From the NCBI RefSeq assembly GCF_003726095.1, contig NZ_CP026031.1, forward strand, positions 2,170,001-2,234,000: DNA of 64,000 nt, written 5' to 3'. Below the pieces are notes generated by a model. It was not told the DNA's origin. It was given only the letters and a program-made list of their open reading frames with translations, and ran no database searches. Positions 1 through 64,000 of this stretch are shown here, in pieces; the first letter of the stretch is position 1, and every line of letters starts with the position of its first letter. This DNA comes from Niallia circulans (lineage in GTDB: Bacteria > Bacillota > Bacilli > Bacillales > Cytobacillaceae). The translations under genes and the position numbers were made by a program.

Positions 1-110
1 CCAAGAAAACCAAATACTTCTCCTGCTTTTACTTGGAAACTCAACGAATCAATTATTTTTCTTCCATTGATTATTTTTGAGACATTTTTTAATTCCACTA
101 CGGATGTCAC
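1..110 (-). CDS. ABC transporter ATP-binding protein (N-terminal fragment, cut by window edge)
   Basis: Only the first 36 or so codons are present. Reading from a GTG at 110, the protein begins MTSVVELKNVSKIINGRKI and continues to a VKAGEVFGFLG stretch, the usual lead-in to a Walker A loop in ABC ATPases; the loop itself lies outside the window. It starts 17 bases after the stop of the preceding ATPase gene, so it is probably the next gene of the same operon. An AAAGG about 13 bases upstream is a modest ribosome site. Family is clear; substrate is unknown. Confidence 0.75.
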   Translation of the reverse strand, partial: MTSVVELKNVSKIINGRKIIDSLSFQVKAGEVFGFL

Positions 111-127
111 TATTATTTACCAGCCTT

Positions 128-820
128 TCATTTGTTTATATTTGCCTTCATCCACTCGATAATGGATTGACCTTTTTCTTCCCTTAAATCCTCTACTGAA
201 AGATTGGCGATTACATTCCCATTATTTAAAACAACTATATTATCTAAAATGGATTCAACCTCTACTATCTCATGTGTTGCTATCACAACGGTCTGTTTTT
301 CAAAATCAATATAGTTTAATAATCCTTTAACAATTGATTCCCGCACCAGTGGATCTAAACCTGAAAAAGGTTCATCCAGTAATAAAATTGGCGCTGTCCG
401 AGCTAAACAAAGAACAAGCTTCAGTCTTCCTCTGTTTCCCTTCGAAAGATTCTTTATTTTTTTATTTTGCTCTAACTGCATAAAATCTAGTAATTCTTGC
501 GCTTTACCAAGCTGAAAATCATGAAACTGCGATGCTGTATATCGTATCATTTCTTGAATAGTAAAAGATTCATAAAAACGGTCTAGCTCCGTTAAATAGG
601 AAACATCCTCTGCAATTCTACGTGTAGCATTTTTTCCATTGACTAACACCTCGCCATTAGTCGGCTGGACAAGACCAGCAATCATTTTCAACGTGGTTGA
701 TTTTCCACTTCCATTTGTACCAAGAAGACCATAAATTTTTCCCTCTTCTAAGGTTAAATTTACATTTTCCACTGCATACTCTCTACCATATCTTTTGGTT
801 ACATTGCGAAATTGTATCAT
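128..820 (-). CDS. ABC transporter ATP-binding protein, YtrB-like
   Basis: A 230-residue ABC ATPase subunit. Seen in order: Walker A GTNGSGKST near residue 36, signature LSKGNRGRLKL near 125, Walker B ILLLDEPFSGLDP near 145, and the H-loop VVIATHE near 180. The signature has SKGNR instead of the common SGGQ, as in the YtrB/BcrA-type exporters. Its ATG overlaps the end of the GntR gene at 821, so both are translated from one message. With the GntR neighbour and membrane gene upstream it resembles the Ytr system that responds to cell-wall antibiotics. That role is inferred from context. Confidence 0.85.
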   Translation of the reverse strand: MIQFRNVTKRYGREYAVENVNLTLEEGKIYGLLGTNGSGKSTTLKMIAGLVQPTNGEVLVNGKNATRRIAEDVSYLTELDRFYESFTIQEMIRYTASQFHDFQLGKAQELLDFMQLEQNKKIKNLSKGNRGRLKLVLCLARTAPILLLDEPFSGLDPLVRESIVKGLLNYIDFEKQTVVIATHEIVEVESILDNIVVLNNGNVIANLSVEDLREEKGQSIIEWMKANINK

Positions 821-1198
821 TTACTTTTCACCCTTCTTCTCTTGAAGATAGATTTCTAATAACTGAACCATTTCTTCTCTTTTGATTCCTAGCTCTTGCA
901 TATTACGAATAAACTGTTCCAGTAAATCATGTTGAAGCTTTGTTCTTAGCTCCTCTATAATATCTTCTGATTCGGTTATAAATGTACCCTGACCTCTTCT
1001 CGTTTCCACAATCTTCATCCTTTCCAATTCACCGTACGTCCGTTGAATTGTATTTGGATTAACTCCAGATGCAATAGCCATTTCTCGAACAGATGGCAAT
1101 TTATCTCCTGGCATCCGTTCATAGCGCGCAATTTGCTGTGTAATTTTTTCTACGATCTGCATGTAAATTGGTCTGGATGATTCAAATTCATCTGCCAT
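821..1198 (-). CDS. GntR-family transcriptional regulator, YtrA subfamily
   Basis: A short 125-residue GntR protein. The N-terminal winged helix is visible (PGDKLPSVREMAIASGVNPNT, split around residues 30-50, then QRTYGELERMKIVETRRGQGTF). The C-terminal part is only about 45 residues, typical of the YtrA subfamily, which lacks a large ligand domain. It lies between a membrane gene and an ATPase gene; its SD, GGAGGTG, overlaps the end of the membrane gene. It very likely represses its own operon through the inverted repeat at 1982-2015. No effector can be read from the sequence. Confidence 0.88.
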   Translation of the reverse strand: MADEFESSRPIYMQIVEKITQQIARYERMPGDKLPSVREMAIASGVNPNTIQRTYGELERMKIVETRRGQGTFITESEDIIEELRTKLQHDLLEQFIRNMQELGIKREEMVQLLEIYLQEKKGEK

Positions 1199-1204
1199 GG
1201 TAAT

Positions 1205-1966
1205 CTACACCTCCACTTTCTTTTCCAATAACCAAGAAGCTATTAGAAATAGGAAGAATAGTGTTAGAATATATCCGCATAATGAAAGAATAGATATCTC
1301 TGTTGTTTCTATAGAAGCCTTAAAAAAATTCCGACGTGCTTCAAAAGCAAGTGTATTGTCTACAGAAATTACTGATTTTCTTTTAAGAGCATCAATAACC
1401 GGGATTCTATTAAACCAATAGACAGCAATATTCCAAATATTCCAAAGAAGGATTAAAACGACCCAGCGTATTTTATTTAACCATACGATTTTTTTCATGC
1501 TGTGATAAAGTGTCCATGAGAAAAAGACCCAGCTGCTGAGGTATATGGATATTCCTAACAGGATTAAACACATAAAAAATAAATTTGTTTGATTGAAAGC
1601 TAGTTTCAATTCTCCAACATTCATACTAATCACTGCCACACTAAACATTAAAAACAATGATATTATCGAATACAGGATTCCTGCAATCCATTTTGATAAA
1701 AGGAGTTTTATGCTGCTGTTAGGATTATGAAGCCATAATTGTGTTTTCCCTTCTATATTTAAAGAAGTTAACAAAAAGGATGGAAGGTAAAACACATGCG
1801 CAAAACAGAAAGTGATGGCAAAAATTGCGACCAACATAATTGTTTTGTAATAACTAGATAGTACAATAGACGTTATCAATCCCAAACTGACAATAATAAT
1901 ACTCGTATACAGAAAAGGAAGACCAAGTTTTAAATCTTTTTTTAATAGCCCATTAAACGAATTCAT
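1205..1966 (-). CDS. Six-helix membrane protein, probable ABC permease subunit
   Basis: A 253-residue integral membrane protein with about six hydrophobic segments (around residues 17-35, 42-62, 95-115, 130-150, 168-185 and 228-247). No named domain was recognised. Its topology and position at the head of a GntR/ATPase operon fit the permease of a Ytr- or ABC-2-type exporter. The ATG at 1966 is preceded by GAGGTGAT at good spacing. The promoter and operator lie directly upstream. In the B. subtilis ytr operon the GntR gene comes before the permeases; here the membrane gene precedes it. Confidence 0.75.
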   Translation of the reverse strand: MNSFNGLLKKDLKLGLPFLYTSIIIVSLGLITSIVLSSYYKTIMLVAIFAITFCFAHVFYLPSFLLTSLNIEGKTQLWLHNPNSSIKLLLSKWIAGILYSIISLFLMFSVAVISMNVGELKLAFNQTNLFFMCLILLGISIYLSSWVFFSWTLYHSMKKIVWLNKIRWVVLILLWNIWNIAVYWFNRIPVIDALKRKSVISVDNTLAFEARRNFFKASIETTEISILSLCGYILTLFFLFLIASWLLEKKVEV

Positions 1967-1981
1967 TTAAATCACCTCATT

Positions 1982-2030
1982 GTATTAGTGTATTATCTAC
2001 ATAGTACACTAATACTCCAATACTAGTCAA
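1982..2030 (-). promoter_or_regulatory. Promoter with overlapping GntR (YtrA-type) operator
   Basis: On the minus strand a TTGACT box (2025-2030) and a TACTAT box (2001-2006) are 18 bases apart, a sigma-A-type promoter. A perfect 11-bp inverted repeat, GTATTAGTGTA (1982-1992) and TACACTAATAC (2005-2015) with a 12-base spacer, covers the -10 box. AGTGTA...TACACT is the kind of site reported for YtrA. Repression by the GntR protein at 821-1198 is the simple reading. Confidence 0.8.
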
Positions 2031-2083
2031 TAGGCTTCAGCTAGTTTTTCTAACAATTATATAAATAGTCGGCAAAACACTAT

Positions 2084-2147
2084 GTAAAAAAAACCAAAAC
2101 AATTATACGTAGCTTTTCCCAGCATTTTCGTATAATTGTTTTGGTTT
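2084..2147 (-). terminator. Terminator downstream of tcdA
   Basis: A perfect 19-bp stem (2091-2109 with 2129-2147) is followed on the minus strand by a run of T residues (A-run 2086-2093 on the plus strand). It ends the tcdA transcript and separates it from the GntR operon promoter. Confidence 0.85.
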
Positions 2148-2212
2148 AAATGAAGCTAGACACTTGTTCCAATCTTTTTCAATCAAGAAATATTTACCGT
2201 CATTTTATATGA

Positions 2213-2980
2213 TTATTTCTCGTCTTTTACACGTGTGATTTTTATCTCTTTTAGTAACTCTTTTACGACATGGCTAGCCATTATTAACCCAGCCACAGAA
2301 GGAACAAATGCGTTTGAAGATGGTGGCATTTTCGCCTTCCGAATCGGCGCATTATCTTTTCCGACCACTTTACGAACGTCTTCACGAATTACAATGGGAC
2401 TTTCATCTGAAAATACGACGTTAATCCCTTTTCTAATTCCTTCTTTACGAAGTCTTGTACGAATAACTTTTGCAATTGGATCTGTATGTGTTTTACTAAT
2501 ATCTGCAATTTGGAAACGAGTAGGATCCATTTTATTTGCTGCGCCCATGCTTGAAATGATTGGGATATTTCGGTTTAAACACTCTTTCATTAAGTGAATT
2601 TTATAAGCTATCGTATCAGATGCATCTATGATAAAATCTAAGCCATAAGCAAAAATTTCTTCATATGTTTCTTCGGTATAGAACATTTTCAATGCAATTA
2701 CTTCACAGTCTGGATTAATATCTGCAATACGTTCTTTCATAATATCTACTTTAGGACGGCCAACTGTAGATAATAATGCAATTACCTGTCTATTGACATT
2801 CGTAATATCCACATCATCCTTATCAATTAAGATTAATTTTCCTACGCCTGAACGAGCTAACGCTTCGGCAGCAAAGGAACCAACGCCTCCGATTCCTAGA
2901 ACAGCAACCGTACTGTTTTTCATTGTCTCTAGCCCTTCTTTGCCAATGGCTAGCTCATTTCTCGAAAATTGATGCAACAT
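2213..2980 (-). CDS. tcdA: tRNA threonylcarbamoyladenosine dehydratase
   Basis: A 255-residue E1-like enzyme (YrvM in B. subtilis). It uses ATP to cyclise the t6A modification at position 37 of ANN-decoding tRNAs to ct6A. Visible features are the glycine-rich nucleotide loop VLGIGGVGSFAAEALARSG near residue 30, the acidic DKDDVDITNVNRQ segment, and the DASDTIAYK motif near 125, all typical of ThiF/MoeB folds. The ATG at 2980 follows a GGAG. It sits upstream of a strong terminator and downstream of aspS as in Bacillus, so family and neighbourhood agree. Confidence 0.93.
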   Translation of the reverse strand: MLHQFSRNELAIGKEGLETMKNSTVAVLGIGGVGSFAAEALARSGVGKLILIDKDDVDITNVNRQVIALLSTVGRPKVDIMKERIADINPDCEVIALKMFYTEETYEEIFAYGLDFIIDASDTIAYKIHLMKECLNRNIPIISSMGAANKMDPTRFQIADISKTHTDPIAKVIRTRLRKEGIRKGINVVFSDESPIVIREDVRKVVGKDNAPIRKAKMPPSSNAFVPSVAGLIMASHVVKELLKEIKITRVKDEK

Positions 2981-3307
2981 CTGTTTTCAACTCCATTTAA
3001 TTTTTCCTACCAACTAATTATGTTTACATATTCCCTTATCAGGAATTTTCATTCTGAAAGAATAAAATTATTACTTAAGAAATATAACATAAATTTTTAT
3101 CAGCTACCACTACCCTTTCCTTGTTTCCCGATAAGAATTAAAATTTTCCAATTAAATGATAGTTGTAAATATTGCAAGTACTAAAGAACAAAATATGTAA
3201 TGAGTAAAGAGGATCGATCTCTATTCATAGCTAAATGCTCTGGTAGCCAGTATAAAGCGATACATATTTAACTCCAGTAAATAAACACAAAACGTCTTTT
3301 TCGACAT
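2981..3307. other. Intergenic region between aspS terminator and tcdA
   Basis: About 330 bases without a convincing gene. It must hold the tcdA promoter, but no clear -35/-10 pair stands out. In B. subtilis this interval carries a 6S RNA (bsrA). I looked for a long near-self-complementary structure of that kind and did not see one. The short frame on the plus strand here has no SD. Confidence 0.5.
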
Positions 3308-3360
3308 AAAAAAACGAACAATCATACGAAATATTGTTGATATCTCCGCATAATTGTTCG
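3308..3360 (-). terminator. Terminator downstream of aspS
   Basis: Arms at 3315-3328 and 3347-3360 form a 14-bp stem when read as minus-strand RNA, with two G-U pairs. A T-run (3308-3314 as A on the plus strand) follows. The G-U pairs show it is meant to work on the minus strand only. Confidence 0.82.
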
Positions 3361-3403
3361 GGTCTACATTTGGTGAAATACTTCTATTCCAGTCTCTTAA
3401 TCA

Positions 3404-5173
3404 TTATTTATTCAGTTTCAAAGATAAATGTAAATCTGTTAATTGGTTTTCACTTACTTCACTTGGAGCATTTGTCAAAAGACAGCTTGCACTTGCTGTT
3501 TTAGGAAATGCAATCGTATCACGAAGATTCGTACGTCCAGATAGCAGCATAATTAAGCGATCTAAACCAATTGCAATTCCTCCATGTGGTGGAGTTCCAT
3601 ATTCAAACGCTTCTAACAAGAAACCAAATTGAGCATAAGCCTCTTCCTTAGTAAATCCTAATAAGCTAAACATTTTTTCTTGAATTTCTTTTTCAAATAT
3701 ACGTAGAGAACCACCGCCTAGCTCATAACCATTTAACACAATGTCATAAGCTTGTGCTTTCACTGCTTCAGGATTCGTATCAAGTAATTCTAAATCCGCT
3801 CTTTGAGGCATTGTGAATGGATGATGTGCTGCATAAAAACGGCCTTCTTCTTCGTCATATTCAAATAATGGCCAATCTGTCACCCATAAGAAATTGAATT
3901 TACTTTGATCAATTAAATCTAGCTCTTTTGCTAATTTTAAACGCAGTGCTCCTAATGCATCGGCAACGACATTCTTTTTATCAGCGACGAATAAAAGCAG
4001 GTCTCCTGCTTCAATATTTAACGCTTGCTCAAAGCCTTTTTGCTCTGTCTCGGAAATAAACTTAGAAATAGGCCCTTTTAAGCCGTCTTCTTCAGCTTTT
4101 AACCAAGCAAGACCTTTTGCTCCATACACTTTTACGAACTCTGTCAATGCATCAATATCTTTACGAGAATAGTTTCCACTAGCATTCTTTACATTTATTG
4201 CTTTTACTTGACCACCTGTTTCAACTGCTGAAGCAAATACTTTAAAGCTAGAGTCTTTCACTATTTCAGAAAGGTCAACTAATTCCATCTCAAAACGAGT
4301 ATCTGGTTTATCTGAACCATATCTACTCATTGCTTCATCATAAGGCATTCTTGGAAATGGGAGTGTAACATCAATATTCTTAACTTCTTTCATGATTTTT
4401 GCCATCATTGCTTCCATCATACTCATAATATCTTCCTGACTCATAAAGCTTGTTTCCAAATCAAGCTGTGTGAATTCTGGCTGACGATCTGCACGTAAAT
4501 CTTCATCACGGAAACAGCGAGCAATCTGATAGTATCTCTCTACTCCACCGACCATTAATAATTGCTTGAAAATTTGCGGTGACTGAGGCAATGCATAGAA
4601 TTCACCTGGATGAACTCGGCTAGGTACTAAATAATCTCTTGCCCCTTCTGGCGTACTTTTTGTTAAGATTGGTGTTTCAATATCCAAAAACCCCTCACTA
4701 TCAAGAAAATCTCTCATCACTTTTGTGACTTGATGACGCATTTTTAAGGTTTCAAACATAACAGGTCTTCTAACATCTAAATAGCGATATTTTAAACGTA
4801 CATCTTCTGTAACATCTGTTTGATCAGAAATAACGAATGGAGGAGTTTTTGCTTCATTAATGATTTTAATTTCATCCGCAATTATTTCAATTTTTCCTGT
4901 TTTAAGGTTTTCATTAACTGTACCTTCTTGGCGTGCAACTATTTTTCCTTTTATATCTAGTACAAATTCATTTCTAACCTTATCAGCAATTTCGATTGCC
5001 TCTTTATTTATCTCTGGATTAAATACTACCTGAACGATACCTGTACGGTCACGTAAATCAATGAAAATCAGCCCGCCTAGATCTCGTCTTTTTTGCACCC
5101 AGCCTTTTAAAACAATACTCTCACCAATCGATTTTTCTGTTACTTCACCACAAAAATATGTTCTTCCAAACAT
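3404..5173 (-). CDS. aspS: Aspartyl-tRNA synthetase
   Basis: A 589-residue class II synthetase that charges tRNA-Asp. The N-terminal OB-fold anticodon-binding domain (residues 1-110) contains [20 protein letters not shown]. Motif 2 appears as [20 protein letters not shown] near residue 215, and motif 3 as [12 protein letters not shown] near 535. The insert between motifs 2 and 3 (about 280-420) is the GAD domain of bacterial-type AspRS. GGGAGG lies at good spacing before the ATG. It follows hisS at 130 bases, and both probably share the T-box-controlled message. Confidence 0.97.
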
Positions 5174-5304
5174 GAAGTATCCTCCCTATAATCAACATTT
5201 GTTTATTCACATTTTTATATTCCTAACGACTCATTCATATGTTTTATTTTCTTTATTTCCATATTGAAAACAAAGAAAATAGCCCTACCCTTCATCCCCC
5301 TTGC

Positions 5305-6579
5305 TCAGAATGCACTAAAATCCTTTAGGGCACTTACAAGCTCGGTTAGCGGAATTTCTTTTTGTTCTCCTGTTTCTAACAGCTTTAAGTTAATTTTGTT
5401 ATTTTGCAATTCATTTTCTCCTAAAACAGCGACATATTTAGCGTGAAGACGATCAGCTGCTTTAAATTGGGCCTTTACTTTGCGATCAAGATAATCCCTT
5501 TCAGCAGAGAAACCAGCCTGTCTAAGCTCATTTACTAATCCTACCGTGTAATCCTTCGCTTCTTCTCCTAACGAAACTAAATAGCAATCCACTTTCTTTT
5601 CAATAGGTAATTCGATTTTTTCTGCTTCAAGGGCAGAAAGTAATCGTTCTAAACTCATAGCAAAGCCGATTCCAGGAGCTTCAGGACCGCCTAATTCTTC
5701 TGTTAAGCCATTGTATCTGCCTCCACCACATAATGTAGTAATAGCCCCAAACCCTTCTGCTTCACTCATTATTTCAAAAGCTGTGTGGTTATAGTAATCC
5801 AAACCTCTAACTAGATTGGAATCAACAACAAAGGGAATATTTAAAGCCGTTAAATATTTTTGTACCTTTGTAAAGTATGTTTTTGACTCTTCATTTAAGT
5901 ACTCTAGGATAGATGGTGCAGACTTCATTAATGGATGATCATGATCCTTTTTGCAATCTAGGATTCTCATTGGGTTTTTCTCTAGTCTTGTTTGGCAATC
6001 ATGACAAAATTCCCCGATGCTCGGTTGAAAATGTGCAATTAGCGCTTCTCGGTGAGCTTGTCTACTTTCTTTATCACCTAAACTGTTAACAACTACTTTT
6101 AACTTTGATAATCCCATTGTTTGATAAACGGAATATGCAAGTGCAATTACTTCCGCATCAATAGCAGGATCTTTACTCCCAATTGCTTCCACACCAAACT
6201 GAACAAACTGACGAAAACGTCCAGCTTGTGGTCTCTCATAGCGGAACATTTGCCCTAAATAAAAGAGCTTAATTGGCTGAGATGCATATCCATGCATTTT
6301 ATTCTCCACAAATGAACGAACAACCGCCGCTGTTCCTTCTGGTCTTAATGTTAAGCTTCTTTTTCCTCGATCCTCAAAAGTATACATTTCCTTTGTAACA
6401 ATATCCGTTGTGTCTCCAACACTTCGTAAAAATAATTCTGTATGTTCAAATATAGGAGTGCGAATTTCGCTATATTGATATCGATCACAAAGTTGTTTAA
6501 TTTTCCCTTCAATATATTGCCACTTTTCTACGGTCCCTGGCAAAATATCTTGGGTTCCTCTTGGAATATTAATATGCAT
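5305..6579 (-). CDS. hisS: Histidyl-tRNA synthetase
   Basis: A 424-residue class II synthetase charging tRNA-His. Motif 1 lies near residue 50 ([12 protein letters not shown]). Motif 2 is [20 protein letters not shown] near 110. The histidine-specific signature [14 protein letters not shown] is near 258, followed by GGGRYNGL. The C-terminal anticodon-binding domain starts near 330. The SD GGGAGG precedes the ATG. A histidine-type T-box leader lies directly upstream (6646-6932), so expression should rise when uncharged tRNA-His accumulates. Confidence 0.97.
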
Positions 6580-6645
6580 TTTATGTATCCTCCCTGCTAT
6601 TAGAAAAACGCTGATATCCGCGCTTAATTCGTAATATTTTCAAAT

Positions 6646-6932
6646 AAAAAAATCTCGTCCCTTGCATCCATCTGAATACAAGGGACGAGATTTTTCCCGT
6701 GGTACCACCCTAATTGAAGATTTTTTCTTAAATCTCCCACTTTGCAGTTAACGCCTGCGCACGTTTCTACCTACTAATGAAGAATATTTTCAGAAGAAAG
6801 CCTCCCTGAGTGTTCTTTCTCTAAGTCATCATGTAGAAATGCTTGCAGCCTTCATGACATTTCCTCTCTGTTCATGTGTCTCTTAGATACTCTTCTCGAT
6901 CAATGGCTTTACTAGATTATTTATTATTATTT
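6646..6932 (-). promoter_or_regulatory. T-box riboswitch controlling hisS (and probably aspS)
   Basis: The minus strand carries the T-box sequence AGGGTGGTACCACGGG (6696-6711). Downstream is a terminator: a 17-bp stem, arms 6648-6664 and 6679-6695, followed by a T-run. The 5' part can form a stem I closed by CTAAG/CTTAG, with a GAA followed by CAC at 6812-6810. CAC is a histidine codon and the likely specifier. Binding of uncharged tRNA-His would favour the antiterminator. The specifier assignment is inferred; the T-box and terminator are clear. Confidence 0.92.
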
Positions 6933-6937
6933 AATTA

Positions 6938-6966
6938 ATAATAAATAGGAAAGATTGTATTGTCAA
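6938..6966 (-). promoter_or_regulatory. Sigma-A promoter for the hisS T-box transcript
   Basis: Minus-strand TTGACA (6961-6966) and TATTAT (6938-6943) separated by 17 bases, a near-consensus housekeeping promoter just upstream of T-box stem I. Confidence 0.88.
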
Positions 6967-6994
6967 TAGGATATGAAAATGATTTCCCGCTCTA

Positions 6995-7171
6995 TTATAA
7001 TTTTCCTAGCTGTTTCTTTAGTTTTTTTACTTCGCCTAATGAAAGACCGAATTCAGAAGCTAGCTCAACCGCATTTGAATTTCCTTCTCTTTGAATAAAA
7101 TCGTGAAAATCGACACCTAGTAATTTTGAATCAATTTCACTAGTTGATGAACTTTTTTCACCAAATCTCAT
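6995..7171 (-). CDS. Small HTH-like protein (YrzK-like position)
   Basis: A 58-residue protein lying between hisS and the amidase gene, where Bacillus genomes carry the small gene yrzK. The C-terminal half, NAVELASEFGLSLGEVKKLK, looks like a helix-turn-helix of the sigma-70 region 4 kind. AAGGGTG lies 8 bases before the ATG at 7171; a GTG nine bases further up falls inside that SD and is not preferred. No function is known. Too small to be a full regulator, but the reading frame and ribosome site look real. Confidence 0.7.
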   Translation of the reverse strand: MRFGEKSSSTSEIDSKLLGVDFHDFIQREGNSNAVELASEFGLSLGEVKKLKKQLGKL

Positions 7172-7374
7172 GCATTTCACCCTTTTTTCTGTTATTTTTT
7201 TATAGTATTACCATGAGTGGCTAAAAAATTTCATCAAAAAAATAGTTTCTTGTCTAAATTTGATTAAAAAAAATAAGAGTAGCATAAAGGAATATACCTT
7301 CAAAAAGAAGAATCTTATTCTATGTGAAATTATACTAGTCAGCTTTAGACAATTACGGAAGGAGTGCAGCTTGT

Positions 7375-8919
7375 TTGAAGAATATAAGATGGATGCTATT
7401 ACTTTTAGTCAGCATCTTCTTCATTCCTACACAGTATCAACATGTATCAGCAGAAAATCAATCAACTGTTCAAGCTAATACGGTCGTAAACGTTAGAGAA
7501 AATCCTGGGCTTGATCAAAATGTTATTGGGAAAATGGAGATAGGAAAAGCATATCCTTTAATAAAGGAAGAAAAGGATTGGATTGAAATTCAATATACCT
7601 CTTCTTCTACTGGATGGGTAGCCGCTTATTTAGTAACCAAAAATGGAAAAAGTACAACTGACGGCCAAATGGAAAAAGAAGAAGAAGCAATTACTTCCCA
7701 TTCAAACAAAGCCACAATTACAGAGAATGGCCTTCGCCTAAGAAAAGGACCAGGTACAAATTATGAAGTAATTACCACTTTAGGTAAAGGAATTGAAGTT
7801 ACCGTCCTTTCCGTAAATTACGATTGGTACCAAATCAGAACAGCTTTAGGAACTGGATGGGTTCACAATGATTATCTTCTGTTTGAAGATTCTTCTAATC
7901 ATACAGAAGCAGGAGTACAAAAAAAGTCTAAACAGGAAATAGCTACTGTTGCAGAAGATCAGATTAATCTTCGCAGCAATCCATCTACTAGTGCAAAAAT
8001 CATCGGGAAAATCAGCATTGGCACTGTAATTACTATAATAGAAGAAGAATCTAATTGGGCAAAAATTCAATACTCTGGTAATATCGGCTGGGTTCATAAA
8101 GATCTGTTAAAGAGTAGTGATATAGAAAGTAGAAAAGGAAAAACAATCGATAAGAAAGTTAAACTGCTCTATGATAGAACAAATATTAGAAGCGATGCAA
8201 CCGTCAATTCAAAAATCTTACTTGTCGCAGATAACGGCGAAACCTTTCAAGCAGTAGAAATAATTGATGATTGGTATAAAATTAAACTTGCAGACGGCGA
8301 ATTTGGATATATTGCGGAATGGCTGGTTGAAGATTCGGCATCAAATGATCTCCAAATTACTAATGCTACAGCTACAAAGGATTTAAAGGGAAAAACAATC
8401 GTTATAGATCCTGGGCACGGTGGAAAGGATAGTGGCACAATAGGCATTATCGGTACACTTGAAAAGACATTAAATCTTCGTACCGCAAAGTTACTTGCTA
8501 ATAAACTCGAAGCCTCTGGTGCAAAGGTAATCCTAACTAGAAAAAACGATCTATTTATCCCGTTACAAACAAGGGTCGATATAAGCCATTTCTATCATGC
8601 AGATGCTTTTATAAGCCTTCATTATGATAGCATAAGTGATCGTTCCGTAAATGGTGTTACAAGCTATTACTACACATCTAATCAGAAAAAATTAGCAACC
8701 AGCTTACATAAAAGTATCATTGAAGCAACCGATCGAAAGGACAGAGGTGTTAAACAAAATTCATATGTCGTCCTTAAGCAAAATAGACAACCTGCCTCTC
8801 TTTTAGAGTTGGGATATCTAAGTAGTCCCGCTGAAGAACAAACGTTACTTTCTAACAAGTATCAAGAGACCATTACAACAGCTATCCATAATGGCTTAGA
8901 GAATTATTTTAGCTATTAA
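7375..8919 (+). CDS. Secreted N-acetylmuramoyl-L-alanine amidase with four SH3b domains
   Basis: A 514-residue cell-wall hydrolase (YrvJ-like). A signal peptide (residues 1-27, ending HVSA) precedes four bacterial SH3 repeats (about 32-88, 108-165, 183-245, 258-318), which bind peptidoglycan. An Amidase_3 domain follows from about 337: zinc ligand H in VIDPGHGGKDSG, E in TLEKTLNLR, H in ISLHYDS, and catalytic E in LLELGYLS. The start is TTG at 7375, chosen because GGAAGGAG lies nine bases upstream. It is one of the few plus-strand genes here and shares a bidirectional terminator with dtd. Confidence 0.93.
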   Translation: MKNIRWMLLLLVSIFFIPTQYQHVSAENQSTVQANTVVNVRENPGLDQNVIGKMEIGKAYPLIKEEKDWIEIQYTSSSTGWVAAYLVTKNGKSTTDGQMEKEEEAITSHSNKATITENGLRLRKGPGTNYEVITTLGKGIEVTVLSVNYDWYQIRTALGTGWVHNDYLLFEDSSNHTEAGVQKKSKQEIATVAEDQINLRSNPSTSAKIIGKISIGTVITIIEEESNWAKIQYSGNIGWVHKDLLKSSDIESRKGKTIDKKVKLLYDRTNIRSDATVNSKILLVADNGETFQAVEIIDDWYKIKLADGEFGYIAEWLVEDSASNDLQITNATATKDLKGKTIVIDPGHGGKDSGTIGIIGTLEKTLNLRTAKLLANKLEASGAKVILTRKNDLFIPLQTRVDISHFYHADAFISLHYDSISDRSVNGVTSYYYTSNQKKLATSLHKSIIEATDRKDRGVKQNSYVVLKQNRQPASLLELGYLSSPAEEQTLLSNKYQETITTAIHNGLENYFSY

Positions 8920-8950
8920 AGCCTGTTTAGTGAATAGTCATAAAAAAAAT

Positions 8951-8996
8951 AAAAAGCCAAACAATCATCCGAGCTTTCGTGATTGTTTGGCTTTTT
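8951..8996. terminator. Bidirectional terminator between the amidase gene and dtd
   Basis: A perfect 17-bp inverted repeat (8951-8967 and 8980-8996), with A-runs on one side and T-runs on the other, ends transcription from both converging genes. Confidence 0.9.
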
Positions 8997-9055
8997 TCTA
9001 TCTAGATTACTTATGGTTCTAACCTTTTTTAGTTGTATAGGAATCAATCATTTAA

Positions 9056-9496
9056 TTATTTACTATCTAATATTAATGTTACCGGTCCATCGTTTATTAG
9101 CTGAACATCCATCATCGCACCAAAAATACCTGTTTCAACAGTTAGGCCATGGCTACGTAAAAGCGTATTGAATTGATCATATAACACCTTTGCCTGCTCT
9201 GGCTTTGCGGCATCCATAAAGTTAGGTCTTCTTCCTTTACGCGTATCTCCATATAGGGTAAACTGGGAAATCGATAAAACGGCTCCCTCCCTATCTAAAA
9301 TACTATGATTCATTTTCCCATTCTCGTCTTCAAAAACGCGAAGATGGATAATTTTATCTGCAAGGTATTTAGCCTCTTCCAATGTATCGCTATGTGTAAT
9401 ACCTACAAGAAGAACGAACCCTTTCTCAATAGCGCCAACTATCTCTCCGTCTACTTCCACTTTTGCTTCTTTTGATCTTTGTAATACTACACGCAC
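9056..9496 (-). CDS. dtd: D-aminoacyl-tRNA deacylase
   Basis: A 146-residue editing enzyme that removes D-amino acids (notably D-Tyr) from tRNA. Diagnostic motifs are [17 protein letters not shown] near residue 78 and the C-terminal [12 protein letters not shown] with the Gly-Pro pair that shapes the active site. The start is GTG at 9496 after CTAAGGAG. It lies 12 bases downstream of relA and is probably cotranscribed with it, as in Bacillus. Confidence 0.95.
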
Positions 9497-9508
9497 ACTA
9501 AAGACTCC

Positions 9509-11704
9509 TTAGTTCATTATTCTTCGTACAGAATAGACATCTGGAATTTGTTTAATTCGATCGACAACTTTTTGAAGATGATTGACATTTAGAATCATAA
9601 TACTCATGTTAATCGTCGCAACTTTATTACGGTCAGACTTACCAGATACGGCTGATATATTAGTTTTCGATTCATTAACGGCCTGGAGAACCTCATTTAA
9701 TAAACCTCTTCTGTCATAGCCACTTATTTCAATTTCAACATTATATTCTTTGCGGTTATTTAAATTCGTTTCCCATTCCACAGGAATTAGTCGAGCCTTT
9801 GCATCTTCAGTGTCAATATTGGTACAGTCTGCCCGATGAACGGAAACTCCTCTTCCTTTTGTGATAAAACCAACTATCTCATCACCTGGCACTGGATTAC
9901 AGCAGCGAGATAAACGAATTAATAAGTTATCAATCCCTGTTACTCGAACACCAGAAGCACTCTTTTTATTATTGGAAAAAGACTTTAATTCAGCAACTGC
10001 ATTTGAGATAGTTGAAATCTGTTCTGCATCTCTTTTCTTCCGCCATTTTTCCGTTAACCTATTGGCAACTTGTAGTGCTGTAATTCCGTTGTAGCCTACA
10101 GCAGCATACATATCTTCTTCTGTCATAAAATTAAATTTTTCAATTACTGCCTTCACATTCTCCGGTGTAAGAATTTCTTTTAAATCAAATTCCATATTAC
10201 GAATTTCTTTTTCAACTAATTCTTTCCCTTTTTCGACATTTTCTTCCCTACGTTGTTTCTTGAAAAATTGTCTAATTTTATTTTTCGCTTGGGATGTTTG
10301 CGCTATTTTTAACCAATCTTGACTTGGTCCATACGAATGTTTACTCGTATGGATTTCAACAATATCACCTGTTTTTAACTTGTAATCAAGAGTGACCATC
10401 TTGCCATTCACTTTTGCTCCAATCGTTTTATTTCCGATTTCTGAATGGATACGATAAGCAAAATCAATTGGTACAGAGCCAGAAGGTAACTCAAACACAT
10501 CTCCCTTTGGTGTAAAAACAAACACCATATCTGAAAATAAATCAATTTTCAGACTTTCCATAAACTCTTCTGCATTTACGATATCATCTTGGAATTCTAA
10601 TATTTCTCTAAACCAAGTTAATTTTTCTTCCAATGAGGATCCTTCATTTACGGATTTTCCCTCTTTGTAGGCCCAATGAGCTGCAATCCCGTATTCAGCA
10701 ATTCGATGCATGTCCTGTGTACGAATTTGCACTTCTAAAGGATCACCCTTAGGACCGATAACAGTTGTATGGAGAGACTGATACATATTAGCCTTGGGCA
10801 TCGCTATATAGTCTTTAAAGCGGCCAGGCATTGGTTTCCATCGCGTGTGTATAATCCCTAGTATGGCATAGCAATCTTTAATACTGTTGACAACAATCCT
10901 TACTGCTAATAAGTCATATATTTCATTAAACTGTTTATTCTGTAAAACCATTTTGCGATAAATGCTGTATATATGTTTTGGTCTTCCCGAAATATCTGCT
11001 TGAATCTTTACTTCTGCCGTACCTTCACGAATTTCAGTAACTACTTCATCTAGGTATTGTTCTCGTTCTGCTCTTTTCTTTTTCATTAAATTTACGATAC
11101 GATAATATTGCTGTGGATTCATATAGCGTAATGCAGTATCTTCTAGTTCCCATTTAATTGTAGAGATTCCTAGACGATGAGCAAGTGGGGCAAAAATCTC
11201 CAATGTTTCATTTGAAATACGACGCTGCTTTTCTGCAGGTAAATGCTTCAATGTTCTCATATTATGAAGTCTGTCTGCTAATTTAATTAGGATAACACGA
11301 ATGTCCTGCGCCATCGCTACAAACATTTTGCGATGATTTTCTGCTTGCTGTTCTTCATGTGATTTATATTTAATTTTACCGAGCTTCGTTACACCGTCAA
11401 CGAGCATGGCCACTTCACTGTTAAATACTTTACTTATATCTTGTAAAGTAATTTCCGTATCTTCAACAACGTCATGGAGAAAACCTGCTGCTACTGTTGC
11501 TGGATCCATTTCTAAATCAGCCAAAATTCCTGCTACTTGGATTGGATGAATAATATATGGTTCCCCAGATTTCCTATATTGTTCACGATGAGCTTCTCTT
11601 GCATAGTCATAAGCTTTTTCAATAAAAGCTACGTGCTCTTCGTTTAAATATCCTCTAGTCTTATCGATGACTTGTTCGGCGGTTAACACTTGATCGTTCG
11701 CCAT
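9509..11704 (-). CDS. relA: Bifunctional (p)ppGpp synthetase/hydrolase, Rel
   Basis: A 731-residue long RSH enzyme that makes and degrades (p)ppGpp in the stringent response. The HD hydrolase domain (FLHDVVEDT near residue 75) is intact. The synthetase domain spans about 235-345 ([20 protein letters not shown]). Then come a TGS domain (about 390-450), a Cys/His element ([14 protein letters not shown], then HRADC) and a C-terminal ACT domain. The ATG at 11704 has AAAGGTGAT directly upstream; a longer frame from 11719 starts inside the untranslated leader. It is followed closely by dtd. Confidence 0.96.
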
Positions 11705-11829
11705 GTAATCACCTTTCATATTACAATTATATTATTTAAATTTAGCATATTTTAGACATTCTTTCTATCCTACTACTTTTATGCAAGATTACAAAAAAGA
11801 ATAAAATTTATTTTAGAATGATTATTACT

Positions 11830-11858
11830 ATTATCGAAAAAAAAAGGGAGATTGTAAA
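11830..11858 (-). promoter_or_regulatory. Candidate relA promoter
   Basis: Minus-strand TTTACA (11853-11858) and GATAAT (11830-11835), 17 bases apart, would give a leader of roughly 115 bases before the relA ATG. The rest of the 11705-11961 interval is purine-rich on the plus strand and shows no gene. Confidence 0.5.
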
Positions 11859-11961
11859 GGGATTGGAAGTAATTTTTATATGGAAAGAAAGAAAAATGTC
11901 GAATGAAGGCGATTTCTGCCTAAACATAGCAATTTTTTCTTTCTTTTTCTTTTCGATTATG

Positions 11962-11990
11962 AAAAAGAGCGCTTGATCAGCGCTCTTTTT
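11962..11990 (-). terminator. Terminator downstream of apt
   Basis: A perfect 12-bp stem (11962-11973 with 11979-11990), five-base loop, and T-runs on both strands. It separates the recJ-apt message from relA. Confidence 0.88.
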
Positions 11991-12004
11991 TTCATGTATA
12001 CGGA

Positions 12005-12517
12005 TTAATATTCCATTAATGTTAAAATATCATATCCATCTAAATTTTTACGTCCTTCAAGATAAGACAATTCAATTAAAAATGCAATACCAGCGACAAC
12101 CCCACCTAGTTCTTCAACTAATTTAATTGTCGCCTCAATTGTACCGCCTGTCGCTAATAAATCATCTGTAATTAAAACACGTTGGCCCGGTTTAATCGCA
12201 TCTTTATGGATTGTTAATACGTCTTTTCCATATTCCAAGCCATATTCTACTTTAATCGTTTCTCTCGGTAATTTGCCTTCTTTACGAACTGGAGCAAAGC
12301 CAACTCCAAGCGAATAAGCAACAGGACAGCCAATGATAAAGCCTCTTGCTTCTGGTCCCACAACAAGATCAATTTCTTTTTCTTTTGCATACGTTACAAT
12401 TTGATCTGTTGCATATCTATATGCATCACCATTATCCATTAATGTTGTTATATCCTTGAATCTGATCCCTTCTTTTGGCCAATCTTCAACGATCGTAACA
12501 TATTGTTTTAAATCCAT
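12005..12517 (-). CDS. apt: Adenine phosphoribosyltransferase
   Basis: A 170-residue purine salvage enzyme converting adenine and PRPP to AMP. The PRPP-binding loop [16 protein letters not shown] is at about residue 120; the N-terminal [15 protein letters not shown] segment is typical of Apt. Its start lies inside the 3' end of recJ (10-base overlap), so translation is probably coupled. AGGAAG serves as the SD. A strong terminator follows. Full length. Confidence 0.97.
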
Positions 12518-14871
12518 TCTTTTACTTCCTCCTCATTATTGACGGATTTCTTTAGAATAAGATCAAACCAATTTTTAAGTTGTTCATAAGATGAATAAAT
12601 TAATTCATTTTCCAGCTCAAATTGCGCTTGTTTTTGTTGAAAAGAGATAGATTCTGTTAAATCTCTTTTTGGAACATTCTTATTCAGTGAAATAAATCCA
12701 TCCTTCATTGTAACAAAATTTAATTCAAAAAACACCTTTGACATAAAATCTACCGTTTCTTTACTCCAACCTTTTCTTCTAGCGAGCTCTCCGCCGAATT
12801 TTTGCAGGTGAAAATTCCCCTGTTTTGCTAAAAAAGCATAGAACCATTTAAAATGATCACGAGTTGGCATGGTACTAAAAAAGTCACTTTGTTGTTTATA
12901 AAAAACAGCATAGATTCTTTCAGGAGCATTGTTAGATAACAATGTTTTTAGCATATCCAAACTAGGGGGATAATCTGCCAGTACCATAGTATTATTCATC
13001 GATTCTAGGAATGCTGCTTGCTCTATTGATTCAATCACCTGATAAGAGACTTGTTCATCCATATCCTTAGGAACAGAATCTTGATGAAAAAAAATCCACT
13101 GTGCATTTTTAGGCACTACTTCGTATAATTGATTCACTTTTCTTAAACTTCGATAGTCAAACAGCTGCCAATGAGGAACCTCCATATCTTGAATAAAGAT
13201 TTGTGGTTTTTTACGATTATTCCATTCGTTTATCGAAAGCTCCCCTAATACAGACACTTTTGCACTTGGAGAGATATGATCACATAAGTCACCAATTCCA
13301 AATCCTATTCCATCTAATTCAAACTCATTATCTTTTAATACAATCTTTAAATGGTTTTGATTGGAACCTATTTTCCGCATATTGTCGATTTCTAGATCAC
13401 AGAAGGTTAATTTAGGCTTGGGATTATCGACTCCAAATGGGGCGAGCATTTGCATTTCCTCTATTGATTTAATAGATATATCACTTATTGAAAAGCTGCC
13501 ATCCACCTTTGTTAATGGAATGAGATTTTCTTCTGTTAATTGTTCAAAGGCTAATCTATTTAAACTATCTCTAAGAACATCTACATCTTCTATTTTCAAA
13601 GACATTCCTGCAGCCATTGGATGCCCACCAAAATGAGGCAGAATATCTCTACACGTCGATAAATTTTTATATAAATCAAATCCCTCAATACTGCGAGCAG
13701 ATCCTTTTGCTATTCCCGTTTCCTTGTCATAACTTAATACAATCGTTGGTCGATAGTACTTTTCTACCAATCGAGAAGCAACGATCCCCACAACGCCAGG
13801 GTTCCAGCCCTCTTTCCCTACAATTAGAACACGATTTTCATTTAATGGATAGAGCTCGTCCACTTGTTCCATCGCTTCCACTGTTATCTGATTTACAATC
13901 GCTTGTCTTTCTTTATTTGTTTCTTCCATTTCTAATGCTAGTTCTTTTGCAATCTCTGGATCATCTGTTAATAATAAGTCAACAGCCGGATCCGCATCTC
14001 CTAATCTGCCAATAGCATTAATACGTGGTGCAAGCATAAATCCGATTGTTTCTTCATTAATCGTATTTTTGTCGATATTCATTTGACGATATAATGCATT
14101 TAAACCGATATTATCTGTTTCTTGCAGTGCCCTGATGCCTTTTTTCGCAAGAAGGCGATTTTCTCCTGTTAAGGAGACAAGATCAGCGATTGTTCCAATT
14201 GCCGCAAATGGCAATAAATGATGGGGAACTTTTCCATAAAGAGCGTGAGATAGCTTGAAAGAAACGCCTACCCCTGCTAACTCACGGAACGGATACTCGC
14301 TACCTTCTATCTTGGGGTGAATGATCGCAAGTGCCTCTGGCAATATTGGTCCTGGCTCATGGTGATCGGTAATGATTAAGTCTATTTCCAATTCTTTTGC
14401 CACTTCCGCTTCATGAACAGCAGCAATACCCGTATCGACTGTAATAATCAATTGAACACCAATGCTTTTAGCATAGCGAAAAGCCCTCTCATTAGGGCCA
14501 TATCCTTCGGTAAATCGGTTTGGAATATAAAATTGCACATTGGCTCCAAGACCCTCTAACGTTTTCATCATAACGGTCGTGCTAGTTACTCCATCGGCAT
14601 CATAATCTCCAAAAATAAGAATTAATTCTTTGTTAGTAATTGCCTTTTGTATTCGATCTACAGCTATATCCATTCCTAAAAGCAGGAAAGGATCATGAAA
14701 ATCATTATTATCATCAAATAAAAAAGCTTTTGCTTCCTCTGATGTATGATAACCTCTTTTCATTAAAAGAGAGGCTACAATTGGTGCTAGTTTTAGCTCT
14801 TCTGCTAATAGTGAAATAGTTTCTTGATTAGAAGTTTCTTCTTGTATCCATCTTTTTTTGGAACGTAACAT
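12508..14871 (-). CDS. recJ: Single-stranded-DNA exonuclease RecJ
   Basis: A 787-residue 5'-3' exonuclease of the DHH family used in recombination and mismatch repair. Metal-binding motifs are visible: [13 protein letters not shown] near residue 83, TVDTGIAA near 135, and the DHHEPGP that names the family near 160. DHHA1 motif [11 protein letters not shown] is near 417. A long C-terminal extension (about 560-787), common in Bacillus RecJ, follows the OB-fold. GAGGTGATTGAATG sets the start. Confidence 0.96.
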
Positions 14872-15016
14872 TCAATCACCTCAATCTAACTATTATACAA
14901 GTTAAAAGAAGTCGTTTCAATGCAGGAAGAATGGAAAAACGAATAGTCATTTTTTTCATAATAACTTTAAATATAAAAAAATTATTTAAGAAATCATTTC
15001 CGATGAAAAAATAGAC

Positions 15017-15092
15017 AAAAAAAGATGTCTGAAAAGAAATTAATCGAAGTAAACACTCCCCAACGAATTTCTTCTTGCAGACATCCCTTTTT
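15017..15092 (-). terminator. Terminator downstream of lapA
   Basis: Long imperfect hairpin: AGATGTCTG around 15023-15031 pairs with CAGACATC near 15078-15085, with further pairing of GAAATT/GAATTTC inside. The minus strand continues into a T-run. It overlaps the lapA stop codon. Confidence 0.7.
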
Positions 15093-15390
15093 ATTTTAGA
15101 TCTGTTAGAACCTTTTCCTTCTCTTTTTTATCATCCGTTTTTTGTTCTAATGCCTTTTTTTCTTTTTCCAATGTTTTAATTTTACGTTGCAATGAATAAA
15201 TACGAATAATTCCAGCAGAGCCAATAATTAATCCACCAAGAAGAACAGAAATTAATATGACTAAAATAAGCGGCCAGTCCCCTTCGCCAAATAAGTAATT
15301 AACAGAAACCGGTTCGACATTAATAACAGCAAAGACCGCAACAATTAAAGCAAAAATAATTCCCAAAAGCATATTCCATTGAAATTTCAT
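15091..15390 (-). CDS. LapA-family small membrane protein (DUF1049; YrvD-like)
   Basis: A 99-residue protein with two hydrophobic helices (about residues 5-25 and 40-64), then a charged coiled-coil tail (IKTLEKEKKALEQKTDDKKEK). This layout and the VNYLFGEGDWPLILV stretch match the LapA/DUF1049 family, linked in other bacteria to lipopolysaccharide assembly; in Gram-positives the role is unknown. It lies between secDF and recJ as yrvD does in Bacillus. It has its own terminator. Confidence 0.82.
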   Translation of the reverse strand: MKFQWNMLLGIIFALIVAVFAVINVEPVSVNYLFGEGDWPLILVILISVLLGGLIIGSAGIIRIYSLQRKIKTLEKEKKALEQKTDDKKEKEKVLTDLK

Positions 15391-15480
15391 TTACTTCCCT
15401 CCCTTTGTATTTTTGGTTCTATTATTTCCTATTTTCCATCTTTCCACTATCATAAACAAGTATTTTTTTAGCGAACATAC

Positions 15481-15517
15481 AAAAACCTGCTCCTTCTGCT
15501 TTAGGAGACAGGTTTTT
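15481..15517 (-). terminator. Terminator downstream of secDF
   Basis: Arms 15481-15494 and 15503-15517 pair over 14 bp with one bulge. A5 and T5 runs flank both sides, so it can work on either strand. Confidence 0.85.
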
Positions 15518-15527
15518 GAAGTGTTTC

Positions 15528-17780
15528 TTATACTTGTGGTTCGTCTGAAATTGGGCGTTTTTCTTTATACGTAATTAAGACACCTTTTCTCTTTAACTCT
15601 CTCTTCTTCCAAACATACCAAAGCTGGGATGCAATAAAGATAGAAGAATAGGCACCGCCGATTAAACCAATTAATAACGCTAAAGAGAAGTTTGTGATGG
15701 CACTGCTTCCGAATATTAATAAAGCCACTACACAAATCACAACCGTTATTACAGTATTTATCGAACGAGCGAATGTCTGTCGAATACTTCTATTGATAAT
15801 ATCTTTAATTTCTTGTGGTGTTTTGATACGCTTTTTCTTCGCTAAATTTTCTCTTATACGATCAAAGGTAACAATCGTATCGTTAATCGAGTAACCGACA
15901 ATTGTCAACACGGCTGCGATAAAAGTAATATCTACTTCTAGTCGTGTGAGACTGAAGATCACGATAATAAAGAAGGCATCATGCAGTAATGCTATTACAG
16001 CTGCAAGACCCATATATACTTCAAAGCGAATTGCCACATAAATAATGATTCCGATAGAGGCAAAAATTATCGCTTTAAAGGCATTTTTAGCTAATTCTTT
16101 CCCAATTGTTGGTGATACACTGCTGACGTTTGGATCATGCCCATACGTCTTATTAAACTCTGATTTTATCGTATTAATTTTAGTTTGACTTAAATCACCT
16201 TTAATACGAATAGCAGCAGTCTCTTGCTTATCACCTGAAATGATGATATCGTCTGCTTTTACATTCAGCTTATCTAAGTGATCTTCAATTTCAGCAGTTG
16301 TTAATGCTTTATCTGCCATAACTTCTATACGAGATCCACTTGCAAAATCAATTCCAAGATTAAGCTTGAATATAAACATAATCACAATCCCTGCCACAAT
16401 TAAAACACTAGAAATTGTAAAAAATATATTCTTATATTTTACAAAATCAAGACGATCAAATTTGGTTGGCAATGTTAAAGTATCGTAATTTTCGCTAATA
16501 TGCTTAATGTCTTTACGATTGACTCCAAACCACGTAATTTTTTTATCAAACAATTTACTTTTCACTAGTAAACCGAGTAATAATCTAGAACCATAAACAG
16601 CAGTAATAAAACTTACTAATATACTAACAATTAAGAGTGTAGCAAACCCTTTTACTGAACTTGTCCCATAAATAAATAAAACAATCGAAGCTATAATGGT
16701 AGTTAAGTTTGCATCAAGAATGGTTCCAATGGAGTTTTTATTTCCTGCATGAAATGCAGCTCGCAGCGACTTTCCTACCCTCAGTTCATCCTTGATTCGT
16801 TCATAGGTAATAATATTTGCATCTACAGCCATTCCAACACCGAGAATAAGTGCCGCAATTCCTGGAAGCGTTAATACCCCTTGCATTAAATCAAGAACCA
16901 ACAGATTTAGATAAACATAGATGGACAATGTAATGATAGCAACTAATCCAGGCAGACGGTAATAGAGAAGCATAAATAAAAATACTAGGCCTACACCAAT
17001 TATGCCCGCATATACTGTATCTTTTAACGCTTGATCTCCAAACTGTGCACCAACACTTGTTGAATATTCTTCCGTTAATTTAACCGGCAACGCCCCAGCA
17101 TTTAATAATTCAGCTAATCTGGTCGCCTCATCTACGGTAAAATTACCAGTTATAGATACAGTATCCGAATTAATCACTTCACTTACCATCGGTGCGGATA
17201 AGTATTTTGGTTCTTCTTTGGCTGCTTCCGCGTTATAAGAATCTCCTTCTTCAAAGTCTAACCAGATGACTAAAGGACTACCTAAAACTGATTGCGTTAC
17301 TTCTTTAAACTTATTTGCATCTTTTAGTTTTAAAGAAACACTAGGCTTTCCATACTGGTCAAATTCTTGACTTGCTCCTCCCTGCACTAAATCAGAGCCA
17401 TCTAGCAATTTCTTATCGTGGATATCTCTGAATGTTAGGTTAGCTTCTGTTGAAAGCATTTCTCTTGCTTCATTTTGATCTGTTATACCAGCAAGTTGAA
17501 CTCTTATTCGGTCTTTTCCCTCTATTTGAATAACAGGCTCGCTTACTCCTAAAACATTTATCCTTTTATCTAGAGCTTGAGCTGTACTTTTTAAAGCCGC
17601 TTCATCAATTTTTGCTTTGCCCTTTTCCAGCGGTTCTACTTTATAAAGAACTTCAAATCCACCTTGAAGGTCTAATCCAAGCTTAATATTGTCTAAAATT
17701 TTATTTGTTGTTCCTCCCATTAATCCTGCCGCCAAGACAATGATTAACAAAAAAGCAACAATTCTACTGCGTTTAACCAT
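15528..17780 (-). CDS. secDF: Fused protein translocase subunit SecDF
   Basis: A 750-residue membrane protein combining SecD and SecF, which use the proton gradient to help proteins complete export through SecYEG. The SecD half carries LGLDLQGGFEVLY near residue 35, a large external domain (about 55-240) and six helices. The SecF half starts near 420 with LGIDFASGSRIEV, followed by its six helices and IVGYSINDTIVTFDRIREN near 640. The fusion is normal for Bacillus. GAGGAGGATTAATACATAATG sets the start. It has its own promoter and a leader of about 190 bases. Confidence 0.96.
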   Translation of the reverse strand: MVKRSRIVAFLLIIVLAAGLMGGTTNKILDNIKLGLDLQGGFEVLYKVEPLEKGKAKIDEAALKSTAQALDKRINVLGVSEPVIQIEGKDRIRVQLAGITDQNEAREMLSTEANLTFRDIHDKKLLDGSDLVQGGASQEFDQYGKPSVSLKLKDANKFKEVTQSVLGSPLVIWLDFEEGDSYNAEAAKEEPKYLSAPMVSEVINSDTVSITGNFTVDEATRLAELLNAGALPVKLTEEYSTSVGAQFGDQALKDTVYAGIIGVGLVFLFMLLYYRLPGLVAIITLSIYVYLNLLVLDLMQGVLTLPGIAALILGVGMAVDANIITYERIKDELRVGKSLRAAFHAGNKNSIGTILDANLTTIIASIVLFIYGTSSVKGFATLLIVSILVSFITAVYGSRLLLGLLVKSKLFDKKITWFGVNRKDIKHISENYDTLTLPTKFDRLDFVKYKNIFFTISSVLIVAGIVIMFIFKLNLGIDFASGSRIEVMADKALTTAEIEDHLDKLNVKADDIIISGDKQETAAIRIKGDLSQTKINTIKSEFNKTYGHDPNVSSVSPTIGKELAKNAFKAIIFASIGIIIYVAIRFEVYMGLAAVIALLHDAFFIIVIFSLTRLEVDITFIAAVLTIVGYSINDTIVTFDRIRENLAKKKRIKTPQEIKDIINRSIRQTFARSINTVITVVICVVALLIFGSSAITNFSLALLIGLIGGAYSSIFIASQLWYVWKKRELKRKGVLITYKEKRPISDEPQV

Positions 17781-17973
17781 TATGTATTAATCCTCCTCAT
17801 GAAATACAAAGCAGAAACTTCCCCAACTAATACTAGCCATATTCATTGTTATTTATCAAAAATGATGTCCTCTTTTAATATGAACCTTATAATTAGGTGT
17901 TATTCTATTTTTGCGGTTCACTTCTTTCCAGTAAATTAAACTAGCGATTTCTTCTGTTACTTAGAATAAACTC

Positions 17974-18002
17974 ATTATGGAACAGTTTATCATGACTGTC
18001 AA
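17974..18002 (-). promoter_or_regulatory. Sigma-A promoter for secDF
   Basis: Minus-strand TTGACA (17997-18002) and CATAAT (17974-17979), spacing 17. Transcription would begin near 17967, leaving about 190 bases of leader (17781-17967). The leader has no strong hairpin; a 19-codon frame in it lacks an SD. Confidence 0.8.
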
Positions 18003-18136
18003 TTTGTATAGAAAAATATACTAGTAAAGTTATTCTAATTGTCACATAAAGTTAACGACTTGGCTTTTAATACCACCATCCCAGACCATCATCAATTAAA
18101 AAACTACCAGAAGAAGTTTTGATTAATAAAACTCCA

Positions 18137-18442
18137 TTATTTCAATAATTCTTTTTTCTCTTCTTCTGATAAGACAGAGAAAAGATCTGCCGTTTTATAT
18201 GCCTCGATAGTGGCAAAGTTCATATAATCTGCCACCTTAACATTCAGTATATCTTGTACTAGCTCCGAAATTCTAATTTCTTGAGCGGGCTTTCTCCATT
18301 TTTTATTCGTTAAAAATACCCATAGCTCGTCTTCCTTAATAGTCTCATAGCCTAGTAAGTGAAACTCTTCTATCTTGCTATTTAATACAGGCTTAACTTG
18401 TGAACGATATTGGTCATATATGTGTGTTGATGTTGACGACAT
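18137..18442 (-). CDS. comN: Post-transcriptional regulator ComN
   Basis: A 101-residue small protein matching ComN (YrzD) in size, position and sequence: the DQYRSQVKPVLNSKIEEF start, a central KKWRKPAQEIRISELV and a C-terminal VADYMNFATIEAYK. In B. subtilis ComN influences comE mRNA localisation and competence. It lies between secDF and spoVB as expected. GGAGTG precedes the ATG by seven bases. No catalytic motif is visible. Here the link to competence is by family only. Confidence 0.85.
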   Translation of the reverse strand: MSSTSTHIYDQYRSQVKPVLNSKIEEFHLLGYETIKEDELWVFLTNKKWRKPAQEIRISELVQDILNVKVADYMNFATIEAYKTADLFSVLSEEEKKELLK

Positions 18443-18624
18443 TCCTATTCACTCCATTACAGTCATTTTATGTTTCCTTTTAAACATGAGCTATCTGCTT
18501 TTACTTCTATACCTCCATAATGCTAAGCAAACCAATTTACATAGAAAAAATATGATTCCATTTTCATCCTAACAATAAAATATCGTCTCTTCCTTACAAC
18601 AAACGTACTTTTATAAAAAACCTT

Positions 18625-18656
18625 GTCATGCTTTGTCCACTCTGTTGCATATAGAT
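18625..18656 (+). promoter_or_regulatory. Candidate sigma-E-like promoter for spoVB
   Basis: GTCATGC (18625-18631) and CATATAGAT (18648-18656), 16 bases apart, resemble mother-cell sigma-E elements upstream of a sporulation gene. The -10 fits better than the -35, and spacing is slightly long. Confidence 0.4.
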
Positions 18657-18699
18657 AATTGTATAGTATTATTCGCTATTTGAGAAGGCAGGGAATAGA

Positions 18700-20244
18700 A
18701 TGTCTAAGTTTTTAAAGGGAACAATGATTTTACTTATAGCAGGATTTATTACTAGAGTCCTCGGATTTATAAATCGAATTGTTATTGCACGATTTATCGG
18801 AGATGATGGGGTTGGACTCTACATGATGGTTTATCCGACAATGATATTAGTTGTGACCATCACTCAGCTTGGACTGCCTGTAGCTATCTCTAAGAATGTT
18901 GCCGAAGCAGAAGCTGCAGGGAATTTACGAAAAGTCAAGAGCATCTTAATCATTTCATTAAGTACAACATTAGGTCTAACAGTAATCTTCACTCCAGCTT
19001 TATTTCTTTTAGCACCTTATCTTTCCCAAACACTATTTACAGATGAAAGAACTCTTTTGCCACTTCTTGCGATTACACCAATTATCCCAATAATCGCTGT
19101 TTCATCTGTTTTAAGAGGGTATTTTCAAGGTAGACAAAATATGAAGCCAGCTGCAATTTCTCAAGTGATTGAACAAATCGTTCGGATTGCGTTAATTGCG
19201 ACTTTAACAAAAGCTTTTCTACCTCTTGGAGTCGAATATGCTGCTGCAGGGGCAATGTTAGCTTCTGTTCTTGGAGAACTTGCGTCTTTATTCTATTTAC
19301 TGGCATCATTTAAATGGAAAAAGAAATTTCACTTACGGAAAAAATTCTTCCAATATGTACATAATGGAAAAAATACTTTCCAAGAATTAATGACAATAGC
19401 TTTACCAACAACGGGGAGTCGTATGATTGGTAGCATTGCCTGGTTTATTGAACCTATTGTTGTAGCCCATAGTTTATCATTAGCTGGTCTTTCTGCTATC
19501 AATGCAACAAAACAATATGGAGTATTAACTGGATTCGCACTCCCACTCTTAATGCTGCCATCCTTCTTCACTCAATCATTATCAACATCTCTTGTGCCTG
19601 CTATTAGTGAAGCAAAGGCTAATAATCAACTAAAGCTAATCGAACATTTATTACAGCAAGCACTTAAATTCACCTTTATGACAGGTGGACTTGCCATTGT
19701 AGTGCTGTATGTTTTGGCTGAGCCTTTAATGACCATTATGTACGGAAGCACAAGAGGCACTTCCTTTATTCAGCTTATGGCACCGTTCTTTATTCTTAAT
19801 TATTACCAAGGCCCACTCCAGGCTACTTTGCAAGCCTTAAATTTTGCTAGAGCAGCAATGATTAACAGCTTTATCGGCGCAGCCGTTAAAACAGCGTTAA
19901 TTTTTATTCTTGCAAGTCGACCAGAGTTTGGAATTTTCGGCGTAGCTATTGCTCTAATTGTTGGATTTGTTTTAGTAACGATCCTTCATTTTGCTACAAT
20001 ATTAAAAACAATCAGTTTCTCGATTATTGTGAAAGATTATGTAAAAATGCTGCTTGTTATCATGCTAACTGCCTATCTTGGCTCTCTTTTAGTCAAATCA
20101 ATAACATTCCCTTCCATTCTGATACAAATCATTAGTATTACTAGTTTAATCTGTATCTTTTATATCGTATTGCTTTTCCTTTTCCGTTTAATGAACAAAA
20201 GAGATTTAGCAAAAATCCCTTGGATTGGTCCATTTTTTTCTTAA
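18700..20244 (+). CDS. spoVB: Stage V sporulation protein B (polysaccharide/lipid flippase family)
   Basis: A 514-residue MurJ/MATE-like membrane protein with about 14 helices. The N-terminus has GTMILLIAGFITRVLGFINR, typical of the SpoVB/PST group, and an ARFIGDDGVGLYMM segment near residue 35. In B. subtilis SpoVB is needed for spore cortex synthesis, probably by flipping a cortex precursor. It lies on the plus strand opposite most neighbours, after a possible sigma-E promoter. GAAGGCAGGGAATAGAATG contains a usable ribosome site. Confidence 0.93.
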   Translation: MSKFLKGTMILLIAGFITRVLGFINRIVIARFIGDDGVGLYMMVYPTMILVVTITQLGLPVAISKNVAEAEAAGNLRKVKSILIISLSTTLGLTVIFTPALFLLAPYLSQTLFTDERTLLPLLAITPIIPIIAVSSVLRGYFQGRQNMKPAAISQVIEQIVRIALIATLTKAFLPLGVEYAAAGAMLASVLGELASLFYLLASFKWKKKFHLRKKFFQYVHNGKNTFQELMTIALPTTGSRMIGSIAWFIEPIVVAHSLSLAGLSAINATKQYGVLTGFALPLLMLPSFFTQSLSTSLVPAISEAKANNQLKLIEHLLQQALKFTFMTGGLAIVVLYVLAEPLMTIMYGSTRGTSFIQLMAPFFILNYYQGPLQATLQALNFARAAMINSFIGAAVKTALIFILASRPEFGIFGVAIALIVGFVLVTILHFATILKTISFSIIVKDYVKMLLVIMLTAYLGSLLVKSITFPSILIQIISITSLICIFYIVLLFLFRLMNKRDLAKIPWIGPFFS

Positions 20245-20259
20245 AACTACTTAAACTGT

Positions 20260-20300
20260 AGCAACCAATGAGCATTCCGCTTCTCACTGGTTGCTTTTTT
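20260..20300 (+). terminator. Terminator downstream of spoVB
   Basis: Arms 20260-20272 and 20283-20295 pair over 13 bp with one mismatch, followed by T6 on the plus strand. Confidence 0.85.
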
Positions 20301-20328
20301 ACTGAAAGATTTCATTGTTGTTCTTTCT

Positions 20329-20970
20329 TTAATGATCAATCAAATCAATATAAAATTCACCTTCTTGATAACTGCAAAAGGAGATATTTTTTATATTAAC
20401 ATATCCTCTATCTTTCAATTGCTGTCTTAACCATAGATTAGTTTTTCCTATTCTATCTAGGTTGCTCTCTTGAATAATTCCATCCATAATTAATGGGATG
20501 GTAATAGATGACTTATTTTCTTCCTTTTCAAATACAGAAAGTTTACCTGATGTTTCTAGTATGGCAAACTCTACATCTGCAATATTTCGGATATTTTTTT
20601 CTCTCAGCTGAATTAATAAGTCATCATAATTATAGCGCTGACTTCTCATGGCTTTTTCGTCAATCTTGCCATTTTTAATAATCAATGTTGGTTCTCCCTC
20701 AATAAAATCACGCATTTTTTTGCTTTTTAAGGAAAAGAACGCAAGAAGCACTTGGATGGCTAGAAGGATAAACATTGGAAATAGTGTTGGTAAAATCGGA
20801 TCCTTATAATCTTCTATAGCAACAACAGCAATTTCTGCGATCATAATGAATACAACAAGATCTAGTATGCTTAATTCCCCTATTTCCCTTTTTCCCATCA
20901 TTCGAAAAATAAGAACGATTAAGAAATAGATTAAAATCGTTCTAAACAAAATGATCAAATACTGGTCCAT
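20329..20970 (-). CDS. DUF421 membrane protein (YrbG/YetF-like)
   Basis: A 213-residue protein with three N-terminal helices (about 4-22, 32-50, 57-78) and a cytosolic DUF421 domain (about 80-213) carrying GEPTLIIKNGKIDEKAM and the YNYDDLLIQLREKNIRNI stretch. YetF-type proteins affect germination and spore membranes, but the biochemical role is unknown. The ATG at 20970 follows GGAGGAG; a TTG six codons upstream overlaps that site and is unlikely. Position between spoVB and yrzE matches B. subtilis yrbG. Confidence 0.88.
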   Translation of the reverse strand: MDQYLIILFRTILIYFLIVLIFRMMGKREIGELSILDLVVFIMIAEIAVVAIEDYKDPILPTLFPMFILLAIQVLLAFFSLKSKKMRDFIEGEPTLIIKNGKIDEKAMRSQRYNYDDLLIQLREKNIRNIADVEFAILETSGKLSVFEKEENKSSITIPLIMDGIIQESNLDRIGKTNLWLRQQLKDRGYVNIKNISFCSYQEGEFYIDLIDH

Positions 20971-21168
20971 ATTATCTCCTCCGATCAAATATGTTCTCTT
21001 TTAATCTGCTCTATAAGATAAAAATAATACGGGAAAGCAGCATTATAACGATGAGAGAAAAATGTATTTTTAAATATTTTTTAATTCTATTTTCTTCCTT
21101 CCTGAATATGCTTGTACTAGAGAACTTTTATAGAAAACTTTAGATGTTTTGGAAAGGAGAGGTTTACA

Positions 21169-21549
21169 ATAGAAGAGAGTAAACATGTTGGCAGTTCCAT
21201 TTTATACGGTCTAATTGCCATTTTCATTATGTTAATAGCAAGTAGTTTGTTCTTTTCCCTTTTATTAAGATTTACATCTATTCAAGAATCATCCCTGCAA
21301 CATATTATTACAGCCGTATCCTTTATAACTTTATTTGCAGGTGGTTTTATTTCTGGCGGGAAAGGAAAAGAAAGAGGTTGGTTTCTTGGGGGACTTACTG
21401 GGTTCATCTATTCCATCATCATTTTTTTATTTTCCTTTTTAGGCTCAGACCAACTATTTACGATAGAACAAACCATTTATCATGTATGTTATACCCTTAT
21501 TTGTATGATGGGAGGGATATTAGGGGTAAATCTTTCCAAAAATAACTAA
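21169..21549 (+). CDS. TIGR04086-family membrane protein (YrzE-like), probable ATA start
   Basis: A small four-helix membrane protein of about 126 residues. The first standard start in frame is ATG 21229, but it lies inside the first helix and has no SD. Upstream, AAGGAGAGG sits six bases before ATA at 21169, which opens the frame as (M)EESKHVGSSILYGLIAIFI. So translation probably starts at ATA, or a start ATG has mutated to ATA. The glycine-rich FAGGFISGGKGKERGWFLGG segment near residue 60 of the long form is typical. No function is known for the family. Confidence 0.75.
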   Translation: MEESKHVGSSILYGLIAIFIMLIASSLFFSLLLRFTSIQESSLQHIITAVSFITLFAGGFISGGKGKERGWFLGGLTGFIYSIIIFLFSFLGSDQLFTIEQTIYHVCYTLICMMGGILGVNLSKNN

Positions 21550-21573
21550 CCAAAAATACTTCAAATAAAATAT

Positions 21574-21608
21574 AAAAGTGCAGTCTTATTTTTTAAGACT
21601 GCACTTTT
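21574..21608. terminator. Bidirectional terminator between yrzE-like gene and yajC
   Basis: A perfect 15-bp inverted repeat (21574-21588 and 21594-21608) with flanking A and T runs, serving both converging genes. Confidence 0.9.
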
Positions 21609-21613
21609 TTTAC

Positions 21614-21916
21614 TTATTGTTCTGTTTTTTCTAATGTTGGACTAGCTACTGCAGCAGAGGATTCTACGACTTCACGAATTGCATTACGATCAAATGTCAG
21701 GCGTGAACCATCTTTTGCTTTTAACACAACCGTTCCTTCATCAATTGCATCGATTGTAGCATGCATGCCGCCAATCGTGACAATCTTGTCCCCTTTTTTT
21801 AAGCTACTCTGCATATCACGCACAGCTCTTTGACGCTTTTGCTGTGGACGGATAAGCAAGAAATAGAATAGTACAAACATTAAAATAAACGGTAGTAAAC
21901 CAGCTAAATTTCCCAT
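21614..21916 (-). CDS. yajC: Preprotein translocase subunit YajC
   Basis: A 100-residue accessory factor of the SecDF complex. One N-terminal helix (LLPFILMFVLFYFLLIRPQ, residues 6-24) is followed by QKRQRAVRDMQSSLKKGDKI and a small beta domain with TIGGMHATI. It is transcribed just after tgt, the usual order in Bacillus. The frame is full length and starts at ATG with GGAGGG upstream. Confidence 0.95.
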   Translation of the reverse strand: MGNLAGLLPFILMFVLFYFLLIRPQQKRQRAVRDMQSSLKKGDKIVTIGGMHATIDAIDEGTVVLKAKDGSRLTFDRNAIREVVESSAAVASPTLEKTEQ

Positions 21917-21945
21917 CTATATTTCCCCTCCTTTCAAATTCTCTA

Positions 21946-23181
<1,236 letters not shown>

Positions 23182-23254
23182 TCAACTATATTATTCTAAT
23201 GAATATTACTACGAAACTCAAGCAATTGATAAACCCTATCATGCGGATCTATTA

Positions 23255-24283
23255 CTATTGTATAAACATTGCATCGCCAAAACTAAAGAAACGATATCTT
23301 TCTTTGACTGCTGTTTCATAAGCATGAAGTACATTCTCTCTTCCTGCCAGTGCACTTACTAGCATAATTAACGTCGATTTAGGCAAATGGAAATTCGTAA
23401 TCATGCCATCAATTCCTTTAAATTCATATCCAGGGTAAATAAAGATACTTGTCCAGCCACTGCTTTCTACAAATTCACCATTATTCGCAGCAGCAATTGT
23501 TTCAAGTGTTCTAGTTGAGGTTGTTCCTACAGAAATTATTCGTCCGCCCTGACCTCTTACTTTATTTAATAAAGCAGCTGTTTCCTTGTTAAGCTGATAA
23601 AACTCAGCATGCATTTCATGCTTATCTACATCTTCGACGTTTACAGGCCGGAAAGTGCCTAGACCGACATGCAGAGTAATAAAGGCAATATGTACACCTT
23701 TCTTTTTCAGCGCATCTAACAATTCTGTCGTAAAATGGAGCCCTGCTGTTGGAGCTGCTGCAGATCCCCTTTCCTTCGCGTAAACAGTTTGATAACGATC
23801 CTGATCGTCTAGTTTTTCTTTAATATAAGGAGGCAGCGGCATCTCGCCGAGTTGATCCAAGATTTCATAAAAAATGCCCTCATATTGAAAATCAAGAATA
23901 CGACCACCGTGTTCCAACTCTTTTACACAAACCGCTTTTAGTGTTCCATCTCCAAAGGAAATTACGGTACCTTCTTTAACTCTTTTTGCCGGCTTAACAA
24001 GTGTTTCCCACATGTCATCTTTTTGCTGCTTCAGCAATAATACTTCAATATGTGCTCCAGTATCTTCTTTCTCGCCATGTAATCTTGCTGGCAATACCCT
24101 TGTATCATTTAATACTAAACAATCTCCAGGATTAATATACTCGTATATATCTTTAAATTTGCGATGTTCTAAATCGCCAGTTTCTTTATTAACGATCATG
24201 AGTCTGCTGCTTGTACGATCCTCTAATGGAGTTTGCGCAATTAATTCTTCTGGTAAATGAAAATCAAATAAATCTACTTTCAT
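23255..24283 (-). CDS. queA: S-adenosylmethionine:tRNA ribosyltransferase-isomerase
   Basis: A 342-residue enzyme that moves the ribosyl part of S-adenosylmethionine onto preQ1-modified tRNA to give epoxyqueuosine. Typical segments are [17 protein letters not shown] at the start, [16 protein letters not shown] near 55, and [16 protein letters not shown] with [10 protein letters not shown] near 175-210. The C-terminal [19 protein letters not shown] is near 295. It forms a queuosine pair with tgt 170 bases downstream. GGTGG precedes the ATG. Confidence 0.96.
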
Positions 24284-24318
24284 GTCTATCCACCTATTCT
24301 CTTTTATACAATCATTTT

Positions 24319-24525
24319 TTAGCGAAATTTCCCAATAAAATAAAAAACTAAAGATAAAATAATACTAATCACAATACAAGTTGTAATCGGAAAATAAAAA
24401 GTTGAATGCTCTTTTTTTATCAAAATGTCACCTGGAAGTTTTCCAATCGGGACTAACTGCATTACTAATCCAATAAGAAATACAATCACACCAATAGTCA
24501 TTATATACTTAGGAATGTCATTCAT
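24319..24525 (-). CDS. DUF2905 small membrane protein (YrzS-like)
   Basis: A 68-residue protein with two helices (about 8-26 and 45-64) joined by the conserved [20 protein letters not shown] loop that defines DUF2905. It lies between ruvB and queA as yrzS does in B. subtilis. AAGGA lies eight bases before the ATG. Function unknown. Confidence 0.88.
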
Positions 24526-24575
24526 TGTTTTCGTCCTTCATTTCGCATATTCTTTTTTATTATTTAGATGTTTCC

Positions 24576-25571
24576 TCAATCCAATTTTATATTTAAATGT
24601 TCATAAACAAGATGGGTGACACTTCTTCCTCTAGGAGTTCGCTGCAAGAAACCAATCTGCAGCAAATATGGTTCATAGACATCTTCAATCGTATGTGCTT
24701 CTTCTCCAATTGTAGCAGCAATGGTTTCTAATCCTACAGGTCCACCTTTAAATTTATAAATCATTCCTAGTAATAATTTATGGTCAATATGATCTAACCC
24801 TAAACGGTCTACTTGCAAAAGTTCAAGGGAATGATCTGCCAATTCTTTCGTTATCATTCCATCACCCTTTACTTGTGCAAAATCCCGCACTCTTCGTAAA
24901 AGGCGATTCGCAATTCGAGGTGTTCCTCTTGAACGTCTAGCAATTTCCCATGCGGCAAGGTCCTCTATTCCAATTTGAAGTACATCTGCTGTTCGGGAAA
25001 CAATATCTTTGAGTTGATCTACCTCATAATATTCCAATCTAGATAGAACCCCAAAACGATCTCTTAACGGTGCAGAAACGGAACCAGCTCTGGTTGTCGC
25101 ACCCACAAGCGTGAATGGAGGTAAATCTAGCCGGACTGACCGAGCGCTAGGACCTTTGCCTATTACAATGTCTAAACAGTAATCTTCCATTGCAGGATAT
25201 AAGACTTCTTCAATAGCTCGCGGCAAGCGATGTATTTCATCAATAAACAACACATCACCTGGTTCTAAGGCAGTTAAAATTGCTGCTAAATCACCTGGTC
25301 TTTCGATTGCTGGACCAGCAGTTGTTCGAATATTAACTCCCATTTCATTAGCAATAATCGTAGCAAGTGTGGTTTTCCCTAATCCAGGTGGGCCATATAA
25401 CAATACGTGATCGAGAGCTTCTTCTCTATATTTAGCCGCTTCAATAAACACTTTTAAATTTTCTTTTACTTTATCTTGCCCAATATATTCCTGTAATTGA
25501 ATGGGTCGAAGACTTTTTTCAAATGATAAATCTTGATTATCTGCTTCACTTGAAATAATTCGATCATCCAT
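24576..25571 (-). CDS. ruvB: Holliday junction branch-migration helicase RuvB
   Basis: A 331-residue AAA+ motor that drives RuvAB branch migration. Walker A is [17 protein letters not shown] near residue 60; Walker B is [17 protein letters not shown] near 105; sensor 1 [18 protein letters not shown] is near 155; a winged helix ends the protein. The ATG at 25571 has AAAGGAG eight bases upstream; a GTG three codons earlier overlaps the SD. It follows ruvA by 60 bases. Confidence 0.97.
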
Positions 25572-25630
25572 AGCATTCACTCCTTTCTTCTAGATAGTCG
25601 TTTATCCAAAATTAATTCGTTGAACCACAC

Positions 25631-26242
25631 TTATCTTTTTAAAAGAAGCTTTAATGCCAGTTTGATATAACCATCTGTTGTTAACTGTTCCTTCTTTAAA
25701 TGTGGGATAATTTTTTTGACTTCTTTCTCCGAATATCCAAGTGCAGTTAAAGCAAGCATCGCTTCATCCATTGCTGAATCACTTTCTGCTTTCGCTACAT
25801 GCTTATCTACTGTAAATAGATCCGGAGAGAAATCTGGCATAAACTCTGCTAATTTTCCTTTCAAATCCAAAATCATTTGTCTTGCTGTTTTCTTGCCAAC
25901 ACCAGGGAACTTCACAAGGAATACTTCATCTTCCGCTTCAATGGCGGATATTACTTGGCTCGGTTCTCCAGATGCAAGTATAGCCAATGCTCCCTTAGGA
26001 CCAATTCCTGAAACGTTAAGGAGCTTTGTAAATAAAGCTTTTTCATCTTGCGAACGAAAACCGTATAAGCTAATATTATCTTCTCTAACATAATGGTATG
26101 TATATACAGTAATCTTACTACCTGAAAAAGCAGAAAACGAAAATGGATTAGGTGTTTTAATCTGATAACCAATCTCATTATTCTCCACTACGATGTATTC
26201 TGGTCCAACAAATTCTACATTCCCTTTTATATATTCGTACAA
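25631..26242 (-). CDS. ruvA: Holliday junction DNA-binding protein RuvA
   Basis: A 203-residue junction-binding subunit. The N-terminal OB fold ([19 protein letters not shown]) is followed by two helix-hairpin-helix motifs ([16 protein letters not shown] near 72 and [16 protein letters not shown] near 108) and a C-terminal RuvB-binding three-helix domain ([16 protein letters not shown] near 165). The start is TTG at 26242 with AAGGGAGAG upstream. It precedes ruvB in the same message. Confidence 0.96.
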
Positions 26243-26380
26243 ATTAATTTCTCTCCCTTATAAAGAAAACTTCCATAAATAGGGCTCCGTGCCCCTTGAG
26301 TGTGGGATAAATCCTAGCCCTTATTTTATCATACTATTTTGTAGAACTGCTATTATAGATGTTTTTCATAATATTCTTAC

Positions 26381-26437
26381 AAAAAAACAAAAAAAGTGAG
26401 CAGATTCGACACATTTCATTGTGCTTCCTCTGTTCAC
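26381..26437 (-). terminator. Terminator downstream of bofC
   Basis: On the minus strand GTGAACAGA (26437-26429) pairs with TCTGCTCAC (26404-26396) with internal pairing GCACA/TGTGT, followed by T7. Confidence 0.72.
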
Positions 26438-26447
26438 TGCCAATTCC

Positions 26448-26978
26448 TTAATTAGTAGTTTCAATTGTTGTTAAGTTTTTAAAGGTTTCTAGTACTTTAA
26501 CATAGCGATCTCTTGATTTAATCGGAATCCCTTTTTGTAAATCTTCATGTTGTTTCGATTCCAGTTTCTTCAGATCAATCTGGAAAAAGGACTGAATAAT
26601 GTTCTCTTCAGCAGGTTTTCCATTATAAATGGTTAATATCCCTTCTTCATTAATACCAAAATAACCATTTGTTTTCAACAATGGTGATATATCATCAACT
26701 TCTTGTTTAAAAACAAGCTCCCTGCTTGTCATATCTACCAGCTGCCATTTATCATACTTTGACCAGAAATCTTCCATCGACCATACTGTCTCTTCTATTG
26801 TTTCTTCACTCATTTCTCCGTCTAAATAAATCCTTTGCAATACGACTTCCAACTTTTTAGGATTCTCATTTTGAGAGACACCGCTTCCAGTCTTTCCATA
26901 TACTTGTCCATTAGATAAAAAGACAGTAAGAATACTGACAAGAAGAACAGTTGAAAATAAAAGGAATCTGGTTTTCAT
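26448..26978 (-). CDS. bofC: BofC, intercompartmental sporulation signalling protein
   Basis: A 176-residue exported protein with an N-terminal signal helix (FLLFSTVLLVSILTVFLSNG). In B. subtilis BofC is made in the forespore and inhibits the SpoIVB protease that triggers sigma-K activation. The body has the expected two-part layout, with a VVLQRIYLDGEMSEETIEET segment near residue 45 and a SPLLKTNGYFGINEEGILTIY segment near 105. The ATG at 26978 has GAGGTGGT upstream. Its downstream partners in the sigma-K checkpoint, spoIVFA and spoIVFB, are also in this window. Confidence 0.88.
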   Translation of the reverse strand: MKTRFLLFSTVLLVSILTVFLSNGQVYGKTGSGVSQNENPKKLEVVLQRIYLDGEMSEETIEETVWSMEDFWSKYDKWQLVDMTSRELVFKQEVDDISPLLKTNGYFGINEEGILTIYNGKPAEENIIQSFFQIDLKKLESKQHEDLQKGIPIKSRDRYVKVLETFKNLTTIETTN

Positions 26979-27212
26979 TATAACCACCTCTTCACATTAC
27001 TCACAACAGTAGCTTTATTTCCAAGGAAATAGGGTACTGTCAATCTAAAGCTTGGTTTTAAAACAACCTTACTCTCTATTATTCTCACCATAAAAAATAA
27101 TTTCATTCCTAATTTATAGCAATCTTATTCCGGAGGATTCTCTCATAACGTATTGTAGTACCTCACTCCAGTTTGCATATTCTTTTCCTATTGAAGAATC
27201 CTATTCAATAGT

Positions 27213-28133
27213 TCATTTTTCTTTTTTGGTGCCTATTTTTATATTATCTATCGCTAAACGAATCCCCTTTAAAAACGGCACTTGTGCCTGCCATCCTAGA
27301 TGGACTTGTGCCTTCTTTATTGAAATTCTACTTTTCTCTCCTTCTTTCAAACCCTTGTGAGGGAGAGAATCCTCTTTTATCGACGACTGAATAATAGAGA
27401 CAACTTCTTTCATCGAGTATTTTTCCATTGGACAAATATTAAAAATTTCATTCCCGCCTTTATTTAAACTAGAAACAAAGGCTCTAACAGCATCACTAAT
27501 ATATAGGAAATGCTTCTTATGTTCTCCATCTTTAAAACAATTAGACGGGCGATTTTCTAGCACATTTTTGATTGTTGTTTCCACTATATTGTCATTCTGA
27601 TTATGGAAGGAATATTCTCCATAAAGAATAGGAAATCTTAAAATCGTATAAGAAAGACCATATAATGTATGATAATTTTGTATGTATTTTTCCACTATCT
27701 TCTTCGATAATCCTTCAAATAGTACTGGTTGTAAAGTCATATCCTCTGTGATCACTCCTTCCAAGTCCCCATAAACTGCTATGGTAGATGGAAAGATAAT
27801 TTTTTCTACTTTAGCTTCCACACATGCTTCCAGTACTTCAATCGTACGGCCAATATTCTTCTCTGACTGTTCAAAGGAGTCTTTCATTTTGTTTGATATA
27901 ATTGGCTCATTCGATAAGTCAATTACACAATCGATTTGATACTTTGCCATTAAACCTGCTAATTCCATCGTGTTTAAGAAAGTGTGTACTTGATGCTGAA
28001 CTAGAGAGGTAAGGATACTATTATCATTTGCTTGATCAGCTACTATATGATAAATTTGCTTGTTTGAAAGTTCTTGCATTAGAGCATATCTAATTTTATT
28101 CTCTTGTCCACCTACGATTAGCACTCTCACCAT
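27213..28133 (-). CDS. Divergent NAD-dependent epimerase/dehydratase-like protein
   Basis: A 306-residue protein with an extended short-chain dehydrogenase fold: N-terminal beta strand RVLIVGG, DCVIDLS near 75, IIFPSTIAVYGDLEG near 115 with the catalytic-type Ser, LRFPILYGEY near 165, and FLYISDAVRAF near 215. Two hallmarks look broken. The glycine loop reads GGQENKI rather than GGxGxxG, and the expected YxxxK reads EGLSK. It may bind a different ligand or be non-catalytic. The ATG at 28133 has GGAGGG upstream. It lies between a spore lipoprotein gene and bofC; no role was recognised. Confidence 0.75.
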   Translation of the reverse strand: MVRVLIVGGQENKIRYALMQELSNKQIYHIVADQANDNSILTSLVQHQVHTFLNTMELAGLMAKYQIDCVIDLSNEPIISNKMKDSFEQSEKNIGRTIEVLEACVEAKVEKIIFPSTIAVYGDLEGVITEDMTLQPVLFEGLSKKIVEKYIQNYHTLYGLSYTILRFPILYGEYSFHNQNDNIVETTIKNVLENRPSNCFKDGEHKKHFLYISDAVRAFVSSLNKGGNEIFNICPMEKYSMKEVVSIIQSSIKEDSLPHKGLKEGEKSRISIKKAQVHLGWQAQVPFLKGIRLAIDNIKIGTKKEK

Positions 28134-28371
28134 ATATCCCTCCGCCATTTTCGGCTTTTAACTAATTCTCTGATAGTTCTTTATAACGAATGTTTTTTTC
28201 ATTATAAAGTATACATCTTTTCTTTTATAATTACAACAACTAATTCATTATATAGAACACCTTCTTTTCCTTCTTTCTTTTTTCTGTTAGTATTCATTCT
28301 TTTCTTCTTTTATAATTTGGGTGAATCTTGTCTACTTTTTTTAATATGTTCCTTATAAAGAACAAATGTAT

Positions 28372-28414
28372 AAAAACTAACTCCAAGTGGTTTATTCCAC
28401 TCAAAGTTAGTTTT
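28372..28414 (-). terminator. Terminator downstream of the YhcN/YlaJ lipoprotein gene
   Basis: Arms from 28372 (AAAAACTAACT...GTGG) and ending at 28414 (CCAC...AGTTAGTTTTT) pair over about 15 bp; T-runs on both sides. The region 28134-28371 between it and the epimerase start holds no gene. Confidence 0.85.
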
Positions 28415-28418
28415 TATT

Positions 28419-29096
28419 TTATCTGTTATCTCTTGCAGGATTTAAATCCTGAAAAATATTTTCAATATTATTGTTAATCGTTTGTCGCGGCTGACCATTT
28501 CGAATCGAACGATTTATATCTTCTATACTGTTAAATACTCCTCTATCTGTGACGACTGAAATATCTCTTCCATTTAGTAAATCATTTAGTTTGTCTTTTA
28601 CCTGCGCTTTTGTTTTGGCTATATTCTTTGTGTTTTCAACTTCCAATGCAACTAAAACGTTCTCTCTATAAACAAGCGTCCGTGCATTTTTAACATTATC
28701 CATTTTAGTAACCCGATCGGATATTTTTTCAGCTAATTCCGTGTCATAGGATACTCTTTCATCCCGATCATTTGTATTTACGTTATCATGATCATTGTTG
28801 CGATTATTTATATTTCTAACGTTTGTTCCGTTTCTATTGTTTACATTTCGAACATTCGATCCATTTCTATTGCCTTCATCCCCAAAAGTATGGTCCATCA
28901 TTTCTGTAATTGGTCCATCGTTATCTGTATTGCCGACGCCATTGTTTCCTTCATGCTGTTCATTTGAATAGTATCCAATCGGCCTAGTATTATTAAGGCG
29001 ATTTCGATCAGCAGTCTCATCCTCATTTACACCACAACCTGTCAATCCAAAAGACAGTGTCAACAGAACTGGAGCAACTAGTTTAACTTTACGCAT
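28419..29096 (-). CDS. YhcN/YlaJ-family spore lipoprotein (CoxA-like position)
   Basis: A 225-residue lipoprotein. The signal peptide ends in the lipobox LTGC (Cys21). A low-complexity Asn/Arg/Asp region follows (about 25-105), including near-repeats NRNGSNVRNVN and NRNGTNVRNIN. The YhcN/YlaJ domain occupies about 110-215 (ELAEKISDRVTKMDNVKNAR then VLVALEVENTKNIAKTKAQV). Family members are spore-associated; in B. subtilis the homologue coxA sits beside safA, as here, and is tied to the spore cortex. The exact function is unknown. Confidence 0.86.
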   Translation of the reverse strand: MRKVKLVAPVLLTLSFGLTGCGVNEDETADRNRLNNTRPIGYYSNEQHEGNNGVGNTDNDGPITEMMDHTFGDEGNRNGSNVRNVNNRNGTNVRNINNRNNDHDNVNTNDRDERVSYDTELAEKISDRVTKMDNVKNARTLVYRENVLVALEVENTKNIAKTKAQVKDKLNDLLNGRDISVVTDRGVFNSIEDINRSIRNGQPRQTINNNIENIFQDLNPARDNR

Positions 29097-29205
29097 AGTA
29101 GAATTCTCCCCTTCATGTAAATCTCGAGCAATATCCTTGCTCTCTTTTATCTTCTACTGTTTGGAAAGAAACATACTGTAAAGTCTAGCCAGTCTTTTTC
29201 ATGTC

Positions 29206-30195
29206 TTATGTTCCTACGAGTTGTTGAAGTTTTTGATAAAACTTCTTCCTCCTTTTATATTGATTAGTTGTTAGTAATTGTACTTGATCTAACAAGAAGT
29301 CATTATTTACATCTTTATTTCTGATTATTCTATTCCATTCCCTCAAAATATCTGTCGGATATATTAAAGCTGTTAAAAACCATTTATCTTTAAAAAGATC
29401 GGCATATACTTGCATTTTTTGTAAATCTTGTAAAGACCATCCTATATCAGGGAGAATGCGATTAGCAAATTGTAAATAGTCAGCAATTCGTGGACCAATA
29501 CTTATTAAATCAAAATCAATTAAGTATAATTCATTATTCTTAACTCGTAAGAAATTATGATGAGCAACATCCCCATGTATGATTACGTTTGGGGTTGTGT
29601 CCAAGTAGTCCATTTGTTTTTTTATTAAACCAAATGAATAATCAGCCCATTCCATTATTTCCTCCGCTATGTCTTTTTTTATATATTGCTCAATAATTAG
29701 TAAATTCCCTCGAAATTCTTCTAGCCTTTGTTCAAATTTCTTTATTAAATGAAAAGTTGGCAAGATATACTTATATATTTCTACCAGTCGCTCTGTAACC
29801 GAATAATAATGTTCCAATAATTGAAGTGCTTCCCTTCTATTCCGCTTACTATGATAGGAAAAAGTATCTCTATGAGGGGGAAGATATTCAATCAGCCCAT
29901 ACACTTTATTATCGATAATGATTGGCTCATCATCGAAATCATAAAATTGATATGTCTGTGTAAAACCTTCTTGTTTAAGTGCTCTTGTAAAAGCAACTTG
30001 AACCTTGAGTTTTTGATAACTATTGTACCCTTTTAAAATTATCCAATATTGCTTCGTTTTTATTAGATATACATCATTTCTAATCCTGTTTAATTCGATA
30101 ATTTGGATTGGTATTTTTTTTTCTAATAAAGAAAGGAGACGATAAAAAAAAGTATCGTCCCCTCTATGATAAAAATCATAGATCACTGCTTTCAT
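29206..30195 (-). CDS. CotS/YsxE-family kinase-like spore coat protein
   Basis: A protein of about 329 residues with an aminoglycoside phosphotransferase/CotS fold. The catalytic loop HGDVAHHNFL is near residue 205 and the metal-binding LIDFDLISIGPRIADYL near 222. CotS, YsxE and YutH of B. subtilis belong here and associate with the spore coat; substrates are unknown. Its start overlaps the end of safA, so the two are cotranslated. ATG 30195 is listed, but AAGAGG sits better for GTG at 30186; both give nearly the same protein. Confidence 0.82.
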   Translation of the reverse strand: MKAVIYDFYHRGDDTFFYRLLSLLEKKIPIQIIELNRIRNDVYLIKTKQYWIILKGYNSYQKLKVQVAFTRALKQEGFTQTYQFYDFDDEPIIIDNKVYGLIEYLPPHRDTFSYHSKRNRREALQLLEHYYSVTERLVEIYKYILPTFHLIKKFEQRLEEFRGNLLIIEQYIKKDIAEEIMEWADYSFGLIKKQMDYLDTTPNVIIHGDVAHHNFLRVKNNELYLIDFDLISIGPRIADYLQFANRILPDIGWSLQDLQKMQVYADLFKDKWFLTALIYPTDILREWNRIIRNKDVNNDFLLDQVQLLTTNQYKRRKKFYQKLQQLVGT

Positions 30196-32329
30196 CCTCT
30201 TGGTATCTTGGCATTCCAAATGGAGTACCTTGATTCATGCCATATGGATTCATAAATGGCGGCTGCCCAATAGTAGGATTATAAGGCGGTGTGAATACTG
30301 GAGCATTCCCTCCCGGTCCATATACAGGTGATGTCACGTCTGTAGAAACTGGCTGCGCCATACTACTACCTTCATATGATGGCGCTTCTTGATCTGCACC
30401 ATAATTTTCCGTTGTATATGAGATTGGCGTATTTCCAACAGCATCTTGAGGATACGGAGATTGATTTATAGATGGTTGATATCCTATCGGATGTCCTCCC
30501 ATTTCCATTCCTGAAGTGAATCCTCCCGCCATCGGATAGCCTCCTAATTCTAAGCCAAATCCTTGTGGCACTCCTCTCATATCCATTCCTGGATTAAATC
30601 CTCCACCCATTGGGTGTCCTCCCATTTCTGGGCCAAACCCTTGCGGCATTCCTCCCATTCCTGGATTAAAACCTCCACCCATTGGATGTCCTCCCATTTC
30701 TGGACCAAACCCTTGTGGCATTCCTCCCATTCCTGGATTAAACCCTCCACTCATAGGATGTCCTCCCATTTCTGGGCCAAATCCTTGTGGCATTCCTCCC
30801 ATTCCTGGATTAAATCCTCCACCCATTGGATGTCCTCCCATTTCTGGGCCAAATCCTTGTGGCATTCCTCCCATTCCTGGGTCGAATCCTCCACCCATTG
30901 GATGTCCTCCCATTTGTGGGTCGAATCCTTGTGGCATTCCTCCCATTCCTGGGTCGAATCCTCCACCCATTGGATGTCCTCCCATTTGTGGGTCGAATCC
31001 TTGTGGCATTCCTCCTTTTCCTGGATTAAATCCTCCACCCATTAGATATCCTCCCATTTCTGGGCCAAATCCTTGTGGCATTCCTCCCATTCCTGGGTCG
31101 AATCCTCCACCCATTGGATGTCCTCCCATTTGTGGGTCGAATCCTTGTGGCATTCCTCCCATTCCTGGGTCGAATCCTCCACCCATTGGATGTCCTCCCA
31201 TTTGTGGGTCGAATCCTTGTGGCATTCCTCCTTTTCCAGAAGTGGCTCCTTTCATCATTCCATCTACTTGAAAATTGCTTGCTGTAGGGAATGATGGACC
31301 ACAACCACAATCCTCTTTAACAGGAAGAGTAATAGTCGGATGAACCGCTGTGTGCGTAGGTGCATTTGGTTTATGCGCAACATTTGGTTTTTGAGCTGCA
31401 CCAGCTACATGGGAAGTAGGTTCATTCTCTATAGGCATCTGACTAAACTGAGCCCATGGTTTTTGACTATTTTCCTGTGGTATCTGATTAACATGGGAAG
31501 GCGCCTGATTTATAAAAGCAGAATAGGACGAGGAAGACTCTTCCCAATGGTGTTTTTCTGTAAATTCTACTCCAGGAAATGTTGGATAAACTTGGGATGC
31601 AACTTGTTCAACCGGAACTCCTTCAGGAGGGCAAACCCCTGGAGGAAAACCGCTACCTGGCATCATTGGCGATACTTCATAACAATAAGGCTGATAAGGG
31701 ACAATGGGTGGACATACATCTTTTTGAACTGGTTCTTGATTTGGCAAAACAGGTGCAAGTTGTGTTGGTTCAGGCTTTGTTGGTGCTGGTTTGGCTGGCA
31801 TTGGTTTTACTGGTGCTGGTTTGGCTGGTGCCGGTTTTACTGGTGCTGGTTTTACTGGTGCCGGTTTTACTGGTGTCGGTTTTACCGGTGCCGGTTTTTC
31901 TTTCATTTCCACATCAATATCCACATCAACATTAGTCATATTCATGGAATAATAATTCGTTATATCAATTTCGGGAATGATTGGAGCAGGCATTTTTGGT
32001 GTAAATGGTTTCTCTTTTGGTATCTCTTTTTTGGGCATTTCCTTTTTTGGCGCTTCTTTTTTTGGTGTTTCTTTTACTGGCATTTCTTTTTTCGGTGCTT
32101 CTTTCACAATTGGTTCCATCGTAATCGGCATTTCTTTTTTTGATCCCATTTGAGGAGCTTCTTTCTTTATACTCCCTCCTAAAGTAGGGACTTTAATTTT
32201 CATGCCAGGCATAATCATATCAGTATTAGTCAATTGGGAATTTAACGACTTTAACTCTTCGAAATTCACCCCATATTTTTTGGCAATTTCCCAAAGAGTA
32301 TCCCCTTTCTGAACAATATGGATCTTCAC
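30176..32329 (-). CDS. safA: SafA, LysM-anchored spore coat morphogenetic protein with tandem repeats
   Basis: A 717-residue protein. The LysM domain (residues 1-48: KIHIVQKGDTLWEIAKKYG ... MIMPGMKIKVP) binds spore peptidoglycan and matches B. subtilis SafA closely. It is followed by KKEMP/KKEAP repeats (60-115), a proline-alanine-lysine run (VKPAPVKPAP, about 145-190) and nine 24-residue Gly/Met/Pro repeats (about 367-582). In B. subtilis SafA organises the inner coat. The start is GTG at 32329, set by AGGAGGG; the frame upstream is spurious. A sigma-E-like promoter lies upstream. Confidence 0.92.
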   Translation of the reverse strand: MKIHIVQKGDTLWEIAKKYGVNFEELKSLNSQLTNTDMIMPGMKIKVPTLGGSIKKEAPQMGSKKEMPITMEPIVKEAPKKEMPVKETPKKEAPKKEMPKKEIPKEKPFTPKMPAPIIPEIDITNYYSMNMTNVDVDIDVEMKEKPAPVKPTPVKPAPVKPAPVKPAPAKPAPVKPMPAKPAPTKPEPTQLAPVLPNQEPVQKDVCPPIVPYQPYCYEVSPMMPGSGFPPGVCPPEGVPVEQVASQVYPTFPGVEFTEKHHWEESSSSYSAFINQAPSHVNQIPQENSQKPWAQFSQMPIENEPTSHVAGAAQKPNVAHKPNAPTHTAVHPTITLPVKEDCGCGPSFPTASNFQVDGMMKGATSGKGGMPQGFDPQMGGHPMGGGFDPGMGGMPQGFDPQMGGHPMGGGFDPGMGGMPQGFGPEMGGYLMGGGFNPGKGGMPQGFDPQMGGHPMGGGFDPGMGGMPQGFDPQMGGHPMGGGFDPGMGGMPQGFGPEMGGHPMGGGFNPGMGGMPQGFGPEMGGHPMSGGFNPGMGGMPQGFGPEMGGHPMGGGFNPGMGGMPQGFGPEMGGHPMGGGFNPGMDMRGVPQGFGLELGGYPMAGGFTSGMEMGGHPIGYQPSINQSPYPQDAVGNTPISYTTENYGADQEAPSYEGSSMAQPVSTDVTSPVYGPGGNAPVFTPPYNPTIGQPPFMNPYGMNQGTPFGMPRYQEDESSDL
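30584..31231 (-). repeat. Nine tandem 72-bp repeats inside safA
   Basis: Nine exact-length units each encode 24 residues beginning GGMPQGF. Two variants occur: type A has FDPQM and FDPGM, type B has FGPEM and FNPGM. The order in the protein is A-A-B-A-A-B-B-B-B; the first B ends in Lys, and the array is also preceded by Lys. A degenerate tenth unit (RGVPQGFGLELGGYPM) follows. The pattern suggests duplication of an A-A-B block plus later expansion of B. Confidence 0.95.
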
Positions 32330-32402
32330 TATAGATTCCCTCCTATGCATATGTCCATATAGTCTATGTTCACACTGCAAAATGGTTATCATTCTATTCA
32401 AA

Positions 32403-32430
32403 AATCTATGCGTTTTTTTTCAAAATATGT
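32403..32430 (-). promoter_or_regulatory. Sigma-E-like promoter for safA
   Basis: Minus-strand ACATATT (32424-32430) and CATAGATT (32403-32410) with a 13-base spacer fit mother-cell sigma-E elements, and B. subtilis safA is sigma-E dependent. The leader would be about 65-75 bases. Confidence 0.6.
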
Positions 32431-32711
32431 GTTCTGGTCGTACAAAGATTGCCCAGATCTTTGTCCTTCTTTTCGCCATTAATTTATAAAAATAAATTGG
32501 TTTATTCATTTAGATATTCTTTTGGTAAAATAGAAAGAAAGAAAAATAAATACTGAGTTCTCCCTTTCAAGTGAAACAGGCTAACTGCCACTATTTTTAA
32601 AGTAAATGCCAAATAAATTTGTGTTGTTACCTTTACCGGAGATAACAGAAAAAGCAGATAAAGAAAAGGAAGCTTTCTAATCAGAGTAACTGCAACAAAA
32701 GGAGAGATTGG
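32431..32711 (+). other. Intergenic leader of niaR
   Basis: About 280 bases upstream of niaR. A weak housekeeping promoter may sit around 32500-32530 (TTGGTT then a TAAAAT-like box). From about 32560 to 32700 the sequence is unusually rich in short direct and inverted matches, but I could not assign it to a known RNA element. The ribosome site AAAGGAG precedes the ATG. Confidence 0.4.
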
Positions 32712-33254
32712 ATGACTGAATCAAAAAAAATGCTTGGTGAAGAAAGAAGGGCTTATATTCTTACTTTACTAAAAGAGAAAAATCGACCTTATACCGGCAG
32801 TGAACTTTCAAAATTGACAAATGTTAGTAGACAAATAATTGTTGGAGATATTACACTGCTAAAGGCGAAAAATGAACCAATTTTGGCAACTAGTCAAGGC
32901 TATTTATATTTACAAGAATCAAAACCGATGCTCTACGAAAGAATTATTGCGTGTAATCATCCACCAGAAAAAACGGAGGAAGAGTTAAATATCCTTGTTG
33001 ATAATGGAGTAACTGTTAAGGATGTCACAATTGAACATCCAGTATACGGCGATTTGACGGCTTCCATCCTCGTCTCTAATCGAAAAGAAGTGAAACAATT
33101 TATGAAGAAAATTAAGCATACAAATGCTGCTTATTTATCTGAATTAACGGCAGGTATTCATCTGCATACCATTACCGCACCATCCCTTGATACATTACTA
33201 GAGGCAGAAGAAGCTTTACGAAAAGCAGATTTTTTAATGGAAGAAGAAGCTTAA
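32712..33254 (+). CDS. niaR: NAD biosynthesis transcription repressor NiaR (YrxA)
   Basis: A 180-residue regulator with an N-terminal HTH_11 domain (RRAYILTLLKEKNRPYTGSE, then NVSRQIIVGDITLLKAKN) and a C-terminal 3H domain named for three histidines, seen here in ACNHPPEK, TIEHPVYGDL and GIHLHTITAP. The family senses nicotinate and represses NAD synthesis or niacin uptake genes. In B. subtilis it lies beside the nad genes; none are in this window, so its targets here are elsewhere. Confidence 0.92.
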   Translation: MTESKKMLGEERRAYILTLLKEKNRPYTGSELSKLTNVSRQIIVGDITLLKAKNEPILATSQGYLYLQESKPMLYERIIACNHPPEKTEEELNILVDNGVTVKDVTIEHPVYGDLTASILVSNRKEVKQFMKKIKHTNAAYLSELTAGIHLHTITAPSLDTLLEAEEALRKADFLMEEEA

Positions 33255-33256
33255 CG

Positions 33257-33308
33257 TAAATGACAAAAAATCACTAAGACTTTAATCGTCATTAGTGATT
33301 TTTTGTCA
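33257..33308. terminator. Bidirectional terminator between niaR and pheA
   Basis: A perfect 19-bp inverted repeat (33257-33275 and 33290-33308) containing A6 and T6 runs, between converging genes. Confidence 0.88.
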
Positions 33309-33329
33309 TTCTTCGTATAGTGGTTCTAT

Positions 33330-34181
33330 CTATTCCGTCATGTAATAAGGATAACTCCCCAGTATCTTTACTTCACAGCCTATTGCCTCTAATTCTGCAA
33401 TAGCACCTGGTATTAATACATCATCCATTTTTCTATCTAAGTCAATAAGAAAGAAATAATTCCCTAATCCAGTTTTTGTTGGCCTTGATTCAATTTTCAC
33501 TAAGTTTAGTTTTCTCCATGCAAAGGCAGACAATACTTGATGGAGAGCACCAGAACGATCGGCAGGCAAAGTGACCATAAGACTTGTTTTATGACCAACC
33601 AGTTGACTTGTTGTTGCTGAATAATGTACAGGATTTTTCGATAAAATGAGAAAACGAGTATGATTATTCATTGAATCATGAATATTATGTTTTACAATCT
33701 TCAGACCATATTCTTCAGCTGTTAGCAAATTGCCAATAGCAGCCCCGTTGATATGCGGATTTTCTTTAACAAACTGTGCTGCTGCTGCTGTTGACGTCAT
33801 ATACTCACAAGCAATCCCGTTTAATTCTGTATGTAGAAACTTATGGCATTGAGCAATTGCATGGGAATGACTATAGACTACTTCAATTTCTCTCCATGTG
33901 TCTTCCCGGAATGGATGAACCATTATATGTTGTTTTATCGGAACCGTCACTTCCCCATGAATAGGTAAAAATACTTCATGTATTAAATAATCTAATGTAA
34001 TGTTGACCGATCCTTCTAATGTGTTCTCAACCGGAACTAAAGCAACATCCACTTTATCTTCCATCACAGCATCGAGGCAATTGGGAATGGTTAGAAAAGG
34101 AATGGATTCCACCCCAGGAAATTGCTGATTTACCGCCATATTTGTAAATGTTGCTTTTGGACCTAAGTAGCCTACTTTCAC
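33330..34181 (-). CDS. pheA: Prephenate dehydratase
   Basis: A 283-residue enzyme for phenylalanine synthesis, converting prephenate to phenylpyruvate. The catalytic domain (1-185) starts KVGYLGPKATFTNMA and contains VPVENTLEGSVNITLDYL near 75 and the key Thr-Arg-Phe in NNHTRFLILS near 172. A regulatory ACT domain (about 200-280) with ESRPTKTGLGNYFFLIDL follows. The start is GTG at 34181 with GGAGGAG six bases upstream. It follows pheB after a terminator-like hairpin. Confidence 0.96.
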   Translation of the reverse strand: MKVGYLGPKATFTNMAVNQQFPGVESIPFLTIPNCLDAVMEDKVDVALVPVENTLEGSVNITLDYLIHEVFLPIHGEVTVPIKQHIMVHPFREDTWREIEVVYSHSHAIAQCHKFLHTELNGIACEYMTSTAAAAQFVKENPHINGAAIGNLLTAEEYGLKIVKHNIHDSMNNHTRFLILSKNPVHYSATTSQLVGHKTSLMVTLPADRSGALHQVLSAFAWRKLNLVKIESRPTKTGLGNYFFLIDLDRKMDDVLIPGAIAELEAIGCEVKILGSYPYYMTE

Positions 34182-34225
34182 TTCTTTCTCCTCCAAAAAA
34201 AATTATTTATTCTGAATTTAATCTT

Positions 34226-34259
34226 TATAAAAAGAAGATTGACTGAAAAAGTCATCTTC
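34226..34259 (-). terminator. Terminator between pheB and pheA
   Basis: Minus-strand GAAGATGACT pairs with AGTCAATCTTC (34234-34259, one bulge), followed by T5. Read-through or a separate start would be needed for pheA. Confidence 0.72.
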
Positions 34260-34298
34260 CTAATAAACAACAGGGTCTCCTTATAAATAAATGACTTT

Positions 34299-34754
34299 TT
34301 ATGCGCCCGTACTCAAAACGTCCACTTTCTCCACAAATTCAAGCATACGCAATCGCTCTAACAACATATCAATGGATATTTCCATTTCTGCGGTATTTAA
34401 CGACAGTGTTACATTGGCTCTTCCTTGCAGCGGAATCGTTTGATGGATTGTCAGTACATTGCATCCAGCAGAAGCAACAACACTTAGCAATTTAGACAAG
34501 GTACCCGATCGGTCTTCAATATAAAAGAATAACGTAATCAATCTTTCTTTCACTATTGTGTGGAAAGGAAAGATTGTATCACGATATTTATAAAACGCAC
34601 TTCGGCTTAGGTCTACCTTTTTTACTGCCTCATGGACAGATTCTGCTTTTCCTCTTTCTAAGAGCTCTTTAGCATCTAGGGTTTTGCGCATTGCCTCTGA
34701 TAGTACATCTTCTCTTACAATAAAAAATTTATGATCTATTTTACTTTGTTTCAT
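34299..34754 (-). CDS. pheB: ACT-domain protein PheB
   Basis: A 151-residue protein of the PheB family. The N-terminal 70 residues include a helix-turn-helix-like [18 protein letters not shown]; an ACT domain (about 72-148) contains [19 protein letters not shown] and [17 protein letters not shown]. The family is called chorismate mutase-like by genomic association but lacks that domain; a role in amino-acid-responsive regulation is likely. Lies between obg and pheA as in B. subtilis. Confidence 0.92.
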
Positions 34755-34865
34755 CTGCTCACCCCTATAAGGTATAACGGATACTTAATATGTATGATAG
34801 AAATAACTCTGGTTTATAAGAACTAGACATTTCGATTTAGTCATTCTATTCCGTATGAGAAACTG

Positions 34866-34896
34866 CCCTCTCGTATTATTTATTTTTACGAGAGGG
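34866..34896 (-). terminator. Hairpin downstream of obg, probable weak terminator
   Basis: A perfect 10-bp stem (34866-34875 with 34887-34896), AT-only loop. The minus-strand T-tract after it is poor (CAGTTTCTC), so termination may be partial. Confidence 0.55.
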
Positions 34897-34928
34897 AAGA
34901 TCTTTCATCTTTTTTAAACCATGTTTTC

Positions 34929-36218
34929 TTAGTCAATGAATTCAAATTCATATTCCATTAACTTTACAGTATCTCCATCTTTAGCGCCACGCTGACGTAA
35001 TGCTTCATCGATGCCCATGCCGCGCATTTGACGAGAGAATCTGCGAACAGACTCATCACGAGAGAAATCTGTCATCTTAAATAGCTTTTCAATACCTTCA
35101 CCTGAAAGAACAAAGCTACCATCAGGATCTCTTGTAATATAGAATTGACGCTCATCTACTTCATGTTTATAAACAACGCGGTGAATACCTGCTTCCTCTT
35201 CTACTTCCTCTAATGGGAACTCAGGAGTATTCTCTAATTTATCCGCAATTGCAAAAAGAAGTTCACGCAGACCTGATCTAGTTAAAGCGGACACTGGAAA
35301 AATTGGATAGTCTTCCTCTAATTTTTCTTTAAATACTTTAAGGTTTTCTTCTGCATCTGGCATGTCCATTTTATTAGCAACAATAATTTGTGGTCTTTCT
35401 AATAAGCGCATATTGTATTCCTGAAGCTCGTTATTAATCGTAACATAGTCCTCATATGGGTCTCTGCCTTCAATAGCAGCCATATCAATCACATGGACAA
35501 TAACTCTTGTACGTTCAATGTGACGAAGAAACTGATGACCTAATCCGATACCCGAATGAGCTCCTTCAATTAACCCCGGCAAATCCGCCATAACAAAACT
35601 TCTATTATCTTCTGTTTCCACCATTCCTAAATTAGGAGCGATTGTTGTAAAATGATAGTCAGCTATTTTTGGTTTGGCAGCAGATACAACAGACAGCAAT
35701 GTAGATTTACCAACACTTGGGAATCCAACTAAACCAACATCTGCTAATACCTTTAACTCCAGAGTAACATCTCTTTCCTGACCTGGTTCCCCATTTTCCG
35801 ATAATTCTGGGGCAGGGTTAGATGGACTTGCAAAACGAGAATTTCCTCTTCCTCCACGACCGCCACGTGCAATTACTGCTTGTTGGCCATGTTCAGTTAA
35901 ATCCGCAATAACTTCTTTTGTATTCGCATCTGCAACGATTGTACCAGGCGGAACCTTGACAATCATATCTTTGGCATTGCGACCATGCTGATTTTTTGAC
36001 ATTCCATGCTCTCCGCGAGGTGCTTTGAAATGACGTTGATATCGGAAATCCATTAAAGTACGCAGACCTTCTTCTACTTGGAATATTACATCTGCACCTT
36101 TTCCACCATCGCCACCAGCTGGGCCACCTTTTGGAACAAACTTTTCTCGGCGAAAGGCTACCATACCATTTCCGCCATCTCCGCCCTTCACATAAATCTT
36201 AACCTGATCCACAAACAT
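34929..36218 (-). CDS. obg: GTPase Obg (CgtA)
   Basis: A 429-residue essential GTPase linked to the 50S ribosome, the general stress response and sporulation initiation. The glycine-rich N-terminal Obg domain ([20 protein letters not shown], 1-157) precedes the G domain with [20 protein letters not shown] and ANKMD. A C-terminal OCT domain (about 345-429) ends in acidic residues. The ATG at 36218 has TAGGAGG upstream. It follows spo0B in the order rpmA-spo0B-obg. Confidence 0.97.
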
Positions 36219-36410
36219 AAATTTATTTCCTCCTATTAAGAAAAACATAAGCAGCTTACTTGTCTAATAGTGAACAAGGACTAATCCTTATGAAAGGAGG
36301 GTTGCTCTCCTCACTAGAAGGACTAATTATTTTATTCCTACAAACATTTGCAGCTATTTTTTCTAAAAATCACAATTTTCTTTTATGCTATTGCAAACAA
36401 GTCCTTCTTA

Positions 36411-36959
36411 TTATTTACCTGTTTGCTCTCTATCCATCCAAACTTCAAATAGGAGTTCTTCTTTTCTCATTTCAATATTTTCCAATTTCAAATGAGAAAA
36501 AGGTTGATGAAGAAATTGAAACATAGATTCACTATCTAGCAGCTCTCCGTTAAAATCAACATACAAACGAAATCCTTCTACCATGGAATGAATGGAGATG
36601 TATAAATGATTATCTGCAAAGGGTTTGCTATATTGATTTAACGTCTGGAAAAATAAGGTTGTCCATTTGGCAAGTATTTCATCTTCTGTCCCTTGACATT
36701 TTTCTTCGGCCAACACTTCATATTCCAATCGAAAATAATAATTTTCCCAGTTTGCGATTAATAATTTTGTAGCAAATTGTGGAATATCTAGATTTGATAA
36801 CTTAGCTTCTTGTTTTGTCTCTGTAATAATATCATTAATAATTTCTTTCACTCGATCCGGTTTATTTAAATCCAAATTCCCTTTTATCAATTGAATTTTA
36901 TTTAGCCAATCATGACGAACATGTCTTAAAAACTCTATCGTATTCCAGTCTTTATTCAT
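36411..36959 (-). CDS. spo0B: Sporulation initiation phosphotransferase Spo0B
   Basis: A 182-residue relay protein passing phosphate from Spo0F to Spo0A. The phosphorylated histidine motif is VRHDWLNKIQLIKGNLDL, with His16 here corresponding to His30 of B. subtilis. KLSNLDIPQFATKLL and YYFRLEYEVL near 65-85 match the family. The ATG at 36959 follows TAGGAG; a longer frame from 37067 adds a hydrophobic stretch unlike Spo0B. obg follows at 190 bases. Confidence 0.92.
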   Translation of the reverse strand: MNKDWNTIEFLRHVRHDWLNKIQLIKGNLDLNKPDRVKEIINDIITETKQEAKLSNLDIPQFATKLLIANWENYYFRLEYEVLAEEKCQGTEDEILAKWTTLFFQTLNQYSKPFADNHLYISIHSMVEGFRLYVDFNGELLDSESMFQFLHQPFSHLKLENIEMRKEELLFEVWMDREQTGK

Positions 36960-37404
36960 TCTTGTACTCCTACAAAGGTTATTAAGTCTTAGAAGACTGC
37001 TTGAAGTAAGTATAACAAAAAATGAACCATCTATGAACAAAAACGATAACTCCATCATGTTAGCCATTCAATTATATCCACTTGAACTTTAGGTTTTTAC
37101 TACTGGAAAATATGAATTAAAAAATACCCGTTTTCTAAAAGTTCTATCCAATTTATGCACCAAGTTATTTTGGATTGATTCGATCAAGAAATGTTGAAAG
37201 CGAAGTATATGAAGACTGTGGTAACAACAAACTATATACATAAGAGGCAACCTTCTTGATTGCATACAAAAAAGCAATTGATTTCTCTCTATTTTTCAAC
37301 ACTTAGACAAAAAGCCCCTCCTGCTTTTTGTCTAAGTGTTGAAATCATCCTTCACCTATCTGATCACAACATATATTCTTAATCAAAAAAATCTATCCCT
37401 TAAC
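36960..37404 (-). other. Intergenic region between rpmA and spo0B
   Basis: About 440 bases. It contains a striking perfect hairpin (37295-37343, listed separately). Downstream of it a 62-codon TTG frame (37089-37277) has no convincing SD and no recognisable domain, so it is not called. A spo0B promoter is presumably here, but no near-consensus pair is obvious. Confidence 0.45.
37295..37343 (-). repeat. Perfect 21-bp inverted repeat with AGGAGGG-like loop
   Basis: Arms 37295-37315 and 37323-37343 match without error. On the minus strand the seven-base loop reads AGGAGGG, an SD-like sequence. No clean T-run follows, though the stem contains A5/T5 tracts. It may be a terminator or processing hairpin after rpmA, or a structured element. 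Confidence 0.85.
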
Positions 37405-37442
37405 AAACAGATAGGCTGACCCTAAACGAGCCAGCCTATCTG
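37405..37442 (-). terminator. Hairpin downstream of rpmA, probable terminator
   Basis: A perfect 11-bp stem (CAGATAGGCTG at 37408-37418 with CAGCCTATCTG at 37432-37442). The minus strand continues TTTGTTAAGGG, a weak T-tract, so termination may be partial. Confidence 0.65.
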
Positions 37443-37451
37443 AACATTATC

Positions 37452-38092
<641 letters not shown>

Positions 38093-38104
38093 ACAAATTC
38101 AACC

Positions 38105-38413
38105 TTATGCGTTGATCTTTTCGATAACGACTTTAGTGTAAGGTTGACGATGACCTTGCTTTTTATGATAATTTTTCTTCGCTTTATATTTGAAAACGAT
38201 GATTTTCTTTTGACGGCCTTGTTTTTCAACTTTAGCTGTAACAGTAGCTCCTTCAACAACTGGACTTCCTACTTTTACATTTTCTCCGCCAACGAAAAGA
38301 ACTTTATCAAAAGTAACAGTGTCACCAGCTTCACCGTTTAATTTCTCGATGTAGATAGCTTGACCTTCTTCAACTTTGATTTGTTTTCCGCCTGTTTCAA
38401 TAATTGCGTACAT
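38105..38413 (-). CDS. rplU: 50S ribosomal protein L21
   Basis: A 102-residue ribosomal protein beginning [17 protein letters not shown], with [21 protein letters not shown] at the C-terminus that binds 23S rRNA. The ATG at 38413 has AAGGAGGTG upstream; an extension to 38449 is inside the leader. It heads the rplU-prp-rpmA operon and is preceded by an L21 autoregulatory leader. Confidence 0.97.
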
Positions 38414-38419
38414 TAAACT

Positions 38420-38529
38420 GCACCTCCTTAATAGACTAAGACTCGCCAATGACAGGCGTTTTGCGAAGCAAAAGCTTAATTACCTGCTATGTGCGGTTGT
38501 AGAGCACGGGTGCTACAAACAACATTAAA
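38420..38529 (-). promoter_or_regulatory. Ribosomal protein L21 leader RNA
   Basis: On the minus strand a hairpin TGTAGCACCCGTGCTCTACA (38498-38517) is followed by CCGCACATAGCAGG, a TTTTGC/GCAAAA stem and CCTGTCATTGGCGAGTC. This matches the leader seen before rplU in many Firmicutes, thought to bind L21 for feedback control. Identified from memory of the motif and position, not by a covariance search. Confidence 0.75.
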
Positions 38530-38558
38530 ATACTAACATGTTTAAAAGATACTGTCAA
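38530..38558 (-). promoter_or_regulatory. Sigma-A promoter for rplU-prp-rpmA
   Basis: Minus-strand TTGACA (38553-38558) and TAGTAT (38530-38535) with a 17-base spacer. Confidence 0.85.
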
Positions 38559-38589
38559 TCATATTATCTATTATTAGCATTATGGTGAA

Positions 38590-40029
38590 TCATTTAACCA
38601 TTCGAATAAAATAATCCGGCTTTGGAAATTCAGCTATTTCCATTTTAATCATAAAGCCTAATACTTCCTCTAATCGTTTTTTATGTTTATTTCCTACTCC
38701 CGTAAATAGAGTATGGACATCTTGTGATACGATAACTTCCACAAGTTCGATATCCATATGGCGATATTCCCATAACTCTCTTTCTAATTGAAAGGCCATA
38801 CTACTTGCGCTATTCACTAAGCCTGTGCCTTCGCAAATCACACACTTACTTTGCAGTGTTTCGGATAAGGATTTCATCGTTTTCTTTCGGGTGAGCTGCA
38901 ATATTCCTAGTGTAGTAAATCCAATTACTTTCGATTGTCTATTATCTGATTGCAATTCCTTCTCCAGGATATCCAGCACTTTCTTTTCTTCCTCGCTCTT
39001 CATATCAATAAAATCAATTAATATAATGCCAGAAAGGTCTCTTAATTTAATTTGCCTTGCAGCTTCCTTTGCAGCAAGTATATTTGTTTGAAAGACCGTT
39101 TGCTCTAACTGATGTTTCCCTTCATATTTACCTGTATTTACGTCAATAATAGTCGCCGCCTCAGCCTGATCGACTATCAAATAGCTGCCATTTGTTAGCC
39201 AAACAACTCTTTTCAAAGCTTTATCTATTTCCCTTTCGACATGGTAATAAGAAAATAAATTTTCATTTCCTTGATGAAACGAAACAGTTAAATGGGGGTA
39301 CATCGCTTGCCATTTTTTCTGCTCTTCAAGACTATCCACAATAACTTCTCCCTCTTTCATTTGTTTAAAGAGAACATTCAACTGTTTAGTAAATTCATCA
39401 TTTTCATAGACAAGCATTATTTTCTTTTGGCTAGCTTTTTGTTCCAATCTCTTATATTCCTGCCGTAATGCTTCGAGCTCTTCCTTTACTGTTTCTTCCG
39501 AACAATTAGCTGCAGATGTGCGAAAGATTAAGCCTTCTTTGTCTGTTTTTATACGACTCCCTATGCTTCTTAACTCTTTTTGCGCAGTATGAGAATGAAT
39601 TTTTTTGGATACCGCTACATATCGCCCATAAGGCATATACACTAAATGCTCTCCGTTAATCTCAATTATCCCCGTTATTTTAGCACCTTTTGGCCCAGCA
39701 GCATCTTTTATTACTTGAACTAATACTCGTTCTCCTTGTTTTATATAAGATGAGACACTTTTCTTTTTTTTCTCCTCTAAAGTTCCATCACTCCGCACAA
39801 ATGAAGCCATTTTCTCTCTCGGCAAATAGGCTCCTTTGCCTTCCCCAATTTCTACAAATGCAGCGTTCATTCCTGGGATCACCTTTGTCACTTGTCCTAA
39901 ATAAATATTTCCAACAGTTGTTTTATATTGCGGCTGCTGGACATATATTTTTTCTACTTTCCCATCTTTTAGATAAGCAAATCTATTTTCTCTTGTTTTT
40001 ATATTAATGATTACTTGATTCAACATCAT
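38590..40029 (-). CDS. rng: RNase E/G-type endoribonuclease
   Basis: A 479-residue ribonuclease G homologue. An S1 RNA-binding domain covers about residues 35-115 (GNIYLGQVTKVIPGMNAAFV). The catalytic metal-binding aspartates are in ATIIDVNTGKYEG near 290 and GIILIDFIDM near 335. The CxxC Zn-link motif CVICEGTG is near 400. The long RNase E scaffold tail is absent. B. subtilis 168 has no RNase E/G, relying on RNase Y and J, so this is a notable difference. It stands upstream of rplU on the same strand. Confidence 0.93.
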   Translation of the reverse strand: MMLNQVIINIKTRENRFAYLKDGKVEKIYVQQPQYKTTVGNIYLGQVTKVIPGMNAAFVEIGEGKGAYLPREKMASFVRSDGTLEEKKKKSVSSYIKQGERVLVQVIKDAAGPKGAKITGIIEINGEHLVYMPYGRYVAVSKKIHSHTAQKELRSIGSRIKTDKEGLIFRTSAANCSEETVKEELEALRQEYKRLEQKASQKKIMLVYENDEFTKQLNVLFKQMKEGEVIVDSLEEQKKWQAMYPHLTVSFHQGNENLFSYYHVEREIDKALKRVVWLTNGSYLIVDQAEAATIIDVNTGKYEGKHQLEQTVFQTNILAAKEAARQIKLRDLSGIILIDFIDMKSEEEKKVLDILEKELQSDNRQSKVIGFTTLGILQLTRKKTMKSLSETLQSKCVICEGTGLVNSASSMAFQLERELWEYRHMDIELVEVIVSQDVHTLFTGVGNKHKKRLEEVLGFMIKMEIAEFPKPDYFIRMVK

Positions 40030-40172
40030 ACATCCTCTTTTTCTGGTTATCCTTTTATTGTAGCTTAGATGAAATGTTTTAGTAAACTTAAGGACCTATT
40101 TATTGGACAAATTTCAAGTAAACTCTAACTAAAGAGATCTCATCAGTAATCACCGTTTTAACTATGTATATC

Positions 40173-41039
40173 TTATAAGACGCATAGTATTTCTTTTATT
40201 TTTGCCGTTACGTTCTTTTCTTTAAAATAAACATGTAATAGCTCATTCTCATCCAAAATCGTGTTTTCTTTCCGCTTGGACCTTACAATAATCGGATGTT
40301 TGCATCCTCGATGAAATCGCTCTAACACATCCAATAAGGAATCGTCTTCTTGGACTTCTAGAGGAAGTAACTTTCTTAATTCAGTCGATTTCCCATAATA
40401 TCGTTCCAGTAAAAATCGCATAAACAGAAACCTTCTTTGTTTCCATTCAAAATAAATAGAAAAAACTAAAAAACTAATAATAATCCATGCATTTACATTC
40501 TTCGGCATCATAATAAGAACCATTAACAGAAAGATTAAGGTTCCAACAATGGAAAAATAAAGCGTATATTTATGAGATTTGGGAAAGGAATTTTTCAAGG
40601 AAAATAAAAGAAACATCAATTTGCCACCGTCCAATGGCCAAATTGGTAGCAAATTAAAGAAAAGGATCATGAAATTATATTGAATAAAGGTATGATACAA
40701 GGATTCTGTGAAAATCCCCCACTGCCATAAAAGAAACCCTAATCCAACCAGCCAAATATGCTGTATAGGTCCAGATATTATAACGATTGCCTCTTCTCGC
40801 AAAGGACGATTTCCGTGTTCATCCATTTCCGCCACTCCGCCAAATGGTAATAAAGATATTTTCTTTATTCTCCACGAAAAAAATGCGGCAGCAAACGCAT
40901 GACCTAATTCATGAATAAAAATAATCATAAACAATAAGCATAATTCATAAAAATGGGCAGTCATTACCCCGATAGCAATGACAACCCATAATAGTGGATG
41001 AATATGAAGGTACTTAAAAACGCTAAGAAACCTATTCAA
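40173..41039 (-). CDS. spoIVFB: SpoIVFB intramembrane metalloprotease
   Basis: A 288-residue site-2-type protease that cuts pro-sigma-K in the mother cell. Zinc ligands sit in FIHELGHAFAA near residue 43 and the third in LPIWPLDGGKL near 135; about six helices are visible. A CBS-like C-terminal domain (about 215-285) follows. The start is probably the TTG at 41039, six bases after AGGTGA; the TTG at 41045 is too close. It overlaps the end of spoIVFA, its inhibitor, so they are cotranslated. Confidence 0.93.
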   Translation of the reverse strand: MNRFLSVFKYLHIHPLLWVVIAIGVMTAHFYELCLLFMIIFIHELGHAFAAAFFSWRIKKISLLPFGGVAEMDEHGNRPLREEAIVIISGPIQHIWLVGLGFLLWQWGIFTESLYHTFIQYNFMILFFNLLPIWPLDGGKLMFLLFSLKNSFPKSHKYTLYFSIVGTLIFLLMVLIMMPKNVNAWIIISFLVFSIYFEWKQRRFLFMRFLLERYYGKSTELRKLLPLEVQEDDSLLDVLERFHRGCKHPIIVRSKRKENTILDENELLHVYFKEKNVTAKIKEILCVL

Positions 41040-41802
41040 TTTCAATCACCTGTAAAGGATCGATAAAATCATCATTTTGCTTAATCGCAAAAAAGAATAA
41101 ACCTAATGTTTCATCTCCTTCATATCTTGAAGCGTTTCCAACTTTTGTTCCTTTTTTAATATTTTCATATAACTTTACATCCACTTCTTCTAAGTTGCCA
41201 TACCATGATTCACTCTGATCACTATGCTTAATAACGACAGTTTTTCCAAAGCCTTCTTTCTCGCCAATAAAGGTAATTTGTCCTTCATTAAAGGATTGTA
41301 CCGTTGTATCTACTCCGGTTTCTATCGCAATTCTTTGCCCGTTTTTCTGAAATTCTTCTAATACCTTACCAGAAGCAGATAAAGCATATTGTTGCAATTG
41401 TTCTGTATCTTGTTCTTTTCCTTTTTGTTCCGGTAAAAAAGCTAATGGTTTACCGAATTTCTCTTCATACCAATCTGTAACAACCATAAAATTAAATTCT
41501 GTCGACATTGCTTGTCTAATCGCATTTTCGACTTTTGCTATTTTTGTGGATGGATGGTCTACTATGATGGCAACAGCAAGAAAAAGAATAGCTGCTCCTA
41601 AAATTTTCAACATAAATAAATCTTTTCGAAATAAAGGGTGAATTTTAGGAGGGTAATTTTCCTCTTTTGATGAAAACGTATAATCGAAGTTGTCCTCTTC
41701 ATCAGACCAAAGCACTCGGTTATCAATATTTTTTTCTATTCTCGCCCGTTCTTTTCTTCTTCTCTCGATTTTTTTTCTAACCTCATCATTTCTTGACCCC
41801 AT
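41032..41802 (-). CDS. spoIVFA: SpoIVFA, inhibitor and anchor of SpoIVFB
   Basis: A 256-residue membrane protein with a charged N-terminus (about 1-65), one helix (LFMLKILGAAILFLAVAIIV) and an external M23-like domain (about 150-250: ITFIGEKEGFGKTVVIKHSD). The expected catalytic HxH of LytM is replaced by YGNL, consistent with a non-catalytic role. It holds SpoIVFB inactive until SpoIVB acts. Overlaps spoIVFB by 8-14 bases. Confidence 0.92.
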   Translation of the reverse strand: MGSRNDEVRKKIERRRKERARIEKNIDNRVLWSDEEDNFDYTFSSKEENYPPKIHPLFRKDLFMLKILGAAILFLAVAIIVDHPSTKIAKVENAIRQAMSTEFNFMVVTDWYEEKFGKPLAFLPEQKGKEQDTEQLQQYALSASGKVLEEFQKNGQRIAIETGVDTTVQSFNEGQITFIGEKEGFGKTVVIKHSDQSESWYGNLEEVDVKLYENIKKGTKVGNASRYEGDETLGLFFFAIKQNDDFIDPLQVIEIE

Positions 41803-41841
41803 ATACTCCTCTCCCCTAACATACTTGTCCTCTTTACCCTA

Positions 41842-41871
41842 TATTTATGTTAGGGAGCTATAAGTTATGCC
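41842..41871 (-). promoter_or_regulatory. Sigma-E-like promoter for spoIVFA-spoIVFB
   Basis: Minus-strand GGCATAAC (41864-41871) and CATAAATA (41842-41849) with a 14-base spacer. The spoIVF operon is sigma-E dependent in B. subtilis. The match is moderate. Confidence 0.5.
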
Positions 41872-41896
41872 ACTAATAAAAGAATGGTAGAGATAT

Positions 41897-41951
41897 AAAA
41901 AAACTGTAAAGAAATAAATTGATTACGCATGAATCAATTTACTCTTTACAG
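41897..41951 (-). terminator. Terminator downstream of minD
   Basis: Outer stem CTGTAAAG (41904-41911) with CTTTACAG (41944-41951) plus inner TAAATTGATT pairing, followed by T7 on the minus strand. It separates minCD from the spoIVF promoter. The remaining bases to 42062 show no gene. Confidence 0.88.
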
Positions 41952-42062
41952 GGCCAGCTATTACGATTATCTCCTATCAGCAGATAGAAGTTTCGTTCAT
42001 ATTTTAAAACAGTTTCGCAACCGACTTATTTATACAAGTTTATAAATTTACAATCGTTGTAT

Positions 42063-42866
42063 TTATCTAGCACCAAAGAATGTCTTAATTTTTGCAAACA
42101 CGCCTTTTGATTCTTCTTCTAACTGCTGCAAAGGAACCGTTTCGCCTAAAATTCTTCTTGCAATATTTCGGTAAGCAATCGCAGATTTACTATTGGGGTT
42201 TAAAGCAATCGGCTCCCCGTTGTTAGAAGCTCTTATAACCGCATCATCATCTGCTACAATTCCCAATAAATCAATGGATAGATGGCTAGTTACTTCATCA
42301 ATATCTAACATATCGCCATTTTTCACCATATGATTTCTAATTCTATTGATAACAAGCATAGGAGGTTCCATCTGCTCTTCTTTTTCCAATAACCCAATTA
42401 CTCTATCTGCATCTCTAACAGAAGATATTTCAGGAGTCGTAACAACAATGGCTTTATCCGCTCCAGCCACTGCATTTTGATATCCCTGTTCAATTCCTGC
42501 AGGACAATCAATGATGATATAATCATAATCTTGCTTTAAGCGAAGAACCAATTCTCTCATTTGATTTGGTCGTACAGCCGTTTTATCACTCGTTTGCGCA
42601 GCAGGTAATAAATATAATAGATCATCAAATCGTTTATCTTTCACAAGCGCTTGATGAATTTTACATCTTTCCTCCACCACATCTACTAAATCATAAATGA
42701 TACGATTTTCTAATCCCATCACGACATCAAGATTTCGCAAGCCAATATCTGTATCTATTAAACAAACTTTTTTCCCTTGTAACGCAAGTGCTGTTCCAAT
42801 GTTTGCAGAAGTGGTCGTTTTTCCAACTCCACCTTTTCCTGATGTTATAACAATTGCCTCTCCCAT
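42063..42866 (-). CDS. minD: Septum site-determining ATPase MinD
   Basis: A 267-residue deviant Walker ATPase that places the division site. The ATP loop SGKGGVGKTTTSANIG is at residues 9-24, DTDIGLRNLDVVMG near 40, and DYIIIDCPAGIE near 115. The C-terminal amphipathic membrane-targeting helix GVFAKIKTFFGAR is intact. It is translated right after minC, two bases apart. TGGAAGGAGG sets the start. Confidence 0.97.
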   Translation of the reverse strand: MGEAIVITSGKGGVGKTTTSANIGTALALQGKKVCLIDTDIGLRNLDVVMGLENRIIYDLVDVVEERCKIHQALVKDKRFDDLLYLLPAAQTSDKTAVRPNQMRELVLRLKQDYDYIIIDCPAGIEQGYQNAVAGADKAIVVTTPEISSVRDADRVIGLLEKEEQMEPPMLVINRIRNHMVKNGDMLDIDEVTSHLSIDLLGIVADDDAVIRASNNGEPIALNPNSKSAIAYRNIARRILGETVPLQQLEEESKGVFAKIKTFFGAR

Positions 42867-42867
42867 C

Positions 42868-43545
42868 TTAATATCCTCCTTCCAATTTCAGCAAATTAGG
42901 TCTTAAATGTGGTAATACTTGTAATCTATCAATCTTAATGACACTGTCATTCACATATGCACATTCCATTTCTCTTGTTTTTTCAGATGAGGTATTTCCA
43001 AGCTCTCTCTCAATAAAACGACTAATTCGAATTTGTGTCGGTTTCATAACGGACGCAGCAATGACCGCGTCATCCTTCCCATTATATCCAGCATGAGCTA
43101 TTCCTTTTAACTGTCCCATAATATAGATGTTGCCGCCGGCGATTACTTTTCCACCTGGATTCACATCACCTATTAATAATAAATCACCGGGGACCTCTAA
43201 AACTTGACCAGAGCGCACAATACTGGTTATCGATTTCAATTCATTTTGTTTTAGCCAGTTCTCCGCTTCTTTCTTTGTCACTAAATTACTATTAATCGCT
43301 TGAACAGTTAAATTTTGTTTTTCCTGAATGAGATGAATAATGGTTTCTTTTTGTTCATCTGTTACATATCTATTTCCAAGCTCTACTGTCACTTTTATGT
43401 CTCGATTTTCATTATGTAGACTGGAGCTCTCATTCAATTTATACTGTAATTCCTTTAGTAGATCCTCGTAAGAACAATTATCATATAGATGCAAACTCAG
43501 CCCATTTTTTGTTCCTTTAATTGTTACTAGTTGCCTTTTTTTCAT
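42868..43545 (-). CDS. minC: Septum site-determining protein MinC
   Basis: A 225-residue FtsZ antagonist. The N-terminal domain (1-105: KKRQLVTIKGTKNGLSLHLY) blocks FtsZ polymers; the C-terminal beta-helix domain (about 115-215) includes LLIGDVNPGGKVIAGGNIYI and GQLKGIAHAGYNG. ATG 43545 matches the usual family length; AGAGGTG is 11 bases upstream, slightly far. Upstream frames to 43611 are not family-like. minD follows directly. Confidence 0.93.
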   Translation of the reverse strand: MKKRQLVTIKGTKNGLSLHLYDNCSYEDLLKELQYKLNESSSLHNENRDIKVTVELGNRYVTDEQKETIIHLIQEKQNLTVQAINSNLVTKKEAENWLKQNELKSITSIVRSGQVLEVPGDLLLIGDVNPGGKVIAGGNIYIMGQLKGIAHAGYNGKDDAVIAASVMKPTQIRISRFIERELGNTSSEKTREMECAYVNDSVIKIDRLQVLPHLRPNLLKLEGGY

Positions 43546-44076
43546 TTCAAGTTGTTCACCTCTGTAAGAAAAGCGTAAGCGTCTCTTTATCCTGCTTGGA
43601 CATAAAGACATAATACATCTATTTCATCCACCATACTAATAGTCTATCGTTCCTTAGATATAAGACGCAAATGCTCGGATATCGTTATACTTATAAATCT
43701 CACTTTGCATAAAAAAGCGCAAACATCCTTATCAAATAAAGAAGAGCTATCGATTCTAAACAAGTATCATGCTGTCTATTAGATGATACAAGTCTCCTAA
43801 TCGATCCAACAATTTAATTTGATAGATGGTTGGCACTTTAACTTAAAGCATTTACTGCTTTGCATAAATGCTGTTTCCACATGCAAAAATAATGTTTTAC
43901 TTCTCCGTTCACTTTTTAAATAAGTGTCTTTCACCAACACTATGATATAACATTAAAGACTTTAGACCTTTATTTCTAATTCCTTTTTATATCATTCGAC
44001 AAACGCTTTTAAAATTCCTTTTCGAGCTAAATATATTTCTTCTCAAAAAGAACAAAAGACAAATAGTCACTAATCA
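43546..44076 (-). other. Intergenic region between mreD and minC
   Basis: About 530 bases without a convincing gene on either strand. In B. subtilis these genes form one operon with little space. It includes a perfect 8-bp repeat (AGCATTTA 43846-43853, TAAATGCT 43864-43871). A minC promoter is presumably near 43620-43700, but no consensus pair was found. Confidence 0.5.
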
Positions 44077-44124
44077 AATAAATTTCAGATTGTTGACAAC
44101 TTAATGTCCAACCTGAAATTTATT
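44077..44124 (-). terminator. Hairpin downstream of mreD
   Basis: A perfect 12-bp stem AATAAATTTCAG (44077-44088) with CTGAAATTTATT (44113-44124), with extra GTTG/CAAC pairing inside. No clear T-run follows, so it may be a weak terminator or an mRNA-end stabiliser. Confidence 0.55.
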
Positions 44125-44143
44125 ATCATGCATTCTAACTATA

Positions 44144-44659
44144 TCATTCTTTTAACTCTGCTGCATACTTCTCAAATAATCGTTTATAAGGATAAGCGAC
44201 AATGATGATAAAAATAAGATTTAATCCTAAAGACGGTAGAAGTCGTAAATGTAGGAAACTCGCAAAATCAATCGTTGTCAAATTTATCACTTTTATCATT
44301 TGATACACAATCATTTCCAGTGCCGAAACAGCGAGTAAATTCATCACAGATACAACAACAATATTACTATGAAAAATTTTCATCAATTTATTAAAAATAT
44401 AAATGATAAAAGGAAAAGTAAAAAAGTAGATACCTAAAATTTCTGTATAAACAATATCAAAAAGTAGTCCAAAAACAAAGCCATATATGACACCAACATT
44501 TCTATTTCCATAAACAGAAAAGAAAAGGATAGTAATGAGCAAAAAGTACGGGACAAAAATCCAGTTTTTCCCAAAAGGATCTGTAGGGAGCAACTCAAGA
44601 AATACACTCTCCAAAATAAACATAAAGGAAATTAAACAGCCAATTAAAACTTTTCTCAT
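44144..44659 (-). CDS. mreD: Rod shape-determining protein MreD
   Basis: A 171-residue membrane protein with five to six helices (for example VLIGCLISFMFILESVFLEL and YGFVFGLLFDIVYTEILGIY). It couples MreB filaments to the elongasome. The ATG overlaps the mreC stop codon by four bases. A hairpin follows. Family assignment rests on topology, the GLLFDI motif and position. Confidence 0.92.
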   Translation of the reverse strand: MRKVLIGCLISFMFILESVFLELLPTDPFGKNWIFVPYFLLITILFFSVYGNRNVGVIYGFVFGLLFDIVYTEILGIYFFTFPFIIYIFNKLMKIFHSNIVVVSVMNLLAVSALEMIVYQMIKVINLTTIDFASFLHLRLLPSLGLNLIFIIIVAYPYKRLFEKYAAELKE

Positions 44660-45546
44660 TGTTCTTCCTCTTTAGGAGATAACGCTGCCCTGTCTACCAC
44701 CATTACATGCTCAATATCATAGAAGTCCGCTGCCGGCTTAATGTATACTTTCTTCTGCAGTCCATTTTCATCTGGCTCTACTTTATCTACTGTACCAATA
44801 GCTAATCCCTTCGGAAAGACTCCACCCATACCTGAGGTTGTAACAAGCTGACCTTTTTTCACTTTCAACCCATTAGGAACTTCTTCCCAAGTCATAATTA
44901 ATTGCTTTGTTTCTTTATCATAATCAGCAATAATCCCAAAAACTTCGGATTTTTCTTTCTTCTTTTTACCATCATCTTTTGACTGAATAAAAGCAGAAAT
45001 TCGATTAGCTGGATCTTCAGAACTAAGCAGCTGCACAGTCGCAGTATTAGGTGCTACTGACTTTATTTTTCCTATTAACCCAGCAGAAGTTATAACCGCC
45101 ATATTTTTCTCTACGCCGTCATTATCTCCCCGATTAATGGTAACTAGTTCTGTCCATTGAGAAGGATTTCTCCGAATTACCGTTGCTTTCATAAGTGTGT
45201 AGTCACTTAATGACTCTTTTTCTTCCAATGTTTCCTGTAATGCCTGTACATCTTTTTTGAGACCTTGAACCTGATATTTAAGCTGAGCATTTTCCTCTAG
45301 CTTTGCCTTTAATTCTTTATTCTCTTTATATGTATCTTGCAAGGATTGGACATTATCAACAAAACCCACCACATAATGGGCAGGTCTAGATACAAGGGTT
45401 TGAACCCAGCCGGTAGTATCCTTTACGAATTGTTCCGGCCAGGTTAATTTGTTTCGATTACTCAATGAAAACCCTATTAATGCCACGAGAATAATGATGC
45501 TAACAAGCAATATAATCAAGCGTTTATTCATAAAAAACTGTGGCAT
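44656..45546 (-). CDS. mreC: Rod shape-determining protein MreC
   Basis: A 296-residue bitopic protein: one helix (residues 8-27), a coiled coil (about 65-115, ENKELKAKLEENAQLKYQVQ) and a double beta-barrel periplasm-side domain (120-285) with VITSAGLIGKIKSVAPNTA and LVTTSGMGGVFPKGLAIG. It links the cytoskeleton MreB to wall synthases. Order mreB-mreC-mreD is standard. Confidence 0.95.
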   Translation of the reverse strand: MPQFFMNKRLIILLVSIIILVALIGFSLSNRNKLTWPEQFVKDTTGWVQTLVSRPAHYVVGFVDNVQSLQDTYKENKELKAKLEENAQLKYQVQGLKKDVQALQETLEEKESLSDYTLMKATVIRRNPSQWTELVTINRGDNDGVEKNMAVITSAGLIGKIKSVAPNTATVQLLSSEDPANRISAFIQSKDDGKKKKEKSEVFGIIADYDKETKQLIMTWEEVPNGLKVKKGQLVTTSGMGGVFPKGLAIGTVDKVEPDENGLQKKVYIKPAADFYDIEHVMVVDRAALSPKEEEQ

Positions 45547-45567
45547 GCTTCTACACCTCTACTAAAA

Positions 45568-46590
45568 TTATCGTGAATCTTTTGCTTTATTTTTGAATAA
45601 ATGAATATGGTCTAAAGCTTTACCAGTTCCGATAGCTACACAATCCAATGGATCTTCTGCTATCACAACAGGCATTTTTGTTTCTTCACTGATAACTTTA
45701 TCAAGATTACGAAGCAATGCTCCACCACCTGTTAGAACTATACCACGATCCATAATATCTGCAGCTAATTCTGGAGGCGTTTTTTCTAACGTTACTTTGA
45801 CTGCATCAACAATTGCAGCAACTGTATCTTTTAACGCTTTCGAAATTTCATCTGCAGTAATTTTAATTGTTTTTGGAAGACCTGTTAATAAGTCTCTTCC
45901 GCGAATATCCATGTTTTCAATTTGATCTGGGTTTCCAGCACTGCCAATTTCCACTTTAATGCTTTCAGAAGTTCTTTCCCCAATCATCAAATTATACGTT
46001 TTACGAATATAGTTAACGATTGCGTCATCCATTTCATCACCAGCAATGCGAATGGATTGACTAGTAACAATACCACCAAGGGAAATAATAGCTACCTCTG
46101 TTGTACCACCACCGATATCAACAACCATACTACCAGTTGGCTCCCACACTGGAAGATTAGCACCAATAGCAGCAGCAAAAGGCTCTTCAATCGTATAGGC
46201 ATCTCTTGCACCAGCTTGACGTGTTGCATCAATTACAGCTCTTTCTTCTACAGCTGTAATGCCTGATGGTACACAAACCATTACATACGGTTTGCCAGAA
46301 AAATAGCCCTTATTCTTTGTTGCTTGTTTAATGTAATATTTCATCATCGTTGCTGTTGTTTCATAATCTGCAATTACACCATCCTTCATAGGACGTAGTG
46401 CAACAACATTTCCTGGTGTTCTACCAATCATATTCTTTGCATCGTTACCAACCGCTACAATGCTCTTTGTATCGGTTTGTAGTGCAACAACTGACGGTTC
46501 TCTTAGTACAATTCCTTTACCTTTTACATAAACTAGCGTATTTGCTGTTCCTAAATCAATTCCAAGATCTCTTGTTCCAAAACCTAACAT
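45568..46590 (-). CDS. mreB: Rod shape-determining actin homologue MreB
   Basis: A 340-residue bacterial actin. Phosphate 1 motif [19 protein letters not shown] at residues 7-25, phosphate 2 [18 protein letters not shown] near 160, and the adenosine motif [15 protein letters not shown] near 285. GGGAGATACATTTATG sets the start. It heads the mre operon. The nearest upstream gene, radC, lies 168 bases away. Confidence 0.97.
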
Positions 46591-46758
46591 AAATGTATCT
46601 CCCTTTCTGAAACTAATGCAATATTATAAAGTAGGTAGATGTTCTCCTCTTTGTAATTTCCTTTAAATGTTACTTATCTATATTTTGTCATGTTTAGACA
46701 TAAATAGCCAAAAAATCATAAATTATATTATAGCTTATATCTACAAAAAAGAACAGTA

Positions 46759-47442
46759 TCATACATACCCTTTTTCTTTTAAGCTGATAAATTTATTTTC
46801 CCCAATTATGATATGATCTAGCAGATCAATACCAATTATTTTTCCACATTCCACTAATCTTTTTGTCACTTCAATATCCTCTCTGCTTGGGGATGGATCG
46901 CCTGATGGATGATTGTGAAGACAAATGATAGAAGCTGCAGATCTTCTAAATGCTTCTTTATATACTTCTCTAGGGTGGACGATACTAGCATTTAAACTAC
47001 CAATAAAAATGACTTGCTTATGCATGACTTGATTCTTAGTGTTTAAATATAGACAGACGAAATGCTCCTGAGTTAGAAATCTCATTTCATTCATCATATA
47101 TTTGGCAGCATCCTCTGGTGATCGAATACAATATCGATCGGTAAATTCTAAATTGGAAACACGTCTCCCTAATTCAATTGCTGCCATCAATTGAATCGCT
47201 TTTGCCGTTCCAATTCCTTTCATTTCTTTTAACTCATCAAGACTTGCATCCTTCAATAAGCGAAGTCCATCAAAATGGACTAAAAGTTTGTTCGCTAATG
47301 TTAATACAGATTCATTTTTGGAACCTGTTTGAATCAAGATAGCAAGCAGTTCATGATTTGCTAAACTTTTTGGTCCCTGTTTCATAAAACGTTCTCTTGG
47401 TCGTTCATCATTTGGAAAATCTCTTATTAATAGTGAATCCAT
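46759..47442 (-). CDS. radC: RadC-family JAB/MPN domain protein
   Basis: A 227-residue protein with an N-terminal helix-hairpin-helix (DELKEMKGIGTAKAIQLMAA near 70) and a JAB metalloprotease-like domain whose metal site is CLHNHPSGDPSPSREDIEV near 175. Once named for DNA repair; the biochemical role is unsettled. Located between maf and mreB as in B. subtilis. GGGAGG precedes the ATG. Confidence 0.94.
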   Translation of the reverse strand: MDSLLIRDFPNDERPRERFMKQGPKSLANHELLAILIQTGSKNESVLTLANKLLVHFDGLRLLKDASLDELKEMKGIGTAKAIQLMAAIELGRRVSNLEFTDRYCIRSPEDAAKYMMNEMRFLTQEHFVCLYLNTKNQVMHKQVIFIGSLNASIVHPREVYKEAFRRSAASIICLHNHPSGDPSPSREDIEVTKRLVECGKIIGIDLLDHIIIGENKFISLKEKGYV

Positions 47443-47502
47443 TCTTTCTTAGTTCCTCCCTATCATTTGATTTTGGGAAGAAAAGAATAAGGGACCTTTG
47501 AA

Positions 47503-48081
47503 TTATTTAGGCATATTGAAGCCTTTCGCTTTCAATTCGCGTACCGTTCGAGAAATCGGAAGACCGACTACGGTGAAATAATCTCCTTTAATTTCTTTCA
47601 CGAGCGTTCTGCCTACTCCTTGAATTCCATACGCACCTGCTTTATCAAATGGTTCCCCGGTGTCTAAATAATCGTGTATTTCTTCATCTGTTAATTCCCA
47701 AAATAACACGTCTGTTTTTTCATAAAATGTGGAACATATTCCATTTGCCATAATGGCGACACCAGTGTAGACAGAATGCGTTTTGCCAGAAAGTTCTCTT
47801 AACATACGAAACGCTTCCCCATGCGAAGCAGGCTTGCCTAATATCGCACCATTAAGATATACTATCGTATCAGCACCTAGTATATATGGATACTGTTCAT
47901 CAGCATAAATTGCTTCAACTTTTCGTCTCGCTAATTCCATGACAATTTCATTAGGAGAAAGAGAAGGATCGAAACTTTCATCTACATTACTACTGGATAT
48001 TACAAATGGTATTTGGAGTTCTTCAAGGAGCTCTTTTCGTCGAGGAGAAGAAGAGGCCAATATGAGGGTTTGCTTTAACAT
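47503..48081 (-). CDS. maf: Nucleotide pyrophosphatase Maf
   Basis: A 192-residue house-cleaning pyrophosphatase acting on dTTP, UTP or modified nucleotides. The substrate loop [15 protein letters not shown] is at residues 8-22, catalytic region [18 protein letters not shown] near 70, and [10 protein letters not shown] near 150. B. subtilis Maf also affects septum formation. GTAGGTAGGTG gives the ribosome site. Confidence 0.95.
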
Positions 48082-48307
48082 GATTACACCTACCTACTAT
48101 TTCAAATTGTGAGATACAGATTAATCCTATCAAAGAATTCGCCGATATACAATTTTGAAACGAAAAATTTTATATAATAGTAAATAAAATGTAATATGAC
48201 GAAATTTGTAGAAATATTTATACAATTAATACAAAAGATATTTTTGCCTATTTAGTTGTATTGCGGCAGATAATCTATACTCTAGTCAATCGTTCGAAGC
48301 TGTATAG

Positions 48308-48328
48308 ATGGGGTACCATTCCCCATCA
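48308..48328. repeat. Short GC-rich inverted repeat upstream of maf terminator region
   Basis: GATGGGG and CCCCATC, perfect 7-bp arms with a seven-base spacer. It lies in the maf-spoIIB gap (48082-48390). No flanking T-run; possible protein site or minor hairpin. The rest of the gap shows nothing. Confidence 0.5.
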
Positions 48329-48345
48329 ACTTTCCTTTGAAACAA

Positions 48346-48382
48346 AGAAAAGGAGCCACCGTTTAATAAACAGTGCGCTCCC
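48346..48382 (-). terminator. Terminator downstream of spoIIB
   Basis: Minus-strand GGAGC/GCTCC with inner CAC/GTG and GTTT/AAAC pairing, then TTTTC. Confidence 0.75.
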
Positions 48383-48390
48383 CTAATCCA

Positions 48391-49491
48391 TTATAATGAG
48401 ACATATACAGCTAAATAGTCTAGCAATTTCTGGTGAACTTCCGCTATTTCGTTCTCGCTGCTCTTTTCCTTTAATTTTATGGTAAGCTCACCACCTTCTA
48501 AAAGATAGGCTGCCATTTTTTTTACTTTTTCATTAGTAAACTTGGCTGTTTTTTTCTCGTCGACTAGAGAGAGTGCCTTCTCTAGCTTATTTTTATCCTC
48601 CGTTGCAATAGATTGATCAAATTGAACACTTGTTACCATTTGCAGAATGGCAGAATAGATAGCGGACGATCCTTCAATAATCTCCTTCTCTTCTTTCGAG
48701 ACATTTTTCACTTCATTGCCACTAAACACCATCTCTTTTGCGTAAGTATCTTTTACTTGTTTCTGCCATGCTTTCGCATTCTCCAAATTACTCACAACAC
48801 CAACAAGAAGAAACTGCTGCTTATCTATCGGAAGAATTTGACTCTTCTTCCCTGCATCTGTTAGCTTCTGCTGCTCGCTTTTCGCACGCTCTACATTAGA
48901 GAAAACTCCCTTTTGAAGGACATATGTAGTAATATCCGGTTTGGTAGCACTTTCTGTTGTCGATACAGCTTGTCCACTTTTAGGTTTATCGGAAGAATCA
49001 TTGGCCAAAGCTGCTATTTTTCCATTTGTAGTGTTGCTTTGATCATTGCTTACCATGTTTAATAAAATAAATCCAAAGCTAGTGCCTAAGATGACAGCAA
49101 AAAATACAGCAAAGAAAATAGAAGCAATTACTTCCTTTGGCAACCGCTTTTTCTTTCCCTCTTTCTCTTTTTTGCCTTTTTTGAATGGTTGCTTGTCCTT
49201 TTTATTTACAGACGATTGAAAGCTAAATATACTTTTTTCTTTATTTTTTGCTGGAATTTCCTCTGATGCGGGCAAAATCCAATCAAAGCTTTCCTCAAAT
49301 TCAGCTTCTTGTCCAGCCGCAGACTCTTCTTTAAAAATATCCTGTTCTTTTCCTTCGCTATTTTGATCCTTATAAAAAACAGAAGGTTCACTCCGCTCCA
49401 CCATGTCGTCATTGTCCTTATTTTGGAATGGACGGTCATTTCCGTTGATCTTAATCGTTATCGTTTTGCGATTCTCCGGTTTTTCATTCAC
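48391..49491 (-). CDS. spoIIB: SpoIIB, engulfment localisation protein with SPOR domain
   Basis: A protein of about 366 residues. A charged cytosolic part (1-120) precedes one helix (VIASIFFAVFFAVILGTSFG), then a SPOR domain (about 190-265: YVLQKGVFSNVERAKSEQQK ... FLLVGVVSNLENA) that binds denuded peptidoglycan at the septum. In B. subtilis SpoIIB helps start engulfment. GTG 49491 is preferred because GGGGG lies nine bases upstream; ATG 49512 would add seven residues. The pilus cluster begins directly upstream on the same strand, where B. subtilis has comC. Confidence 0.85.
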   Translation of the reverse strand: MNEKPENRKTITIKINGNDRPFQNKDNDDMVERSEPSVFYKDQNSEGKEQDIFKEESAAGQEAEFEESFDWILPASEEIPAKNKEKSIFSFQSSVNKKDKQPFKKGKKEKEGKKKRLPKEVIASIFFAVFFAVILGTSFGFILLNMVSNDQSNTTNGKIAALANDSSDKPKSGQAVSTTESATKPDITTYVLQKGVFSNVERAKSEQQKLTDAGKKSQILPIDKQQFLLVGVVSNLENAKAWQKQVKDTYAKEMVFSGNEVKNVSKEEKEIIEGSSAIYSAILQMVTSVQFDQSIATEDKNKLEKALSLVDEKKTAKFTNEKVKKMAAYLLEGGELTIKLKEKSSENEIAEVHQKLLDYLAVYVSL

Positions 49492-49540
49492 TCGTCCTAC
49501 CCCCATTTCCATTTATTTCGTTAATCCTATCATACAAGCA

Positions 49541-49574
49541 AAAAAAAATAACAAGACTTTTGTCGTCTTGTTAT
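49541..49574 (-). terminator. Terminator at the end of the pilus operon
   Basis: A perfect 10-bp stem (49548-49557 with 49565-49574) followed by T8 on the minus strand. Confidence 0.9.
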
Positions 49575-49592
49575 AGAATGATTTCGTCAAAT

Positions 49593-50048
49593 TCAGTTGT
49601 TGTTAGACACAATCTGACTTGGAGAAAGATCGTTATATTGTATAGCTTGGTCTACTCCCTCTTCTTCTGTACAAAGCTTCCGATTTTCCCCTTTTAAACA
49701 AACAGCAATCGCTATGTTATTTTGAATGGTTACATAGCTTTTATCTGATGGAACTAACTCTCGATCTGTATCTGGATCATGAAACGTGCCCATATACCCA
49801 CTTTCAACAAGTTCAAAGTAAGTGATTCTTTCCTTTGCATCTGCTCCACTAGTTGTCGCTTCCTTAATATAAAAATCAGTAGCTTCCTTCATATTCCATG
49901 CGTTTGCAATAAAAGCTCGATCGCGCATATCTCCTATTACTTTTAAGACAGAGGGAATCGCTATTGCAGCTATTATTCCAAGTATGACAATCACAGCAAG
50001 CAATTCCATCAAGGTTAATCCCTTATTATTTAGTCTAGTTTTTAGCAT
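49593..50048 (-). CDS. Type IV pilin-like protein with cysteine pair
   Basis: A 151-residue prepilin. The leader ends NNKG, followed by LTLMELLAVIVILGII, the class III signal with Glu at position 5. The globular part has a YNDLSPSQI tail and two close cysteines in AVCLKGENRKLC, a likely disulfide loop like the D-region of pilins. ATG 50048 lies after AAGGTGGG. It is the last gene of the operon, after pilO. Probably a second or minor pilin rather than the main subunit. Confidence 0.85.
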   Translation of the reverse strand: MLKTRLNNKGLTLMELLAVIVILGIIAAIAIPSVLKVIGDMRDRAFIANAWNMKEATDFYIKEATTSGADAKERITYFELVESGYMGTFHDPDTDRELVPSDKSYVTIQNNIAIAVCLKGENRKLCTEEEGVDQAIQYNDLSPSQIVSNNN

Positions 50049-50078
50049 CGCTAGACCCACCTTCTTTTTTCAGTTCCT

Positions 50079-50843
50079 CTATTGATCTTTACTATTTTCT
50101 AATGTTCCAGTATCAAAAGGATTCTTTCGTTCAGATACCTTTGGTGGATCCAATTGCGGAAGATCCTCCATTAAATCAGTTAATGTCGGATAATAATATA
50201 CAGACACTGTTAATTCAAAATCTATTTGTTGATCACTTTCTTCAACGGCGATGATTTCTTTAGGTCCAGTAATATTTAAAGAATCAACGGTCATAATACG
50301 CTGAGAGGATTGGATTTTTTCTAAGAATTTTTCTAGTTCAAAATAAGTAGCTGCCTCTCCTATCATATTGATTGTTGTTTGATGGATACCACTTGGGAGG
50401 ATGATTTCTTCTGTATTTTTCTTTTCATCTGTTTCCCTATTTTCTTGCTTGTTGGCATCATCGATTGCTTCATCTGCTGTAGAAACTTCTCCATCTGTAA
50501 CATTTTCATCAACGTCAGATCCATTCACACTTATTTCTAGTATATTCGAATCAGAAATAATTTCTGCTTTTTCTATTTCAAGAAGCGCCTGTTCTAATAA
50601 GCGTTTAACCGGTACCTTTTTCTGCAACTCGATAGTATTCGTACTTGTTTCTGAACCAGTCGATTTTAGTTTGGATTCCAAAATATCCGCTTGCTGCTCT
50701 GTCATTTGCAGCTCCGTTTTTTTCATAGCTAGTTCATTATTTAAAGGCATTAAATAGAAATAATAACTATATATCGCTCCTAATGCGAGGAAAATAATGC
50801 TAAATGCAAACCATATCATTGGCTTATGATCGCTTAATTTCAT
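50079..50843 (-). CDS. pilO: Type IV pilus inner-membrane protein PilO-like
   Basis: A 254-residue bitopic protein: one N-terminal helix (FAFSIIFLALGAIYSYYFYL), a coiled coil (about 35-65), an acidic linker (about 100-140, rich in Asp/Glu/Asn) and a C-terminal ferredoxin-like domain with EAATYFELEKFLEKIQSSQR. This is the PilO layout. It overlaps pilN by four bases. The acidic insert between coil and domain is longer than in classical PilO. Confidence 0.8.
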   Translation of the reverse strand: MKLSDHKPMIWFAFSIIFLALGAIYSYYFYLMPLNNELAMKKTELQMTEQQADILESKLKSTGSETSTNTIELQKKVPVKRLLEQALLEIEKAEIISDSNILEISVNGSDVDENVTDGEVSTADEAIDDANKQENRETDEKKNTEEIILPSGIHQTTINMIGEAATYFELEKFLEKIQSSQRIMTVDSLNITGPKEIIAVEESDQQIDFELTVSVYYYPTLTDLMEDLPQLDPPKVSERKNPFDTGTLENSKDQ

Positions 50844-51490
50844 GGGGAATCCTCCCCTTTTTCATTTTTGTCTTTTTGCTTTTCCATTTCATCTCGCAGC
50901 TTTGCTTTATTTAGGACAAATTCGTAGCTTGCAAAATAGCGAGGTTCCACTTCTGATTGTTTTAAAATATCAATGGCTTGATTTACTTGTTCGCTAATTT
51001 TATTTTCAAGTACATCGGTTGATTTTCCTTCCGTCAAAAGCGCCTCGTCTATCCAGCTAATTTCAAGCAAAGAATTTAAATAATAGGCAGCATCACTTTT
51101 TGTATCAAACTGGACAATCATGTTTGTCTTATGGTCATCAGATACCTTTAGTTCCTGAATAAAACCTCTTTCCGGCAAGTTCTTTGTTAATTCCTGCAGA
51201 AAAAGAACATAATCCATTGATTGATTATTCGCCCAACTGATTGCTGATTCAAGGCTTTGGACAGACTGTGAACTTTTGTACCTCTCTAACTTCTGATTGT
51301 AAGTATCAACCAGATTAGTCGTCATTTTTAACGAGTTTTCTGTTGCCGTTAATTCAGCTTTTTTAGTCATATACTGCCAGATAAATAAGCCTATTAATAA
51401 AAAAGTAATCAAGAAAGCTAGGATAATCCAAAGCAATTGCGACTTTCTCTTTGGTTCTTTTTTAGGAAGGAGGTTAATTTCTACTAACAT
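50840..51490 (-). CDS. pilN: Type IV pilus assembly protein PilN
   Basis: A 216-residue bitopic protein. The short cytosolic N-terminus MLVEINLLPKKEP contains the INLLP motif that docks into PilM; one helix follows (LWIILAFLITFLLIGLFIW), then a coiled coil and an external domain. The order pilM-pilN-pilO with tight or overlapping junctions forms the alignment subcomplex between the motor and the wall. Confidence 0.88.
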   Translation of the reverse strand: MLVEINLLPKKEPKRKSQLLWIILAFLITFLLIGLFIWQYMTKKAELTATENSLKMTTNLVDTYNQKLERYKSSQSVQSLESAISWANNQSMDYVLFLQELTKNLPERGFIQELKVSDDHKTNMIVQFDTKSDAAYYLNSLLEISWIDEALLTEGKSTDVLENKISEQVNQAIDILKQSEVEPRYFASYEFVLNKAKLRDEMEKQKDKNEKGEDSP

Positions 51491-51492
51491 TT

Positions 51493-52485
51493 TTACACCT
51501 CTTTTAATCCTAAACCAATGTTTAAAAGGAAACTCGATGGTATAGGCTTATTAGAAACTGATTGGTTCACTTTTAATTCAAAAACAGGAATTTCAAAACG
51601 ATTCACCATATTTTCAATAATGGCAGAAAGCCACGGATGATCACCTGTTACTACTAATTTTGTTACTAGTTTGTCACCCTTATTTAAAGTATAGCGATAG
51701 AAGCTCATCACTTTTTCTAATTCATTATAAACATCTTCAAGACCATTCCAAACTTCAGTATGATCGCCAGTAAATGTCAGCTTTTCTTGCAGTAGTAACT
51801 CATCTGTCGTAACGGTCCAGTGGTCTTCCTCCATCTCTTGTAATAAATGTCTCATCAATAAAGGATAATGTTCTTCAAAAATACTTGCGTTCACTGTTTT
51901 AATATCGATTTCAACTAACATGATAATGTCATTGTCTTCGACTTTTTCAGAGCGATAGAAATAGCGATATAGTGCTAACGCAGATATATCAGCAGATTGT
52001 GGCGATAATTTCGCCTCTTCTAATAAATCCGCATACTGGGCGACACTTTCTTCTGGTGAAGCAAATAAAATAATTTGCTGCTTATTTTTTTCTTTTGCTT
52101 TCAATAGATAATAATCAAATACAGGATCCTCGAATGGCAAATGAATCGATGTTCCAAGTTCCATATACAAGTACCCTTTAATTTCATCTTCGCTTACATC
52201 TTCCGGAATAGGGAGCTTTCGAATGACAATGGAGGAGTCAGGAACTAGAAAACGAACTTGTTTTTTTGATAGTTTCCATTCATCCACACATTCTTCTAAA
52301 ATCCATAAAAAATTCTCGACATCTTGAATCACTCCATCATGAATTAATCCAGGCGGCAAATAGCGTTCTCCAAAATTTTGCACTACAGCATCTTGGGAAT
52401 TCTTCATTTCCACAAATCGTATTACATGATCTTTTATGGTTAAGTTAACTACTTTATTTTTTCCAAAATTAAAATTTAATGCCAT
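51493..52485 (-). CDS. pilM: Type IV pilus assembly protein PilM
   Basis: A 330-residue actin/FtsA-like cytosolic protein. Features are the start NFNFGKNKVVNLTIKDHVI, KQVRFLVPDSSIVIRKLPIP near 75, and IPSSFLLNIGLGL at the end. The DIG/ DxGG loops of actin folds are weakened (MLVEIDIKTVNA). It should bind the PilN tail. It precedes pilN with two bases between, so the two are coupled. Confidence 0.87.
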   Translation of the reverse strand: MALNFNFGKNKVVNLTIKDHVIRFVEMKNSQDAVVQNFGERYLPPGLIHDGVIQDVENFLWILEECVDEWKLSKKQVRFLVPDSSIVIRKLPIPEDVSEDEIKGYLYMELGTSIHLPFEDPVFDYYLLKAKEKNKQQIILFASPEESVAQYADLLEEAKLSPQSADISALALYRYFYRSEKVEDNDIIMLVEIDIKTVNASIFEEHYPLLMRHLLQEMEEDHWTVTTDELLLQEKLTFTGDHTEVWNGLEDVYNELEKVMSFYRYTLNKGDKLVTKLVVTGDHPWLSAIIENMVNRFEIPVFELKVNQSVSNKPIPSSFLLNIGLGLKEV

Positions 52486-52552
52486 ATTGAAAACTCCTTA
52501 TTGTTACTAGATGGAGGAAGAAAAATTACTCCCCAAAAAGGGTATCAGCCTT

Positions 52553-53299
52553 TTAAAGAAAAATACTTAGATACCATTGGATAATCTGATTACCAAAATA
52601 ATAGGTTATAAGAGTTCCTAAGGCTATGTACGGACCGAAAGGAATTGGTTGTTTCTTTTTTGATTTACCAATAGCCATTCCGATAATACCGCCAATTGTC
52701 CCTAGAAAGGTCGAAAGAAAAAGGGAGACAAGGACTAGCTTAGTCCCTAAAACAAAGCCAATTACCGCAAAAAGCTTTATATCTCCTCCCCCCATTCCTC
52801 CTTTTGATACAATCGCAATAACTAGAAGAAGCGTAAAACCAACCGCTGCCCCCAGCAAAGAACTCCACCAGGGATGCAAAAGAATAAAGAATCGTTCGAT
52901 CATAAAAACAATCGAAAAAAACAACAGCACTTTATCTGGGATAATCATGTATTTTAAATCAGAAACAGTAATAATGATAAATAAGGAAATAAGTGTCCAG
53001 GAAACAAACAGCTCAGAACTCCAGCCAAGCAGAAGCGGACTAACGACAAAGAGAATACCTGTCAAAAGCTCAAATATAGGATAGAAGGGGGAAATCGATG
53101 CTTTACAGCATTTTGATTTCCCCCTTAATAATACATAGCTTAAAACTGGTACAAGTTCCATCGCTGATAACGTGCGTCCACAGCTTGAACAATGAGATCT
53201 CGGCCTAACAATCGATACATTTAATGGCACCCTTAAACCTACTACGTTATAGAATGAGCCAAGGGTTATGCCGTATAGGAAGATTAGTAGGTAGATCAT
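52553..53299 (-). CDS. pilD: Prepilin peptidase (PilD/ComC)
   Basis: A 248-residue membrane aspartyl protease that cleaves and usually methylates prepilins. Asp sites are in VSDLKYMIIPDK near 115 and GMGGGDIKL near 168. The N-terminal domain starts GSFYNVVGLRVP. The zinc region has the first CxxC (HCSSCG), but the second pair reads SKCCKASIS instead of CxxCxxxIS. In B. subtilis the orthologue comC sits at this chromosomal place. It would process all pilins of both operons. Confidence 0.92.
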   Translation of the reverse strand: MIYLLIFLYGITLGSFYNVVGLRVPLNVSIVRPRSHCSSCGRTLSAMELVPVLSYVLLRGKSKCCKASISPFYPIFELLTGILFVVSPLLLGWSSELFVSWTLISLFIIITVSDLKYMIIPDKVLLFFSIVFMIERFFILLHPWWSSLLGAAVGFTLLLVIAIVSKGGMGGGDIKLFAVIGFVLGTKLVLVSLFLSTFLGTIGGIIGMAIGKSKKKQPIPFGPYIALGTLITYYFGNQIIQWYLSIFL

Positions 53300-53330
53300 G
53301 TTATAAACTCCTATCTTTTAGAAAAATACA

Positions 53331-53774
53331 TCAACTACCTGTGGTGCTAGGTATTGTTTTTTGCCCTTTTTTTGATTTATTAATTTGGTCAATTGTAGCA
53401 TTGGTAAATGTGATATTTATTTTTCCTGCCTCAACATTAGTAGCGTTCAAACCAAATGTTGTACCGCCTTCTCCTACAGTAACAGTATACTCACCAAATT
53501 CTTTTAAATTTACACCACTAACATAACTTGAAAGCTCCTCATCACTAATGGTACCACCTTTTGCCATATCATTACCCGCAACATAGTTTTTAGCTGCATT
53601 AAGAATTGTAATCGCATCAGCCTTAACTGCATCTTCTTTTGATTTTTGAATAATCCCTGAAATACTAGGAATCGCAATCGCTGCAATAATTCCCAAAATA
53701 ACAATAACTGCTAATAACTCGATAAGTGTTAATCCTTTTTCATTTTTAATACGTTGCTTAATTAATTGACGCAT
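53331..53774 (-). CDS. Major type IV pilin candidate
   Basis: A 147-residue prepilin. Leader MRQLIKQRIKNEKG, then LTLIELLAVIVILGIIAAIA with Glu5 and a classical hydrophobic helix. The globular part (about 40-147) is small and rich in Gly, Thr, Asn and Lys, with no cysteine. It has a strong ribosome site (AAGGAG) and a 104-base gap upstream with a possible TATAAT (53822-53827), which may boost its expression over the rest of the operon. Most likely the main fibre subunit. Confidence 0.87.
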   Translation of the reverse strand: MRQLIKQRIKNEKGLTLIELLAVIVILGIIAAIAIPSISGIIQKSKEDAVKADAITILNAAKNYVAGNDMAKGGTISDEELSSYVSGVNLKEFGEYTVTVGEGGTTFGLNATNVEAGKINITFTNATIDQINKSKKGQKTIPSTTGS

Positions 53775-53878
53775 ATATCTTTCTCCTTAAAATTGGTATT
53801 TTTTGTTTTAAATCTATTACTATTATACTAGATTGTTAATTTTAATTATATCTTTTTTTTACTAGAATCCTCTAGAAA

Positions 53879-55084
53879 TTATTGGACATGATTAAAAATC
53901 TCAAACATTGGTATTAGGATAGATGACACAATTGTTCCAACAATGCTTGCAAGAAAAACAATCATAATAGGCTCAATCAAGGACTTTAGTCGATCTGTTG
54001 CTGTATCGACTTCTTTTTCATAGAAGTCAGCTACCTTTGCAAGCATGTCATCTAATGATCCTGTTTCTTCCCCTATTGCTATCATCTGCGTCACAAGTGG
54101 CGGAAACACCCAATGGGCTTTCATTGGCACAGTTAATGACTGACCTTGTTCAAGCGCACCTCTTGATTGAACAAGGACTTTTGCCATTACTTCATTTTCA
54201 ATAACTCTTTCGACAATCGAAATGGCCTGTAAGATGGGAACAGAGCTTGAAAATAGCGAACTAAGTGTGCGGGTCATTCTCGCAATCGCTGCTTTCTGCA
54301 GAATTTTTCCAAAAATCGGCACTCTTAATAGAAAATAATCGAGATAATACTTCGATGCTTTATTATTTCGTATAACCATGATGGCAATAATAAATGCGAT
54401 CAGCAACAAAAATACTAGCCACCAAAATTTTTGCATAAAGCTGCTTGCCGATAGAACAAATTGTGTAATGGCAGGTAACTCACTATCAAAATCAGCAAAC
54501 ATATCCACAAACGTTGGTACAACACTCACCAATAAAAATATAACAACTATAAAAGCAATAACGGCAATCGCAATCGGATATGTTAAGGCTGAAATAATTT
54601 TTTGTTTTGTGTAATGCTGTTTTTCAAAATGATTGGCTAATCTTTCTAAAGTCTCATCCATACTCCCTGTAGCTTCTCCTGCGCGAATCATATTTACAAA
54701 CATACTGGAGAAAACCTTTCTATGTTTCGCTGCTGCTGTGGATAAAGGATTCCCATCTTTTAAATCTTGTTCTACCACTAATAAAGCCTTCCGCAATGCC
54801 TTACTTTCTGTCTGCTCAGCAAGTATCGCAGTTGCATCCACTACTGATATACCTGCTTTTATCAGGGTAGCGAACTGGCGCAAATAAATGACAAAGTCTT
54901 GGAGCTTTACAGGACTGCCAAATGTAATTTCCTTTGTTAAAAGAGTTTCAGGAACTTCATTTATTTCTGTTATCTTAATCCCTTTTTCTTTTAACTGCAC
55001 GATCGCTTCTCTTTTGGATGAAGCTGTTACTATCCCTTTTTTTGTTCCTTTTCGATCTCTTCCCGTATATTTATAGCGAGCCAT
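53879..55084 (-). CDS. pilC: Type IV pilus platform protein PilC
   Basis: A 401-residue inner-membrane platform of the GspF/PilC family. Two repeated T2SSF domains (about 65-190 and 265-395) are seen, each with a conserved RAGEATGSMDETLERLA or AIGEETGSLDDMLAKVA helix. Three transmembrane helices (about 165-190, 215-240, 370-395). It starts three bases after the pilT stop. Confidence 0.95.
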   Translation of the reverse strand: MARYKYTGRDRKGTKKGIVTASSKREAIVQLKEKGIKITEINEVPETLLTKEITFGSPVKLQDFVIYLRQFATLIKAGISVVDATAILAEQTESKALRKALLVVEQDLKDGNPLSTAAAKHRKVFSSMFVNMIRAGEATGSMDETLERLANHFEKQHYTKQKIISALTYPIAIAVIAFIVVIFLLVSVVPTFVDMFADFDSELPAITQFVLSASSFMQKFWWLVFLLLIAFIIAIMVIRNNKASKYYLDYFLLRVPIFGKILQKAAIARMTRTLSSLFSSSVPILQAISIVERVIENEVMAKVLVQSRGALEQGQSLTVPMKAHWVFPPLVTQMIAIGEETGSLDDMLAKVADFYEKEVDTATDRLKSLIEPIMIVFLASIVGTIVSSILIPMFEIFNHVQ

Positions 55085-55086
55085 AT

Positions 55087-56127
55087 TTATTGCTCCTTTT
55101 CTTGTAGATAAGGAAGTGCAGCTTCTCTTAATACAGCACCAGCGTGAACTAATTCTTTTACATTGCTTTCCAATGTATGCATTCCAGCTGCTTTTGAGGT
55201 TTGCATAATATTTAAAATCTGATGAATTTTTTCATTACGAATCAAATTGGCTACAGCTGAATTGTTCACAAGAATCTCTGTTGCTGAAACCCTTCCCGAT
55301 TTATCTGGGGTTGGGAATAGGCGTTGAGCTACAATGCTTACTAAAACAGAAGCCAACTGGATTCGAATTTGATCCTGCTGCGTGGGTGGAAAAACGTCAA
55401 TAATTCGGTTAATGGTTGCTGGAGCACTCGATGTATGGAGTGTTCCCAGTACCAAATGCCCCGTTTCCGCTGCTGTAATGGCTGTTTGAATTGTTTCTAA
55501 ATCACGCATTTCTCCAACAAGAATCACATCTGGATCTTGGCGCAAAGATGCTCGTAAGCCATTGGCAAAATTATTGGTATCAAACCCAACTTCTCGTTGG
55601 TCAATAATACACTTGCCATGCTTATGCAAATACTCAATCGGATCCTCTAACGTGATAATATGCTTGCGCATAGTTTCGTTCATATAGGCAATCATCGCCG
55701 CTAATGTCGTTGATTTGCCACTGCCTGTCGGTCCTGTAATTAAAATAAGCCCCTGAGGCCTTTCAGCAATTTTCTTTATAATAGCAGGAAGCTTTAAATC
55801 ATCTAGACTAGGGATCGATGTTGGTACAACTCGAATAGCTAAAGCAATGCATGCTCTTTGCTTATACACATTAACCCTAAATCTAGACACTCCTTTTAAA
55901 CTGTATGAGAAATCAAGTTCACCACGATCTTGGAAGACTTCCCATAACTTCTCTGGAACCATTGTTCTTGCCATTATTTCTGTATCATTTGGTTCTAGAT
56001 TATTTTTGCCATACCGCTTTAAATCTCCATTTATTCTCATAACAGGAGGAACACCAACTGTAAGATGAATATCTGATGCTTTTAATTCAAAGCCTACTCT
56101 CAATAAGTAATCAATACTATGGTTCAA
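55087..56127 (-). CDS. pilT: Type IV pilus retraction ATPase PilT
   Basis: A 346-residue hexameric ATPase that powers pilus retraction. Walker A GPTGSGKSTTLAAMI is near residue 130, the Asp box and His box are intact (LEDPIEYLH near 160; TGHLVLGTLHTSSAPATINR near 215), and the retraction signature AIRVVPTSIPSL is present near 93. A dedicated PilT implies dynamic pili for twitching or uptake, beyond the ComG pseudopilus. Confidence 0.95.
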   Translation of the reverse strand: MNHSIDYLLRVGFELKASDIHLTVGVPPVMRINGDLKRYGKNNLEPNDTEIMARTMVPEKLWEVFQDRGELDFSYSLKGVSRFRVNVYKQRACIALAIRVVPTSIPSLDDLKLPAIIKKIAERPQGLILITGPTGSGKSTTLAAMIAYMNETMRKHIITLEDPIEYLHKHGKCIIDQREVGFDTNNFANGLRASLRQDPDVILVGEMRDLETIQTAITAAETGHLVLGTLHTSSAPATINRIIDVFPPTQQDQIRIQLASVLVSIVAQRLFPTPDKSGRVSATEILVNNSAVANLIRNEKIHQILNIMQTSKAAGMHTLESNVKELVHAGAVLREAALPYLQEKEQ

Positions 56128-56138
56128 TAATGTCCCTC

Positions 56139-57803
56139 CTAATCAGGGATAGCTACTCTTAATACTTCTTCTGTAGTAGTAATTCCTTGCTTCACCTTTA
56201 ATAATCCATCATCAATTAGGAAGATGGTTTTTGCTTTCATTGCAAGATCTCGTAATCTCGAAAAAGATTCGCCATTCATAATGACTTTTCTCATTTCCTC
56301 ATTGATAACTAGCACTTCATGAATAGCTACTCTTCCTTTATAACCTGTCATATTACAAGAAGCACAACCTTTTCCTCTAACAACTTTTTCGATTGTTAGA
56401 CCCCGTTTTGCGAAGATTTCTTTTTCTCTTACTGTTGCACTATGAACTTGTCCACAGTCTCTGCATACTTTACGAACAAGCCTCTGTGCTACAATTCCTG
56501 TTACAGATGAAGCCACTAAAAATGGCTCTACCCCCATGTCTAACAGTCTTGTAACAGAGCCTAGTGAATCATTTGTATGCAAGGTGCTTAAAACAAGGTG
56601 ACCAGTTAAAGAAGCACGCACGGCTATCTCTGCTGTTTCTTTATCTCGTATCTCACCGACCATGATTACATTAGGATCCTGACGTAATATTGCCCGTAAC
56701 CCTTTTGCAAATGTCATCCCTACATTCGTATTTACTTGAATTTGGTTAATTCCTTCTAATTGATACTCAACCGGATCCTCTACTGTAATAATATTGACTT
56801 CTTCACTGTTTAAACGGTTTAGCGCTGCATAGAGTGTGGAGGATTTACCAGATCCTGTAGGACCTGTAATAAGTATAATCCCGGTTGGTTTCTCAATAAG
56901 TTTTGTAAATCTAGCTAAATTCACTTTATTAAAACCTAGTTTATCTAAATCATTTAGTGTACTTCCAAGATCCAAAATTCGCATAACTACCTTTTCTCCA
57001 AAAATAGTTGGAAGTGTAGATACACGGAGATCAATGGGATGAAAGTCCAAATTGAACTTCATTCTTCCATCTTGCGGGATGCGGTGCTCTGTAATATCCA
57101 AGTTTGCCATTATCTTCAACCGTGCTATCAATACACTTTGCATATGTTTTGGCAAAACTCTTTCTATACGCAATACACCATCAATCCGATAACGGATTAC
57201 CACTTTCGTTTCTTGAGGGTCCACATGTATATCACTTGCCTTTAGGGTCGCAGCATTCGATAATATCTGATTGACTAAGCGGACAATCGGCGTATCTTGT
57301 TGTTCAACCATGCTGTCGCTCACATCTTCGCCAACTGCGCCATTATCAGATAGCAACTCTTCAAACCCTTCGTCCATATCATAATATTTATTGATTGCAC
57401 GCAAAATATCATCTTTTGTCGCAATAGCTGTCTCGATTTGAAAACCAGTAGATAAGCGCAAATCATCTATGGTATAAAAATCCATTGGATCAGCCATTGC
57501 CACATATAACTTTTCGCCTTCTTTTTTTAGCGGAATAATTAACTGTCTTTTCGCTGTTTCCTTTGAAACGATCGTAAATAGCTTAGGATCAAAGGGATAG
57601 CGATACAAACTAACATGAGGAATACCTAATTGAAATTCTAATACCTCGATCAATTGTTGTTCTGTAATATAACCCTTTTGAAGCAGACTATCTCCAAGCC
57701 TTTGATCTGGATGCTTATCTTTAAGTGCTTGCTGCAATTGATCTTCTGTCAACAAGCCAGCCTCCACCAACAAATCTCCTAAACGCTTTCGTATTTGTTT
57801 CAT
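56139..57803 (-). CDS. pilB: Type IV pilus assembly ATPase PilB
   Basis: A 554-residue extension ATPase. An MshEN/T2SSE N-terminal domain (1-150, RLGDSLLQKGYITEQQLIEV) that in relatives binds cyclic di-GMP precedes the ATPase domain: Walker A GPTGSGKSSTLYAAL near residue 320, Walker B VIMVGEIRDKETAEIA near 385, His box LTGHLVLSTLHTND. The zinc cysteines CRDCG and CASCN are near 455 and 490. The RLGDxLLxxG repeat could allow second-messenger control; that is inferred. Confidence 0.95.
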   Translation of the reverse strand: MKQIRKRLGDLLVEAGLLTEDQLQQALKDKHPDQRLGDSLLQKGYITEQQLIEVLEFQLGIPHVSLYRYPFDPKLFTIVSKETAKRQLIIPLKKEGEKLYVAMADPMDFYTIDDLRLSTGFQIETAIATKDDILRAINKYYDMDEGFEELLSDNGAVGEDVSDSMVEQQDTPIVRLVNQILSNAATLKASDIHVDPQETKVVIRYRIDGVLRIERVLPKHMQSVLIARLKIMANLDITEHRIPQDGRMKFNLDFHPIDLRVSTLPTIFGEKVVMRILDLGSTLNDLDKLGFNKVNLARFTKLIEKPTGIILITGPTGSGKSSTLYAALNRLNSEEVNIITVEDPVEYQLEGINQIQVNTNVGMTFAKGLRAILRQDPNVIMVGEIRDKETAEIAVRASLTGHLVLSTLHTNDSLGSVTRLLDMGVEPFLVASSVTGIVAQRLVRKVCRDCGQVHSATVREKEIFAKRGLTIEKVVRGKGCASCNMTGYKGRVAIHEVLVINEEMRKVIMNGESFSRLRDLAMKAKTIFLIDDGLLKVKQGITTTEEVLRVAIPD

Positions 57804-57830
57804 TGCTTTAGCTCCTGATTTCTATACTTA

Positions 57831-59183
57831 TTATTTTTCTATTTCTGCTTGTGGAGTCTCTTCCTTATTCTCTTTCAAATCCTGATTGTTTGATTCTGTC
57901 TGTGAAGGATTCACTGTCGTTTGATTGTTACTATCCTTCTCTTCCTCTTTGATGTTTTCTTCAGAATCTGAAGGATCATTTAAATCGGTTGAATCTTCGA
58001 CATTATCTGTATCAATCACTGTTTCCTGTTCTTTTATTAATCCAGAAGCAACTACTTTATTGATTGGAGGATAAAAGTCTTCACTCATTAAATCTTTTTT
58101 CACTTCGACTCCATCTTCATTTTTGGCTAAACGATAGACTTTAATTAAAAGTCCATCTGTTCCTTCTGTGATGGTTCTATATTCATTAAACTCTAATAAA
58201 GAATCAAATTGGATGACCGTTTTTGGCTTAAATGCTTCCTGATTGGAGAGAACAACATCATATTTAAATAAAAACGGAACCCCGACTACCGAAGCATATA
58301 ATTTATTGCCAGACATTTTGAATTGAAGCTGATAAGCAGCAGCATTAGGATTATAAAACCGGTAATCCATTTTTTTAGATTGATTGATTTTCGCTTCATA
58401 TCCTAATGGAGCATAGTTAGGCAATTGATTACTTATAAACCGCTCAGTAATAGTAAAATTAGTTGCTAAGACTAGCTGATGAAAAGCTGTCGCAACCATA
58501 CTTAAGGTGGTATCTGAATAGGAATCTGTCTGTTTTCCCATTATATCTAGCAACGAGACCGTCGCTTCTTGCCCCACTTCAATACTTGGAAATTGCTTTA
58601 CCCATTTTGCAACATTTTTTTTGTTTTCCTGAACGTCTAATGTAGTATCTACTAAGATTACTTCTTCTTCCTTTTGGCTGACTAAATAATCTTGGAGCGC
58701 AAGTTCGTGATTTCCTTTGTCTAACTGGGAAGCTATCGCTATTAAAGAATCACTCCATTTATTGACGTAAAAAACATCTTCTTCTACGAGATAGGGAGAT
58801 ATTGAATAAAGTAATCCGATTAAATCATCTTGATTTAACGATACAATCAATGCATTGTCTGTGCCCTGATGGATCTTTTCTAAGCTTTCTTGGAATTGGA
58901 ATGTAAATAAATCAGTAGCAAAGTCAATTGTTTTTTCTTTATAATTTAATTTAATGGAGACTGCCTGAATCCATTCTTCTTGAGAATCCTTCAATGCTTT
59001 TAAAGCTTCTTCTAAAGACATTCCAGAGATATCTATTCCACCCACAGTTGTACCCTCTTCATACCCTTGCTTGGTCGAAAAAATCCTTTCATATGCCTTT
59101 ACACCAAAATGCGAAAAACTAAAAATAAATGCAGTTGTAATGGCTATAGCTATAAATAGCTTTACAGCTTGAACGTTTTTCAT
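57831..59183 (-). CDS. VanW-like exported protein in pilus operon
   Basis: A 450-residue protein with an N-terminal membrane helix (about 7-30), YoaR-like repeats (GTTVGGIDISGMSLEEALKA), a VanW-like segment (about 215-330, VATAFHQLVLATNFTITERF ... PLGYEAKI ... YRFYNPNAAAY) and an acidic Glu/Asn/Ser tail (390-450). The GGGxCQxS core of VanW is replaced by DSYSDTTLSMV, so any activity is doubtful. ATG 59183 follows AAAGGAG; a longer frame overlaps the PRC gene. Being second from pilB suggests a wall-facing pilus role. Confidence 0.75.
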   Translation of the reverse strand: MKNVQAVKLFIAIAITTAFIFSFSHFGVKAYERIFSTKQGYEEGTTVGGIDISGMSLEEALKALKDSQEEWIQAVSIKLNYKEKTIDFATDLFTFQFQESLEKIHQGTDNALIVSLNQDDLIGLLYSISPYLVEEDVFYVNKWSDSLIAIASQLDKGNHELALQDYLVSQKEEEVILVDTTLDVQENKKNVAKWVKQFPSIEVGQEATVSLLDIMGKQTDSYSDTTLSMVATAFHQLVLATNFTITERFISNQLPNYAPLGYEAKINQSKKMDYRFYNPNAAAYQLQFKMSGNKLYASVVGVPFLFKYDVVLSNQEAFKPKTVIQFDSLLEFNEYRTITEGTDGLLIKVYRLAKNEDGVEVKKDLMSEDFYPPINKVVASGLIKEQETVIDTDNVEDSTDLNDPSDSEENIKEEEKDSNNQTTVNPSQTESNNQDLKENKEETPQAEIEK

Positions 59184-59202
59184 GAAGTAATGACTCCTTT
59201 TG

Positions 59203-59937
59203 TTATGCATTCACACTCATGGATAAATCAATTACTACACTCGGTCCCGCGTTTTGCGCTTTCTCAATATCCTCTAGTGCTAATATCGAACCCTTTGCAA
59301 CAATCAATTCACCATCTGCTGCATAAATATCTTTTGTTACTTGTTTATTTAGCAATAATTCTCTTTGTTTTTCTTTTAACCCATTAAGACCAGCTTCATT
59401 TTCTCGCTCCACTTCTTCTAACGCTTGGATTAAGTGGTCATTTGAAGATACAGCTTCTTCTTGAACAAAATTAGGTGTAGCTACTTCTTCTTTCACAATA
59501 ATGATATCTTTTCCATAGGTGATAACAGCTTCGGATGAAATGACTGATTCTTGTTCCTCCAAAACAAGTCCAATGATTTCACCTGTCTCTTCATTCATTT
59601 GATACTCTGTCACTTTACCTACAAGATCTCCTTTTCTCGTAATAACATTTGTATCAATAATCGCGATTTTTTTGCTTGCCAGCTCACTAGCAATAGGAAT
59701 CTGTGTTAAATCAATGATAGAGTTTGCACTTTCGATCGTTACAGCATATTCCCCTACACCAATCACCTTTTTAAAAGGGATTGCTTGAATACTCTCTTGC
59801 CATTCTTCTTGCTCTAATGTTAAAAAATCCACAAAACCTTTTTCTGGATTGATGATTAAAGACTGCACATTTCCTTCTTGTTGTCCGTTAGAAATGCTGA
59901 TAATCGGTAAACCTTTAAACTGTGTGCTAATTTTCAT
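59203..59937 (-). CDS. PRC-barrel domain protein in pilus operon
   Basis: A 244-residue cytosolic protein with two PRC-barrel-like repeats: residues 5-75 (LPIISISNGQQEGNVQSLI, then FVDFLTLEQEEW) and about 88-155 (KIAIIDTNVITRKGDLVGKV, then GLVLEEQE). The C-terminal 80 residues are helical, with RELLLNKQVTKDIYAADGEL and KGSILALEDIEKAQ, resembling a further small beta unit. PRC barrels bind RNA or proteins in other systems. Spacing of 17 bases to the upstream gene shows cotranscription. No known pilus protein matches. Confidence 0.78.
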   Translation of the reverse strand: MKISTQFKGLPIISISNGQQEGNVQSLIINPEKGFVDFLTLEQEEWQESIQAIPFKKVIGVGEYAVTIESANSIIDLTQIPIASELASKKIAIIDTNVITRKGDLVGKVTEYQMNEETGEIIGLVLEEQESVISSEAVITYGKDIIIVKEEVATPNFVQEEAVSSNDHLIQALEEVERENEAGLNGLKEKQRELLLNKQVTKDIYAADGELIVAKGSILALEDIEKAQNAGPSVVIDLSMSVNA

Positions 59938-59954
59938 AATCTATCTCCCCTATA

Positions 59955-61163
59955 CTATCTATTCTTCAGATACTTTTCTTCCATAAATTTGATTTGTTCC
60001 AATACAATCGGTTGTTCCATAAATTTTTCCCTAAGTGAATATATTAAACTTTCTAATTTATCCTTTTCGTTATTTTGAACATATGCATCGATTAACAAAG
60101 CAGAATAAGCAAAATATTCATTTAAAGGAATAGGCTTCTTCAAACACAGAGTTAATACAGTCTCAAATTCTTCCATATCCATGGAATTCTTCAACATTAC
60201 TAATTGTGTTAAAGTATTGTTAATTATCTTATGAGCTAATCCACTTACCACATTTTCGTGTTTGTCGTCATCTGATCCGATTTGATTTTCTTGGCTTTGA
60301 TTCTGGGATACTTCTGCTTGTTCACCCAACATTTCAATCGCAGAAAACTCTTGCGATTCCTCTATATGTTCACTTATAGCAGTCATTTCTTCTGATAGGA
60401 TTGTTTTTTCCTCTTCCGTTAAATCATTGTCTTCTATATTATTCCAGATCTGTTCCTGTTCCATCTTTTCCACTGACACTGCAACTTCAGCGTCCTCGTT
60501 AATAGAAAAAGAGATTTCCTCTATTTGATCCTCTTCGGCAATTTCCTCATTTGCTTCATTTGCAGTGGAAAGATCGTTTTCTTCCAGCATTTTTTCAATT
60601 TCAGCTAGATAGTTTGTCTCCGCTGGTTCTTTATCTATTTCTTTATCGATAACTTCTTCCTCTATGGAAAGTGAAAATTCTTCATCCAGTTCAACAACTT
60701 CTAACTGTTCCATCACATCAAGGTTTATGTCTATGCTCTCGACTGTTTCCTCCTGAATGATATCCTCTTCATTTGTTAAAATACCTTCTCGGTTTACCTC
60801 TGGGACATAGGTAATGATATCCCCTTCTTGTTTTACGTCACTCTGGGTAGTTTTTATAGGCTTTATTTCTCGTGGTTCTTGTCTCTTCTCTATAACAGAT
60901 TCTTCTACTTCTTCTGGCATGACAAAAAGTACTGTTGACCAATTTTTCAACAAAAGATAGCTTGCACTAATAAGGAACAACAGCATGATTAAAATACTTT
61001 GCCAGAAAGAAAAGAGCTCCCTTGAAAGTAATCCGATAGCAGAAATACAAAACGCTAATCCGATAATAGTAAACTTCCCTTGATTCGAAAGTCCTAAAGG
61101 CAAGATATACAGAATAGGCACAACAAAAATCAAGGACAAAAGCGCCAAAATATATACACTCAT
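59955..61163 (-). CDS. Membrane protein with acidic linker and helical C-terminus, first gene of pilus operon
   Basis: A 402-residue protein not assigned to a family. Three hydrophobic helices occupy residues 1-75 (ALLSLIFVVPILYILPLGL; TIIGLAFCISAIGLLSREL; SILIMLLFLISASYLLL). A very acidic region (about 80-310) has dozens of Glu and Asp. The last 90 residues are helical, with a TPR-like pattern (FETVLTLCLKKPIPLNEYFAYSALLIDAYVQNNEKDKLESLI, residues split). GGAGGTG gives a strong start. It leads the operon and is divergent from the minor pilins. Confidence 0.72.
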   Translation of the reverse strand: MSVYILALLSLIFVVPILYILPLGLSNQGKFTIIGLAFCISAIGLLSRELFSFWQSILIMLLFLISASYLLLKNWSTVLFVMPEEVEESVIEKRQEPREIKPIKTTQSDVKQEGDIITYVPEVNREGILTNEEDIIQEETVESIDINLDVMEQLEVVELDEEFSLSIEEEVIDKEIDKEPAETNYLAEIEKMLEENDLSTANEANEEIAEEDQIEEISFSINEDAEVAVSVEKMEQEQIWNNIEDNDLTEEEKTILSEEMTAISEHIEESQEFSAIEMLGEQAEVSQNQSQENQIGSDDDKHENVVSGLAHKIINNTLTQLVMLKNSMDMEEFETVLTLCLKKPIPLNEYFAYSALLIDAYVQNNEKDKLESLIYSLREKFMEQPIVLEQIKFMEEKYLKNR

Positions 61164-61319
61164 TCAAACACCTCCTCTTTTCGAATCATTTCTCTAATCA
61201 TACGACATTTTTTGTAAATTATCTAAAACTTTTGTATTATTTTTTTGGTATTTCCCATCCTATAATAGCTATTTAGTATTGTATAATAAGATTAGTATTT
61301 TTGAAAGTAGGTAAAAAAT
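61164..61319. promoter_or_regulatory. Divergent regulatory region between the two pilus operons
   Basis: 156 bases must hold promoters for both operons. Candidates are TATGAT on the minus strand (61197-61202) and TATAAT on the plus strand (61261-61266 and 61282-61287). None has a good -35 at 17 bases, which suggests activator dependence or another sigma factor. The sequence is extremely AT-rich. Confidence 0.45.
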
Positions 61320-61814
61320 ATGAAAATTTCAAAGCTGATATCTAGTTCCAAAGGATTGACGTTAATAGAGGTCTTATTGTCTCTTACTATCCTTAGTATA
61401 ATCATTTTAGGTATAATGAACTTTTTTACTCAGGCTTATTCCTATACAAATCTTAATCAGAAAAAAACTGCTGGTATAAATGTTGCTAGAAATGCTTTGA
61501 CATACATGGAACAAACTACCCAAGAAGACTCCTTTATCAGCATAAAAAATAGAATAGACCATAATAAGGAAGCAACAGGTGAGCTGTTCATCTGCAATAA
61601 TGAGTATAAAGTAATCTGGAACAAAGATAATCAAGCTTCCTGTACACCTATTAAAATTAATAATATTGATTATCATGTAACCATTAAGCCTGTTTTAGAT
61701 AAAAATTACAGCAATTTTTTCATTCCTTTAACGGTAACTGTTACATGGAATGTAAACAAAAAAGAGTACAATACTTCCATGGAGGGAGCCATCAAAAGTG
61801 AGGATCTTCGATGA
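61320..61814 (+). CDS. Minor prepilin, PilV/GspI-like
   Basis: A 164-residue prepilin. The leader ends SSSKG, followed by LTLIEVLLSLTILSIIILG with Glu5 present. The globular region has two cysteines (FICNNEY and QASCTPIK), 22 residues apart. It ends with a beta-rich section. The stop overlaps the start of the next gene by 17 bases. The fast overlap and order suggest a minor pilin of the tip complex. Confidence 0.85.
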   Translation: MKISKLISSSKGLTLIEVLLSLTILSIIILGIMNFFTQAYSYTNLNQKKTAGINVARNALTYMEQTTQEDSFISIKNRIDHNKEATGELFICNNEYKVIWNKDNQASCTPIKINNIDYHVTIKPVLDKNYSNFFIPLTVTVTWNVNKKEYNTSMEGAIKSEDLR

Positions 61815-62379
61815 AAAAGGGATAACACTATATGAACTATTGGCAACAATCACTATTCTTGCGATCGTTTTGCCGGTCATCTATGGTGTCTTTCAGTCTG
61901 GGTTATCTTTATATAATAAAATTCAGATAGAAGGACAAATCCGCGACGATGCAGATTATGCCATTTCTATGATGATGAACTCGTTTAACAGTATCCCTTA
62001 TGACTATGTGACGATAGAAGGTGATTCGAAAATCAGCTTCTATGATACAGAAAAGACTGTATTTGAAAAGAATACTAAAGAGAATTCTTCTTTTTATACT
62101 TATGAGAAAGAAAAAATAACATCAGAGAATGCAAAAGTAAGAAGTATTGAATTTGTTGATCAGCAGCTTAAAAGCGAAACGATTACTGCTGTTTCGATCA
62201 ATAATCAAATTCTAGAGGGGAGCGGGGATTTTACTGGTTCTAAAATAAGGTTGTCCTGTAGTAAAACGGCCCAAGAAGATAAAAATCGTTGCCTTCATGG
62301 GTTAATCTATATCACTTTTGTCATTGATCAAGCACGATTAAATCGACCTTTAACTTTAGAAAGTCAATTTGGCTTTTAA
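61798..62379 (+). CDS. Minor prepilin, PilW/GspJ-like
   Basis: A 193-residue prepilin starting at GTG 61798 (GGAGGGAG upstream, inside the previous gene). A very short leader, MRIFDEKG, precedes ITLYELLATITILAIVLPV with Glu5. The globular part has two cysteines in LSCSKTAQEDKNRC. The length and position second of three match PilW/GspJ. It is followed 14 bases later by the large third pilin. Confidence 0.85.
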   Translation: MRIFDEKGITLYELLATITILAIVLPVIYGVFQSGLSLYNKIQIEGQIRDDADYAISMMMNSFNSIPYDYVTIEGDSKISFYDTEKTVFEKNTKENSSFYTYEKEKITSENAKVRSIEFVDQQLKSETITAVSINNQILEGSGDFTGSKIRLSCSKTAQEDKNRCLHGLIYITFVIDQARLNRPLTLESQFGF

Positions 62380-62393
62380 GGAGAATACCATTT

Positions 62394-64000
62394 ATGTTCA
62401 ATTGGAATCAAAAAGGGAACGCCCTAATTACCGTATTATTAATTTCATTAGTTTTCACCACAATAGGTCTTGCAATTGTAGCATCTAGTATAAGCAGTAC
62501 AAAAAGGGTAGAGACGAGAGAATCAGATATCAGTATTACGTACGAGAGCAAAAAAGTACTCGAAGAAATAACGTACGAAATGGCTAATGCCTTACAATCC
62601 TTACCGTTAGATTATAAGCAGATCGATAACCAATATATCGTGAGTGATTCTTTTGATACACAGCTTGCATCCAATGTTATTATGCCAACATTAAATAAAA
62701 TTTTAGCAAATCAACCGTATAATGAAGCGATTAGTTGTCTTAGTGTAGTGGATTTAAGCGCTGCTACTAAAGTAGAGATTCCCTCTCATAAAGCGTGCTC
62801 TAAAAATACTTACGATTCGGATAGCACTTATTCGATTGATCGAGGATTGGATTTCACCAGAGTGCTAGAAATTATTCTTGTAACCAATAACCCTAACGAA
62901 ACAGAAGGAGCTATCACGAGAACTTTAAAGAAGCGAGTAATTTTATCTCCCCTTCCTAGCTTTTTGAAGTATGCGCTAGGATCTTATTCTGAACAGGATG
63001 ATGAAGGACTATTTATTAACGGATCACCTAATGTTAATGGCAATATTTATGCAAATCAGCTTCAAATTAATGATCATGCGAAATACCAGCTAAAAAATGG
63101 GAGTAGACAAGAAAAATCATCTCTTCCCCCTTCTATTACCGGTAATATTTATAGTAGTTCTGCAAACTTATTACCAGTGCTGAAAGACAAGAATTTCTAT
63201 AAAGGAGAAGTACCTTCTTTAAATCATGATAGTCAATTTATTAATATTGATTACAACCGTACTTTTATCCAACGAATGGATACTATGTTAAGAACAGATG
63301 ATAATTTGAATAGTATAGCTATTGGAGATATAAGTGAAACAGCTAATTTTCCAAGTCTTCTTCAGCACAAAGTGGCTAGTATGGTGAACGATCAACCAAA
63401 CAGTGCTGCCTTGATTGAAAATGTCCCAGAACAAGAAGCACCTTCTTCTGTATTAGGAGATTCTCTCAAACGACTCTCCAATAGTTTTCAGATTAAGAGT
63501 GACAATCATCCATTAGATTTCAAGAACAAAGTAAGCATCAATGGAGATACCGTTATTAACAGCAGCAATTATCCTATTACGTTCGACAAAGATTTGGTTG
63601 TTAACGGTGATTTATATTTAGTAAGCAACAACCAATTAAAGTTAGCGGATAATATTTATGTTTCGGGTGATTTACATCTAATCAATTTTGATGGTGAAAT
63701 GGATTTACAAGGAAATCTATTTGTTGCAGGTGATTTAAATATCGAGTCTGCTGCTGACAATAAAAGTAATCCTCATAACGGTATCAGCATCAACGGAGAT
63801 ATTCTTACAGGGAAGTCTATCCATATCCGTCCTTTAAATACAACCATTTCTTTAAATAGCAATATGATCAGTCTAGATTCATTTACTATAAACGGAGATG
63901 AAAAAGGAGAAGAGTCTGGAGAAAATGATATAGTCAAAATTAACTCTGTTGTTTACACATTAAATGAAAGCTTCGTTTCCAACATTAATATTCTTGGCTT
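62394..64000 (+). CDS. Large minor pilin, PilX/GspK-like (3' end cut by window edge)
   Basis: At least 535 residues; the frame is open to the window end. The N-terminus MFNWNQKGNALITVLLISLV has a prepilin-type leader, but position 5 after the cleavage Gly is Thr instead of Glu, the mark of GspK/PilX tip pilins. Two cysteines (SCLSVV and KACSKN) lie near 127 and 144. From about residue 380 there are repeats of the type VxGDL (VSINGDTVI, LVVNGDLYLV, IYVSGDLHLI, LFVAGDLNI, ISINGDILTG), a beta-helix or bactofilin-like ladder. AAGGAG precedes the ATG. Confidence 0.85.
   Translation, partial: MFNWNQKGNALITVLLISLVFTTIGLAIVASSISSTKRVETRESDISITYESKKVLEEITYEMANALQSLPLDYKQIDNQYIVSDSFDTQLASNVIMPTLNKILANQPYNEAISCLSVVDLSAATKVEIPSHKACSKNTYDSDSTYSIDRGLDFTRVLEIILVTNNPNETEGAITRTLKKRVILSPLPSFLKYALGSYSEQDDEGLFINGSPNVNGNIYANQLQINDHAKYQLKNGSRQEKSSLPPSITGNIYSSSANLLPVLKDKNFYKGEVPSLNHDSQFINIDYNRTFIQRMDTMLRTDDNLNSIAIGDISETANFPSLLQHKVASMVNDQPNSAALIENVPEQEAPSSVLGDSLKRLSNSFQIKSDNHPLDFKNKVSINGDTVINSSNYPITFDKDLVVNGDLYLVSNNQLKLADNIYVSGDLHLINFDGEMDLQGNLFVAGDLNIESAADNKSNPHNGISINGDILTGKSIHIRPLNTTISLNSNMISLDSFTINGDEKGEESGENDIVKINSVVYTLNESFVSNINILG

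Follow-up and report, generated by a model that had tools for sequence, protein, structure and literature searches.

How are type IV pili held in a thick cell wall, and how do they pass through it, without a secretin? A portion of PMC6916266 presents this as an open question, and in it Pelicic 2019 speculates that the crossing of peptidoglycan by pili is perhaps aided by a large monoderm PilO. The window (the whole stretch of 64,000 nucleotides analysed here, from a genome of 5.18 Mb) raises the same question with three uncharacterised genes at the head of a pilus operon. With a probability of about one half, these genes encode a trans-envelope scaffold that serves the type IVa pilus in Bacillaceae, and we infer an anchoring role for it.

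The order on the minus strand is 59955-61163, 59203-59937 and 57831-59180 (the three genes), pilB (extension ATPase, 56139..57803), pilT (retraction ATPase, 55087..56127), pilC (platform protein, 53879..55084, Pfam T2SSF 204.6 bits), a major pilin candidate (53331..53774, prepilin motif), a prepilin peptidase gene that we take to be pilD/comC (52553..53299), pilM (51493..52485, Pfam PilM_2 65.6 bits), pilN (50840..51490) and pilO (50079..50843, 254 aa, no extra domain). Downstream of pilO, on the same strand, are a second pilin (49593..50060), a SPOR-domain gene and then genes that we take to be maf, radC and mreB. From 61320 three pilin-like genes run in the opposite direction on the plus strand: a PilV-like minor pilin (61320..61814, N_methyl 25.4 bits), another minor pilin (61798..62379, sub-threshold N_methyl 15.3 bits) and a PilX-like minor pilin that continues past the window edge (62394..63998, PilX_N 11.4 bits, sub-threshold). 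Hence pilB, pilC, the peptidase, pilins and pilM/N/O are clustered as in a monoderm type IVa pilus operon, with pilN and pilO assigned by position and sub-threshold matches (PilN and PilO/T2SSM, respectively) and the peptidase and pilins by eye. The three genes and pilB lie on one strand and are separated by 17, 22 and 27 bp, values that assume a VanW gene start reset to 59180. The earlier note had placed the three genes at the head of the pilus operon with short gaps, and these gaps, together with the linkage to pilB in a 121-genome family described below, bear this out. Scanning for promoters and terminators yielded fewer sites than in shuffled sequence. The pil cluster fills the region pilD/comC - SPOR gene - maf - radC - mreB (45568-53299); B. 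subtilis presumably has comC and spoIIB alone in the corresponding comC - maf - radC - mreB region, and may have kept its comC from a pil operon of this kind. The pilB-C, peptidase and pilM-N core resembles that of Gram-positive pil operons as given in part of Imam 2011 (PMC3244431; Bacillus sp. NRRL B-14911), and no description of the three genes upstream of pilB was met in that part. A keyword search of the literature gave nothing joining VanW with PRC-barrel, nor VanW with G5 domain and peptidoglycan.

To describe the linkage with pilB, a PRC profile, a VanW profile and the PilB sequence were placed on each of the 121 genomes of the family. One VanW match per genome was kept (91 genomes). 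Set aside were 3 matches that did not reach 1e-4 and, in 5 genomes, extra matches to the N-terminal part of a gene already counted. Between one and three stops interrupt 8 of the 91, and the profile, built from close members, favours finding close members (a broad VanW profile finds three VanW places in the window's genome). PRC matched in 41 genomes; the matches in 33, down to 5.8e-35, were kept, and those in the remaining 8 were weak and partial. Full-length PilB, after removal of ComGA-like matches, was of type one in 91 genomes and of a second type in 10. VanW lay directly 5' of full-length pilB in 91/91 genomes bearing it, PRC lay directly 5' of VanW in 33/33, and both were absent from all 20 genomes without full-length pilB. 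The sole first-type PilB without VanW (genome G007) is at a contig end, and no VanW match was present in 9 of the 10 genomes with the second type. When named loci were instead collected by their VanW (the best 80 of 103 confirmed), PilB was likewise the next gene in 79 of the 80, the exception (L245) having one 3-TM acidic gene between the two, and PRC was present in 40 of these 80. These genes are thereby named as candidates for holding pili in a thick wall, their pilB link being invariant in a single bacterial family.

A further 80 loci were fetched by position around PilB, many chosen outside the family; 78 hold PilB, 44 of these hold VanW, and the remaining 34 gave no VanW match. Therefore, as in the second-type family genomes, many Bacilli have type IV pilus loci without VanW. 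For 18 of the 34 loci that lack VanW, the genes immediately upstream of pilB were inspected for a substitute wall protein, an idea then rejected: the neighbours were by eye FolC/MurC/ValS, pilin-like or PilO-like, and 4 loci had none on the strand. A large PilO as a stand-in for VanW was rejected as well: the PilO-like protein has 577, 469 and 252 aa in three VanW-less loci, which makes no rule, and no VanW or G5 match was found in the PilO-like genes of the VanW-less loci checked. Pil loci of the Bacillaceae type are also filed under the names Chryseobacterium sp. ISL-80 and Paenibacillus sp. BSR1-1 (L220, L238), record titles that may be wrong.

The gene next to pilB (57831..59180, minus strand, 449 aa) encodes a predicted exported wall protein, according to Pfam, a structural model and fold matches, with a TM anchor, a putative YoaR/PG_binding_4-like domain, a VanW domain without the GGGxCQ loop, a G5 domain and an acidic disordered tail, in this order. 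The VanW domain (PF04294) scores 30.8 bits (cut-off 27) and spans profile positions 58-129 of 130 only; the G5 domain scores 34.2 bits (cut-off 23), with fold matches to HP0197, SasG, Aap and RpfB. In the predicted model (mean pLDDT 82, 291 residues >= 90), G5 and PG-binding-like folds are among the structure matches, and the VanW domain proper has no fold match among those listed, an absence that should not be read as a sign of a new fold. The suggestion of an exported, YoaR-like VanW protein thus agrees with the predicted export and with modelled folds of wall-binding type. The protein shares the order TM, putative PG_binding_4-like domain, VanW, G5 with the YoaR/VanW/G5 wall proteins of Bacillota and differs from them in the motif: among 117 distinct pil-linked VanW proteins the GGGxCQ Cys is lost in 116 and CQ is kept in one (L150), a loop-like sequence without Cys remaining, by pattern, in 8 or 10 and the others being loop-less. 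The motif, which generic VanW members also show, is kept in 13 of 15 stand-alone VanW proteins, in one of them as GGVCQ, and the Cys is lost in 2; the two Bacilli copies apart from pil genes are divided, L170 having the motif and L093 lacking it. By these raw counts, in which kinship is ignored, pilus linkage appears to go with loss of the VanW motif, and a catalytic role of the VanW domain, unsupported with the motif lost, was set aside. Within 57831-58010, the region that encodes the tail, relatives have an LWGKPNE-like conserved peptide that ends the VanW tails in 45/117; it is absent in the window's genome and near Niallia, and showed no association with PRC presence (median p 1).

The module also occurs away from pil genes. 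In Bacilli, loci L093 (genome G128, in which it is a second trio) and L170 (genome G140) have the trio with VanW at the maf-radC place and no pil genes; in L253 and L254 the third gene encodes an exported protein (in L253 a plain PG_binding_4, 32 bits, cut-off 22.1), and L255-L259 have the membrane gene and PRC apart from pilB. Eight of the nine genomes with such copies have a pilB match at 1e-75, G268 having none. In a sample across the phylum, 73 of 219 genomes had a PRC match at 1e-20, and 18 of these loci, picked among the stronger matches, were mapped: a gene with two to four TM near its start is directly upstream of PRC in 17 (the eighteenth, L299, has a 10-TM gene and was not counted), VanW is directly downstream in 15, and no pil genes were matched near PRC in any of the 18. 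Most of the upstream membrane proteins have, by eye, a TPR-like end; of 4 that were tested, 1 matched Pfam TPR, at E 0.01. Profile comparison of Bacilli with other Bacillota gave a modest match of the membrane parts (probability 82, E 1.1e-5); because the tails gave E 0.076, their homology rests on a TPR-like look and not on sequence. A module is present without a pilB match at 1e-90 in G425 and G411 (both mapped), G473 (by coordinates) and G271 (PRC alone). Since the three-gene order is found without nearby pil genes, and in some genomes without a pilB match, the module is not pilus-specific in origin, and it is probably older than the link to pili. The earlier placing of the three genes in the pilus operon holds in the family studied, and in other Bacillota the three-gene order also occurs stand-alone.

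These copies bear on a first rival explanation, in which the trio does general work in the envelope or in sporulation, as a housekeeping module that merely shares a promoter with the pil operon and resides in the folC - SPOR gene/maf/radC/mreB region even without pil genes. The trios beside maf-radC in G140 and G128 and the phylum copies with no pil gene near them favour it, as do the phylum counts, by which PRC and pilB are not associated (pilB in 24 of the 28 genomes with PRC at 1e-42 or better, the window's included, against 151/191, Fisher p 0.61) and a weak match of the PRC protein to the YlmC/YmxH sporulation model (21.1 bits, cut-off 44.2). Such a module should, however, outlast the loss of pil genes, and neither VanW nor PRC is left in the family genomes without full-length pilB; moreover, pil-linked VanW lacks the motif that most stand-alone copies retain. 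We therefore regard this explanation as unlikely.

The first gene (59955-61163, minus strand) encodes 402 aa in three parts. Residues 1-80 (60924..61163) are a membrane domain with three TM helices, from AlphaFold2 helices (residues 2-20, 27-50 and 53-74) and conservation in relatives. Because K+R are enriched in loop 1 (mean 2.0) and after TM3 (2.3) relative to loop 2 (0.4; 41 rows), we predict an N-out/C-in topology. Residues 84-302 (60258..60914) are a disordered acidic arm, mostly with pLDDT < 50, with 73 D/E against 13 K/R across residues 84-303, and residues 303-402 (59958..60257) are a C-terminal helical tail, putatively TPR-like. The membrane protein with a huge acidic arm that had been noted at this place is indeed encoded here, and the topology predicts the arm to be cytosolic. 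Within the arm, a short YLAEIEKML-like motif is present in 45 of 108 pil-linked membrane proteins versus 0.04% of shuffled arms and is possibly a docking peptide. A same-strand gene with at least two TM is upstream of pilB in 108 of the 117 distinct VanW-pil loci (90 with profile support) and missing in 9. The protein has zero Pfam or NCBIfam matches at E <= 1.

The middle gene (59203..59937, minus strand, 244 aa) encodes a PRC-barrel protein (Pfam PRC 44.2 bits, cut-off 21.2, in 2 stretches; family alignment) with two barrel stretches and a C-terminal 'GKxVTKDI..GxxLxxxGTVLT' module, and no signal was seen in it, so that it is probably cytosolic. It is like other PRC adaptors (YlmC/YmxH; haloarchaeal CdpB1/CdpB2, as described in part of PMC12186497) in that the PRC barrel is a hypothesised cytosolic adaptor for a membrane protein, and differs in its two barrels, its module resembling the start of an HD-GYP-like protein, its bacterial envelope operon and its putative TPR partner. 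Full-length pilB comes with PRC in 33 of 101 family genomes, and PRC is therefore dispensable: the constant genes of the module are those for the membrane and VanW proteins, and PRC is optional.

Further, the presence of the PRC gene and that of the TPR tail are correlated across loci. We mapped 159 pil loci (78 + 80 + the window; some entered twice via both routes) and left out 46 without a called membrane gene (in L186 it is fused to PRC). In the remaining 113, where a few called membrane genes may be unrelated, PRC and tail were both present in 42 and both absent in 67, with PRC without a tail-profile match in 4 and a tail without PRC in 0; the four are distant and have TPR-like ends, and the two of them that were tested matched Pfam TPR below threshold. 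PRC changed 18 times and the tail 16 on a quick PilB tree of 117 distinct loci, with loci without a called membrane gene scored tail-less. Well-supported branches of this tree gave 12 independent contrasts, in which the tail tracked PRC in 10-11 and opposed it in 0 (sign test p about 0.001). In Peribacillus glennii (L186), tail and PRC form one 767-aa frame, unless this is an assembly error, and the tail profile matches the PRC frame at 9.4e-29. The co-variation is weaker as proof of contact because PRC and tail are adjacent and one deletion can remove both, and locus L231 looks like such a joint deletion. The PRC protein and the TPR tail are nonetheless probable partners by this comparison of loci; the cytosolic adaptor that had been suggested thus gains a likely membrane partner from the co-variation and the fusion, and loses any claim to be required throughout the family.

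A second rival, which we consider still less probable than a housekeeping module, is a c-di-GMP-linked regulator in which the PRC protein and the TPR tail gate PilB and the VanW protein is a minor wall anchor. By eye, the C-terminal PRC module looks like the beginning of a neighbouring HD-GYP-like protein, and HD-GYP-like genes follow the trio, that is PRC-VanW, in L293 and a stand-alone PRC in L290; against this, PRC is missing from 68/101 family genomes with full-length pilB.

In the scaffold that we prefer, the VanW protein would be a wall-bound, non-catalytic clamp outside the membrane with the 3-TM protein as its membrane partner, the acidic arm and its short motif would contact the pilus machine on the PilM/PilB side, and the TPR tail would keep the PRC protein at the cytosolic face, PRC and tail being an optional regulatory or localising extension. 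The scaffold would hold the pilus machine in place, or set its position, where membrane and wall meet, with PilP/PilQ/FimV-type parts as the diderm counterpart. A more specific version, held tentatively, is that the type IVa pilus operon of Bacilli took over an ancient Bacillota trio, that the motif-less VanW clamp replaces the secretin/PilP/FimV layer, and that PRC on the TPR tail is a detachable control arm. A putative contact between PRC and the TPR tail, one naturally fused gene and, in other Gram-positives, a module of the same kind standing alone are now on hand.

In diderms, pilus scaffolds of the FimV/HubP type are membrane proteins linked to type IV pili and the wall; they have an extended acidic region in the cytosol and a TPR-like tail. 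The first-gene protein is likewise linked to pili and, as proposed here, to the wall, and has an acidic arm (cytosolic by prediction) and a putative TPR-like tail; it differs in its three TM helices and in its lack of a Pfam or NCBIfam match; wall binding would sit on the separate VanW protein. Homology to FimV was rejected for want of a library match (LysM, FimV C-terminal model) in libraries that presumably include FimV models, and the likeness is kept as an analogy. A literal wall-crossing conduit, with VanW proteins oligomerising as a ring or bore through peptidoglycan, would suit the PG-binding-like and G5 folds and the short PilO here, given the large monoderm PilO proposed as a crossing aid in part of PMC6916266, but is very improbable, with no hydrolase or ring-forming match in the listed fold matches of the wall domains (part of the model only) and the VanW Cys almost always lost.

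Two minor observations concern the surroundings of the module. Among loci with PilO found, a second pilin after pilO is present in 12/23 with PRC versus 0/37 without (raw counts, kinship ignored). Elsewhere in the window, 30176-32401 encodes a protein that is LysM-like by eye, with long GGFDPGMGGMPQGF-type repeats.
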